Assembly: GCF_022201045.2 (NCBI RefSeq)
Contig: NC_068556.1
Location: 22,859,501 to 22,923,500 of the forward strand
Direction of reading: 5' to 3'
Source of the DNA: Citrus sinensis
Taxonomy: Eukaryota; Streptophyta; Magnoliopsida; Sapindales; Rutaceae
Length of the DNA stretch: 64,000 nt
Below the pieces are notes generated by a model. The model had not been told where the DNA came from. It did not search any database and worked only from the letters and a program-made list of their open reading frames with translations. Numbering within the stretch: position 1 is the first letter of the stretch; each line of letters begins with the position of its first letter. The translations under genes were made by a program, and so were the position numbers. Shown here piece by piece: positions 1 to 64,000 of the stretch.

Positions 1-1834
1 ACAAATAAATTACTTTCAAAACTTTGAAGTATTTACGTCCTATTATGAGTCTAGTGGATACATGAGTTGTGTCATAACAAATACATCTTTTTCACAGTTG
101 GAAAAAGTTATTTTCCCCGAACGTGACCCCGAATTTGCTAAAACGTTGCGTAACACGTGTGTTTCATTTGCTTTTTCCTTTTAATTTCCAGCACGTATTT
201 CATTTGCTTTTTCCTTTTATATTGTTTTTGTTTAAACCAATAAAATTGCTTTTTCCTTCTATATTATTTTCGCCTAGTAACAGTATCAAAGATCATGATC
301 AGTCTTCAGTCTTGTTTCCGCCTTCTTCTTCATTGATTGAGTTTTCTAGTTATTTGTAACAATTCTTTGTTTTTTTTTTCATTAACCATATTCTTTGATA
401 GATTTGTATAGATTGGTCAAGGATTGATGATGGGATTTGGGGATTCTTTGTTCATTATTATTCCTTGAATTTTTTACTCTGTGTTCCTATGCATGGAACA
501 ATTTTGATGGATTGATTTCATTGTATTTGTATGTATGAGTTACATACATGATTAAGGAGAAGAATAATAGACTGCAATTGTTCAATTCGGGACGGTGTGT
601 AAGAGATTTCAGTTAGTCAAAAGAATTCAATTCGGGGCAGTGTGTAATAGAGAAAAAGAAATGAGATTTCAGTTCTCAAAAGAAAGAAAAGGAAATGAGA
701 TTTGTGTGGGTTGTCAAAAAAGCAAGAAAATGAAAGGAGAAACATGTGTATGTAAAAGAGAAAAGCAAGAAAAGAGAAAGTGTTAAACGCACCATTTTTA
801 GTTTAATCAAAACGGTACGTTTTACATTCGGAGCGTAAATTCAAGGTTAACTTCGAGGTAAATAGCAGCGCTGTTCACGGTTTTGACTAATTTTTTAATC
901 GAGATACTAATAAGTTGTAACATAATATTTAAACAAAAAACTCTTTAAAATGTTGTACATACGAGCTACAAACCTACATCATAACATAAATATCTATGTA
1001 ACACTTCACAAATTTCTGATTGAAAATTCTAACGGACTGTAATATGAGTATACATAGACATTTTCGAAAAAAATCCAACCAGTTGTTTTGTTTTGTTTTT
1101 GTCTGTATTAAAATCACAGCTTTTGCCGTCTGAATAGCGTTCACTCTTCTCCTTAATGGTGTTACATTTTGAAAAACCTGGGGGTGGACCAAGTCGAAGC
1201 CCAAAATGCGAAGCTTTGGCGCCATGGGCTGGGTATTATTGTGTTCGGTCAATAAACACGTGCAGACTGCGTGCAAAATCATCCACAATGTCCAATCCTA
1301 TCCAAAATTCTAATAATCAAATCAGCACATGCAGTTAAAGAACGCCGCCCTCAATTAAATTACCATAATACCATCCACACAGCCCAGAAAATTCAAATTT
1401 ACGTTTGAAAAACAATGCTTAATCGAGGGTAAATCAGACTTTTTGAAAAACCAGAAAGGCCAGACAACGAGATAATAAATTCGTGTTCGTGTTTATTTTC
1501 AATTTCCTCCGCATTATTTTATTCGTTTATTATGCACAATATTGCACTCTAAATGAATATTCTTATTTAGCCCCTTTATTATTCTCCCATATCAACCAGA
1601 CGAAAAGATCATAACTCAAAATCCCGAGTCGATTCTTCAACTAAGAAAATAAAATAAAAATCCTTAATCGACGGTCACAATCAACACCGAGCTTTGTCGT
1701 TGTACGATTGTAGCTGGAGCTCCGAATTGGACACCACCAGGTCCGAATTGCGGGTTATTGTGAAATTTTGAATTGATACATTCCTTCATTATTTTGTATG
1801 TTATTAATCAATTAATTGATTGTTCTTCCAGATC
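1..1834. other. Intergenic/5' flank, no gene recognised
   Basis: I see no convincing coding region here. The short open frames are low-complexity (Phe/Leu-rich or Lys-rich) and show no family motif. The last part probably holds the promoter and 5' UTR of the lipase gene at 1835. A CAG at 1828-1830, just before its ATG, could be the acceptor of a 5'-UTR intron. Confidence 0.5.
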
Positions 1835-4722
1835 ATGGGGCAGAAAAAATGGTTAATATTGTTGGTGTTTATGTGTCTTTTCACATTCTCTTGTGCTAGA
1901 GGTAATTATTAAACTCATTAATTAAAGTTTTCTTCAATTTTCTTTTTTATGTTTTAACTGGTTAGGTCTACCATAGTGGTATCGATATTAATTAATTTAT
2001 TTTAATTGGCTTGTTAATTAATTAATTAATTATTGGGTTGCATTGCATTTATGTTTGAGAGAGGGATGGATATTTTGATGTACTGGGGATCTTAGCTGCC
2101 TTATTGGGCTTATTTGTAGCTTGAGTTGCTAGGGTCAAATTCTTGCATATCATTAAAACAATGTTTTGTTCCCGTTTGTTGCAGAACTTAGGGTTAAACG
2201 CCATCATAGTCCCCAGGTTTATAATCATACTCTTGCCACAATATTAGTGGAATATGCCTCTGCGGTAAGTTCCCTTTTCTCCGCTGATGACATTGATGTT
2301 GAATGCAATTATTGTGGGATTCTGGACCTATAGGATCTGTTTCAATATGGGGAGGACTTTCTAGTTAAGTCATCTGTAGAATTTTAAGCTGGGGTATTGA
2401 AGAGCCAACTGAACCCCTTGTCTGCTTGTTCTGGTTGTTTAATTCCAATAAATTGATCTGTTCAAATAACTTGTTAACTTGGTTTCAAAAGAGGGATCTT
2501 TAGTTGATCTGTGTGTTAGTATTTCATTTTTGCTTTAAGACATTACCATCAAACTTAGCTGGTGTCAGGCTTGATTCATGTTCTTAAGCGCAATGCCAAG
2601 ATTTTGGTATAAGACAAAGACACTTGTAATGAGGTAACCTTATGTTGGTGAATGAAGCAAACTTTGCTCGTGCAGGTTTATATGTCAGATTTGACTGAAC
2701 TTTTTACATGGACGTGCTCAAGATGTGATGGTCTAACCAAGGTACTTGGTTTGTATATTATTTGTGACTTCTGTGTTTAAGTAGGTCTGTGCTCGAAATA
2801 AATTATTCTAATGCAATTTTAAATGAAAACAGGGCTTTGAAATTATAGAGTTGGTTGTTGATGTCCAGCACTGTTTACAGGTGAATTTTTTCAGCCTGGT
2901 TGGACATTTAGCAATAGCATTGATCCCTCTGGGCATATTTCATTTATATTTTCTCTTCTAGTTTCTGTTCTGATGTCACCGTGACTGTTAATTGATAGGG
3001 ATTTCTTGGGGTGGCAAAGGATCTCAATGCTATTGTTATTGCCTTTAGGGGAACTCAGGAACACAGGTGTAATTTTTTTTTTTTTCATTCTTTAGTTTCT
3101 GTTGATAAATCCAACTGAATTTACTTACAACTTTCATATTTGCAGCATACAGAACTGGATTGAAGACTTATTCTGGAAACAACTTGATATAAACTACCCT
3201 GGCATGTCTGATGCAATGGTGCGTATTGGCTCAATGTTATCATGATGTTTCTATGTTTTATGTGGGTGCCAATAAATTGATATATGGCCTTGATGGAGGG
3301 CAATGTAGGAAAATGATTCATGCAGCTAATTGATGATTATTGATTTGAGTTAATGCATGCTGATCTTTTGCATTGTCTAGGTGCACCATGGATTTTATAG
3401 TGCTTACCACAACACGACCATTCGCCCAGCAATTATAAATGCTGTTGAAAGAGCAAAAGACTTTTATGGAGACCTTAACATTATGGTGACAGGGCATTCA
3501 ATGGGAGGGGCTATGGCTGCCTTTTGTGGACTTGATCTCACCGTAATTACTAATAAGCTTTTCTGACACCATTGAAATTATGCATTGTTTTGTGGCTTTG
3601 TAAGATTTAGAAGATTTAACTCCCATATTGTTGTGAGGATGCAGATTCCAGTGATTGCTGATAGATTTGAACTAAACAGTGTCTTGCACTTGATCTTTTG
3701 GAAAATTTTTTGTCCTTGGTTATTTGTGTATTTGTTCAAGTTGTGTTGAAGTAACATTTCTTTATTTGCAGGTTAATCTGGGAATCCAGAATGTTCAGGT
3801 TATGACTTTTGGACAACCTCGTATTGGCAATGCAGCATTTGCATCCTACTATACCCAACTTGTCCCAAATACATTTCGAGTGACAAATGATCATGACATC
3901 GTGCCTCATCTGCCTCCGTACTATTCCTATTTCCCCCAGAAGACATACCACCACTTCCCAAGAGAGGTAATGGTCTGCTGAGTTATATTACCTATGAATA
4001 AAACTTAAATTAGTTGTGAACTTTAGTTGCAGTTTTAGGGATTGACTGTTGCATCTAGCATTCCCTTTGAGTCTGTGGATGGAATAGACTGTTATGCTCT
4101 GTAGAAATAGACCGATATCCTACGCTTGCTCCTTAGTCCATTCAAGATAACATCTTTGTATGAGAGTCAAGAATCATGTTAATTTCTATTTTGTATTTGG
4201 CTTTTGAAAGTTTCTTCTTTGTTATTCTTTATATAATGGTCTAAAACCTTCTTCTTACTTTCAGGTCTGGTTATATCACATTGGACTGGGAAGCTTAATA
4301 TATGAAGTTGAAAAGATTTGTGATGGTTCAGGTGAAGACCCATCATGCAGCAGGTAAGCCCTTGTGTCTGATATTTTAATTGATTTGGAATTTTGATATT
4401 TGAAATGAATTGAAAATTCAGGAGTTTCACCCATTTCTCTTTTTCAAGATTGAAAGAACCACGGTGTTTGACAAACTGCTGTGAACTCTTTTGACCTTTC
4501 TTATGCAGGTCTGTGACTGGAAACAGCGTTTCAGATCATTTGGTTTACTTTGGTGTTCGGATGGGGTGCAATGAATGGACACCATGTCGAATCGTAATGG
4601 ATCCTCGTGTGGCAGAGTACGGAAAAACTGATCTCAAAGGAAATTTTATTTTGTCCAGGCCGCCTGCCGCTTCTATTTTGAAATTGAGGACAGATTCAGA
4701 TGCTGCAGGCAACCATTTCTAG
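1835..4722 (+). CDS. Class-3 (triacylglycerol-type) lipase, alpha/beta hydrolase
   Basis: Ten coding exons join in frame into 353 residues: 1835-1901, 2185-2264, 2676-2741, 2833-2880, 2999-3066, 3146-3218, 3381-3542, 3772-3966, 4265-4353, 4509-4722. The N terminus (MGQKKWLILLVFMCLFTFSC) is a clear signal peptide, so secretion or ER entry is likely. The oxyanion-side motif FRGTQ is followed by the nucleophile elbow GHSMGG (Ser about 174). The triad is probably completed by Asp about 230 in NDHDIVPHLPP and His about 293 in SDHL. The family (Pfam Lipase_3) hydrolyses acyl esters of glycerolipids, but the physiological substrate cannot be read from sequence. Several Cys in residues 50-80 and near the C terminus fit a disulfide-bonded secreted enzyme. 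All introns are GT-AG and no break is seen. It resembles the Arabidopsis At5g18640-type lipases. Confidence 0.93.
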
Positions 4723-5773
4723 TATCTTGTTTGGGTCAGCTTGTGAACTCTTTTGGTAATAGCCAAGAGGTTAGTTCTGGATTTTCACCGAAAACAAGTG
4801 TTTTCCTTCCTTTCCTGTCAGAGGTGTACTTTATTAATATTATTGGATCAGCGTTGGGTTCTGAAGGAATCTGTGTGTACATAGCTATTCAATGTGTATA
4901 TTCATTATCCTTGTTAATATGTGTACCCATACCTTCCACTATAGCAGGAAAGCTGGTGTGGTCTTTCAATGTATTAAAAATGCAAGTTCCAAATCTGAAG
5001 TAGTCTATCATTCTTGTTTTCCGGGATAGTCTGGTTTTGTTATACTTTTGATATCATGTTATGGTAGCATCCCACATTCCAGGGAAAATGAAGTTTCGCC
5101 TTCTGTTAAGTGCCCATGAATAATGGGCAGTTCTTTTAGGAATTATTTTGTGCTTTCATGGGAGACTTGCACTTGTTACTATTATATCTAAACCACGCTG
5201 TTGGAATCTCAAATCTTTTTTTGTCGAATAAGAACGTTGAACCTTGTGTCAAGTCACAACTTGTTCCTCTGGATATTAAAGTCTCGTTTTCTGGGTGGTT
5301 TTGATAGGAATTTAAAAGTTTTTTATATTATGGTTTTCCCTTTGGAACTCTAATATTATTTTTTTTTTTCTATTTCTTTTAAGTCCTTTAACACCTCCAT
5401 GAAAAAATTTAGAAGTTTTCAGTGAAATAGGTCGTAATATCGTCTAAGATAGCTGGGAATAGGAAGCCACAATGAAACTCTAAATGGTTGAAGCAGCGGT
5501 GGTACAACAAAAATGTAATTCCGTTACTTGAGAAATTAACTCAGCTATATGTAATGAAAAACAAGTTGTTGACGTTAGAGTATTGCAGCTGCTGCATTAT
5601 ATAGTTTTATCATTGATACATTAAACGGAGGACTAAGAGTACACTTGATGAACAAGAAATATTCTGCAGACAACTTTCCCCTTCAAACAGTCTTCAAATG
5701 CCCACTTGGTGAAGCAGCCGATTGTTCTTGTGCCTGCACATTCAGAACCCCTTTTAAGTTTCTGTCTGAAAAA
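4723..5773. other. 3' flank of lipase and intergenic DNA
   Basis: The lipase 3' UTR probably extends into this stretch. The open frame at 4731-5003 directly downstream has no recognisable domain and I treat it as UTR. Nothing else is supported. Confidence 0.4.
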
Positions 5774-6545
5774 CTAAAGTGCATGCAGAACTGCTTCGGA
5801 AACTTTAAATACCTTTTCAGCATTATCAAGGTTCTTATCTGCATTAGCAGCTGCGGCTGAAACTGAAACCTCCGCTTTAACAGCTGGTGCTTTTTCTTTT
5901 TCATTCTCTGTTTCCTTGGTCAAGTTCTCTTCCTTCTTCTCACTTGCACCCTCTGCTGTACCATGTATCAGCAAATTGAATTATCGAAAGCACACATGCA
6001 TGATGCAATATTATTAGTTCAGTTAATTTAGGTGATCACAAACCATTTTTGGCTTCTGGTATTGTTTCTTGAGCCAATTTTTTCTCTTCCGTTACAGCAT
6101 TAACATCGTCAACTTTCTCTTTGTCATTGAACAAGCTCTCCTTTCCCACTTCAGGGCGCGGAGAGTCATACTCAGACTTCTCAGACCTTCCCTCAATTCC
6201 ATCAATGGATTCCTCTTCTTTCCTCGATGAAAAAAATCGATTTGGTGACTCTTTCGCTATCAATCTCTCCTTTTCCTTGTTATTACCATGGCTATCTCCT
6301 TCCTTTGCTTCTGTGTTTTCGGCTATATCCTTTATATGATGATCAGCCGCCACAGGTACTAGGTCTCCATTTGCTTCATTGTTATTATGCTTGACATTTT
6401 GATCCCCTTCTTTTCCTTGTTGTTGCGCCAATAATGAGGCATTTTCGATGTCTTTGCTCTTCTTTGATTGCTCACCAGCATCCGATTTCTTCCTGGTGAT
6501 TGTGTTCCCACTTGCAACATCATGTTTTGATTCTCCACAACCCAT
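5774..6545 (-). CDS. Putative N-myristoylated, acidic Lys/Glu-rich protein
   Basis: Two exons on the - strand (6545-6044 and 5952-5774) give about 226 residues. I chose the ATG at 6545 rather than the upstream in-frame one because it gives MGCGESK: Gly2 with a small residue at position 6 is a myristoylation signal, and Cys3 could be palmitoylated. The rest is hydrophilic, rich in Lys, Glu, Asp and Asn, and predicted disordered, with no catalytic motif. The C-terminal exon holds a short Ala-rich helix (SAAAANADKNLDNAEKVFK). The exon-2 acceptor reads CAGCAG, so two splice forms differing by one residue are possible (exon start at 5955 or 5952). A lipid-anchored membrane-peripheral protein is the inference; its function is unknown. 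Confidence 0.72.
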
Positions 6546-8863
6546 TTCTGTGAATTTTGGTAGATGAAAAAGAATTAAATTATTACGTCTTTGATAAAAG
6601 CCGGCATTGCTGCATGGGCTTGATTTGATATACTTGTACATTTTTCTTGATAATTAAGTAAACAGTTTTTTCTGTTATGTTCTGAAGGTTGATAATTGAT
6701 ATGGGTTGATTAAACTGATTGGTAACTGAAGGGATGCATTTTTAGACTCTGTAGCAAGATCTTGTGCTGGCTGCTGGTGACATTTGCCTAAATTTGGTTC
6801 ACTTTTCAGTTTCCGTTGAAAGCCTCATTTAGATTATAAAACTGAATATAATTAATTAGGCAGTTGTGAAGCAAACTGAATAGATCACTGCTAAATTGAT
6901 GATTTTAAGGAAAATGATTCAAATCTCTTTTTGTTTGACAAAATTAATCATATTCGATATTTTTTTTTTTGGAACGAAAGTTGATTCTCGGTCTTTTTAA
7001 AATAGGCAAATCTGACAATTGAAACATGAATAAACATTAGCACAGATTTTGAAAGTAAAACTGTTGGTGGCTAACATAATATTATTAACGAACATTTTTC
7101 AAAAATATGAAGCACATGCACAATAACAACTACTTATTGAGTTTTTTTTTTAATTACATGAAACTATTGCTCATATTACAATTCATATTATATAAAATTA
7201 CAACTGATAACTATAATCAAATAAGTAATGTAATTAGTTAATATTAAATCTTATACAGTATTGTTTAAATTTTAACATTTTCCAATATTAAAAGACGTCA
7301 ATTCCACTTATATTTTGAAAGGGAGAATACTGTTTTCACTTGAATTTAAAGAATGAATTAAATTCTCATGATATTTTTGTGAGGGTTTGAACCATGACCG
7401 AATGAGTTTGTCGTGTGGTTAATTATTTCTTAAGTTCTTTGTTTCAACTTTTATTGGAACCTTTTTTCGATGAATGGTTTGGAACATGACTTGCTCCAAT
7501 TCAATTAATTGAACTTGCGAGCTTCGTTATGTTATGTTCCATTAATTTCTGTTATGTTCGGCCATTGCTGTAAAAATATTTTCAAAATGAAGAAGACAAA
7601 AAGTACATCTACTGTTGGGGCATTGGGCATGCATGATGATAAGGGACGTGCATCAGTGCATGTGCTCTGATCGATCTGTTGAGGTGGATTGATAAGAATG
7701 AACTTCTCTCATCCCATATATTCTTAATAATATAAAAAAATAAAAAAAATTATCACTGCACCATCTCTTTTTTATTTTATGTTCATCCAACTATTAAAAA
7801 ATTTTAATATATTATCTGTACTATTTTTTTTTAAATTTATATCAACTAGTCACTTTTTAACTAACATCGTTAAATAATTTAAATGAAATGACAATTTTAC
7901 CCTTAAATAAATTAAAAAATTATTTTATTTTGCAAAAACTTTAAAAAATAAAAAAATTATAATTATAAAAATACTCCTAAATTTAATATAAAAAAATGTG
8001 TTGTGTTTAACCGAATAAAAGAAAACGAATGTCAAAAAAATGTTTAATGTCAGCAAGGTTAGGTGTGAATTCATTAGCTTTTTTTTCAACACACACCAAC
8101 CCACAATTGAATAGAAATGCAGCAAATCACACACAACCTATACACGCTAAAACTCTTCCCATTAAATATTTTTCTACTTTGAGATTCAAGTTGTAATCAT
8201 AAATTAGCTCCACATGTACAAATTCATCAAATCTTTCCCCAGCCACCATTATTGTTTTTATTTCTGCTATTATTATTACTATTTATAATTGGGAGATTTT
8301 CAATTTGTCCTTACTAAAATCAATAATACTATTTAACCCCTACTTTTTTTTCATAATATTCAAAAACTCCCTTGATACAAAAAATTTAAAAGAAAAAAAA
8401 AGATAAATGAGTTATAGATCTTAAAATTTGTATCCTTTTCATGTTAACCAAACACATATCTTAATATATAAAAATTGAAAGCTTGAGATTAACTCAAGAA
8501 TCAAGATATGCATGAATGAGCAACTTGCTATATATCACTTGTATGTGGTAGATCGATAAGCCAACTTGCGGTAAAGCAACACTTAGTCAATAGATCTAAT
8601 AATGGTTTCGTAAATAAATGTGTTATATTTAAGGCTATTGCTGCCGCTTGATCTTTGTTTGTATATCAGGACCGCTCAATCTAACTTTCATCTAAGTGCA
8701 CGGAACCCGAGAGCTGGGTACTTTAAAGAATTTCTTGCAGTCAAGCAATCGTTCTGCACCTCCTAGAAATTGTAAAATAGAAATGAACAAGAAAGGAACA
8801 TTTCCGATCGCATATAAACTTTAGACACAGCCTTTTGTTTTTTTATAAGTATATATATTTATT
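6546..8863. other. AT-rich intergenic DNA
   Basis: This is very AT-rich sequence with poly-A/T runs, most extreme at 7700-8050. It includes the promoter side of the - strand gene starting at 6545. I find no gene. The 69-residue - strand frame at 7925-8134 is Phe/Ile-rich translation of AT-rich DNA. Confidence 0.5.
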
Positions 8864-9154
8864 GGGTAACTATGGTACCACAGTGGTACCATACCACAAT
8901 TGGATCCAACCATTAAATTTAATTATGGTGACTACTGTAGGCTGAATCCAATAGTACCATACCACAACTGGATCTAGCCATTAGATTCAATTCTGATGAC
9001 TACTATAGGCTGGATTCAATGGTACCATATCACAGTGGTATCATACCACAATTGAATTTAATTATTGGATCCAACTTACAGTAGTCACCAGAATTGAATT
9101 TAATAACTGGATCCAGTTGTGATATGGTACCACTATGATACCATAATTTTACCC
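8864..9154. repeat. Foldback (MITE-like) element, 291 bp
   Basis: The left end GGGTAACTATGGTACCAC pairs with the inverted right end, where the reverse complement starts GGGTAAAATTATGGTATCAT. The left half contains two direct copies of a unit with GGTACCATACCACAA, GGATC and GACTACT, and the right half carries the same unit inverted. The whole piece can therefore fold into a long hairpin. I do not see a convincing target duplication, so the superfamily is not assigned. Confidence 0.75.
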
Positions 9155-9716
9155 GTATTTTGATATATTTTCATAAAAATAAAAGTGATCACATTTACCC
9201 TTGCTGGTATCTATTGTTAGCTTATAACAGTCGGTGGGTTAAGCTGAGGTTGAGATGTTTTTTTTTTTTGAGTTAAAGGTTGAGACTTGAGATAGAGAAA
9301 AGGTAACTCCTAAAATGCAATTATATACTCGTGAAGTAATAAATTAAATATATTTAACACGTGGTAAAATGGGTTGGTAGTAGTATTACAGGATTTTTAA
9401 ATCATGGCAAAATAACAACCACACTTATATAAAATGACGAAATGGTTGGCGAGGCTTTATTGTTTATACAAATAGTTATAGATACTTTTTTTTTGAATAA
9501 TTATTTGATTTTATTATAATGATCCAACTGTATTTATTCCCTTATTTTAGACATAATTATTAAAAAACAAAAGAGTTGTATGTTAGAAAAGAGACAATTT
9601 TACCAAATCAAAGCACGGGAAATTTTTGTCCTTTTCCTTAAGATTATCGCGGTTAATTAGTTGACGTTTTTAGAAAGTAAAACAAAAATTTACCTGTGAA
9701 ATAGTTGTATTGTTAA
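9155..9716. other. Intergenic, no gene seen
   Basis: AT-rich sequence between the foldback element and the hAT-like element. No ORF with family features. Confidence 0.4.
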
Positions 9717-9724
9717 CTTGTTAT
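9717..9724. repeat. Left 8-bp target site duplication
   Basis: CTTGTTAT here is repeated exactly at 10829-10836, immediately outside the two inverted ends of the element between them. Confidence 0.85.
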
Positions 9725-10828
9725 TATGGCTGGGCAAACGGTTCGGTTTTTACCGAATCGAACCGAAAAAATTTAATTTGGTTCGGTTCAGTTCTAAGGT
9801 AAAAAACTGAATGGTTTGAAATTTCAAGAACCAATTGGTTTACATTCGGTTCGGTTTACCGAAGAACCGATCGGTTCAGTCCAATTATTTACAAATTAAT
9901 TTAATCAAAATTCAAAATAAAAAATAAAAAATGCTAAATCACAAATTCTCTTTTTCTAATTCCTAATTTCGTAACCCTAATTCCTAAACCTAAAGTCCAA
10001 AATCCAGCTCTCTCCCTCGTCGGATCGGTGACTCGTGGCCTCTCCTGGGTCCCTTGCATCACGGTCAGCGGTGGCGCATCTCTTCAAGCGTGGTGACGCC
10101 GTCAAAGCCGTCGGTCCCTCACGGTTTCAAGCGTTTAGTAGCTCGGTGCCTCGGTCCCGCGGTCCCTCACGCTCACAGTCGAAGGCTCAAAGCCCTCAGT
10201 CCCTTACGCTCACGGTCTTCAAGCGTGGTGACGCTGTCAAAGCCCTCGTTCCCTCACGCTCACGCTCACGGTTTCACGCCGCTCGTCTTCGGGCCTCACT
10301 GCTCTAACCGCCACTCATCACTCACTGCTGCAGGTTAATCTTCACTGCTATAGGTTATTTTTTTTAATTTATGTTGTGGCAGTCTGAAATTGTGTTTGAA
10401 TTTGTGGAGGCGTTTGTGGAAGTGGAGGTGTTGGTTGCTGGCGGCCTGAAATTGTACAAGTAAAGTCAAAGGAGTTGTTGTATAATTGTATATTGTGAAA
10501 ATGTTTGTGAAATTGTACATTGCTTTCGGAATTTTTATGGAGGTGTTGGTGTATAGTTGTTGTAACCAAACGAAATCTGACCCTGCAACAAGGAAAAATC
10601 AAAAGATACATGATCTTAGTTTAATTGCCAGAGATATATTAATTATGGAGTAAAGATAGTCCAAACAAAACTATAAAATACAGGTATATGTGCGAATCGA
10701 ACCAAACCGAAATGTTTTTATTCGGTTCTAAAATTCGGTTCGGTTTGATTTGAGTTTTTAAGAACTTGGTTCCGATTTGATTCGGTTCGGAGCCCGAACC
10801 GAACCGAACCGAAAAATGTCCACCCCTA
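9725..10828. mobile_element. Non-autonomous hAT-like DNA transposon, 1,104 bp
   Basis: The left end TATGGCTGGGCAAACGGTTC and the inverted right end (reverse complement TAGGGGTGGACATTTTTCGG) are matching terminal repeats. Both are followed by subterminal CGGTTCGGTT/CCGAACC repeats. A perfect 8-bp target duplication (CTTGTTAT) flanks the element, as expected for hAT. The interior (about 10010-10340) is unusually GC-rich and holds two near-copies of a segment containing CTTCAAGCGTGGTGACGC. No transposase is recognisable. The open frame at 10035-10307 begins with GTG, not ATG, and has no family match; it may be captured host sequence. Confidence 0.88.
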
Positions 10829-10836
10829 CTTGTTAT
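10829..10836. repeat. Right 8-bp target site duplication
   Basis: CTTGTTAT, identical to 9717-9724. Confidence 0.85.
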
Positions 10837-11411
10837 AATCAAAACTAAACCACCATTACAGTCAAATCCTTCAACATTTTCACCTTCTTGATCTCAGCAC
10901 GATGATTTTGCTTTCAGATTCCATTTTTGGATTCATCTCCCTTTCTCCGAACAATCGAGGATTCATCGAAATTGCATCGTGTTTGGAGTCTGTTTGTTGA
11001 AAAGCCACAGAGAGAACCCGTTCATTGCCTTGAAATTGTTGCGTTACTTTTGGGTCCCTCCGAATTTCTATTCGCTCAGATTACGGCGCCATCACTCATC
11101 AGTCCCCACTTGAATTGATTTATCCATCCAATCCTCAGTTAAAATAGTGTTATTTGAACAACAATAAAAATTGTAACCAAATAAAGAAACCAACCAAATG
11201 GGAAAATGACGGAATAATAATAATAAAAAAAAAGATTGTCTTTTACAAAGATGAAGCTTTGTTTATTCGATACTTTTATCCCTATAATAAACACCCATCT
11301 TCTCTTTGAGGGTTGGTACAAACTAGAACCAACTAACCTATCTTCCCAAGTCAGGAAAGTCTCTTTCTTCTTCGTTTCGTTGGCTTTGCCTTGCTTGCTC
11401 TGCAGATCCCC
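10837..11411. other. Upstream region / 5' UTR of the RING-finger gene
   Basis: Promoter and 5' UTR of the next gene are expected here. The CTCTGCAG at 11398-11405, seven bases before the ATG, is a plausible acceptor of a 5'-UTR intron. No separate gene is seen. Confidence 0.4.
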
Positions 11412-14400
11412 ATGGAAGGCTCAGCTAATGAACGTATTACTTTTGGGAAGATGGGCTATGGGTGGGCAATTTTTTTTTTTTTTCTCTATTTTCATTATTT
11501 GTTTGTTTTTGCTTTTCTAAAGGATTGAATTTTTTCATTTGTTACGTGGTTTTGATAGATGCAAGCATTATAGGAGGAGATGCAAGATTCGAGCTCCTTG
11601 TTGCAACGAGATCTTTGATTGTCGCCATTGTCACAATGAGGCAGCGGTATTTACAGTACACTTGTGTTATTTGTTACCTCTATTTTCATTTCTTTAGCTT
11701 CAACCGTTTGCAAATTTACATTTTCTTTTCATATCTGGGAATTTTTTTTTTCTCTCTCTTTCGTTTCTTTTAGAATGATGGCCAAGTTGTTTTTTATTTT
11801 TTATTTTTATCTTTTTACCTCTATGTGTTTGTGTAGCTGGAAATATTGGTAAGAGAAGCCTTTTCTGATCTGGGATTTATTTATTTGGCTTTCTTTGATT
11901 CATTTGAGCATGTTGAGCAGCTTCACTTAGTATATCTGATCCGGATGTTTGTTATTTTCCCTTTCTTTGGATCATCAGAGCATGTTAAGAAACCCTTACG
12001 ATCGGCACGAATTAGTGCGCCAAGATGTCAAACAAGTATGATCTCTCTTCGCTTATCGATATTTTTGTTTCAGTTCCTGTGTACTTGAATCAGTGATAAC
12101 AAGATGTATGGATTTTGATGGTGTTACAGGTTATTTGTTCTGTTTGTGACACCGAGCAGCCGGTATTTTTTATGTTTCAATATTTTTGTTTGGAATTTTT
12201 ATTGCTGGTTTGGTTTCCTTCGATTTTTAATTGAATCCACTTACATCCCAGGTTGCTCAAGTTTGTACTAACTGTGGCGTCAATATGGGGGAATATTTCT
12301 GTGACATCTGCAAATTCTACGATGATGATGTAAGTATGCTCTCTCATATTATTCTTATGATAGAGTAAAATATGCAAATATTTGGGAAATATTGCTCCCT
12401 TAGTTCTGTTGATCAGTTACTTTCATCTTGGACAAATTAGACCACATTCAATGATTGGTGCATTATCCCCTTTTTTTTTTCCTATTAATACAATTTTCCC
12501 CTCTAGTAATGTTAACTTTGGTCTGCACTAATTGCAGATTGAGAAGGGCCAGTTTCATTGTGACGATTGTGGGATCTGCAGGTCTGTGAGCAAGTTTGAC
12601 TGATGGCTTGCCTTCCTTATGTCTTGTTAGTTTTATCATTATCCTGACTTACAATATTGGTTACAGAATCGGAGGTCGTGAGAATTATTTTCACTGCAAG
12701 AGATGTGGTATGCACTTCTTCATGATAAAGCTTTTACCTAGAACTAACTGCAAAATTCGTAATCATATATGACAAAAGAGAAGTTCTAGGTTGTCTTTTC
12801 TTTATCCAACTGATGAAACAGTGTCTACGGATGTTAATTGCTTTTTGATGAATTATGATCTATGGATGTTCTATGTGATTTCTTTTTCATTGTCTTCTTC
12901 TCTTTTTATTTTTCTGGTGTTATAGCTTAAGGATATTCTAGATTTTCAGATCAAGCTTGCTGTTCTTATTCAGTACTTTTTTTTCTTCCTTTGACTTCAG
13001 AAATATTTATTATGGAATCATGTTGAGTTTGTTTGTACTATCCTGCCTCACAACCTGATCTCAGTTCCAACAATTTTTTAAATTTGCCTGATGGAATTGA
13101 GATATAGATAAAGCAGCCTTTTAAAATAATGGTCTTCCTCTCAAATGGAATTTTTTCTTGCATTTGCCTCAATTTACCTTCATTAATTTTTGCAATAGCT
13201 TTTCTTCTATACTAAGTTTATCCTATGCATATACATAAATTAATGATGATTTTTAAGTTTTCAGGGTCTTGCTATTCCACTAGTTTGCGCAATAATCATT
13301 TGTGTATAGAGAATTCCATGCACCACCACTGCCCCATTTGTTATGAGGTTTGCTTTGTGATTACTTTTAACCGTTCTCAGAATTTGAAGAGTGTGCTATA
13401 TCCTGACGCTCGCACTATATGTTCCTGTAGTACCTATTTGACTCACTCAGGAACACTACTGTTATGAAATGTGGGCACACCATGCATTGTGAATGTTACC
13501 ATGAGATGATAAAGCGTGATAAGTAAGTGACAAAGAGTTCCTAGTTAATTCTCAAGTGTCTGTATTTGGTTCCTAACTTGAATTGCCTCACCAAGCAGAT
13601 ACTGTTGTCCCATATGCTCCAAGTCTGTGATTGACATGTCCAGGACCTGGAAGAGAATAGATGAGGAGGTGAGTTTATTCAATTTAAGCTTCACTGGATT
13701 GAGGATGGGTGCAACAATTAAAAATAATTGTGTACATTCTTTTTATTCTCTGAAATTTTACAATGGATAATTGGCCGCGTTTCACTTATCCTTTTAGTAT
13801 TTTACTGATTCTAGTTGCAGATGAATTCAAGTATTTTTTTCCCCTCCTTTTTCAGATAGAAGCAACTGTGATGCCTGAGGACTACCGGCACAAGAAGGTA
13901 GGTTCCTGTTTATATTTATGATCCAGGCACACTGTATCTGTTTCTTTCATCTTATGCTCTGTATGTCTTCCCAAGCTTCCTAAATTCAAAGGTGCTCCAG
14001 CAGTTAAATAGCCACCTCCTGGATAAAAATTTAGTTTTGTTATAAGGACCTGTTTGGGGCAGCTGCGCTGCCACCGCGCAGCTGCCCCAAACGGATCTTA
14101 AGTTGATGTGTATGCAAGCTGAATGTAATCACATCCTTGCAGAGTGTTCACGGCACAAAGAACAATACACCAACATAATAAGGCAAAGTATAGACTCTTT
14201 GATTCTAGATACGAGGGATTCACCTCGTTTCCTTTGGAAGCATCATGTAGAAATGATAGCCTATTTCTTTTTTAATATATTACATCTGTCACTGTATTTA
14301 CTATTTTTAAGCATAATCTGTTAGAAGACATGTAAGAAGCAAGTGTAATTTGCAGGTTTGGATCCTATGCAATGACTGCAATGACACAACTGAGGTTTAC

Positions 14401-14481
14401 TTCCATATAATTGGGCAAAAATGTAGTCACTGCAAATCCTACAATACCCGCTCAATTGCACCTCCAGTTCTGCCTCAGTAA
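11412..14481 (+). CDS. CHYR1 (RZFP34)-like: CHY/CTCHY/RING zinc-finger E3 ubiquitin ligase
   Basis: Twelve coding exons give 267 residues: 11412-11461, 11559-11646, 11979-12035, 12130-12162, 12252-12329, 12538-12581, 12667-12707, 13265-13347, 13431-13522, 13599-13668, 13856-13897, 14356-14481. All phases match. The CHY finger begins at about residue 18 ([15 protein letters not shown], then CRHCH). The CTCHY finger follows ([14 protein letters not shown]), then a RING finger from CPICYE (about 153) through [10 protein letters not shown] to CCPIC (about 195). A C-terminal zinc ribbon CNDC/CSHC lies at 231-252. Plant CHYR proteins are RING E3 ligases in ABA, drought and iron-related signalling; that role comes from the family, not from this sequence. 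Order and spacing of all zinc ligands look intact. Confidence 0.95.
14046..14098. mobile_element. 53-bp foldback element with TAA duplication
   Basis: GTTTGGGGCAGCTGCGC (14052-14068) is perfectly complementary to 14076-14092 across a 7-base loop. The arms extend outward with mismatches to 23 bp (GGACCT against the inverted AGATCC). TAA flanks both sides (14043-14045 and 14099-14101), as for PIF/Harbinger (Tourist) elements. It lies in the last intron of the RING-finger gene. Confidence 0.7.
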
Positions 14482-15392
14482 CATGGTTGCTGCTTTCCAC
14501 AAATTGTATTCTGTCAGCCGCTTCAAAAGCTTGCACCCTGAGCATATAGCAGAAAGGGAGATTTGTGATTGGGTAGTAAAAAATTGTTAGTCTGATACTA
14601 AATTGATGCCTGTATAATTGCATCTATGGTTCGAAAGGACTCCAAGCATTTGTATTTTGTGCATCAGAAAACTCTACAGATCATTCTTCCTCCGTCTAAT
14701 TTATGGAGTTCAAATCAAACCCAGCTGATGGGTTCTGAGGTTGATGTAAAACTTATATACAGTAAAAGGGAACAAATATAATCATTGTTATAAACTATAT
14801 CATGCATCAACAGTTCTGTCAGCTGAAGGCATTTCCAAAAATTAGTTTCCTTTATGTTATTGATTATCCACAGTTTGGCATTCAAAATTTGCTTCCAATC
14901 TACATAATTCCTTTCTCAATATCAATTCCATCATGCAAAATTGTCTGCATGTTTGCAGCGATGATTCACATGAAAAACTCAATGCTTCAATTTGTAATTT
15001 TTCATAACCAAAAAGGGTTGAAAATTGTCGACCATGAGATATTTTCTTTTTAAATAAATAAAATCCATCTTATTCAATTAATAAAAAAAGTGCAATGACA
15101 TGGGCCTGAATAGATAAAAATGCGGGCTAAATAGTAACTCTTATAAATGACAAAATTGGGCCGGCGGGCTTAACATTCGACCTTGACCCACCCAGTTTAC
15201 AAATGAAGATCCCCCGAACAATTTTGGACTGCTGGACTGCTGCTGCTGCCGCTGCTGCCCTTCTTCCTAAAACCCTGATCACTTCCCTTGGTTCAGCAAC
15301 TTCGAAGCTGTTTTTTCCCCCCTCTCCCGGGACCCGCCGAGTGAGTGCGCTCAACACCACACCAACTCAGTTCCAACTCGGACGATTCAGCC
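14482..15392. other. Intergenic, no gene recognised
   Basis: 3' UTR of the RING gene, then the promoter and 5' UTR of the next gene. The CTG/GCC-rich stretch near 15235-15260 lies in the predicted 5' UTR and encodes poly-Ala in one frame, which I do not count as protein. Confidence 0.4.
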
Positions 15393-18300
15393 ATGCAAGT
15401 TCTCTCAAATTCGCGTCGACTCAGTAGGGTTCTGAAGTCGTCGACTCTGTTAAGCTCAAATCATCCCGTCTTCACATCGTCAAGCACGTGCCCTCGTCAC
15501 CAATGGCAACTTCGCAGTACTTTCTTTTCCCCTTCAATCTTCTCAGGTACTTTAAATTTCCATTTATTACGAAAACAATTTTAAAGAAATGAAATCGAAA
15601 ATGCATTATTTTATTCTATAATTTTACATGATTATACGAGTCGTCTTAATGCTTTGAAGATACTAAATTTTGCAGGGATGATCCAAGGAAATTGTTCGGA
15701 AGCGCCTCTACTGCAAATATATTCTATGACGAGATCAAGTGCCTGGTTTTCGTCTCAGACGAGTAGTGATGCAAGCACTCCCACAGGTTCTTGATTGATT
15801 TTTTTTAAAATTATTTTTGGCTATTCTTTGATATTGAATTTTTGAAACATTTATGTTTTTACACTGTTGAATGCAGATACTGTGAAGGAGTTGTATGATA
15901 AAATGTTGGAATCTGTGAATGTTAAACGAACAATGCCCCCAAATGCTTGGTTGTGGTCATTGATTGAAAATTGTAAAAACCATGACGACATCAAACTTCT
16001 GTTCGACATTTTGCAGAATCTTCGAAGATTTGTTAGTTCGTAATTCTTTTCTAATATACTTTTCTCAATTCATTTCTGCTTAATTTATTTTTTTTAAACT
16101 TTCATTTCGATCACAGAGGCTATCAAACCTTCGCATTCATGAGAATTTTAATTGCAATCTTTGCCGAGAAGTCACCAAGGCTTGTGTTCGTGTAGGGGCC
16201 CTTGACTTTGGTATGCTGTTATTTTTCCTGTTGCTGGTTTCATTAAAACTTTGATAGACTTGATAGAGTTGTTGCTTCTTGACATTTGATCTCTGAAACT
16301 TTACATGTCCAAACTCTTTAATAGATATTTTTTGGTGATATGTAGTTTGCAGCATCTAATCAATGAATGAATGTGATTCTGCTTGTTGCAGGAAAAAAGG
16401 CTTTGTGGAAGCATAATGTGTATGGATTGAGTCCTTCTGTTGCATCGGCCCATCATTTACTGGTATCAGTGGCTTCTGAGTCTTCCATTAGGTTGGTCAA
16501 TTCTTTTGCCGCTTCATTTTTGCAAATATTTATTGTTTCTATTCACCTGCAGTCATATGCTAAAGAACACAAGGATGCTCTACTAATGGTGGAAATTATG
16601 AAACTTGTGAAGAGGAACAACTTACCATTACAACCTGGTACTGCAGATATTGTTTTCAGGTATGTTGGTTTCTGAGTTATATCAAGTTAATGATTTTTCT
16701 AAGGGTTCAGCTATGTTGGAACTGCTCTATGGTAAAACACTCTTTTATAACCATAAGATCAAAGTTATAATGAGTTTTTTATTATTTATCACTTTGTGTG
16801 TGTGGCTGTGATTCATGCTCTACATTAGAGCAACTCCAAGGTGGCCGTAGCCTTTTTCTAAATGTTCTATTTATTGTTTTATTGATTTGGATAATGATAT
16901 TTGGATTGAACTTTGCAGAATTTGTTACGATACAGATGACTGGGAGTTGATCTGTAAGTATTCGAAGAGGTTTGTCAAGGCAGGAGTAAAACTGCGAAAA
17001 ACTACGTTTGATACATGGATGGAATTTGCTGCCAAAAGAGGTCTTTAAAGTTCTCAATGCTTTTTAATTTTGTACTGCCTGAAAGTTCAATTTGTGTTCA
17101 TCTGTTTATATTTGTTAGACAAGCCTACTTTATGGTGGCAGTCGTGGTTTAACCTAGGAATTTTCCTTCCTCCTTGGGTGTTTTTTATTTTTTATTTTTA
17201 TTTCTCAGTGCCTATACTTTACCATTTGGGATATCATTGGATGTAGGGACTTACTTGCTTATAACATATCATTTGCATGTAGTGGATTTCTGGTCCATTT
17301 TGTACTTTACGGCATTAACATACTTGGATTTGTGTTTCTTATGACACATGCACATATCATCTGCATGTGGTGATGTATTTATGTGCATACCTTTCATTTC
17401 TTGTGACTTCCAAAACATGGCCAATCTATCTCTGTTGGATTGAGAATTTGTCATAGAGTTGCTTTCGTCTGAATGGATACTTTCTCTCTTGCATTAGGCT
17501 TAAGTTCTTGTTTGTAAAGTTTTACAACTTTCGTTTTTATAGGAGACACTGAGTCACTATGGCAAATTGAGAAGTTGAGATCTGAGTCGACGAACCAGCA
17601 TAGTCTTGTGTCTGGGTTTTCTTGTGCTAAGGTAATTAATTTTGAATCATCGACTGTTGCTCCTTATTTCAATATGAACTTTTTTTTTAAGTAGCAATCT
17701 TTCTTTCTGTAAATTTTTTCATCTGCAGGGATTTCTGCTTGAACATAAGCCCCACAACGCTGCTGGTATGATTCAAATCCTTAATCAGGTAAAGCCAGTG
17801 CCTTTTACGTGGCTTCTGTTGTATGGAATTTGCAAATAACTTCTCCCCTGAATCCAAAACACAAAAGGACCATTTTAAAAAAACTTGAAATGGGTTATAT
17901 TTAAATTTTTGCTCTCATTAATGTGTATCCTTGGGTTGAAATCTTGCTAAACTATAGTTTGACTTGTGTCACCATGCAATAAACTCCAAATCTTTTGATT
18001 ATCCCTTGAAGATGTCAAATAATTTTGATTTAACTTACCTGCTTGCTAGATCTAAGACGAACTAACCATAGAATTTATTAGAAGTAAAATGTTACCTTGA
18101 AGTTGAAGAGGAAAATAGATTAGTTGGGAGTCATAATTTATATAATATTATGGAGGGATTATTTTAATTTACTTTATGGGTGGCAGACTTTACCTGATGC
18201 AAAGAAGTTGGGTATCACGATTGAACTTCAGAAGTTGGTAAATGAGTGGCCTTTGGATGTGATAAAGCATCAAAAGGATGAAGACAGAAAGGTATGTTTC

Positions 18301-18529
18301 TAACCATATGTATATGCCATTTATTTTTGAGAAGTTGAGGCTAATTATGTCTTTGAGTGGTTTGAACGTTTACAGTTCTTTTTTATTTTTGTTCTCTTCT
18401 TCTGATTAGGCATTAGCTATGGCTCTGAAATCTGATATTCCTGCCATGGTATCTAGTCTGTTAAATATGGGCTTACAAGTGAGTGTAAATTTGGAAGACC
18501 TGACAAAGGAAGAAAGTATTGCATCTTAA
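15393..18529 (+). CDS. Organelle-type PPR-like helical-repeat protein
   Basis: Eleven coding exons give about 395 residues: 15393-15546, 15676-15786, 15877-16031, 16117-16210, 16392-16462, 16553-16659, 16919-17040, 17543-17631, 17729-17788, 18187-18291, 18410-18529. All phases match and all introns are GT-AG. The first 50 residues are rich in Ser and Arg and poor in acidic residues, as in mitochondrial targeting peptides. The body is helical with degenerate repeat units, for example PNAWLWSLIENCKNHDDIKL and VTKACVRVGALDFGKKALW. It resembles the plant mitochondrial PPR-like proteins typified by Arabidopsis At4g35850, but that match is from memory and moderate. The high intron number is unlike canonical PPR genes, which usually lack introns. 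Function is inferred to be organelle RNA- or complex-related. Confidence 0.85.
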
Positions 18530-19707
18530 CATGCCAAGCCTGTGCAGATTATGTCATCTCCAGTATCCTTTGTGCCATTAAACAAGGAAATTACCAAATT
18601 TTTAGGCTGAAATTGCAGTAGAAGCTGCCCTTAAATAATTGCAATCTTTACAGGTCACGTGTTTTGGATGTAATTCATTAGTTGCTTTTATACGACCGCT
18701 GCCAAAAGTTTTGTTCCTCCTTTTCGAGTGTAATTCAAATTGGGATCAAATCAATCCACTCAGTTGTAGCTTTCTTTCGGTTTCGTGTCAACCATTTCAT
18801 ACAATATACCATTGACATTGGTTTCTGTTTGATTTTTCGTAACTAGTCATAATTTTTTCTTATGTAGTAAATCAAGTGTGCTTAATCCGTAAAATTTTTA
18901 TGTAAAATAGTAAACAGTTAATTGATTGGCGAATGCATTATGATTGGGTGGAGAAATGAAAAAGAAAAGCTAGAACCTGTTGCCTAATAAACTGTTTTTT
19001 GAAACTAATTCAATAAGGTAATTTGACTTCAAGGATCGATTCTCCCTCACAGCGACCTTAAGTGGGGTGGCTCTTTATTTTATACGCTTGCTTTGGTCAT
19101 TGTTTAGTGGAAATAAAAATGGTTGGAAATATATACGCAGAGGATCTAAATTTTAGAAATTATCAAAAAGCTACTCTTTTGCAAGGAATTTGTGGATATA
19201 CTTTGTATGTTTTTGAACCCATAAAAACAATATGGAGAATTATGTGTGCTTTTGTCAAAAGTGTTAATAATTAAAATCTTCAAAAATGTTACTTTAGTTA
19301 AGTCAATTGATTGAGTGCTTGCTGATGATTCTGGGAATCGGGGCTTAGGAAAAGGCAGGAAGATGCAATAGAAAATTAAAAAAAATACAATACCAATAAC
19401 TCAAAAGTTTATAACTGGAATCAAATCAAGAACCCGTTAACTCCTTAAGCAAATTGACCACAACAATTGCAATTATGACTCGTTAACTTTTTACTCTCTT
19501 CATCCTTGAATAAATAAAACCAAAACTGCACTCTTGACTTTTTGGAGAACCATTTTTATTCATTTAAAAAAAATAATAACAAGATGGAGATTAAGGTTAT
19601 CCTACAAATAAATTAATTAATTATCTCTACTTCATTTATCGTTACAACATAAAGTTTGTTTGTTCGCTTAATGATAACAATTCCAATTCCTAATTTTAGT
19701 TACCCCC
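18530..19707. other. Intergenic, no gene recognised
   Basis: 3' UTR of the PPR-like gene and AT-rich DNA. The open frame at 19062-19274 has no family features. Confidence 0.4.
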
Positions 19708-19985
19708 GTAATTTGCCTAAATCTAGTGAGAAGACCATTGCTCTTATTAAACGCTTTCCACGTATCCTCTGTTACCATGTTGAATAGTATCTGGCACCTA
19801 ATGTCAACATTTTGCGAGATTTTGGTGTACCTGAATAAAAAATATTGCTAAATTTATTGAGTCCTGGCCTCATTTAATCCTTACAAATATGAAATTGTTA
19901 AAAGAATGTGGCATTTGTGAAGGAGACTGGTATCAACCCTTCGAGATCACTGCTTGTTGCAGCAATTAAAGCTTAAAATGGATTG
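19708..19985 (+). pseudogene. mTERF gene fragment
   Basis: This stretch aligns by eye with the middle of the intact mTERF gene (22080-22340). It shares GAGAAGACCATTGCTCTTAT, the block around CCTAATGTCAA...TTTTGCGAGAT, and GTAAAGGAGATGG-like sequence. In-frame stops and small indels (for example after GTTGAATAG and CCTGAATAA) break every frame. No start or ends are left, so it is a relic of a tandem copy. Confidence 0.8.
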
Positions 19986-20143
19986 AGAGATTTGGTGGTT
20001 ACTAAACTTAATTTAAAAATAAAGCTTATATATATATATATGTGCATAATAGTTTTCTATTCCGAGATCTTAAAGTGTATGAAAAGTTTGAGAAAGCTTT
20101 AAAATAAGGGGGCCCATTTGTCCCGAAACACTTATTTTGTAAT

Positions 20144-20147
<4 letters not shown>

Positions 20148-20191
<44 letters not shown>
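20148..20191. repeat. (AC)22 microsatellite
   Basis: Uninterrupted AC dinucleotide run of 44 bases. A Val-Cys-repeat - strand frame over it is an artefact. Confidence 0.97.
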
Positions 20192-20194
<3 letters not shown>

Positions 20195-20696
20195 ATTGTG
20201 ATTGTAACGACGAGCAGGACAACTATGCCCTGTATCAACGTTCAGTGTTCGCCACACCCGAAACAAGCAGCTTCATGTGCCCTATTTGCACAAATACCTC
20301 GACGATTCCCGCTCGTTAATACATAGAGCCCAATAAGCATATCTTGAGTCGGTATGGAAATGGGATCTCCAATAGTAGGAGACAAAATCTCCAAGAGGTA
20401 AGCGCACGTCTATTTTTTGTAGACGAGAGAGTAAGCCTTCTACACAATATTTATTGTGATCTTATTTCTCAGGGAACACAAAGTGAATACTTTCTCCAAG
20501 TTATACAATTTCTTGGAGGGTAGTCTTTACATACTTTAAACATGATAAGTCGTTTATTTTTCAATGATATTATATCAAAATTTTAATTTTTAATCTCCAA
20601 GTAGGTGCTAAATGACATGTTGCACGTCAATTTATAAGTAAATGATATGTCGTTCACAAAGGAAATATAAAAACAATTTGTCAAACCAAAATTGGT

Positions 20697-20908
20697 TGAT
20701 GTGAGTGGTTCGACACTCTCACTCTTTAAGAGAGGTTAGGGGTTTAAGCTCTGCTCTCGTATTGAGTCACCACTTTGGCTAGCACTTTACCCCTTACGGG
20801 CCGACGCGGTGTGAGCGGAGATTAGTCTGGATTGTGGTACGAGCTTAAAGGTGCCTCCCACAGTTGAGACTCACTCAGGACCATCTCGTGATTCAGTAAA
20901 AAAAAAAT
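20697..20908 (+). mobile_element. tRNA-derived SINE-like element (older copy)
   Basis: It has a degraded tRNA-like head: an A-box-like GTGAGTGGTTCGA, and a B-box-like GGGTTTAAGCTCT where the CpG has decayed. The body shares the 3' module TTAAAGGTGCCTCCCA...AGTT with the element at 24546-24731. It ends in an A-tract. Flanking TTGTCA may be what remains of a target duplication. Confidence 0.6.
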
Positions 20909-21583
20909 TGTCATCTTATTTATTTAGACAAATGACAAATAAAAATAATATGCGCCGGTGCATACTTTAAATGGCTAGTTGTTTACATTTTAATATAACA
21001 TGACATTGTATTTGAAAAGTAAAATGTCAGACAACATGACGTGTCTCTATTTTCTAGGAAAACGATACTGTAATCTATTATGTTGAATTCTACGCGACTT
21101 TATTGAAATTAATAGATCATTTTTCTTTCAATAATCAAATAGAATTACAAATTATTTCAATTATTCATACATTTCTACATGTTTGTTTTGTCCAACGTAG
21201 AAAATAAGTTATTTTGCTAAAATTAAAATAAAAAAATTAACTTGAAAATAAAGCGTATGTATGAATATATGTACATATATACTTTGGACTTTATATAAAA
21301 TAATGATTTATTGGCCTCTTATTAGGCTCGTTCTAAATTTCGTCCAACAATACAAAAGTTGCACATGTTATACGCCTTTACGTTTTGTTCTCGTCATCAT
21401 TTATTTATTTATTTATTTTGAGAGGGTTCTCGTCATTTAGCATAACATTCCAAAGCCGGCTCAATGGTTTGAGCAGTAAAATGGACATGGTTTCTGTCTT
21501 AGACTCAGCAGAATTCAAAAGCCTCGCAAATGCTCTGGAAATTTGGTGAGTTTCCCCTATTCACTTCTTGAATTTAAATTCCC
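20909..21583. other. Intergenic / 5' flank of mTERF gene
   Basis: AT-rich DNA. The last about 100 bases (from TTTCTGTCTTAGACTCAGC at 21490) recur upstream of the degraded copy at 23270, so they belong to the duplicated mTERF unit (promoter or 5' UTR). Confidence 0.5.
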
Positions 21584-22771
21584 ATGTTTAATTTTCTAGG
21601 CAAAGCTATTAGTTATTATGGGAGGCATAACATCGCAGCCACAAGAGACCATCACAAACTGCGATTTCTGCAGCACAGTCCATTGTCGATGTTATTTTCT
21701 AGAAACTGCATATCCAAGTCCAATAATGCAAATCACCACTCATTCACTGTGTCTTACCTCATGAACTCATGTGGGTTGTCTCTGGAATCCGCATTATCAG
21801 CTTCTAAGTATGTTCGTTTGAAAACCCCACATAAGCCTGACTCAGTTCTCAATTTTTTCAAGAAGCGTGGATTCCCAAAATCCCACACCACAAACATCAT
21901 CAAAAGAATCCCGAAAGTGCTTTTATTGAGTCCTGAGAAAACCCTTTTGCCCAAGCTTGAGTTTTTTCGTTCTAAAGGAATATCAAACCCTGACATTGTC
22001 AAAATTTTATCTAAATACCCTGGTCTTTTCTGCAGAAGCCTAGACAACCATTTAATTCCTACTTTTAATTCCCTCAGTCATTTGCTTCAATCTAGCGAGA
22101 AGACCATTGCTCTTATTATACACTTTCCCCACATTCTCTATCATGATGCTGATTACTATCTGCTACCTAATGTCAAAATTCTGCGAGATAGTGGTGTGCC
22201 TGAATCAGATATTATTAAATCTATTGCGTCTTGGCCGCAATTATTCCTTATGCATCCGAAAATATTTGAAAAGAGTGCGGCTTCTGTAAAGGAGATGGGC
22301 ATCAATCCCTTAAGATTAAAGTTTGTTCTAGCAATTCAAGCCAAATGTATAATGAGTGAAAGCCAGTGGGAAAGCAAACTTGATGTTTACAAGAAGTGGG
22401 GTTGGTCCGAACAAGAGTGGCTAGCAGCATTTTTAAAGTGTCCTTGGTGTATGATCACATCTGAGGACAAGATAACGGCGATAATGGACTTTTTTGTGAA
22501 CGGAATGGGCTGGGAGCCTGCAGTTATTGCCAAACACCCGGTTCTTACTACGTTTAGCATGGAGAAGAGGATTATTCCTAGGGGGGCAGTAATTCAATTT
22601 CTGTTATCAAAAGGTTTGGTTAAGAGTGATACAACTTACTTAATTACATTGCTTTCGTATCCTGAAAAAACCTTCATGCTGAGATTGATGAATTATGATG
22701 ATGCTCCAAAGCTACTGAAGCTGTACCAAGAGAAGTTAGATCATTCTAATAAGACTAAATGTTCAGTATGA
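21584..22771 (+). CDS. Mitochondrial transcription termination factor (mTERF) family protein
   Basis: Single-exon ORF of 395 codons. Residues 1-60 are basic and Ser/Asn-rich with few acidic residues, consistent with an organelle transit peptide. The body is a series of mTERF motifs of about 35 residues, for example VLNFFKKRGFPKSHTTNIIK, KLEFFRSKGISNPDIVKILS, NVKILRDSGVPESDIIKSI and KWGWSEQEWLAAFLKCPW. mTERF proteins form an all-helical solenoid that binds nucleic acid and acts in organelle transcription, splicing or ribosome assembly. The target cannot be read here. It belongs to the large intronless plant mTERF group that often occurs in tandem. Degraded relatives lie on both sides (19708, 23270, 24440). 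A short GTGAGT...CTAG segment overlaps the start (21547-21599) but is too short to be a likely intron. Confidence 0.93.
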   Translation: MFNFLGKAISYYGRHNIAATRDHHKLRFLQHSPLSMLFSRNCISKSNNANHHSFTVSYLMNSCGLSLESALSASKYVRLKTPHKPDSVLNFFKKRGFPKSHTTNIIKRIPKVLLLSPEKTLLPKLEFFRSKGISNPDIVKILSKYPGLFCRSLDNHLIPTFNSLSHLLQSSEKTIALIIHFPHILYHDADYYLLPNVKILRDSGVPESDIIKSIASWPQLFLMHPKIFEKSAASVKEMGINPLRLKFVLAIQAKCIMSESQWESKLDVYKKWGWSEQEWLAAFLKCPWCMITSEDKITAIMDFFVNGMGWEPAVIAKHPVLTTFSMEKRIIPRGAVIQFLLSKGLVKSDTTYLITLLSYPEKTFMLRLMNYDDAPKLLKLYQEKLDHSNKTKCSV

Positions 22772-23269
22772 GTTGAGAGGATTGCAGTATTTGTGAACTC
22801 TTTGCATCTGTGCATGATCTGTTTGTAATTGCATGCCCTGAGAATGCAGAAGATTCTTCCTTGGAATGTTGTAATTCATTTTCTGTTGTTGCCTGAATTG
22901 ATGGAGAGAAAAATTATCTTAGTCAGATTGTTTGAGTGTCCTGAAGATCTTCCTGCAGAGTTCTGTGAATTGTTTAAAATATGAAAATTTAGCTGCTGAT
23001 GGGGCTGGTTGAAAATTGCACATGCTACTCTTCTTGACATGCAGCACTGCAAACAATAGTATTGGTGTTCAGGTAGTTTTGAAAATGGAAAGATGTAGCT
23101 TCTCATCAAAGTAAAATTTGTGAACCGATATGAGAAGGAAGACCCAGTTTGTTGAAGCTTTATGAGCTTAAAAATAAAAAGTGTGTCAGGTAACAGAGTG
23201 GCCTTGAAGCAATTAGGGGGCAATTAATTGTAGGATGTCTTCTTGCTGGTTCTAAATTCTTTTACTCAT
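22772..23269. other. Downstream flank of mTERF gene
   Basis: Probable 3' UTR and spacer. Segments such as GAGAGAAAAATTATCTTAGT (22901-22920) recur in degraded form near 27060-27120, so this flank was part of the duplicated unit. Confidence 0.5.
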
Positions 23270-23913
23270 TGCATGATGATTTCTGTCTTAGACACAGCGG
23301 AATTCAAAAGCTTGCAATTTCTCTGAAACTTGGTGAGTTTCTTCAATTCCCATGTTTTATATTCATTGCAAAGCCGTTCTTGATCATGGGAGGCTCAATA
23401 TCACAGCCTCAAGAGCCCATCATAAACTATGTTTTCTGCAAAACAATGTGTGTGCCTCAACATCAAAGTTATTTTGTAGCAACTGCTCACCGGATAATGC
23501 TAATTAACACTCATTCGCTGTGTCTTACCTCATAAACTCACGTGGGTTGTCTTTGGAATCTGCTTTATCAGCCTCTAAATATAAACCCCATATAAACCTG
23601 ACACAGTTCTTGATTTTTTCAAGAAGCGCGATTCTCAAAACCCCAAATCACAAACATCACTGAAAGAGAGTTTTTTTTTTTTTTTTTTTTTTTTCACTCT
23701 ATTGGAATATCAAGTGCTGATCTTGCCCATATGTTATCAATCTGCCCGAAATTTTTCACTAGAAGCATGGAAAACCATATAATTCCTAATGTTAATTCTC
23801 TTAGAAATTTGCTTCAATCTACCGAGAATTTGCTCTTATTAAACGCTTTCCGCATATTCTACTTCATGATGTTTGAATATTATCTTGTACCTATGGTCAA
23901 AATTTTCAAGTAA
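23270..23913 (+). pseudogene. mTERF pseudogene, copy 2
   Basis: Homology to the intact gene starts in its 5' flank (TTTCTGTCTTAGAC) and runs through the coding start region, with stops and frameshifts. A deletion is filled by a run of about 26 T (from about 23668). The frame then resumes with GISSADLAHMLSICPKFFTR-like mTERF sequence and ends near 23913. The C-terminal half is missing. Confidence 0.85.
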
Positions 23914-24439
23914 ATAATATCTCTCAGTCTGAGTCTCAGAATTATTAGTTAATTTCTTACTGCTATCTTTAACTTCAATTCCCTTATTTCAATTTCTCTG
24001 GGAAACTATTCTCTGTGCCTCACCAGCTCATAACTGCATGATTTGATCCAGGATTGATCTCAGCAGCTTAAACTCAATTTCTCTGCAAAACTAGTCATGG
24101 TATATATTTAGTGTCATTATTGCATTATTTGATTAATTGGTGTCAAAATAGAACAATAACTTCTAGCTTATTATTTGCTTCATTACATTTTTACTTTTGT
24201 GTATTGAGATGATGCCATTAATGTTTTTAAAATATCATTGTATCTTAAATATAGCCATAGCATTTAAGATATTTTTGCCCACCTTTTGGTTTCATTTTCC
24301 CCATATATATATTACTTGAAATGTAACGAAGAAGGTTTAAATACAATAACATCCCCTCCAAGAATTGGTTTTGTCAGAATTCACAAATTTGTCCAAAGTC
24401 ATTAAGGTCAAATTAAACAAAAGATTCCATCAAAGTAAT
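23914..24439. other. Intergenic within the mTERF cluster
   Basis: No coding homology recognised. AT-rich. Confidence 0.35.
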
Positions 24440-24524
24440 AATATTACAAACCTCAAGGCTCAAGGAGAGGTGTGTGATAATTCTCCTCTTTAAAACAAAA
24501 CGGTTGTATGCAAACCAGTGCGTT

Positions 24525-24545
24525 ATCAATGTTATTTTGTAACCA
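24525..24545. repeat. Left target duplication of SINE (21 bp)
   Basis: Matches 24732-24752 at 19 of 21 positions. Both begin ATCAATGTTATTTT. Confidence 0.85.
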
Positions 24546-24731
24546 ATAAAGTGTTGGCTTCACTGGAAATGAAGTCCCCTTTAAGTGACTTGACTGGGTT
24601 TGCTTCCCAGTTCGAGTCGCAGGAAAGTCGTCTTTGTTGGGAGAACTTGTGCCTCCCGATTCGAGCAGGTTTAAAGGTGCCTCCCATAGTTGGAGCCCTC
24701 CTTAGGATACCTTGTGGTTAAGAAAAAAAAA
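24546..24731 (+). mobile_element. tRNA-derived SINE, 186 bp
   Basis: An A-box-like TGGCTTCACTGG (24555-24566) and a B-box AGTTCGAGTCG (24609-24619) stand about 50 bp apart, as in a pol III tRNA-type promoter. A family-specific body with TTTAAAGGTGCCTCCCATAG follows, then a terminal A-tract. The 21-bp flanking duplication shows LINE-dependent insertion. It shares its 3' module with the element at 20697-20908. Confidence 0.85.
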
Positions 24732-24752
24732 ATCAATGTTATTTTATAGCCA
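24732..24752. repeat. Right target duplication of SINE (21 bp)
   Basis: Partner of 24525-24545, with two mismatches. Confidence 0.85.
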
Positions 24753-25513
24753 CCGCTTATCCAAAAAGTGCAATGAATATAAAACATTGAAACCCCACAT
24801 AAACCGGACTCTGTTCTCGATTTTTTCCGGAAGCGTGGATTCTCAGAAACCTCACTAAAAGATACCCGCAAGTGCTTTTGTCTAGTCCTGAGAAAACCCC
24901 TTTGCCCGAGATTGAATTTTTTTCACTCTATTGGAATATCTAGTAGTGACCTTCCCAAAATGTTTGCCATCTGCCAAGGTCTTTTTACTAGAAGCCTAGA
25001 AAACCGTTTAATTCCTAATTTTAATACTCTCAGTAATTTGCTTCAGTCTATCGAGAAGACCATTGTTCTTATTAAATTCTTTCCATATATTGTATTTCAT
25101 GATGTTGAATATTACCTGATACCCAATGTCAAAATTTTGCCAGATATTGGTGTGTCCGAATCGAATATTGTTAAATCTATCTATTCTTTAACTCGATTAT
25201 TCCATGCGGCTACGAAAAACGTTGAAAAGAATGTGGCAGTTGTAAAGGAGATGGGTATCGATCCTTTGTCATCACAGTTCATTTCAGCAATTAAAGCAAA
25301 GGTTGCAAAGAATCCCTGGTCTATGATCTTATCCATTGATAAGATTATGGCAGCAATGGACATTTTTGTAAACCAAAAGGGTGGGGAGTCTTCATTCATT
25401 GCTAAACGCTCAAGACTTATTCTACTGAGCATGGAGAAAAGGATTGTTCCACGGGTTGCAGTAATCCAATTTCCGTTGTCGAAAGGTTTAAGTTTGACAG
25501 AACTTATATGTCG

Positions 25514-26790
25514 TGCAAAATTTTAATATACTCGCAAACAAACGCATGAATTAATAAATAAAAAAGTAATAACAAGATCGAATCTTCATGAATTATTATA
25601 AATTGAAAAGTTAAAATTAAAATTAAAATTAATATTAATCCTAACCTAGTTGAGTAAATTGAGTTTCAAGATAAATTGAACTAATTAAACTAAGAAAACA
25701 AGTAAAGTAAAGGAGAGTTCAATAAGATAAAGGTTAAGATTTTAGAATCCACCATTATTTAACTAGTAATTATCTAATTATCAATTAATCCCTAATTTTA
25801 GAGTGACAACTCGAAATCAATTTATATCATCTCGTGAATATAACAATTAAGCACAAGTAATTCTAATTTAGATTCTTTTTTCTGCTTAATGGTATGATAT
25901 ATAAGTATCTCATGTAAACTTATTGAATAATAAAGAGTCAAAGTTTACCTCAGCACTTTGTTTAAACAATTTAATAAAATATATAAACTCAAAGATAATC
26001 ATATATAGACTTTATAGATCTAAGCATAGATCTAGTCAAATATTAATCCTAATAATAAAAAATGCATGATAGAATTGATGAAAAAAAATTAATTATATTC
26101 AACTAAATATGTGAAACAAGAAGCATAAACATTATAATACATAAGGAGGGAGTTAATTAAATAAAAAATAATTTCATTGAATATGGTTTCATCCTTAACT
26201 TTAATATAAGAAATTTAATTAGACATACTAGAAATACTAGCAACAAAAGAAATAAAATCTGCTGCCGCTGCTCCTCTCTCTGCCGAACGCCACCTCTTCT
26301 GCCTTGTGTCCCATCATCTCATCCTTATCTATTGTCATAAGCCGAATTCTTAATGGATTATAATTACAATAATTGTACGTTAAGTCACCAACTCATATGG
26401 TAAAAGAATAAAATAGTTTTCTTTTTAAATTAGTTGCCATGTCACCATTAATTTTGTTCCCACTTTTAATTGCTCACCACGGGCCCTCCACTTAAGCTAA
26501 AGCCACCAATGTTATGCTTAAATTCTTCTCCACGTGGCTGTCTTATCTTAGTCCTTTACTTGCATGATGATAAACACTTGTCTAAATAATGACATTGCTG
26601 GAATAACTAATTGTTTTGATTTCTTCGGTTCGGATTCCATTAATTCTTGGCTGTATTTTTGTCTTTCAATTTAATTTTTATTATTTTTTCAATTTAAACT
26701 TTTTAATATTCTTTTTCAATTAATTTTCTATTCAATAAATAATTCAATTAATTAAAAATAACAAATAATAATAACTAACAATTCTCATCA
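25514..26790. mobile_element. 1,277-bp insertion splitting mTERF copy 3; possible solo LTR
   Basis: The boundaries come from the break in mTERF homology: coding similarity stops at about 25513 and resumes at 26791. The inserted piece starts TGCAAAATTTTAATATACTC and ends TTCTCATCA, giving the TG...CA ends of an LTR. No coding sequence and no clear 5-bp target duplication is visible, so the solo-LTR reading is tentative. The interior is very AT-rich. Confidence 0.5.
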
Positions 26791-27130
26791 ATACGCCAGT
26801 ACATTGCTCTTGTATCCGGAAAAAACCTTCATGTAGAGATTAATAAAATATGATGAAGCTCCCCAGCTATTAAAGCTGCTCAGAGAGAATTCGGATCTTT
26901 CTAAGAAGACTAAATTTTTCAGTTTGAGTACAGAGGGTTGCAGTATTTGTAGAATCTTTGCGTCAGTGCTTGTTCTGCGTGTGATTGCATTCACTGACCA
27001 TGGAGAAGAGGATTATTCCTAGAGCTGCTGTAATTTATTTTCCGTTCTTGCAAGATTTGATTAGGAGGAAAATTAGCTTAGTGAGATTTTTCGATCGTCT
27101 CGAAGCAACATTTCTGCGGATTTTTGTGAA
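26791..27130 (+). pseudogene. mTERF pseudogene, copy 3, 3' part
   Basis: TACATTGCTCTTGTATCCGG, AAAAAACCTTCATG and TATGATGAAGCTCC match the C-terminal coding end of the intact gene (22651-22715). The 3'-flank match GGTTGCAGTATTTGTAGAAT follows. A second short match, CATGGAGAAGAGGATTATTC (27000), repeats an earlier coding segment (22559), so this part has been rearranged. Confidence 0.8.
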
Positions 27131-28494
27131 TTATTAGGAGAAAGTTTACATCAACCAGAAGCAGAAGATTAGACAGCAGCTGCAATGGGAACAGGGGGGG
27201 AATTTCCTGTCGGAAAAGGAGTGGTAGCTATGAGGTATTTTGCAGCTCTCTGTAAGCATTCATTGCGTATGAAAGTATTTATTGATAAGGTTCTGAAAAA
27301 TTGAGAACATTGGAATTCCTTTTTCTTGTGAACTAAAGAGGTGGGAGTAGTCTATAGTTATCATAAAGCACCCACTCTTATTTCTTCATGCTTTGGATAG
27401 ATAAAAAGGACCATTTGTAGGGATTCGCCTTTGTTTCTTTCCCATCGGGTTTGGCTGTGACCATTTGTGTGCACTGGAAAGAACAATCAGTTTCGCAAAC
27501 TATTTATCAAGGATGCAGAGACTTGTAAATTGGTGAGACCAGTGAGCTCTACAGTCATTTATAGGGCTGCACTCAGAGAGACTTGTTTGCCATTCATATT
27601 GCACTCTTTATCTCTAAGCTCAATGATTTGATGTTGTTTTCTATATCCATCTATAATGCTGCTGAAAACTTTCCTTCGTTTCTCCTCTTGGTTCTATGGA
27701 ACACATCGCGTATTTCATTTTTACGTTACTGTTCGTAACATATTTTTACTTTCATCTTAAAAGCTCATTGAAAAAGTATTGAAGTTTTCCCTCGTTATAA
27801 CAAGTAATCGCTTTTCAAAAAATGGAATTTTGAGAAGACAATTGCTCTTATTAGCCGCTCGTTGCCTGAGGAGGAGTTTTAGCAGCAGCTTTTGTTCTTT
27901 TGTTTGTATTTTAAAATGTTTCATTTCAATCTCATAATGTGAACTTCCTGCAGAGATATGTGAATGTTTATAACGAAAATTTCCTGCTTTTGAATTTGGA
28001 TCCCATATTGAATTGGATCGCATCATGTGACTCTGTGTATTTATAACAATGTATGACTTTGGTGCCGAGACGATGGGAAAGGAAATTAAAGGAAATAGGA
28101 TGTGTCAATCCTTTGCTGACCGAAACAAACCCATGAAATTACTATTCTGCAGAACCAAGCAATAATATTCTCGTTAGCCAATCAATGTCAAATATTCCCT
28201 TTTTTATTCTATGGTGACGAGCACTATAACCATCAATTAATTGAACGAGGAAACTTTCAAGTCTTGACCCATTCTGGTCAAATCATAATCATTTAGATTG
28301 ATTTTTCTATGGAGACATGCAATAGGGAAAATAAATTCGAGTATATTTCGGATAACGTCATCAGGTTGAATTTACGAATACTAATATTAAAAAATAAGTT
28401 TGCATTTCAACAGATGGCCAATAATAAGAAATTCATTGCACAGTTTATTCCCAAAAAAGAAAAAAAAGAAAAAACGTATAATTTACTCTCAGAG
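27131..28494. other. Intergenic, no gene recognised
   Basis: Mostly unassigned DNA between the mTERF debris and the 3' end of the - strand gene. A tiny mTERF-like match (GAGAAGACAATTGCTCTTATT near 27832) may be another relic. The last about 60 bases are probable 3' UTR of the - strand gene. Confidence 0.4.
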
Positions 28495-30471
28495 TCAATC
28501 CAACACAACTAGCTTCTGATACTCCTGTCCAGAGATGGCAGCTTCCATGACTTGCTCTGGGTTTATTACCCCTTCATTATCCAAGAACAATGTCAGCATA
28601 TTCTTTGAAAACCCACTAACAAGAGCCACCCCTTTCTGCGTCCCAAGCACCGGCGTGGACCTTGAGTCTCTTAAATTCCAAAAAACAATCTCTGGCACCA
28701 CTGACCCATACCCTTTTTCTTTATACTTGCTCACAATTACTTGATAATCTGTTTCCCAAGGATTCGCAGAAGCTTGATCAAATTCCATGTCACTAAACAC
28801 AAATAGTCTCTTTATCATCTGTTCAGGTTTCAAGTTTCCATTCACAGCAACTTGCAGTATCAGATCGAACACTTTCTGAAAATCAGTGTTCATCCCCCAC
28901 TCCATTTCCGTCACAAAGTCAGTCCTAGATCGAAGACTATCTCCTTCCAGAACCTGAAGCTCAGGATTTTCACTGAACGTAATAAGCTTCCCTTTCCATG
29001 GCTCTTCACTTAATTCAGACACCAAAACTCCCAGAGCAACAGAGACCTCCATTGGAGTTCCATGCATGCTGCCAGACACATCACAAATAGCCATACAATT
29101 CCTCAATTTCCCCTTCTGCATTAGATCATCAACAATCCTTTTCCACTGAAGCTCTGCCACTTGCCCACCATCGAAAGGATCATCTAAAGACCCGATTATC
29201 TCATGTGGAAGCAACGCACCAGCAGCAATTTTTGCCTTTCCAGCCTTCACATCTTCTAAATATTTCTTAAACCGTTCGGGGTCATGCATCAAAAACTTGT
29301 CTTTGTATAACTTCATCGCTACAGAGGCCACTCTGTTGTAAGGTAACGAGTCCCATCTATTGGCGCCTATGTACACTTCTGGCAACTCAAGAGCCTTCCT
29401 CAGCGGCACCAGCACTTGTTTTCTCAACCGATCACGCACCCTGTAAGCGTAATGAGCGTCTTCAATTCCTTCGTACTCTGTGTACAGTGTTTTCGGAAAC
29501 ACTTTTCTGGCAATGCTCTCGCAAATCAACGTGGCCCTGTCAAAGGACGAATCAATGGATGGGCACCACTTAGCAGCCAGGCTGATCTTTGTAACCTCAC
29601 CGGATTCGTACAACTTCATGTCGTTTTTTAGGCACTCAGCGAAATGATCCGAAACGCGGTCGTATAGGAAACGGAAATCCGGATCAGAAGAGTATCTTGC
29701 TATAACTTTCTTTGCCGTATCAATCTTTTTCTCCTTTCTCAAGGCGCTGGCTCTCTCTTTTTCCAATTTGTTCCTCTGCATCGCGTTGGCGACTCTTAAT
29801 TCTCTTGTGTCAGCCATAGCCGGTTTCTTGTTTCTTCTTTTTGGCTGCTGCTTGCAGTTTCTGCTCCTACTCATTATCATTCTGAATTTGCGGCCACGTC
29901 TTGAGTAAATCCTCTTCTTTACGATGCCGCTGCCCCCACGTTTTCTCCTCTCCCACTCAGCTTTTTGAATCTGCCTCACATCGGATCCTTCTAGAAGCCG
30001 GTAGATAATCTCCGGCAGATCCTTAAAGTATCCGAACTCAGCAAACAACGCCACGTTGCAAGCGAACGTCTTTGGATGCAACGAGTGGAGCCAAAGCGCT
30101 GCCGTATAGAACCCTTCTTTATCCGACTTTCCCGTGCCACGGACGCCCCGTAAATTACAGATCAGCTTGAGCGTGGTCAACGGATTGTGGGCCCAGGAAG
30201 CGTTAAGGAACCCTGTCAAAGTCTGAGGTGGCGTGCTGGGTACCACATGGAAGAAGAAATCGAGACAAGGGTTGCCGGAAGAGAGAAACGTTCCGGATCC
30301 GTTTTCGGTGAAGCCCATGGGAGGAGGCGTGGGGGTGGCCATGGCGGTTTTGTTAAAATTAGCCGCCATCAGATTCATGAATGGATCACTTATGGCCGCC
30401 GTTGGATCTGATTGTTTCGATTGTTGTTGTGGGTTTGAGTTTCGGAGCTCCGGCGGACCCAATAGAGCCAT
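28495..30471 (-). CDS. DUF2828 protein with vWA-like (MIDAS) domain
   Basis: Single-exon ORF, 658 codons, starting MALLGPPELRNSNP. The N-terminal part includes CLDFFFHVVPSTPP and AWAHNPLTTLKLICNLRGVRG-like sequence, typical of the plant DUF2828 family (relatives of Arabidopsis At5g43400 and At3g24780). A basic segment follows near residues 170-250 (RKRGGSG, QPKRRNKK), perhaps a nuclear signal. At about residue 460 lies CDVSGSM, the Asp-x-Ser-x-Ser metal-ion site of von Willebrand A domains, and later FSDMEFDQA. Length is close to the usual 600-700 residues and nothing is broken. Biochemical function is unknown; a metal-dependent protein-interaction module is the inference. Confidence 0.93.
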   Translation of the reverse strand: MALLGPPELRNSNPQQQSKQSDPTAAISDPFMNLMAANFNKTAMATPTPPPMGFTENGSGTFLSSGNPCLDFFFHVVPSTPPQTLTGFLNASWAHNPLTTLKLICNLRGVRGTGKSDKEGFYTAALWLHSLHPKTFACNVALFAEFGYFKDLPEIIYRLLEGSDVRQIQKAEWERRKRGGSGIVKKRIYSRRGRKFRMIMSRSRNCKQQPKRRNKKPAMADTRELRVANAMQRNKLEKERASALRKEKKIDTAKKVIARYSSDPDFRFLYDRVSDHFAECLKNDMKLYESGEVTKISLAAKWCPSIDSSFDRATLICESIARKVFPKTLYTEYEGIEDAHYAYRVRDRLRKQVLVPLRKALELPEVYIGANRWDSLPYNRVASVAMKLYKDKFLMHDPERFKKYLEDVKAGKAKIAAGALLPHEIIGSLDDPFDGGQVAELQWKRIVDDLMQKGKLRNCMAICDVSGSMHGTPMEVSVALGVLVSELSEEPWKGKLITFSENPELQVLEGDSLRSRTDFVTEMEWGMNTDFQKVFDLILQVAVNGNLKPEQMIKRLFVFSDMEFDQASANPWETDYQVIVSKYKEKGYGSVVPEIVFWNLRDSRSTPVLGTQKGVALVSGFSKNMLTLFLDNEGVINPEQVMEAAISGQEYQKLVVLD

Positions 30472-31074
30472 CCTGATTAATCTGGGATTAATTTGGGTAT
30501 TGGTTTCGAGGGCTTTGTTTTAGGACGTTATGATATGTGGGTGTGGGGTTTCGGTAGGTCGTAATGACAAGAGACGGTGGCAGAGATGAAAAAAGTTTTT
30601 GAGTTTTGCAGCTGTTTAATAATAGGAGATTACTTGATCACCAAGTAGGAGATGTAATCGTTTATTTTATTTATTTATTTATTTATTTTTTACTTGGGCT
30701 CCAAGTTGAAGATGTTGGTTTTTATTCTTTCAGAATCCGAATCATGATTGCACCATAATTGTTTATTTTATTTATTCTGACTGTTTATTTTATTTATTCT
30801 GACTCTTTCAGATCAGAATCCGAATCATAAGCATAACCAAGCTGCCATGCAAGATTAATTAGATCCATACTAGCTCACTTGGAAGACGATGTCGTCCAAT
30901 CTTCCTTACGACGTCGTATTTGATACTAATCAAAGCTAACCTTCACGTAATAGCTAGGAAACGATTCAAAAATCAGAATCCTGAAGTTACTATAATTTGC
31001 CTTGCAACCGACTATGATAAACAGACTTGCAGAAGCAATTAATTAAGCAATAATTATCATTAGCGGATTTAATA
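30472..31074. other. Intergenic, promoter side of DUF2828 gene
   Basis: Contains a short (TTTA)n tract near 30665-30690 and two copies of TGTTTATTTTATTTATTCTGACT (30760-30805). No gene recognised. Confidence 0.4.
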
Positions 31075-31354
31075 ATGTCAACTATTTCGAACGACGTCTT
31101 AGGTGATATACTTTCAAGATTGCTAGTCAAGTCTCTGCTGCGCTTTAATTCCCTATCCAAGTCATGGCTCTATCTGATTTCCGACCCGAGTTTGCTAAAT
31201 TGCAATATAATCAAACGGCTAAAAACAGCCCTCACGAAATCCTGATATCAACGCCTTCACTTCTTCAATCCTTAGACTGTTCAACAACCGCTTTACAACC
31301 GCTTTTGGTGATCAACATGCATTTAGAGAGTCGGGATATAGTTGACGTAGCATA
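31075..31354 (+). pseudogene. F-box gene 5' fragment
   Basis: The frame from ATG 31075 reads as an F-box N terminus (ISNDVLGDILSRLLVKSLLR, then SLSKSWLYLISDP). After ISDP the F-box family continuation (EFAKLQYNQ) lies in another frame, so there is a frameshift near 31180. About 90 codons remain before a gypsy LTR starts at 31359. The substrate-binding half is absent. Confidence 0.8.
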
Positions 31355-31358
31355 GAAA

Positions 31359-31658
31359 TGATAGTATATTTTGTCTTAGCGTACGTTCTTGAAAACTCAA
31401 GAAAACGTTCTTGAAAATTCAAGAAAGAGGACTCTCACAAAGGAGAAAATATTTCAATTGAGAAATACTGAATATTATTGATGAAAAGCTTAATAAGCCT
31501 ATTTATACTGGTTATGATTATTTTATTCCTAATAAAATTATGGTTCCTTATAAGAAAAGGAATGTGATTTAAACAAGAAAATATAAAATAAGTTCTAATC
31601 AAACTAAAAAAAAAAAATTAAATTTATACTCTACTATGACTAGGTTTGTCCTATATCA
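31359..31658 (-). repeat. 3' LTR of truncated Ty3/gypsy element
   Basis: On the - strand the LTR begins TGATATAGGAC and ends ATACTATCA, so the ends TGATA...TATCA are inverted. A purine-rich tract (AAGGGGAGGAAAC on the - strand, 31659-31672) lies directly before it, as required for plus-strand priming. Confidence 0.75.
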
Positions 31659-32345
31659 GTTTCCTCCCCTTAGAAGAATTCGTCTTTGAGTTGATTCAAT
31701 AATATGGCAAGTTTGGAAATATTGTAGTCGGCTGGGAGGTCCGCGACATAAGCAAAGTCATTGATTTTCTGCAAAATGCGAAATGGTCCAATCTTCTTGA
31801 GCTTGCTGTATTCTCCAACATGAAATGTGACTTTCGTAGATGAACCATCACTTGATCTCTAACAGTAAAGGATTTGAAGCACTTTTGCTTATCTGCGTCT
31901 ACCTTGTACTTAGTAGAAGATTCTTTTAGTTTTTTCTTGACTTCCTCATGAACATTGATTACTTTGTCTATGAAATGATGCTCATTCCAAGTAGTTCAGG
32001 TAAGGAACCAAATCTAATGTATGTAAAGGAGGTCTAATGTAGACAATCTCAAAATGTGACTTTCCACTTGATCGATTGGGCACATTATTATAAGCAAACT
32101 CTACTTGAGATAAAACATAATCTCATTGGCAGGGATTTTCTTAAACCAAGCTCTGCATAATATTGCCTAATGTGCGATTAACAACTTCCATTTGTCAATC
32201 TGTCTATGGGTGACAAGTACTATTATACTGCAAGGATGTGTCTAGTCGCCTCCATAAGGTCTTTCAAAAGTAGCTTAGGAATTTGCTATCTCGATTGGAG
32301 ACAATATTCTTAGGTAATTCATGGTAAGCAAACAACCTCACGGAA
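31659..32345 (-). mobile_element. Ty3/gypsy integrase relic
   Basis: The - strand reads as the C-terminal end of a gypsy polyprotein: [20 protein letters not shown], then [15 protein letters not shown] and a stop before the polypurine tract. Upstream pieces match the integrase C-terminal region but contain stops and frameshifts. No 5' LTR, gag or RT is present in the window, so only the 3' end survives. Confidence 0.82.
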
Positions 32346-33269
32346 GAACATTTAGACTATATTTGTTGTGTTAGAAGTTTTCTTACATGGAATAAAATGA
32401 GCCATCTTAAAATAAAAAGCATTAATCAACAAATTACATCAATTATTTTTCATATTTCAACAAAGATAAGAGGCGATAACTCAGTTTGAATATTTGAATG
32501 GCAATTTATTATTCTTTTTCATATCACAACCAGGGTGATATTATTATAGTATCTAAAATGTTCCAATTTTTGATATGTAACAATTGATTGTGTTCAGTTT
32601 ATGATAATTGACTAGTTCTAGTTTCTAATTGGTTGGTAATTTGGTGAGATTATTACTCAAGCTAGTGTTTTTTAGTAGCCACGTATCTTGCTTTGTTATT
32701 ATAACACAAATGTAATGACAAATAGAGACTCTAAATCAATACAATCATAACTTTGTTTGGAAACTTTCTGAAGATAGATTGAAAATCTCCACTTGAATTG
32801 TCTAATCTACCAATAAAGGAGTATCGTTGTCTCATAGTCCGCTGATGTTCCACTTGCCATGTTCAAACACAAATCAAAATAAAAGATTGACTATATATAA
32901 GCAATTTGGATTCAGACGACCTAGTTCTTTCCTTCTATACAATATAATTATGAGTCATATGTCTGTAACTAAAATTCTCAAGCTTATCAACCGGTTTGAA
33001 TGAATAAAAGTGGAGCCAATATCAACCTAATGCTGAAATTCTCAAGCTTATATTACTATTATATTTAAAAGTTAACTAATCATTGTTTTTGTTTATTTTT
33101 AGAAAATATTGAAAATCAATTATAGCAAGATGAAGAAAATCAATAAATTTATATTTATTTGTAAAATTTCTCTTTCAAAATAATAGATATTAAAATTTGT
33201 TATTGTTTTTGTATTTTGCATCAAGAAAAATAATTCTCTTTTTATCATAATGTTGTTAATAATCGTTGT
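32346..33269. other. Unassigned AT-rich DNA
   Basis: No gene recognised. It could be further debris of nested elements. Confidence 0.3.
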
Positions 33270-33555
33270 AATTTAGTGTAAAAAATGATAATATTTAAAT
33301 ATTAGTAATGATAATTAAATGTTAGAAAAATGATACCTTTTAGTGATGAAATATTATTTGTTGCTAAAAACACATTTTAGTAATGAAATATTATTTGCCA
33401 TTAAAAGTATTTTTAATAATGAAATATTATTCGTCACAAAAAGTGTTTTTAGTAATGAAATATTATTCGTATTATTTGTATAGCCTTTAACAATAAAAAG
33501 TGTATGCTTTAGTGACAATTATTTTTGTCGTTAAAGTTTTTTTTTAATTGTAGTG
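33270..33555. repeat. Possible CACTA-type transposon end with subterminal repeats
   Basis: The sequence ends TTGTAGTG (33548-33555), which inverted is CACTACAA, the standard terminus of plant CACTA elements. Inside it are four or more degenerate copies of a unit containing TTTTAGTAATGAAATATTATT, as in subterminal repeats. The other terminus and a transposase are not seen. Confidence 0.45.
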
Positions 33556-33689
33556 GACTTGCTCTTGTGGACGTGAACCAAAGGTGAACCAGTAAACATC
33601 ATGTTAAAGTACCATCTAGAGTCAAGGCCAACTAGTTGTTTAGGTTGACCATAGTTTATTTTCATGCAATTGTTAGAACATACTTACCT

Positions 33690-34895
33690 CTACCAACATC
33701 GAGCTGAAATGCTCCCTTAACTTTTACATCTTCCTCATCAGTGCCAAAAGCAAACTTGAACTTAATTGGTTCTTTTCCACTATTTAACCCAATAAGATGT
33801 GTGATAGCTAGTAAAATCAGTGTAACCAGTATGCAAAACTCTTATCCATGTGTTTTGGATAGCATATGCAACCATCTTCCATATCTTGAACACATTATTC
33901 CTTTTCCTTGCAGAAGCCAACCGAAGTTTTTCATCAACCCAACCAACATTGTTAGGTATATAACAAGAAGTAACATCAACAAAAACTGGAATTACTATAA
34001 ATTTCTCATCTTTTAGGTTAAAGCCCAACAATGCAGTTTTGACATCCTTGGGTCAAAGTGTTACCCAGTGGACAGCGTCATTCAAATAACACCCTTACAA
34101 ATCAGAATCACCTAGAAATATGTAATGATAAGGGGTAGGAATGCCCTTTGGCTTTGACCAATAATCTTGTTTAAGAGAATAAATTGTCACTTTTTCACTC
34201 TTAGAATGTAGATCATCCTTAAGAAAATAACCAACAAAAACCTTATAATCAATAAAAAGAAACAATGTGTCACACTTGTCACTATCAAAAACTATGTAGC
34301 TGAAACCACTATTCAAAAAGTAATTATATCTTTAGCTTGTTGTGAGAAAAAGTCATGTTTCGGCAGCTCCTTATATTGACTTGTGGTACGGTTTCAAATA
34401 ACAGCTAATCATAGTAATTGTAAGTAATGCAAACGAGACCTTTGTATAAGTTTATGATCTCATCATATCAAGATTGATGTTCATATGGAGTACCTAATTT
34501 TCTGAGACCATTGAGATTGTCGAATGTGTCTTCAAAATTCAATGATATCAACCCATAATCTGCTATATACAAGACCTTTGTATAAGCCTATCATCTTATC
34601 ATATCAAGATTGATGTTCATATGGAGTGCCTAATTTTCTGAGACCATTGAGATTATCGAATGTGTCTTCAAAATTCAATGATATCAGCCCATAATCTACT
34701 TTATGGATGAGAATTTCACGGTGCTTTGACTTTCTTGAGTGGCTTTTGGCAAAAACAGGGTTATTGTGAACTATTAAAGTAACAGTCTTGTTAAGTAATG
34801 TAAATCTCATCAGTTGCTTATATCGACAAACTCGTAAAACTTTTTTCGAAAAAACATTCGGTTTTTGAGTATTGAGTAATATATAAGCCAAATAT
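33690..34895 (-). pseudogene. F-box-associated-domain protein pseudogene
   Basis: Pieces in several - strand frames read like the F-box-associated interaction domain: KVTIYSLKQDYWSKPKGIP (about 34150-34200), then HWVT and ALLGFNLKDEKFIVIPVF (about 33970-34080), ending with GTDEEDVKVKGAFQLDVGRG-like sequence near 33700-33760. The N-terminal side (34600-34890) is frameshifted and carries a tandem duplication. No intact F-box is found. It is probably a separate locus from the + strand F-box fragment at 31075. Confidence 0.75.
34437..34706. repeat. 136-bp tandem duplication
   Basis: The unit starting GACCTTTGTATAAG at 34437 is repeated at 34573, and the two copies differ at only a few positions. 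It lies inside the F-box-like pseudogene and duplicates part of its frame, so it contributes to its inactivation. Confidence 0.9.
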
Positions 34896-36361
34896 GTCCC
34901 TTAAACATTTATTTGCATCTTCAAGATCAACTCTTTCAACTTTCATAAATTAAAAAAAAATTCATTCAAATATTAATTAAATAACACAAGCTCAAAAATT
35001 GAAGGTCAATAGAATGCAAAATCAAAGCAACATGTCAAGCTACATTATAAAACAACCAGATAAATCACATCCCTTATATATTAATAAATCGTTTACATAA
35101 AGTGTAATAGAAGCAAATGTTATGGTCTTTTGCTTTCTATTTCAAATCAAAATACTCTCACACATGAGAGATTACTATGTATAATGACTTTTTAAAAAAA
35201 AGTATACATCTCAGCTAATATAATTTCGGAGTTCCTGTTTGGTGTACATCATTTCTTAAAGTATACATTATTTTTCAAAGAAAAAAAGAATATATTTGAA
35301 ACAGTTGGAAAGATTAATTTTATCTTTTGGCAAATTAAATACCAACTTTCTTAGAAACTAAAAAAAAAAAATCTTCTTATTTAGTAACTAAAAGCTTTTT
35401 TTTTAATTTTCTTCTTTTCCTTCATCTAATTTTTCTTATATTTTTTTTTGGGCCAAATGGCCATATTTTTTTTTCCAATTGTTTGGTTAAAAAAAAAAAT
35501 TGTGGTGTAAAAATTAATATTGAACATATTCGCTAATACACAAATTTAATAACTAAAATTTATGTTAAAGAACTTGTTTAGGATATAATTTGATTCCTTT
35601 GTTGTATATACTAAATTGTTATTAATTCATTTTAGATGTGCTAAATAGTTTAGATGGTGTTTTGAGTAAATTAGTTTAACTAGTTTAATTCAGTCACTTT
35701 TTGGTATTTTAAAGAGTGTAAAAAGTAAAACTTAATTTTTTAAATTTAGTACATGAGTATACAGAGTAATAAAGTGTTTGTAGTAATTTTTTAGAGTGCA
35801 AAAAGTCTAATGTTATCAAAATCAGATTTCGAAAAACTACCCCTCACTTGCTTTTAAAAAAATTATTAATAATTTTAAAAATACTAAAATTTAATTTTTA
35901 GGTTTTTAAAATAATTTTTTAAACTTTCAAAATAATTTCAAGTAGGCTTTTAGTATATGACATGAGGTTAATATCTTGTGTATTGGTTTCAAGGCGATTT
36001 TAAAGGAAAAAAACCATTTTCGCCTTGGTGTTTAAAATAATAGTCCATTTTATTCTAATTTTTTAAATAATAACTCATTTCACCCATATTTTTTAAACAA
36101 TAGATCAAAATACCCTTCCATAAACTTACAACTAGTTTATTCTATAATTCATTGAGGGTAAAGTACGATTTCCAGTTAAATAAATGCAAATCATTTTAAC
36201 ATGAAAATATCAAGAACAATTAAATAAAATCTGCATAAATTTAAAATTTAAGGACAACTAATGAAGAAAATAATGCTAAAGAATATGTAATACACACACG
36301 TGCGCGAATGAATTTTTTTTAATGAATTCAACTAAATTTTTTAATAATAATAATATTCTTT
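34896..36361. other. AT-rich intergenic DNA
   Basis: No ORFs or recognised elements; many A/T runs. Confidence 0.4.
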
Positions 36362-36388
36362 TTATTATTATTATTATTATTATTATTC
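36362..36388. repeat. (TTA)n microsatellite
   Basis: Run of about nine TTA trinucleotides. Confidence 0.9.
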
Positions 36389-36500
36389 AATCATTAATCA
36401 TTGTCTATATTAAGATCAATGATAAGATAAAAGATAAAAGAAACCCAATACAATATATTTTATTATGTAGTAATTTTAATTATGTATTTTTATGTCTTTA

Positions 36501-37157
36501 GGTCATGTTTGGTTGGGAGGAGAGAATGTAGGAAAGGAAAGTAATTTAAATTCTCTTTTTATTTCCATTGTTTGGTTTAACAAAATGTATAAGAATTTAA
36601 TTTCCATTAGAATTTAATATCCATCATAATGTAGAATTTGAATTCCACACTAAGTAGTGAAGAATTTAAATTCCTCTTATATTAGAAACTAAAGTTTTCA
36701 AAATTACCCTTCATATTTTTAACTTATTTAATGACATTAATAATTTTTATTTTATTAATTTAATATTATAAATGGATTATCGCCGGAAAGTCGTCGGACC
36801 ACTGCTGGAAAATCGCCGGACCACCGGCGAGGTCGCCGGATTACCGTCGGATATCGCAGGAATGTCGCCGGACAACCGTTGGACTTCGCCGGAAAATCGC
36901 TGGACCTCCGCCGCCAGCCACCGGACTGCCATTTTATTATATATATATATATATTATTACTAATATAAATAATTTAATATTTAAGGTAAAGGATAAATTT
37001 GTCTAAAGAAAAAAATTATAATTCATTTTCTTATCAAATTTTATATAAAACCAAACAAAAAAATTTAATTTCACTACTCTTCTCCATTCATTTCTTCTCC
37101 CTTCCTCTCCATTCCACTCTTTTCCTCTCCTCCCTTTTCTTCAAACCAAACATGACC
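36501..37157. mobile_element. PIF/Harbinger (Tourist)-like non-autonomous element, 657 bp
   Basis: The left end GGTCATGTTTGGTT matches the inverted right end (reverse complement of AACCAAACATGACC). TTA flanks both sides (36498-36500 and 37158-37160), the typical 3-bp duplication. No transposase is present. The middle (36775-36930) is a GC-rich run of degenerate repeats built on TCGCCGGAAAATCGC/CCGGACCACCG, quite unlike its AT-rich surroundings. The Arg/Pro-rich open frame there is a by-product. Confidence 0.82.
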
Positions 37158-38312
37158 TTAGTGAATATTTTTTTAAGTAAATGAAAGAGTTTGTATTTAC
37201 TTTTAGTAGAATAATAATACATATTGATTATTTATCTTGACCATGTTAAAATTAAGGACAAACTAAAGGATTAAAAAAATCACATTAGTGTCTATGAGAT
37301 CATTTTTTTTATTTTGTCCTAAATATATATTTTACATATTATCTAGTGTTATTACTATTTATTTATTAAGTTATCTTTAAATTTTAAATTTATGCATAAA
37401 GAAATTTTTTTTATTATCTTTTAGAGTTTTATTTTAAAATAGTTTATATATCATTATTTAAAAGTTATATTTTGCCTTCAATGAATTATTTAGTATACTA
37501 ACGGTAAATTAATAAAAGGTAATTTAGACTATTATTTAAAAAGTAGAAATGGAATGAACTATTATTTAAATAGTAAAAATAAAATAGGTCATTGCAAAGG
37601 AGGGAAGAATACATTTTTTTAAAATATATAAACTAGTTACTTAAGTCAACGGCAAGTCAAAGCATACATCTAAGGAGAATTTCGTCATTACACAGTAAGT
37701 GAAGGTCACTATTCTTAACCCATAAATATTAAAAAAAATGATATAAAAAATTCTTTGCTCAGTAGAGAAAAACTTTCGAAAATGGTAACCGAGTAATTCA
37801 TTAGAAGAGTGAATAATTGTCGTGTATGAGTGATCCAATAATTAAAGTTGTTTGTGTTAGATGGTAAAACATTTCACTTATAATACTAAAATTGATTAAT
37901 ATATGAACAATAACCAACAAATATAAATAAAATCCAAGTAACAGCGACAGGTGAATATTAATTAATTTTTTAAATTTAATTACTTACTTTTATTTAGACA
38001 ATAAAATAATGAAAATTTTGTTATTGATAAGACAAACAAAAATAAAATCTAATCAAAATAAATCCTCAATGTCAAAGCGGCAAGAAAGTCAACACATTGC
38101 CTCGCAGGAAACAATTAATCATTTTCTAAACAAATCCAACGGTTTTGATTGAAACATCAACACCACGCGTACGGTTAGAAAATACACCCATAGCACGGAC
38201 CCCACTTACACCCTCACAACAATAACAACAAAACCGATAATCAAATTTTAAAAAACAAAAACTTAAATAAAACACACCTCTTTGGGCTGATTTTTTTTTT
38301 TTATTTTAAAGT
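37158..38312. other. AT-rich intergenic DNA upstream of ALY gene
   Basis: No gene recognised. The last few hundred bases are the likely ALY promoter. Confidence 0.4.
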
Positions 38313-38320
38313 TTTCGCGG
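38313..38320 (+). promoter_or_regulatory. E2F-like site upstream of ALY gene
   Basis: TTTCGCGG fits the E2F consensus WTTSSCSS. It lies about 710 bp before the ALY ATG and about 100 bp before the probable 5'-UTR exon. Family knowledge makes it plausible, since ALY/LIN9 works with E2F in the DREAM complex. One 8-mer match is weak evidence. Confidence 0.35.
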
Positions 38321-39022
38321 TTATTGCCCCGAAATTTTCCTTCTCCATTTTCCTTCCACATAATCCAATCATCGTTATCAATTATCATTTAACAATTAAC
38401 AAAATCTTCTCCTAATCTTTATTTCACTGCTTTAGCGTCTTTGCTCGATTCGTACTTCTTCTTCGCTGACAAATGCTTCATCAATCCGCATCGTCTTGAT
38501 CGGCAAGTGAGTTCAAATTACGTTCGTTTTTTCCGTTATTCGCTTCAGATCCTTTGCTTTTGGTCTCTATTAGGTTTCATTAATTGTCAAATTTGTAACT
38601 GTAAAGTTGTTTCACAGTTTAGAAACGTTTAAATTTATAAATTTGAAATTCTGATTTTCTTTGATTTTCCTGCTCGGTTTCACGGGAACCAAACATTTTC
38701 TTAGTAGCATGTCAGTGAACAATGGGATTTCATTTTAGTTGTTGGCATATTAAGCATGTGACAGTGTGAAATTCTGTAGATTGTTAGATATTGCAGTGGA
38801 TTAATTGATTTTTTTTTTATTCGACATGCATTACATTCTATAGTTTATGAGCTGAATATGATATTATGATTAATTTATTGCAATTGACAAGTGTTTGCTG
38901 TGTGTGTGACATTGTTGAGGCTGTATGGTATCTTTGTTCGATCTACTTTCCTGGACAATACAAATTTGACTATGAATTTGTTGTCTTTAATTTGCTGGGT
39001 ATCAGGCTTGAGTAAGTTACTT

Positions 39023-42000
39023 ATGGCCCCAACAAGAAGATCTAAAAGTGTGAATAAGCGGGTTGCTTATACTAGTGAGGTTGCTTCCAAGAAAAAGGCA
39101 GAAAATGCGGACAGAAGCGGGAAGCGGGTGAGTTCTTGCCTTGTTCAAAGGATAAATTTGTTCAACATGTGTCCCAATATATGGAGTTGTACATTATTTT
39201 GCATTGTTTAATTCCTATGTGCCAAGTAAATTAAGTTCCATTTATTTTCATGCTTTAAGCAATAATGTGATATCTCAGCTTTTTGGCTTGTTATATTTTG
39301 ACAGTATACATTCTTGTTTCTACATATTGAATGGATAATAATGTTCTATTTTTTTTTTTTGGGTCTATTTCTCGTGTTGCTCAAGATTTTAGGAATGTTT
39401 TTTTTCTTCCTCTAGTAGTTTGGTTAATATCCCCTAAAATTTAAACAAAAAAATCTTTCTTTTATATTCATCATCAATTTCAAATGGACATTCGTTTCAT
39501 GATTTTTGGAAGTTCCTCTTTTCAAGCTAAAGAGGTGGTTAGTATTATCTACATCATTTCTAATTAATTAAATGTGAGAAGAGAAAAGGCAAGAAAGAAT
39601 GAATTTTATGTTTCTTAGGATTTTTTAATACTTAACGTGACATCTGCGGTAGCAGAGAAGTAGCTACCTAGGTGCCTAATAGGGGAATTATCAACCAAGA
39701 GTAAAATTTCACCTTTATGATTTAAAACAGGAATTGTTAAGATTCGAACAGTTCGTGCAACTGCAAACAGAAATCTTTTGTAGGAATCTTTATTTGGAAC
39801 CAATGACAGTTTTCTTGTGAAAAATTTTGTTGTGGTTCGTTTCTTATTTCTATAACCATTTTTATATTATTCAGAAGAGGAAGCTGTCTGACATGTTAGG
39901 GCCACAATGGAGCAAAGAAGAGCTTGAACGTTTCTATGAAGCATATCGTAAATATGGGAAAGATTGGAAGAAGGTTCGTTCCAACTTCTCAAGTATGATG
40001 CTCTGACCTTATGTCAAATGGTGGACTATTACTTTGACTAATCCTACTCCCAATAGTAAATATGAGTTTATATTGGGAACTACCATTACTAAGAATTAGA
40101 ATTAATTTTCTTGGAAAAAACTTGTGACAAATTTTTTTTTTTTTAAACAAAAAAAAAGGTAGAGGGGTGGGCAAAGCCCGAATCAATTTTTTTACTTCCT
40201 ATCTTGCCCATAATTCAAAAATGGGTGGCCAGCCAAAGTTCATGTATGAACTTAATAACTTTACATGACCGTGCAATTGGTTAAGTCTATTTTTGCTATT
40301 GAGCAGTGCATTATTATTATAACAACTTCTTCAAGTTTTTGTCTCATTTGGATGCATAGATAGCTGCTGCAGTGCGTAATAGAACAGCGGAAATGGTAGA
40401 AGCCCTTTTCACTATGAATAGGGTACGCACAACCACCAACTATCTCAAATATGCTGTAACTGATCTTGATTTCCTTAATTTGCAAAGCTTCTACTTCTTT
40501 TCCTTTGATGTTTATCTTGTAAAGAGTTTATCTCTTTCCTTCTTAACATTTAAACATTTAACTTCCTGCATTGTGTTGCTTCTTTTGCTGGTGCTATTGA
40601 ATGTGCACTACGGGGTATTGCTTATGCCATTTTAAACTTTGTGTCCGTATTCCTGCAGGCTAGTTGTTGTCTGTATTTTTAGTTAGGCTAAAAGGTAGAG
40701 ATAATTCAGTTTAACGATATACAGATGATTGTTTAGGAAGATACAAGGAATGTTTGGTCTCATCACCCTTGCTAATCCTTCTTGGAAAAAGGAAGGAAGT
40801 TCACTGAAAGTTCATCTGATCTGAATCAGTTCTCACAGTCAAAACTTTACTAGGTTTTGCTGCTTTGAGTTTAATCAAGCTCAAAGCCACTTCATCAGTT
40901 TCGGTTGACTTAGATGTCTTTACAAACTATTCCTGTTCATATGGATTAAATTAAAGAGGTGGTAAAGCAGGTATCAAATATTTCAAGAGCCATTCTGTCG
41001 TCATTACACCTGATGTTTTAATTCATTCATATGACCAATAAAATCTCAATACTTTGACAGCTTGCAAATGATGTAACAAAATAAGGAGGATGATTTTCAC
41101 CATAGCTTTTGTTTGAAGTGCAGGCTTACTTATCTCTTCCAGAGGGCACTGCTTCTGTGGTTGGACTAATAGCAATGATGACTGATCACTATGGCATTCT
41201 GGTGAGATTGCGATTTAATCTTTGATGGGAATGTAGACTTTTCTATGGATCTTAGTTTAGGAATGTTGATGTATGGTTCTCAAAGTTGGTTACTGAAATT
41301 TGTGCATATTAAGATTGGTTGTCTTTGTTTTTTCTTAGTTTGAAGTTACTTTTCCTGTAAATGTCTGACCTATTTCTATTTCCAAGTCAAATACTGATCA
41401 ATGTTTAAAACGTGTTCAAGTGATTTTGTGATTATTGGTGGCCCTTGCCTTCTTAAATCAAGTGCCCTGATATTTAACAGAGCATGTGATACATAAGTTA
41501 TAACTAATGTTATTTATCTATAGCAATTGAGCGTGATGCTTCTTGTGAGGATGGTTTGTGTGGAATTACAGTTAATAGATTATTGCCTGGCAGGCAGGGA
41601 GTGATGGTGAACAAGAAAGTGACGAGGCAACAGGATCATCTCAAAAATCTCAGAAGTGTGCTGGTGGAAAATTTCAAAATCCACCCCCTAAAGGATCAGA
41701 TGGTCCATCTCCCGATCTTCTAAACTTTCAGTCAGCTGCACCAAATTATGGCTGCCTGTCATTGTTGAAGAAGAGGCGCTCTGGTGGTGTTTTATATCTC
41801 TCTATTTCATATGCTTTAAACTTTTAGCAGATTCATAATCTTAAGGAGCTTGCTAGTAATGATATAGATCTTATATGAAAAAAATTTGAAGACTTTGACA
41901 TGGGAGTCATCTTTATCATTTTGAGCTTTTGACTTATTTTAACTGTTTTTCTTCATGTCTTTGGAAGGCAGATGGTTACTTTTCACCAAATTATCAATTA

Positions 42001-45000
42001 TTGTAGTGTTATTGATGCCTGATTTTCTGCTTATTCTCTAATCTGTTATAGGAAGTAGACCTCGTGCTGTTGCAAAAAGGACTCCTCGTGTTCCCGTCTC
42101 ATATTCTTATGACAAAGATAATACAGAAAAGTATATTTCCCCAATTAAACAAGGATTGAAGCCAAGGTTGGGTACTATTGACGATGATGTTGCTCATGAG
42201 ATAGCACTAGCATTGACAGAGGCTTCACAAAGAGGAGGTTCTCTGCTAGTTTCCCAAACACCAAAAAGAAAAAGGGGAAAGCCATCACCTGTTCAAAAAG
42301 GTTCAAGGACGGTAATTTTCTCTTTATTTCATGATCTCTGATGCTCTTTTTGGTATTGTTTGGATGTGTTATATTAATTTTTATTATGGTATATAGTGTG
42401 ATGTATCAGAAATGAACAGCTCCAAGCCTCATGGTAGTGAAATGGATGAGGATGGTCGTGAATTAAGCTTAGGAAGTACAGATGCTGATAATGGATATTA
42501 TTCTCGAGACAAAATTTATTTGATGGATGCAGAAACTGCTGATACAATTGAAATTCAGCAAAAAGGAAAGAGATACCACAGCAAGAAACTAAAACAAGAA
42601 GAAAGTGTAAGCAATCATTTGGATGACATAAAGGAAGCTTGTAGTGGGACAGAGGAAGGACAGGACATGGTTGTTACGAAGGGAAAATTTGCGATGGAGA
42701 TTGCAGATGAAAAAAATTCAACATCCTATTCCAAGGGTTCCAAGAAGAGGAGTAAAAAGGTTCTGTTCAAAAGAGGTACGTCAATGATCACATTTGGTTA
42801 TATTCTCTTCCCTTGTCCTTCGATCTATGCTTAAAATATTGTACGCTTTTGATTCCTCCAATAAGTTCTATATGAATGCTTTAACTTTCTTATTTCTTTC
42901 CCCTTTTTCTGAATGCTTTATTCTTGCTGTCTGCCTTTGCCTATTGGCTAGACGGAAGCTTGTTTTGTTTTATGGAGTTGCAAGATTTGTGTTAGTAACT
43001 AGAACAGCAAACTTATCTGTCTATTTTCTGTCATGGGTCTAGTGGTTATTCTAGAGAAAGACGGAGGTGAGGTTACTTTATCCATCCATTTTATGCTTGA
43101 AAGTTATTGTCCTTTTGTATATTATTTGGATGAGGTGGAAATGATATCAGTCCTGATGGTTCCCTGAGTCCTTGAATTTTGTGAGCTGAATGAATTCTTA
43201 TAAAGCTCGTCAGTGAAATTTTAACCTAAATTCATTATGCATCTCCCATGAGCTCATGATGGTTTAAACTTCTGCTAACTTGATTGTTTGTCTGAAGTGA
43301 TCAAGTTTCTGTTCTTTTTCCATTGGTTTTTATTTATGTAAGTTGAGAAGTTGTTAATTGATTAACTAGCATTCAACTTCATGACAATTTTTATTTTGTT
43401 CTGTTCTAATAGTATTAATGCACTGAGCTTCAACTTTGACATAGGGTCTGTATTCTGTTGGAGCATGTGTTCATCTCTTCATGACAATTTTTGTTTGACT
43501 GTAGATGAGAGCTCAGAATTTGATGCCTTGCAAACTTTAGCAGATCTGTCCTTGATGATGCCAGAAACAACAGCTGATACTGGTGAGTTATCTATACTCT
43601 TAAGTGGTCCTTACATTACTTTGTTCTACTGCCATGTACTTTTAGCTATTTTCAAATTTCAGTTTAAATTGTGGATTTTATTACTGTTATTACCATTTTC
43701 TTAGACATAACCAAGATCCAATCTTCTGTCTGTCTTAGAATTATCCTTGCAGTTAAAGGAAGAAAAGCCTGAAGCAGTTAATGAGTCTAAACTGAAGGGG
43801 AATCGTTCAAGTACTGGGGTTAAAGACACTGCTATTAAAACATCTAAACTGGGAAAAGATTGTACTGATGATGTTAGTGTTATTCCAGAATCAGAGGAGG
43901 GAAATCATTTGACAAATTCTGGAAACCGGACAAAGAGGCAAAAGTTTTTGCCAATCAAACTAAGGATGGATGTAAGTCTGACTAACTCCTTACTTTTTCC
44001 TTTATACCGATCTATTCATTCTGATCTGTCCTGTGGTTCATGACTGTATGCAAACTGGGAAGTTCTGGGTTTTAAAGATTATGCACATCTTGCACTTTGT
44101 TCCTTTTCAGTAACCCCTATTATGTTGAATTCTTATTGACTTTTATCTGCCTAATGTTATTTATAAAGTTTACTTTCTTTCTATTGTGTGGTGGGTTTTT
44201 GTTTCCAGGACATTCGTGGTAAGATGAATTTATCTTACCATCTCTTGTTTTCCTTCTGGTTCTTCTTCTTATTCTATCTCTCTTATTTTTTGTTCCCTTA
44301 GTACACACATCTCTGTCTCTTTTTGTAGGCTACAGAGGAGTTGAAGAAGTTTATAAGTAAAGGTAAACGCTCGCTTAGTGCTTCACAATCAAAACATGGA
44401 AAATTGGTGAAACCTCCGGAACATACTTCAAGTACTGATCATGAAAAGGAAGGGAACAATTCTGCTTCATCAACTGCACTTGTTCGAACTGCAAACCAGG
44501 TCAATTTACCCACCAAAGTCAGGAGCAGGCGTAAGATGAACAGGCGAAAACTCTTGATAGAGAGAGATAAAATGTCTTCTGAGGATATTTTAAATGACCA
44601 CAATAGAACCAACTCCTCATTCTTTGATAGAGCAATCAAACAGAAGGTTATATATGGTTTATAATTTCAGATTTCTCTAAGTTACTTGAACATGTAATTC
44701 ATTTTAGGTGAATGTATAATTACAGGAACAGCTTTCTAATTGCCTATCTTGGTACCAAGTACGAGTGTGGTGTGTTTGTGAGTGGTTCTACAGTACAATT
44801 GATTACCCATGGTTTGCTAAAAGGGAGTTTGTGGAGTACTTGGATCACGTAGGGTTGAGTCACGTACCAAGATTAACACGTGTTGAATGGGGTGTCATTA
44901 GGAGGTATTTTACTTTTAACTGCTTATATTATCTGCGGTCATGCTACACTTTTGCCCACATTTTTCATAATTTTTGGCTAAAGTAACTGTCTGATTTTCA

Positions 45001-48000
45001 CAGTTCCCTAGGCAGACCACGGAGGTTTTCTGAGCAGTTTTTGAAGGAAGAAAAAGAGAAGCTTAATCAATACAGGGAATCTGTCAGAAATCATTATTCT
45101 GAACTCCGGTCTGGTACTAAGGAAGGACTTCCAACTGATTTAGCTCGACCTTTGTATGTTGGGCAACGTATTATTGCTGTTCATCCTAGGACAAGAGAGA
45201 TTTGCGATGGAAGTGTACTCACAGTTGAACATAGTAGGTACAGGGTTCAATTTGACAAGCGTGAACTAGGGATTGAGTTTGTCCAAGTAAGTCATTTTAT
45301 TGCATATCTATCAACATCTTATTTATTCATTTTATTTAATCAAAAATCTTTTGGAATCTTTGTTCTGTTATTTGATAACTATGAATCTTTTAACTCAAAA
45401 CAATTGGCATAGTGGATTCTCTTGTCCTGTGATGGCAAAGATGGTACTCAAAGTTTCTGGTGGTTTTTCTTTGATACAGTTTACTCAATAAATACTAGAC
45501 AGTGTTTGCCTGTAGTGAATTGCTCCTTTCAGTTATCCTTGTATTAATTCATGCTGTTGTTGGAGAGCTTTATGAGCTGGGAGGTCTACTCTTAAAGTTC
45601 TCTAATTAAGTTAGAGCATCCTCATCATAAATGTGTGAGATGACTGCTACATTCTCTAAAACTTAAGAACTCAAGAGGGCTTCCAGTAAGAGAATAGAGC
45701 AAATCCAAATAAATGAATACAACAGTGTTTGCTGATCTGAGTGAGAATAAGATTAGAATTGACGATGACAGTTCCAAAAAAAAAGGCAAGTTTATGTTAA
45801 AACACCTTCCTAGTTCCCCCAAACCTCTAATACTTCAAAAAATTATTTACCATTATTGCTAATTTATATGTCAAATACTTGGTTCTGGATGCTGACAATG
45901 TCAATTGTTCATCACTTTCTGCCAGAAAACTAGCAAAGTATCTGAATTGTAATACCCATGAACGGTGTTTTGCTAACTTACTAATGTAACAATTCATTTT
46001 GTTTGAGATATCTATTACTAATCCTTATTTTACTTTTTTTCCTGTTTCCCTTTTTTTTTTTTCAATTATTATGGACCTTTTCCGTGGCAGGATATTGATT
46101 GTATGCCTTTAAATCCGTTGGAGAATATGCCTGCATCTCTTACAAGGCCAAATGTAGCTTTTGGTAAATTTATGGATAATTTCACCGAGCTCCAAATGAA
46201 TGGGCAGCCAAGAGAAAGGGATATTGAAGGGTACATGAAATTTACCCCTTGTGAGAACCTTGAGACTGCCTATGCTCCCTCTCATATCTCCCCTTCAACC
46301 AATTATCCCATCAACAATTTATTACAGCAACATAAGGTAATGAGATTTTTGTTATATGCCTATTAAATTGACTAAATCCCAAACCATTGATCTTGTGATT
46401 TGCTGGCGTTTTTCTTATTACAAAATGTTAACTTTAAGGAACAAAAGTGTGCTTCAATTGCTTCGTGTGAATCTTTTAATATAAAACTGCTATATTCTAC
46501 TGATTGTTCTTCTAGACTTAACTAAGTGAAACATGATCTCAACTGTGTATTCCACCTGCAATGATGTTCTTCTCTCATATCTTGTTATATAGAGCCGTAT
46601 CGCCCCCACTGCACCAAAATTTTTTCCCCCTTTTTTTCTTCTTTCAGAAGAACCATAATCTTATTCCTGTTATTAAATATTTGAGGAATTTTCCGGAAAC
46701 AGAATAATGGTTATCTTATTGAGGAGGAAACTGTTTTGAGCAGGGGGTTTCATATACTGACTCAGAAGTTCATGTGGGGTCTACTGGACAAGCGAAGGAA
46801 GAAGATGTACTAGCTCTTTCCCACTTGAGACATGCGCTGGACAAAAAGGTTTTACATCTTGTTAGCCAATAGTGCATCAATTGTAGATGTTCTCTGCTGA
46901 TGAATTTTCCTTTTCATTTGTTTTTATGCAAGTAGTTCAATGAAATGTCTCTCTTTTGTTATGAGTTTATAACTTTATATCCTGGCATATTGGTACTTAA
47001 GGTTGCACCTTTAAGTACAGTTCTCTTCGATGTTTTTATCACTGCACTTCTTTTTATCATTTTTTTCTACTATCATGAAACTTTTTCATCCAAAGCTGCA
47101 TTAAGAAATTATTCTGAATCTTTTTCATCTAAAGCCGCATGACGAAATTAATCTAAGTTCTGCTGTTGGCATTTATATTTGGGAAAGAGCTGATGGCTCG
47201 TGTTATAACTTCTAGGAGGCAATTGTGTCTGAGTTGAGGTGCATGAATGATGAAATTTTGGAAAATCAAAAAGATGGAGACAACTCTTTTAAGGATTCGG
47301 AACTTTTTAAGAAGCACTATGCTGCAATACTATTGCAGCTAAACGACATTAATGAGCAGGCATGAGTTCTTTGTGGCACATTACAGCTTTGCTCCCTTCT
47401 CCTTTATTTTGCACCATTATGATCTGATAATTTTTCAATTGCTTGACTTGATTGGTCTTTCTTGTGCAGGTTGCTTCTGCTCTTTTCTGTTTGAGGCAAC
47501 GCAACACATACCAAGGGAACACTTGTCTCACAGGGTTAAAACCCATGTCTGGATTAGGTAACCTTGGTGGCGGCCTCCCAAATTCTTTCGATCATTCTGC
47601 ATACCAAACCCCAGAATCTGGACCTCATGTGGTTGAAGTGGTTGAAAGTTCAAGAAGTAAAGCCCAGAAAATGGTTGATGTGGCTGTTCAGGTAAGCAAG
47701 GCCAACAAATTATTTTTTGTCCTGTCCTGTTCTGCTCTTTGCAGGTATCCTGCAATACTTACAAAATTGTATAGAGATGAGGATTATAATCTTTCCATTT
47801 CTTTTAACTTCCTCTAAATTGAAATATTTTACTTCTCAAATTGAAGAATTTACAGTGAAAAAATCACATCTCCTACAACCTTTGTTTGGTGTGGATCTTC
47901 CCTCAGTTGTATTCCAAATGCTCAACCCATCAGTGTGCAGACTATACTAATATTGACCTTGATGGCCAAAGAAATGTTCTGTTTTTTTTTTCTGGTTTTC

Positions 48001-48775
48001 CGTGGGGAGTGGGGCTGTTGTAGTATTTGGTTAGGACTTGATTTAGCCATTTTGAGGAAAGATGTTTCAACATCCAGTCTTTTGAACAATGGGTTGTAAT
48101 TTTGGCATGTATAGATTTAATTAATTAATAATGCAGTGCATTTATTAATATTTTAAGACTAAACTCACTATTGCAGGCATTATCGTCATTGGAGAAAGAA
48201 GGAAATGGAATTGAGAGGATTGAGGAGGCTATGGATTATGTTAACAATAAGCTTGCAGGAAATGATTCAGGCATGCCATCAATTAGGTCATCTACCTCTG
48301 CAGATTTAGTTCACAGCTCTCGTAATTCTCAGGATCAGCAGCTGGAGACACATACAACAAATCTATTGGCAAATAGTCGTGCGCCTGATTCTACATTGAA
48401 CAATTCATCTGATGAAAATTCTGCCCACATTCCCTTGGAACTAATTGCACACTGTGTAGCGGCCTTGTTCATGATTCAGGTAAATTTTAGGATTCTAATG
48501 TAATCTTATTTGGATTGTTATGAACTCGACACACATTAATGTGGCTTATATTCAAAACTATGTAAATCCCTGACCCCTGATAATTCTCATAATCCCATAT
48601 GCAGAGATGTACAGAACGAGATTTTCCTCCGGCAGATGTTGCTCTGGTTCTAGATTCTGCAGTCACGAGTTTGCAGCCATGTTGTTCACAGAACCTTCCA
48701 GTTTATGCGGAGATACAGAAATGCATGGGAATAATCAGAAACCAAATATTGGCATTGATACCTACATCTACATAG
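39023..48775 (+). CDS. ALY: ALWAYS EARLY (ALY) protein, LIN9/Mip130 homologue
   Basis: Eighteen coding exons give 1,152 residues: 39023-39127, 39875-39973, 40360-40422, 41124-41201, 41594-41786, 42052-42311, 42397-42775, 43505-43582, 43739-43971, 44329-44646, 44726-44904, 45004-45286, 46091-46336, 46744-46848, 47216-47359, 47470-47691, 48177-48479, 48605-48775. A SANT/Myb domain lies at about 40-100 ([20 protein letters not shown], then [16 protein letters not shown]). The DIRP domain that defines LIN9 proteins is at about 610-720 ([32 protein letters not shown]). Basic stretches ([16 protein letters not shown]) look nuclear. ALY proteins are the LIN9 subunit of the plant DREAM/MMB cell-cycle repressor complex. 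A 5'-UTR intron (38507-39005) is likely. The intron after exon 15 uses a GC donor (CAG|GCATGA, 47360). The last five exons are duplicated downstream (59503-61757). Confidence 0.94.
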
Positions 48776-49469
48776 CATTAGCATAAGGCTAAATACTCTG
48801 AAGTATCTTGTATGTAAAATCTGCAATGCATGAATTTTGTCGCCTCATATCGTGCCTGTGTACGTTTGTGTCCATACACTTTTTTTTATCTCAATAATTA
48901 TTTTTTTCATACGTCAAATAAAATTCCAGTACTCATTATCAGTAATTCAGTATCCGAGAAACCTTCCAGATCTGAAGAAGGAAAATTGGAGAAATTGACA
49001 TGGCTTCTTTCGGCTTCTGAATCAAACTATGTGATGAATAATTTGTAGCATTTTGTCTTCAATTGGTTACTACTTATATTCCTCATTATATGCAGAGTAT
49101 ACGGGCTATAAAATCATAGGGCTGCAACCATCGATATCAACAAGAAATCACGCACGTCTAACTCTTTTTTTCTTTTTTCCCCCTTCCAGTCAAGGGTATT
49201 GCAGGATAAATTTTAGTGACTTGACAACAAAAGGTGGATAATGAATGACCCATCAACTAATTTTGCTACACAATTGACCAAACGCGTCACTGCAAATGAT
49301 CAAAAGCTACAATGACTAATTCGGTATACAGCGAGAGACCGATATAACCAAAAGCCTATTGTCATTGCTACACCATTCCTCCGTGTTCTGCTTTCCTGCT
49401 TCTTCTCCAGTACATTCAGGGTTTTAATCCGTTAAAACAGGTTTTTCATGCGGTTCGATATTAAAACCA
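48776..49469. other. ALY 3' UTR and convergent spacer (in duplicated block)
   Basis: Non-coding. It matches 61758-62407 of the second copy with indels. The + strand frames here are short and unlike any family. Confidence 0.5.
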
Positions 49470-49838
49470 TCACAATTTTAACTTCTTTTTGGGACTTTTC
49501 GACAGAGCAGATTCACCACCTGCAGCAGAAAAGACGTAATCAGCCAGCGCTCCAAAAAAACAAAATAAGTGAATATAAAGACCATCAATGGACAGAACCT
49601 GTTGCTTTTTGCCTTTTTTTTAATTTTTTTTTGTTTTTATTCGTTTTCTTTTTCATTTTCTCAAGTTCCTTTGGCTCAGAGTTTCCAGCTTGTATGCGAC
49701 AAACAAAAACACCACGACAGCCTTGATATCAAGTTATATATATGAATGCCAACTTAACGCACCTCAGAGTCACTAAACGAACTCGCATGTCCAGTGATTC
49801 TACCTGAATTTGAAGACCCCACCTGACCTGCAAAGGGG
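49470..49838 (-). pseudogene. 3' fragment of the convergent gene (copy in A1)
   Basis: On the - strand it matches the last three exons of the gene at 62408-64000. Examples are TCTTCAAATTCAGGTAGAAT (exon C), GAAACTCTGAGCCAAAGGAA (exon D) and CCCAAAAAGAAGTTAAAATT before the stop (exon E). The 5' part of exon D is missing and exon C has gained a base (GTGGGGTC instead of GTGGGTC). Exons A and B are absent, so it cannot make the protein. Confidence 0.85.
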
Positions 49839-49975
49839 GAGAAGTAATCAGTCCCAGTGCACTAACAATGTATACGTTTTGCATCGATACATGCATCACT
49901 TATCACACATTAAGAAGGCCTGAACAACAAGATGAATAAGTTTTTACCTTTTACTAATATGGTGCTTTGATTTCT

Positions 49976-50371
49976 TTCTTTAGTACTTGATTTTTACTAT
50001 TTTTAAGGACAGTGTAACCGTTTATAAGGGGCTGCAGAAGAATGAAAATCTCCCTCTAAAATACGGAAGAAACGGTATATCCTTATGGCCCGCTGGGTAT
50101 GGAATACTGGATATGATGGGATAGGATAACATGTGATAAGATGAAATGGGTTAGATTATGATAAAATTGAATATGATTTCGCTAAAAGAAATCCAACTTG
50201 AACAATCCGGAGTTCAAGCTTGTGAGGAGAAAACAGTCAGGAACTTTGCTGCGGCCACAGAGAGAGGAAAAAAGAGACCGAGAGAGAGATTAAAAGAAAG
50301 GCTAACTCTGTGTTACGATGAACGTAACATACATTCAAAAGAAACAATATCAATAGATACCCCTAATTTTT
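49976..50371. other. Junction segment between duplicated block and pararetrovirus
   Basis: Homology to the second block stops at 49975 and clear viral coding sequence starts at 50372. The host-virus border lies somewhere in 50200-50372. GGCCCGCTGGGTATGG near 50089 resembles the start of a Tourist-type element, but no partner end was found. Confidence 0.5.
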
Positions 50372-50725
50372 ATGGAAACTACACTATTTGAATTAAAAGA
50401 AATACTTTTAAATCTTAAAGAAGAAATAAAAGAAATTAAACAAGAAATAGGAAAAATAAAAATAGAATTATCTGTAATCCAAATAAGTCATAAGAAAAAT
50501 AAAAGAATAGAAAAATTTGAAATACTAAAATCTGGAATAATTGGGACAAGCTTTAAAGAGCCCATACAAAAACCTCAACCAGGTAGTTATGATGACTGGT
50601 TCATAAAGACTCAATACCCAAAAATATTAGAAGAAATAGAAAAACTGAAAGCAGAATTAAAAACTAAAGAAAAAGGTAAAGAAAAATTAGAAATAAAAGA
50701 AACATCACCTAGCGATACAGATTAA
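50372..50725 (+). CDS. Viral coiled-coil protein (virion-associated-protein-like)
   Basis: Intact ORF of 117 codons. The first 55 residues form a Leu/Ile heptad pattern rich in Glu and Lys (LKEILLNLKEEIKEIKQEIG), a strong coiled coil. The C-terminal half is Lys/Glu-rich and includes PQPGSYDDWFIKTQYPKILE. Small size, N-terminal coiled coil and position just before the capsid gene match the virion-associated protein of caulimovirids, which tetramerises and decorates particles. Its TAA shares one base with the next ATG (TAATG, 50723-50727). Homology itself is inferred from structure and position. Confidence 0.65.
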   Translation: METTLFELKEILLNLKEEIKEIKQEIGKIKIELSVIQISHKKNKRIEKFEILKSGIIGTSFKEPIQKPQPGSYDDWFIKTQYPKILEEIEKLKAELKTKEKGKEKLEIKETSPSDTD

Positions 50726-52039
50726 TGGATGAAACACTAGAAGAATTAACAGAAAAATTTAGTGATATAAATCTAAGTGATTTGGAAGAATTTGAAAGAG
50801 AATATTATATAAAAATGAATGTTACTGGAGGACCAGAAATGAAACCTAATGTAGCAGAACCAAGCCATAAGTATGAAACAAATAAAAAGAAAAATAGACC
50901 ATTTTTTGAATATTATCCACCTATCAAAAATAACCAATGGAAAAAAGAATACCAACCTAATAATGACCATTTAATACCAATAAGCAATGCAGGCACATTT
51001 ATAGATTTAGACTGCAAAACAGATCCCCGAAAGGCCTTAGTAGAATGGGAAATGCAAATGAAATTATTTTTTCTGTTTAATGGATCAAGAGAAGATTGGA
51101 ATGTGGAAACAGAAGAAGAAAAAATAAATATATTTGCTGATATTTTAATAGCAAGCTTCACAGGAAATGTATTTAATTGGTGGAAAGGATTAAGTGAGGA
51201 TACACAAAAATTAATAAAGGATTCAACTAAGATAGCATTAGGAAAAAATAAAGGATTAGGAATTGAAAGAATAATCGAATATATTGCTAGTGAATTTTTA
51301 GGGGAAGATTGGTTACTAAACTCAAAAAATGAATCAAAACGTGATAAATTAGAAGCAAGAATGAAATTGATAAATTTAACAATTTGTAATATGTGTTTTG
51401 TAAAAGAATATACTTGTGAATTTTCTAAATATTATTATACCCAATTTATGAGTCATGAAGACCAAAATATTTATAAAAATTTATACTATTCAAAACTTCC
51501 TTACCCTTGGAATGGATATTTTACTAATGAATATGAAAAATATACTAGTAATAATGAAAATAGACTTTCAGACACATTAGGATCTAGAATAAGGTTTTTA
51601 AATACAAGATTAAGTGAAATATGTATTCAAAGAAATCTAATAAAAAAGAGTAAAAATATTACGAAAATATGTTGTGAAAAAACAGAAATGCCTACTCAGT
51701 GGGGATGTTATACACCTCATAAAAGACACAGAAAATCTTACAAAAAAAAAAAAGATATAAGAAATATAATAAATTTAAGAAAAAATATAAAAAAGCAGGA
51801 AGGAAATATTATAAAAGGAAATATAAAAGCCAAAGAAAAATATTAGATAAATCCAAATGTAAATATTGGAATTGTGGAGAAATGGGACACATCAGTACAG
51901 ATTGTACAAAAAAAAAGTTAGGCTTTTAAAAGAAGATTTTAAAAATATAGAAAGTGATTTAGAAGAAATAAGTAATCTCTCGGAATATGATGGAGAAGAA
52001 GTTTATATGGTAGAAAAATCAGAAGATGAATCCGAATAA
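50725..52039 (+). pseudogene. Viral capsid protein gene, two frame breaks
   Basis: The open part (50725-51846, 373 codons) holds the capsid core: WEMQMKLFFLFNGSREDWNV, then FADILIASFTGNVFNWWKGL. After a run of 12 A (51742-51753) the family-typical Lys/Tyr-rich basic region and the zinc knuckle continue in another frame (51855-51926). After a second run of nine A (51908-51916) the acidic tail continues in the third frame to a TAA at 52037-52039. Each break looks like loss of one A (or gain of two) in a homopolymer. The knuckle reads KYWNCGEMGHISTDC: the first of the four CCHC ligands is Tyr, though a Cys stands two residues earlier. The gene start overlaps the previous stop. Confidence 0.85.
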
Positions 52040-53333
52040 AAAAGAAATAATGGAAAATGAAAAAGTAGAAGAAATAGAAAAAGAAGAAAATAAAAGTGGA
52101 TATAGTCTTGTAGCCACTTTTAATAAAGAAAAATATAATAAACTTTTAAAATTAAATATGGAAAAACCAGAATATGGAATACTACATAGGTTTAGAGATC
52201 TATTTAAAAGAAAAAGAATTATATTACATGAATATTATGAACAAGAAAAAGCAGTAACAATTACACAAGCTGAAGGAAATATTAGATTTAGTTTACTTAA
52301 TAAAAGGTCTATAGACTTGGCATTAAGAAAAATAAAAAGTGAATCAATCAAAGAAAAAATTCAATATGTATATTTGGCAGAAATCCAAATCTTAATAAAA
52401 TCTCTTTTCAAAGAAGGAATAGATAGCCCCATAGTTCTATCATTACATGACCAAAGATTTACAGACCCTGGTATAGGACATTTAGGGACAATAGAAGGGA
52501 ATTTATGTTATACTAAATTATTATTTACATGCCACCCTAGATACTGTGTACATATAAAAGATAAAAATATAGACGAAACATTAAGTTTACATTTTAAATT
52601 ACTAAAGAAAAATCTAATAAAAGAAGGAAATAGAATAATGACAATACACTATTCAGCTTTATATAGTTTTTGTAATTCGAATTATGGAGAAATATATGGA
52701 AATAAACCTTATATAGAAATAAATAAGGATTGTGAAGATATAGCAACATTTATAGAACCTGTAATTCAAGATTACCAAAATCCCATTAATTATGAATTAA
52801 AAATAGATGATAGAAAACCATTTTTAGATAATAATAATGAAAACTCTATAATTCCCATAAGTTTTGCAGGAAGAACTCTAATAAGAGGAAGTTCGTCTAG
52901 AAGATTAAGTACTGATAAACAGTTAGTTAAATCCATACCTACAAATAATGTAATAAAAATACTAGGACAATACTTTAATGGAATAGACTATACAACAAAA
53001 GTACCTATATTGATAGATACTAGTACCAGCCATAATTATATGAACCACACTAAAAATAAAGGACTTTTAGTAAAAGAAAAAAAAATTCCTTATAAATATA
53101 CTGATTTTAATGGTAATAAACATATTTGTAAACAAGAAGTCAAAGTCCCTGTAATAATAGAAGGACTTCGAAAAATAGTACCTTGTTATATAGATTCATT
53201 TATGACTACAGATCCAGAAAAACATATAGTACTAGGAAATAGTTTTTTAAGTGATTTAGAGTATTACAAAATTGAACCAAATAAAATAACTTTCCTTATA
53301 CAAGGTCAAAGAATCGTTTGCGACACATGTTGA
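52026..53333 (+). CDS. Viral movement protein with C-terminal retropepsin-like domain
   Basis: Intact ORF, 435 codons, overlapping the acidic tail of the capsid gene by 14 nt. Residues about 100-250 carry the 30K-superfamily movement-protein signature: SPIVLSLHDQRFTDPGIGHL with the conserved Asp142, then EGNLCYTKLLFTCHPRY. Such proteins form tubules or modify plasmodesmata for cell-to-cell spread. Residues about 310-430 look like an aspartic-protease fold: VPILIDTSTSHNY with Asp331, and IVLGNSFL at 401-408 matching the second LG motif. The catalytic triplet is D-T-S rather than D-T-G, so activity is doubtful. This is separate from the protease in the polymerase ORF. Its stop overlaps the polymerase ATG by 7 nt. 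Confidence 0.85.
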   Translation: MNPNKKEIMENEKVEEIEKEENKSGYSLVATFNKEKYNKLLKLNMEKPEYGILHRFRDLFKRKRIILHEYYEQEKAVTITQAEGNIRFSLLNKRSIDLALRKIKSESIKEKIQYVYLAEIQILIKSLFKEGIDSPIVLSLHDQRFTDPGIGHLGTIEGNLCYTKLLFTCHPRYCVHIKDKNIDETLSLHFKLLKKNLIKEGNRIMTIHYSALYSFCNSNYGEIYGNKPYIEINKDCEDIATFIEPVIQDYQNPINYELKIDDRKPFLDNNNENSIIPISFAGRTLIRGSSSRRLSTDKQLVKSIPTNNVIKILGQYFNGIDYTTKVPILIDTSTSHNYMNHTKNKGLLVKEKKIPYKYTDFNGNKHICKQEVKVPVIIEGLRKIVPCYIDSFMTTDPEKHIVLGNSFLSDLEYYKIEPNKITFLIQGQRIVCDTC

Positions 53334-55198
53334 AACAAGCTTATGTAAAATACCATATGTCTGTTTATATACAAATATATATACCAGAAAAAGACATAGA
53401 TACTTGTGCTTTAATTGACACAGGTAGTGAAATAACTATTATGAAATCTTTTTTATCTAATAGATGGGAATCAAATGAAAAATTAAAAATTGTAGGAATT
53501 ACCGGCGATAAACAACAAGTAAATCAATCCATATTAAACTTTGAAATATTATTAGGCAGTAAAATAATTAGTATTAACCAAATCTTTCAATATAATAATC
53601 TAGATTGTGATATACTTTTAGGTAATGACTTTCTACAACAATTTCAATATTACCAGCAGACTACATACATGATCACCTTAAAAACCCCTTGTAATCATAT
53701 TTTACGAATCCCTCGTGAATTCCGACCTTACAGAGTTCAGCCAGCCCAGCGTGGTGATAAATACATTTATGAAAAATATTATTTAATACAAAAAAGTCAG
53801 AGTTACAATATACAACTAGAGACAATAAAGTCACAACTTGAACAAGTTTATAAAGAAAACATGTTAGCATTATGGAAACCAGATCATCCTAAAGCAAAAA
53901 TAGAATTAATTGAAGAGAGAATCATAAGATTAAAACCCATGATGTATACAGCAGAAGATAGGGAAGAATTCAAAATCCAAATAAAAGAACTATTAAATCT
54001 AAAATTCATTAGAAGTAGCAATAGCCCACATAACAGTCCAGCATTTATGGTTAGGAAAAGAGCAGAACAAGTTAGAGGAAAAGCAAGAATGGTAATAAAT
54101 TATAAAGAACTAAATAAATATACAAAATTTAATGGATATTTTCTCCCTAATAAAGAAGTATTGATAAATCTTGTGAAAAATAAGACCTATTATTCAAAAT
54201 TCGACTGTAAATCAGGATTTTGGCAAATAAAGATGGAAGAAAATAGTATTCCTTACACAGCTTTTAGCACCCCACAAGGACATTATGAATGGTTAGTAAT
54301 GCCTTTTGGACTAAAGAATGACCCTCAAATTTTTCAGAGTAGAATGGATAAAATATTTAGAAATTATAACTATATTATAGTATATGTTGATGATATATTA
54401 ATAGCATCAGAAACAGTGGAGGAACATAGACATCATTTAAAGGAATTTGTTAATACATGTATTAAGGAAGCTATAGTATTATCTAGTAAGAAAGCAATTA
54501 TAGAACATAAGAAAATAGAATTTTTAGGAATGATACTCGACAAACAAGGTATTAGACTTCAGAACCATATAGGAAGAAAAATAATCGAATTTCCAAATAA
54601 ATTAGAAAATAAACAACAAATACAAAAAATTTTAGGCTGTTTAAATTATACTGAAGGATTTATAAAAGATCTAGCAAAAAAGAGAAATATACTTCAGAAA
54701 TTACTAAGAAAAAATAATACTAGAGGATGGAGTGAAGAATATACAAAAACAGTAAAAAATCTAAAACAAGAATGTAAAAACCTCCCAGCATTAAGATTAC
54801 CAAATGAAAAAGATAAATTAATAATCCAAACAGATGCATCAGATTTATATTGGGGAGTAATTCTGAAAACTGATATAAATGAAATTTGTCGATATACAAG
54901 TGGAACATTTAATCAGGCACAAATCAATTATCCAGTACATGAAAAAGAACTCCTTGCAATATACAAAGGAATTAAAAAATTCTCATTATTCTTACTTCAA
55001 AAATAATTTATTGTAGAAACAGATAATTCTCAAGTAAGCTCTCTTATTAATAGAATTTTACCAAATGAACCTCAGTATAGAAGATTACATAGATGGCAAG
55101 TTTATCTGTCCTATTACAATTTTAAGATAGTACATATAAAAGGGACTAACAATTTTCTTGCAGACTTTTTAAGCAGGAACATAGAATTTGGAGAATGA
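53327..55198 (+). pseudogene. Viral polymerase: aspartic protease-RT-RNase H, one in-frame stop
   Basis: I place the start at ATG 53327, which overlaps the movement-protein stop. Protease: CALIDTGSEITIM at about residue 27, with CDILLGNDFL about 65 residues later. RT: ARMVINYKELNKYT, KFDCKSGFWQI, TPQGHYEWLVMPFGLKN and the catalytic YVDD at about 353-356. RNase H: IIQTDASDLYWGV, HEKELLAIYKGI, then after an in-frame TAA (55004-55006) the same frame continues with VETDNSQV and NFLADFLSR to TGA 55196-55198. The stop removes the last two catalytic Asp of RNase H. GLKNDPQIFQ has Asp where family members usually have a small residue. No integrase is present, which separates it from Ty3 elements. Confidence 0.92.
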
Positions 55199-56214
55199 AT
55201 TCCGAAGCAAATAGAATTATCGGAAAAATAGAAGCCGAGATACAAAGACTCAAGACTGAAGCATCTGACATAATTGATGCAATACGCTACATAAAAGAGG
55301 CTTCTGAGGCTCATGAGAAAGGAGTAAATTTGTTAGAGTCATACATAAACGACTTAACAAAAGTGTTCTCTATAAACACGAGCCCAATAGAAATAAACCC
55401 AAATATAGGAAGCAATAGTGGACCCTTCAGGGAAGATAAACCAATCTCTGACCCAGTTCCAAATAAAACCATATCCATAGAAGTTGAGTCACCAAAATCA
55501 GACCCTCCAAAAAAGTTTATTCAAATAAACAATCCTTACATAGAAGAAGAGGAGAAACCCCTAAATCCAAAAGAAGAATAGTATAAACAATTCTCTACAT
55601 AGGTATATTCCACTTGTTCTCATAATGGTACAATTTTCAAGGCACCTGAAAAAAATATGTACCCCAGAATGATTGTTACAAAAGGAGCAGACCCACTCCT
55701 TGTTGGGAAAATAGCAAATTATGGCTATTTAGACTTAGTATATCCCGATATAGACCTTCGAGAAATAGCCAACCTTGATGATTTATTAATAAAAGAAGTC
55801 TCAAGGTTTGCCCAAAAAAGACCCATATACCTGAAATTTTACACCATAAGCCCAGAATACTATCAGAATGTAGAATACCATACTTTCTATATGATTTCTG
55901 TAGGCCATATTACAAAAAATTTCAAAGTCGAAGTAGGAACAGAATATACAAATGTTCCTCACATAAACAAATCTTGGATCAGAACACGAAGAGCCAGAGG
56001 AATAAAAGCCATATGGAGCATAGCTAAGGATTTGTATAAGAGAAATTTCAGAACTATTATTAAATTTCAGAATTACATCCTTATAACTTCTGAGGATGGC
56101 CATACACCTTCAAATCTGTTACTAGACTTCATCAATGAAATAAGTATTATGTGTTTCCCCAGTAGCAGTAAAACCATGGAGCAGGCTTACCAACTCATGG
56201 ACATAAAGCAATGA
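55195..56214 (+). pseudogene. TAV/inclusion-body-position ORF, two in-frame TAG codons
   Basis: One frame of 340 codons starts at ATG 55195 (overlapping the polymerase TGA as ATGA) and ends at TGA 56212. It is interrupted by TAG at 55579-55581 and again at 55600-55602, leaving open pieces of 128 and 185 codons. The first piece has an N-terminal coiled coil (RIIGKIEAEIQRLKTEAS) and a Pro/Ser-rich stretch. The second contains MIVTKGADPLLVGKIANYGY and RARGIKAIWSIAKDLYKRNF. Position after the polymerase and before the promoter is that of the caulimovirid transactivator/viroplasmin. I infer that identity from position and size rather than a firm motif. Confidence 0.68.
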
Positions 56215-56305
56215 TAGACAAGCTGTGGCCGACAACATAAAGCAATGATAGACAAAGCTGTGGCCGACAACATAAAGCAAGATAAGATAAAGCTGTGGTG
56301 GACAA
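56201..56305 (+). repeat. Tandem repeat (about 35 bp x 3) in viral promoter region
   Basis: Units start ACATAAAGCAATGATAGACA at 56201 and 56235, and ACATAAAGCAAGATAAGATA at 56270. Each contains AAGCTGTGG. The TAV-position stop codon lies inside the first unit. The place, just upstream of the TATA box, suggests enhancer repeats. Confidence 0.88.
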
Positions 56306-56419
56306 GAATAAAGCTACAACAAGACAAGATGAGATAAAGATGCTTGACAAGATAAGGCGTGACATAAAGCTTGGAAAAGAAAAGCTACAACTAGCTGGCA
56401 AGTGACAAAGTTACAACCT

Positions 56420-56530
56420 ATGTAAAAGCCCAATAATATAAGGACAAAAATGTAACAATAATGTAAAAGCCCAATAATACAAGGGCAAAAATGTAATCAT
56501 AAACCCGAAGTAACTTCGGATATAAATAAA
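56420..56530 (+). promoter_or_regulatory. Viral pregenomic-RNA promoter (TATA box, repeat, dyads)
   Basis: A 41-bp direct repeat (56420 and 56461, starting ATGTAAAAGCCCAATAAT) is followed by the dyad CCGAAGT-A-ACTTCGG (56505-56519) and then TATAAATAAA (56521-56530). A second dyad, AAGCTCT-A-AGAGCTT (56537-56551), lies near the expected start of transcription. The layout corresponds to the 35S-type promoter of caulimovirids, which drives the terminally redundant pregenomic RNA. Confidence 0.75.
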
Positions 56531-56551
56531 ATCAATAAGCTCTAAGAGCTT

Positions 56552-56933
56552 ATCATTCAGCCATAACACAATTATCTTCTTAAGTTCTAATGGATAGCTA
56601 AACAACTCCCCGGCTCTAATTCCTAAATCAAGACATCACTAATCAAAAAACAAATAACCCCATAGAAAGGAAAGAGAAACCTAAACTTATTTCAACATTT
56701 CTAAGCCTAAAGATCAAAGATCCATACAGTAAGGCCGATCGAGTCCGCTGATCCCGTTGAGGCAAGGAGGCCGTTGAGGGAATAAGGACAAACAGGCTGC
56801 AGGTCACTGGAAAAGGATTGGAAGGCGAGGAAACAAGAATAAGCTAGGTAATAATTCTCTAACCTTATCTTTGGTGGAAGTTTGTTGATGATTGATGATG
56901 AGGAGATTATGGAAGAAGAGCTAATCTTTAAAC
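56552..56933 (+). other. Viral leader, non-coding
   Basis: Between the promoter and the first leader ORF. It is more GC-rich near 56730-56850 and probably structured RNA. No motif named. Confidence 0.4.
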
Positions 56934-57308
56934 ATGAATAACCTATTGTTAGGAAATTCTAAAGAACATATAATAAATTCGACAACTAGGATAACATATA
57001 ATGATTATATGATGATAATAGATTTTAATTTAGGATCTTTTAAACAAAGTTCCTATCTTTTGAGCAAAGAAGAGCTTGTTAGAATCGAAGATCTACAAGC
57101 AGTATATGCTGTTGACTTACCAAAGGAAATAAAACGGAAAATTATAAACCATATCGAAATAGATAATTTGAAACATAATATAATTATGTTAACAGTAGAA
57201 CAAGGAATTGACATAGCTTTAGCATATATAGAAAACGAAAGTAGAGAAATTAGACCATCAAATATATATTATATAGAAAATTCTGATAATGAAGATCTTG
57301 AAATATAA
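56934..57308 (+). CDS. Viral leader ORF, 124 codons, unknown
   Basis: Intact A-rich ORF between promoter and primer site, about 410 bp downstream of the TATA box. It is acidic (calculated by eye) with the stretch SREIRPSNIYYIENSDNEDL at its end. No family recognised. Codon and base use match the other viral ORFs, so I think it is viral coding sequence and not chance, but the evidence is length and composition only. Confidence 0.5.
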   Translation: MNNLLLGNSKEHIINSTTRITYNDYMMIIDFNLGSFKQSSYLLSKEELVRIEDLQAVYAVDLPKEIKRKIINHIEIDNLKHNIIMLTVEQGIDIALAYIENESREIRPSNIYYIENSDNEDLEI

Positions 57309-57445
57309 GAATTTGACACATATAATGATTAAAAGGTATAAAGGCAAGCAACCCATGACGTAAATTGGATAGACGATCCCGAATGGGCGTTAGTATCCTC
57401 TATACTTTGGGATAACAAGCCACGTACCTATAATCAAGGAAAGTA

Positions 57446-57709
57446 ATGAACATAGATACTTATAGAGAAACCAGATATTATATATACTTCATAAAAATAG
57501 AAGTTTTCTACTACCCAGAAAACTATACACATAATTTAGAAATTTCAAATTTGGATACTAATCCTACATATATTTTGGAAACTAACCATAATTACTATGA
57601 TTTTTATACTCTACCGGATGATATACATAGAATAATTGGAGAAGAACAGGTTATAGCCATATATTTAAGGAATAACAATAATACAGGGTATACTAGATAT
57701 ACGTTATAA
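57446..57709 (+). CDS. Viral leader ORF, 87 codons, unknown
   Basis: Intact ORF rich in Tyr, Asn and Ile, ending 132 bp before the primer-binding site. No domain recognised. It lies in a different frame from the 124-codon ORF. It may be a small accessory protein or a chance frame in A-rich leader. Confidence 0.42.
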   Translation: MNIDTYRETRYYIYFIKIEVFYYPENYTHNLEISNLDTNPTYILETNHNYYDFYTLPDDIHRIIGEEQVIAIYLRNNNNTGYTRYTL

Positions 57710-57841
57710 TAGTGGCTAATATTTGTTAAAATAATAGCATAAATAATTATCTTGTTTAATTTGATTAGCTTATTTTTACATTTTTTATTTTTGTTTACAT
57801 TTGTTATTTTTGTTTACATCATAAGTGCCCCGACACAAAAA

Positions 57842-57855
57842 TGGTATCAGAGCCA
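57842..57855 (+). promoter_or_regulatory. tRNA-Met primer-binding site
   Basis: TGGTATCAGAGCCA is complementary to the 3' end of plant initiator tRNA-Met (14 bases), the minus-strand primer site used by caulimovirids. By convention it marks position 1 of the viral map. It lies about 1.3 kb downstream of the TATA box. Confidence 0.92.
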
Positions 57856-57906
57856 CATAATTTTGTTTAAATTTTAAATAATAAGATACATTTTATTCTA
57901 AAATAA

Positions 57907-58161
57907 ATGGACCCAGTACAAGCAATAGTTAACAGTTTATATACATTAAAAGTATATAATAAAGAAGAAATAAAAAATCTTATAATAGGTTTGAAAACTG
58001 ATAAAAATAACATAAGAAATATAGAACTCGAACTTACAGAGGAACTTAGAGAAAGAAATATAGACACATTAGGAGGAGAAATTTTAATAGAAAAGAAAAT
58101 GAAATTTATAGATGAGTTTATAAAATTTTTAATACATTGGTATAAGAAGGAAGCATTATGA
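57907..58161 (+). CDS. Viral small ORF after primer site, 84 codons
   Basis: Intact ORF starting 51 bp after the primer site. Charged and helical (LKVYNKEEIKNLIIGLKTDK), with no recognised family. Its TGA overlaps the next ATG as ATGA (58158-58161), the coupling used by other genes of this virus, which supports real coding. Confidence 0.55.
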   Translation: MDPVQAIVNSLYTLKVYNKEEIKNLIIGLKTDKNNIRNIELELTEELRERNIDTLGGEILIEKKMKFIDEFIKFLIHWYKKEAL

Positions 58162-58385
58162 ATCATAATCAACATGTATTTAATATGATACATGAATTAG
58201 CAGATTGTATAGATCATATGATTTTAGGATGGGAAAACATACTAAATACATATATAAACCTAATAACTCAGAAAATAGAATTGCTAGAACAAGAAAGAAT
58301 AGGAATAATAAATTTAGGACCAGAAATCTATTATGAAATTATAGATTTATATGAATTCGATAACCATTTAATGTTATTTAAATAA
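58158..58385 (+). CDS. Viral small ORF, 75 codons
   Basis: Intact ORF overlapping the previous one by 4 nt. It starts MNHNQHVFNMIHELADCIDH and is helical, with no recognised family. It is the last viral ORF before the right border. On the circular map it would be followed by the coiled-coil ORF now at 50372. Confidence 0.52.
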   Translation: MNHNQHVFNMIHELADCIDHMILGWENILNTYINLITQKIELLEQERIGIINLGPEIYYEIIDLYEFDNHLMLFK

Positions 58386-58815
58386 ATAAATAAAACTTTA
58401 GAAAGAATGAGAAATAGGTGTAGAAGGGATGGAAGAAGTCAAATACATCCACAACTATAAAAATCAAAAATAAAGGGACTCATAAGAAATTAGCTAAAGA
58501 AGAAAAAGACAAAAAACGTAAGATACGTTTATTGTAACTTAGGTACCAGAAAGCAGCACACAGAAAAAAGAAAAAGAACAGACTCTTGTACTTGATATAT
58601 TCTAGGATAACTTTTAGCTTCAATTTTTTTATCCCAAGGGTCCCTGGGTTACAGATTTTCACATTGTTGATATTACTAATTAGGGGCTTATTTATATCCT
58701 AATCTAACTTTTGACCCCAAACATAGGATGAGTATTATTTTACCCTCAATTAATCCAAGTCTAACTTATTTAATTGTCATTGAAAAACCTACGTAAGGAA
58801 AGTGAATATCTTTTA
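58386..58815. other. Right virus-host junction segment
   Basis: The border of viral sequence lies near 58386-58460. The rest is unassigned DNA not found in the other duplicated block. Confidence 0.4.
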
Positions 58816-59492
58816 GGATAAATATCGAATTACTCCCATCTAGTGTGATTATCTTTAATTTACTCTCAAAAAATGTAAAAACATTAATTTACGTCTTAAA
58901 ATCTGTTATCTCTTATTAAATTTAATAGTTGAAAGGATAAAATCATGTATTGATCAACCAATGAAAAAAGTCAAATTTCTTTAATATTTCATTATTTCTT
59001 TTCGTATTACTCTCTTCTGTTTAACCAAACTCTGACCATTTTCTTTTCTAAACCCTCACTTCTTCTTTCTAATTAAACCCTAATTTTGCATAAGGATAAG
59101 CAAAATTGACAGCATCCATTTCTTTTCGATGGGCACACACGGCCTTCCTTGGCCTTGGGCTGGCCGCACTTGGCCTTCCTTGACCAACTCAGGCTCCTGT
59201 GGATATACTTGAGAATAAAATTTTTTTTTAGGACTCTGAAGTTATTATGATATTTTACGGACCTTTAAAATAATTTTACATATCATTTATTAACATGAAC
59301 AGATTTGTTTTGGGTCTTAAATCATTAGTTGATAGAATTTATTATGGATAGGGATATTTTTATATTTTAATAAGTTTACGATAACAATCTATTAAAATTA
59401 ACAACATTTGGGTGATAAATTAATATTTTTACACTTTTGGAGATGGATTGAATATCGCCATTCCATGCGAGGGTTAATTCGAAATTTACCCC
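58816..59492. mobile_element. 677-bp element with long inverted ends
   Basis: The left end GGATAAATATCGAATTACTC matches the inverted right end (GGGTAAATTTCGAATTAACC). Similarity continues inward (TGTAAAAACATTAATTTACG against TGTAAAAATATTAATTTATC). No ORF. A CC-rich centre near 59140-59200 carries GGCCTTCCTTGGCC-type repeats. A target duplication is not clear. It abuts the start of the second duplicated block. Confidence 0.65.
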
Positions 59493-59502
59493 TCTCTAAA
59501 AT

Positions 59503-61757
59503 AGAATAATGGTTATCTTCTTGAAGAGGAAACTGTTTTGACCAGGGGACTTCATCTAGTTCTAATCTAACTCAGAAGTTCAAATGGGGTCTAGTGGAAC
59601 TGTTAAACACGCGTTACACGCCACGAGCAACATCACGGCCTTCTAATATAGCACATATCCATACGAAGGAAGCTGATGTTCTAGCTCCTTCTGAATTGAC
59701 CCGTGTACTGGACGAAGAAGGTTGTGCATCTTGTTAGCCAATTGTACATGAACTGTAGATGTTTTCTGCTGATGAATTTTGTTTCCTTTCGTGTTTATGA
59801 AAGTAGTTCAACGAAATGTCTCTCTTGTGTTATGTGTTGGTACTCTTAACGTTCCACCTTTAAGTTCAGTTCTTTCCAATGTTTTTATCACTGCACTTGT
59901 TTTTACCATTTTTTTTCTAGTATCATGAATCCTTTTCATCAAAAGCTGCATAAAGAAATTATTCTGAATCTTTTTCATCTAAAGCTGCACAAAGAAATTA
60001 TTCCAACTGGTACTGTTGGCATTTATATTTGAGAAATAAACTGATGGATCGTGTTAAAACTTTTAGGAGGCTACTGTGTCTGAGTTGAGGCACATGAATG
60101 ATGAAGTTTTGGAAACTCAAAAGAGATGGAGACAACTCTTTTAAGGATTCGGAACTTTTTAAGAAGCACTAAAGCTGCAATACTATTTCAGCTACGCGAA
60201 GTTACAAAGCAGGCATGAGTTATTTGTGGAGCACGTTACAGCTTCGCGCCCTTCCCCTTTAGTTTGCAGCATTATGATCTGATAATTTTCCAATTGCTTG
60301 ACTTGATTGTCTTTGTTGTGCCGGTTGCTTCTGCTATTTTTTGGTTGAGGCAACGCAGCACAGACCGAGGGAAACACTCTCTTACAGGGGTCAAAACTCA
60401 TGGCTGGATTAGGTAATCTTAGTGGCCTTCCAAGCTCTTTCGATCATTCTGCACATCAAACGCCAGAATCTAGACCTCGTGTGGCTGAAATTGTTGAAAG
60501 TTCAACAAGTAAAGCCCAGTAAATGGTTGATGTGGCTGTGCGGGTAAGGAAGGCCAAAAAATTTATTTCTGTCCTGTCCTGTTTTGCTCTGCCCTTTGCA
60601 GAATCTTTCCGATTCTTTAACTTTCTCCACATTGAAACATTTTATTTCTCAATTTGAAGAATTTACAGTGAACAAATCACATCTCATGGAACCTTTGTTT
60701 GGTGTGGATCTCCCCTCAATTATGGTCCAATTGCTCAAACCCTTTAGTAGTTTGTCGGCTATACTAATATCGTGGGAATTAATGGAAATATTGAACCTTG
60801 CTAGCAGAAGAAAATTTCTGTTTTCTCTGGTTTTCCATGGGGAGTGGGGCTGTCGGGCCTGATTTGGCAGCAAATGAGGAGCATCCACGCGTTGCAGGAG
60901 AGAGGAAAAGTTGTTGGAACTTAGCTGATACAAGACTAATTTCCATTGAGCTGTTACATACAGAGTCTGTAACGTAGTTTTGTCCATTATTTTATCATGC
61001 CTGCCACTGAACTTTTTAAGATCTGATGTAGTGCTTTTGTTCAGAATGAACCCACTACTACTGCAGGCACTGACATAATGGGAATTGAGAAAATTGAGGA
61101 GGCTATGGATTTTGTAAACAATAGGCGTTCAGGAAATGGTTTAGCCACGCCATCAATTAGGTATTCTACCTTGGCAGATTTGGTTCACAGCTCTCATAAT
61201 TCTCAGCCGAATCCGTCCACTGGCAAATAGTTGTGCACCTCATTCTACATGGAACAATTCATCTGACGAAAATTATGCACAGATTCCTTTAGAACTTGTT
61301 GCACACCGTGTAGCTTCCTTGCTCGTGAGTACAGGCAAATTTTAGGATTCCGATGTATAATCCTATTCGGATTATTCTGAACTCGACACAGTACATTTGA
61401 GGATCTGCTTTCTGAAAGCCCTTCTCAGATGCTGTAAAGTTTTTAGTTATTATTTCGTAATTACAAAGTCTATGTACTCAGTTGATTTTTTTTTTCCTAT
61501 TATTGTCGTCTGTAAATACATTAATGTGGCTTATATTCCAAACTACGTAAATTCTGGACCCTTATTATTCGCATAATCCCATATGCAGATATGTACAGAA
61601 CGAGATTTTCCTCCAGCAGATGTTGCTCGGATACCAGATTCTGCAGCCACGATTTTGCAGCCATATTGTTTGCCGGACCTTCCAGTATATGCAAAGATGC
61701 AGAAATACATGGAAATAATCAAAAATCAAATATTGGATTCGTGCCTACATCTACATA
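59503..61757 (+). pseudogene. ALY 3'-end pseudogene (exons 14-18 equivalents)
   Basis: Matches ALY exon 14 (about 59503-59725), 15 (60067-60213), 16 (60325-60541), 17 (61066-61330) and 18 (61588-61757). It is disabled by an extra base in exon 15 (CTCAAAAGAGATGG against CAAAAAGATGG), a TAA in exon 16 (CCCAGTAAATGG, about 60519), deletions in exon 17 and the lack of everything upstream. No promoter or SANT/DIRP part is present. Confidence 0.9.
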
Positions 61758-62099
61758 GCACAAGGCTATTACTCTGAAATATCTTGTATGTAATATATGT
61801 TTAACACATAAACTTTGTCACCTCATGTTGTGCAACACTCTTTTTGCCTCAATAATTATTTTTTTTAAACCTCAAATACAATTGCAATACTTGTATCATA
61901 AGTATCCGACAATCCGACAAACCTTCCAGATGAAAAATGATTAGCATTTTGTCTTCAATGTTTGTAGCCGAAGGGTCGTTACTTTCATCCCTCCTCATAT
62001 GCAGAGAGTATACGGACTGTGAATCATAGTGTTGCAACGATCAAACTCAACAAGAAATAACAAGCAAATCTAACTCTTCACCTCCAACACCAAACCCCA

Positions 62100-62115
62100 C
62101 CCCCCCCCCCCCCCC
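62100..62115. repeat. Poly-C run (16 C)
   Basis: Homopolymer in the 3' flank of the ALY pseudogene. Such runs are unstable and prone to sequencing error. Confidence 0.9.
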
Positions 62116-62407
62116 TACCCCCCAGGGGGATTCAAGAATTGCAAAGAAAATTGGCTGCTTTAACAACAAAAGGAGGATAATGACTCTCGACTAATTTTGC
62201 TACACAATTGACAAAAGCTTCAAATTAAATGATCAGAAGCTAGAATAACTAATGCGGTATGCAGTGAGTCAGTGACAGATACAACCAAAAGCCTATCTCA
62301 TTCCACTGATTCCCGTGTTCCGGTTTCCTGCTCCTCCAGTTACATTCAGAACTTTAATCCGTTAAAACAGGTTTTTCATGCGGCATGTTGGTCCGATTTT
62401 AACACCA

Positions 62408-64000
62408 TCATAATTTTAACTTCTTTTTGGGCCTTTTCAACATTGCAGATTCACCGTCTTTCACACTCTGCAGCAGAAAAGACATATTCAGCCAACACTC
62501 AATCAAACAAAATAAGTACAACAAAGACCATGAATGGGAAATAACCTGTTGTTTTTTGCCTTTCTTTATTTTTTTGTTTTTCTTCTTTTTCTTACTTGTT
62601 TTCTCAAGTTCCTTTGGCTCAGAATTTCCAACTTCTAATTCCTTAAAGGAATCCTGCAAATTCACAAACAAGGATGCCATAAACAGAAACATCCCAACAG
62701 CATTCATATCTTGTTATAGGAATACCAACTCAACGCACCTCTGAGTCACCAAACGAATTCACATGTCGAATGATTCTACCTGAATTTGAAGACCCACCTG
62801 ATATATAAGGGGGTTCAAATTAATCAGGAACCCGTCCAGCACACTAACAACGCATATATTTTGCATACATACAGATAAAGAAATCAAACCACTGATATGC
62901 ATCACTTACTAATATGGTGCTTTGTCCGGACAGGGATGACATGCCAGGATTTTCTGAAAATTAACTAACTGAAAAAGCTAATGAGGAATATCCATCCAAT
63001 GGTTGCTAATGATGTCTCCGGAATTTATTTTTTTTAATTTGCCAGACTAATTTAAAGGTACCAAATTCTAAGGGCAAGAAAATCAGCTAATTACTTAAGT
63101 TTTCATGTCTCACTAGCATGACATCAATCCACCACTCTCATATAAATATAAATAAACATGAAAACGGGCTGTCCAGGATTTAATTTGGAGTGGAGAGAGA
63201 GATCCTTAGCTTTTTCGAAATATCAATCTCCGGAAGCAAAAATAATAGAAATATTTCCTATATGCGCTGAATGCCAATGAAACAAATGGCAAAAATAAAG
63301 TTAAAACAACAGTGAGGCATCATTCCAACTACAAGCTCTCCCCAACAAGATCACTACTAATTGTATCAAGCATTTTGAAGAAAAACCCCAGCCAATAACT
63401 TAAAACTATTCAAAGCTTGCAACTTTGACATGCTATTGCAAATTTTAGTCCGTATCAGTAGTTTCACCAATCTTTTCATAACCATGAAAACGAAAAACCA
63501 AAAAAAAAGAAATTTTAAAATCGATCTTCCATTTTTTATTTTTACATGTTTTCCTTTATTCAGTTATCTCATATGGTTAAAATACCAAGAAAATAACTAC
63601 ATAACCAAACATTTTCTTACGAGGACAAGCAATATATTTTTTTAAAAACCCGCTTACTCGAAAATACAGTGTCTTTGGCATTCTTAACAGCCAATTCAAG
63701 AATATCTGGGTTAATAGAAGACAATCCATCCGGTTCTTTGAGTTTTCTATCTAGGAACTTGGCTAATGCCGCTGCCTTGTTTGTGGTCAACGGTCCACCA
63801 GGATGTGCCAATCTACTACACAAGTAACAGCACAAACATGCATCAATATAAAACCAAAGATATCATACAAACAGCAAGTTAAAGCAAAATAGATATATAA
63901 AAAATAATAAGAATTGAAACCTGGGTTGAGAACGAGAAGAAGAAGTGGCAAGAGAAGGAAGAGGAGCAAATTTGCTGCCTCTCAAAGCTCTTTTTTCTTC
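62408..64000 (-). CDS. Conserved plant protein of unknown function, 3' part (runs off right edge)
   Basis: Five exons on the - strand are in frame: A (64000-63921, partial), B (63812-63658), C (62797-62739), D (62653-62546), E (62467-62408, ending in TGA). The protein part reads KRALRGSKFAPLPSLATSSS, then LAHPGGPLTTNKAAALAKFL, INPDILELAVKNAKDTVFSS, GRIIRHVNSFGDSE, and a Lys-rich tail ending KRPKKKLKL, a likely nuclear signal. Exons A to C look like a conserved helical unit, but I cannot name the family. The start lies beyond the window. It is convergent with the ALY pseudogene, and its 3' exons are duplicated at 49470-49838. Confidence 0.8.

Follow-up and report, generated by a model that had tools for sequence, protein, structure and literature searches.

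Which virus left the insertion on the plus strand of this window (the whole 64,000-nucleotide stretch of Citrus sinensis DNA analyzed here), and is its gene order new? Between 50340 and 58400, coordinates that were taken from an earlier note and give the ends of the integrated element approximately, lies a near unit-length caulimovirid with capsid (CP), 30K movement protein (MP), protease-reverse transcriptase (RT)-RNase H, a 3'-proximal ORF, a TATA box, a tRNA-Met primer site and small ORFs. The domains and the element length of about 8.0-8.1 kb bore out the earlier identification as a near unit-length endogenous caulimovirid, and the Pfam domain matches, primer site, TATA-like box and ORF statistics placed all the named features on the plus strand, as claimed. 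The copy is dead, with the capsid gene split over three frames and stop codons in Pol and ORF4. A duplicated segment flanks it, with one diverged copy on either side. The large ORFs are the following.

50725 to 52039, plus strand: ORF1, the capsid region, broken (Pfam and frame reading)
52026 to 53333, plus strand: ORF2, 30K MP with a C-terminal aspartic protease domain, AP1 (Pfam, motif and profile comparison)
53318 to 55198, plus strand: ORF3, aspartic protease AP2, RT and RNase H (Pfam and frame reading)
55195 to 56214, plus strand: ORF4, in the TAV position, one frame with stop codons (Pfam and frame reading)

The earlier note called this gene order unfamiliar and raised the possibility of an undescribed lineage. 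The order indeed fits no genus named there, but it has already been published as the map of Wendovirus, a tentative endogenous genus named in 2022, for which the main text of PMC9794742 gives about 7.7 kb and four overlapping ORFs: a zinc-finger CP, MP plus protease, protease plus RT plus RNase H, and a conserved ORF4 of unknown function. The proposal of an undescribed lineage therefore mostly fails, and we conclude that the element is very probably a decayed, roughly unit-length endogenous copy of a Wendovirus-type member of the Caulimoviridae.

The element was compared with this map ORF by ORF. In ORF1, the capsid domain PF22909 (E 3.8e-09) was found in the ORF 50725-51846, the main capsid part, and the zf-CCHC zinc knuckle PF00098 (E 2.2e-06) within 51723-51929 in a second, overlapping frame; a presumed acidic tail lies within 51863-52039 in a third frame, so that a zinc-finger capsid is present in a broken gene. 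ORF2 matched the movement protein family PF01107 (E 5.5e-29), which confirmed the MP ORF of the earlier note, although the diagnostic part, the C-terminal aspartic protease domain detected by hhalign, had been missed there. MP adjoins Pol also in Sesamum gene models. ORF3 joins the second protease to RT and RNase H: Pfam reported RVT_1 (E 4.7e-33) and RNase H (E 1.5e-20) in 53318-55006, together with a retroviral protease (RVP) match at E 0.0045, below the Pfam cut-off, and the end of RNase H resumes in the same frame past a single in-frame stop (55004-55006). In relatives, the Pol protease matched RVP above the cut-off (P0004) and Peptidase_A3 at E 1.3e-08 (P0003). At the place of the Wendovirus ORF4, the element has an ORF for which no Pfam match reached its cut-off and whose N-terminal heptad periodicity was equaled in 2 of 500 shuffles. 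The ORFs 55195-55581 and 55657-56214 are separated by stop codons in a shared frame, so a single decayed ORF4 is their most likely source.

AP1, the protease domain fused to MP, is homologous to the Pol protease AP2. Comparison of nine AP1 rows with 36 AP2 rows by hhalign gave 97.4% (E 1.4e-11, 103 columns), and the controls RT, RNase H, MP and ORF A gave 0.5% or less each. The catalytic triplet of AP1 reads DTS in the window and DTG in all eight relatives covering the site. The Pfam list for the window's ORF2, up to E 1, contained no protease. Among the 11 relatives matching ORF2, precomputed annotation showed PF01107 in all 11 and PF13975 also in one (P0129); scanning six of them with a maximum E of 5 placed PF13975 at the C end of every one, at E 1.4e-05 to 0.17, all below the curated cut-off. 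The structure model of ORF2 was too poor to confirm the AP1 fold (from residue 341, no ten-residue block rose above pLDDT 54), and the 20 PDB entries that it matched at E no higher than 0.001 were virus particle proteins, which would reflect the beta-rich MP domain; for these reasons AP1 is assigned from motifs and profile comparison. Against subsets of AP2, AP1 gave 96.5% (14 wendo-like rows), 84.8% (3 rows), 88.1% (8 rows) and 96.9% (22 rows from Caulimovirus, Ruflodivirus and others, with one Rosadnavirus), figures from subsets of unequal size, which cannot decide for or against AP1 having arisen by duplication of AP2. In the main text of PMC9794742, different Pfam accessions were taken to show that the second protease did not arise by duplication, and the AP1-AP2 homology weakens this argument.

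The RT tree, a check that the earlier note had proposed, grouped the window with unnamed relatives outside the Caulimovirus/Ruflodivirus clade. Seven of them formed a clade with it at 100/100 in the careful tree, and 12 did so at SH-aLRT 100 in the quick tree. Placement of the window inside the 20-row Caulimovirus/Ruflodivirus clade was rejected by the AU test (p-AU 0.00065), and placing the window's whole 8-row clade there, a group defined after seeing the tree, gave p-AU 0.0011. The branch that unites the window clade with two sister groups had moderate support (86/95), and both trees carried a warning of long branches meeting (in the careful tree, RYVV with P0042). These two genera resemble the element in Pol domains, shunt-type leader and polycistronic map, but we take them to have MP before CP, unlike the element. 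Cavemovirus and Solendovirus presumably share with it a CP upstream of MP with Pol next; to our knowledge they have no second protease, and their CP and MP share one ORF, whereas MP in the element has its own ATG at 52026, common to relatives, in a frame that differs from that of the main capsid part and of the presumed tail, the capsid frame being decayed. Among the 120 RT matches listed, the closest were P0001 (88% over 57% of the query) and P0003 (84% over 56%), matches covering at least 97% of the query reached at most 49%, and no row was named Wendovirus or soymovirus. Since the names Wendovirus, Soymovirus, Cavemovirus and Solendovirus do not occur among the compared RT rows, the RT kinship with Wendovirus is one that we infer. 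Scans of viral contigs with the Pol ORF, the Pol alignment and the ORF A alignment, and of genome contigs with the Pol alignment, confirmed no relative. Moreover, PMC13308828 reports the OTU 'Wendovirus + Xendovirus gp S. tuberosum' as polyphyletic, so the Wendovirus 'genus' may not be one clade.

Beyond the large ORFs, the element carries further features, one of which (ORF E) precedes the capsid gene in the window.

56201 to 56314, plus strand: tandem repeats (3.3 copies of a unit of about 35 bp) ahead of the presumed promoter and overlapping the last ORF4 bases
56520 to 56528, plus strand: TATA-like box ATATAAATA of the presumed pregenomic RNA promoter (box read directly)
56590 to 56601, plus strand: three-codon upstream ORF, the presumed shunt take-off, with its end 10 nt short of the leader hairpin
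56612 to 56922, plus strand: long unbranched leader hairpin (fold of 56585-56935)
56934 to 57308, plus strand: ORF A, 124 aa, the first large ORF past the hairpin (conservation, alignment)
57446 to 57709, plus strand: ORF B, 87 aa (ORF list, shuffle test)
57842 to 57853, plus strand: tRNA-Met primer binding site TGGTATCAGAGC (sequence match)
57907 to 58161, plus strand: ORF C, 84 aa (ORF list, shuffle test)
58158 to 58385, plus strand: ORF D, 75 aa, with a 4-nt overlap with ORF C and heptad-like periodicity
50372 to 50725, plus strand: ORF E, 117 aa, coiled-coil-like, with a stop codon that overlaps the capsid start

The small ORFs and leader had been noted as a surprise, and this part stands because the words primer, tRNA, leader and 'small ORF' are absent from the main text of PMC9794742, which does not discuss a shunt-type leader or a primer site; compared with the four ORFs and ~7.7 kb given there, the element is ~0.35 kb longer and has five further small ORFs. 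The leader fold (56585-56935) reached -103 kcal/mol with z -5.14, and 0 of 100 shuffles were as stable; the leader would be of the shunt type. Rfam gave a single match, at E 0.91, on 56200-58400. The small ORFs are beyond chance: in 56215-58400, four ORFs start with ATG and run to 70 aa or more, whereas 1000 dinucleotide shuffles averaged 0.036 such ORFs and never produced four of them or one of 124 aa. On the minus strand, the same region has a single 108-aa ORF. For 50340-50730, an ORF of 70 aa or longer arose in 5 of 1000 dinucleotide shuffles, and the observed 117 aa was never reached. The periodicity of ORF D was matched in 6 of 500 shuffles and that of ORF E in 14 of 500. The primer site lies ~0.9 kb beyond the leader hairpin and is flanked by four small ORFs (B-E), with ORF E presumably downstream of ORF D on the viral circle.

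ORF A is conserved in 46 of 55 candidates at 61-98% identity. Its LPxEI motif hinted at an F-box, and PRANC, which we take to be F-box-like, matched 14 of 47 members weakly (best E 0.0082) and 3 of 10 on rescan (E 0.12-0.26). The predicted model is a beta meander with one long helix (one of five models confident, at 77.7; the others at 42.5-51.1), and the best Foldseek matches, at E 0.013 (viral) and 0.24 (PDB), fell short of the 0.001 threshold, so an F-box protein is not supported. Thirteen other Pfam families each matched one to three members (best UPF0146, E 1.5e-04, 3 members) and were read as chance because they are unrelated to each other.

These additions could mark a separate, unnamed caulimovirid lineage with the Wendovirus large-ORF order and a genus of its own, distinguished by its five small ORFs (A-E) and a primer site far from the leader. 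The description of four ORFs only in the main text of PMC9794742, the closest RT matches (88% and 84%) spanning little more than half of the query, the ceiling of 49% among listed matches that cover at least 97% of it, and the well-supported clade of its own agree with this reading; the two-protease arrangement shared with Wendovirus opposes it, as does the possibility that small ORFs are unannotated in published elements, whose ORF count may omit them, and we regard it as unlikely. It is still harder to accept a soymovirus relative whose MP gene came to lie between capsid and Pol. Going by the parts of PMC6482551 and PMC5902531 drawn on here, soymoviruses resemble the element in a primer site inside the coding region, well past the leader (the 12-mer TGGTATCAGAGC is also quoted for a soymovirus in PMC6482551), in small ORFs before the capsid, two of them overlapping by 4 nt, and, in most members, in a shunt-type leader, and PMC9794742 relates wendoviruses to Xendovirus and Soymovirus; however, in soymoviruses MP precedes the capsid and the small ORFs stand between the two, whereas MP (52026) follows the capsid (50725) in the element, and no MP-fused protease is described for them in those parts. 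Least credible of all is a chimera formed from two integrations, nested or recombined, which would fit a genome opened between ORF D and ORF E with its circular junction outside what the window alone displays, but is opposed by the one strand and single A-rich skew of the whole element, the overlapping start/stop pairs (E/CP, CP tail/ORF2, ORF2/ORF3, ORF3/ORF4 and C/D), a total length within the family range and the Sesamum gene models with MP next to Pol.

We lean slightly toward Wendovirus-type viruses that carry extra genes, with ORF A first after the shunt and four small ORFs round a primer site ~0.9 kb past the hairpin, and that combine a soymovirus-like 5' half with a CP / MP-protease / protease-Pol 3' half, both proteases being kept by selection. 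When intact, the virus presumably functioned as other caulimovirids do. Pregenomic RNA would start shortly past the TATA box at 56520; ribosomes, having translated the three-codon ORF, would bypass the leader hairpin by shunting and initiate at ORF A, and polycistronic reading would then take the short-ORF chain, followed by capsid, MP-protease, protease-RT-RNase H and ORF4. Reverse transcription would be primed by tRNA-Met at 57842. AP2 would mature Pol, and AP1, fused to MP, probably cuts itself or other products.

The seemingly new gene order is thus settled as Wendovirus-type. At least one conserved small gene, ORF A, goes unmentioned in the Wendovirus description as given in the main text of PMC9794742, and the anatomy reaches beyond that description in a conserved gene after a leader of putative shunt type, a distant primer site and an MP-fused protease whose catalytic DTG is kept in all eight relatives covering the site.

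The caulimovirid that the earlier note placed at about 50340-58400 was borne out, on the + strand, by Pfam matches to the PF22909 capsid domain, the PF01107 movement protein, RVT_1 and RNase H, together with a tRNA-Met primer site and a TATA-like box. Its smaller features are as follows.

56520, +, TATA-like box
56590-56601, +, three-codon ORF ending 10 nt before the hairpin
56612-56922, +, single long unbranched hairpin
56888-56941, 17-codon ORF overlapping the start of the small ORF A
57842, +, tRNA-Met primer site

The + strand is A-rich here: across 50001-58000 each of the four 2-kb bins has an AT skew between +0.195 and +0.295, against -0.215 to +0.109 in the remaining 28 bins of the window. 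The small ORFs described previously are no accident, as 56215-58400 holds four ORFs of at least 70 aa, while shuffles average 0.036 and 0/1000 reach four. The capsid is split over three frames, Pol has one in-frame stop in its RNase H part, and ORF4 (the ORF after Pol) is interrupted by stops; ORF2 and ORF A are still open. Judged from its reading frames, this copy cannot make a complete set of intact proteins. Diverged direct copies (46697-49891 and 59499-62873; 74-83% identity in pieces) of a presumably host segment flank the element. In a self-comparison (pieces >60 bp), the rest of the window gave no match to the element itself. Elsewhere lie tandem repeats of an mTERF-like host gene region (19673-27139), including a 395-aa ORF (21584-22771; PF02536, E 1.1e-39), and, on the - strand at 28495-30471, a host ORF that is open over 658 aa and carries the domains DUF2828 and DUF7788.

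The suggestion of an undescribed lineage largely fails, because the gene order and paired proteases are those of the Wendovirus map in PMC9794742: proteases in two neighboring ORFs and capsid protein (CP) ahead of movement protein (MP), followed there by an ORF4 of unknown function, in whose place an ORF also stands here. The element is most likely of an already known kind, the Wendovirus type, which that paper treats as a tentative genus known only from endogenous copies. In PMC13308828, the OTU "Wendovirus + Xendovirus gp S. tuberosum" is polyphyletic, as is the Xendovirus OTU in PMC5766536; wendovirus is also mentioned in PMC10377300, PMC11556137, PMC10676221 and PMC11359110.

For the RT, the best 120 of 221 matches all went into a quick tree together with the window, and 48 of them into a careful tree; named viruses carry their customary genus labels. 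In the careful tree, the window clustered with relatives P0001-P0007 (support 100/100), two more groups, one holding Centaurea and Sesamum gene models, joined them at 86/95, and Rosadnavirus was set apart on a long branch. A position inside the 20-row Caulimovirus/Ruflodivirus clade was rejected (p-AU 0.00065); none of the 120 rows is named as Soymovirus, Cavemovirus, Solendovirus, Badnavirus or Wendovirus. A caulimovirid-like RT listed under Corynebacterium sp. MC-02 in a public source (P0118) is most likely plant contamination.

In ORF2 (52026-53333), the movement protein had been recognized correctly, but the diagnostic protease part after it (AP1) had been missed. This C-terminal part carries DT(S/G) and LGxxFL motifs. 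The AP1 profile (9/12 aligned rows, the other three lacking coverage) matched that of the Pol protease, AP2 (36/37 chosen rows), with 97.4% probability (E 1.4e-11, 103 columns), whereas control profiles of RT, RNase H, MP and ORF A each gave 0.5% or less. Eleven ORF2 relatives were found among 5460 candidates; the catalytic motif is DTG in all eight that cover it and DTS in the window. A Pfam search of the window ORF2 (E up to 1) did not list the protease, and all six scanned relatives gave a Pfam protease match below the cut-off. In the Sesamum gene models examined that contain MP as well as RT (P0057, P0080, P0087, P0107 and P0116), LGxxFL lies between the two in 5/5 and a later DSG motif in 4/5. 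These are automatic models, probably of pseudogenes, and lend weak support. At the profile level, the comparison shows AP1 and AP2 to be homologous domains, so the two may be duplicates; PMC9794742 excludes this for the two wendovirus proteases by their differing Pfam accessions.

ORF A (56934-57308, 124 aa) starts 11 nt past the hairpin end. Among 55 candidates, restricted to proteins of about 68-217 aa, 46 passed the E 0.01 threshold, with identities of 61-98% at a query coverage of 40-100%; 29 of them have at least 108 aa and 17 have 71-101 aa. ORF A is conserved, through a constraint that may act on the protein or on the RNA, with the core MIIDFNLGSxKQSSY...LPxEIKxKII. Its relatives gave scattered weak Pfam matches that assign no known family; ORF A matched no PDB sequence (E up to 1), and its predicted structure had no structural match at E 0.001. 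One relative, P0166, and the ORF2 relative P0122 come from contigs of equal size (5844) and thus may share one contig. In four relatives in the alignment (P0135, P0137, P0175, P0177), words like MIDDEEI are joined in frame to ORF A, so its true start may fall within the 17-codon ORF.

The fold of 56585-56935 reached -103 kcal/mol (z -5.14), and 0/100 shuffles were equally stable. The three-codon ORF and hairpin together have the family's shunt configuration as set out in PMC5902531 and would allow shunting. The primer site lies 0.92 kb past the hairpin and 1.3 kb past the TATA-like box. PMC6482551 puts it within small ORFs in three soymoviruses and reports small ORFs ahead of the capsid, two of which overlap by 4 nt, as do ORFs C (57907-58161) and D (58158-58385) here. 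The element adds useful anatomy beyond the known kind.
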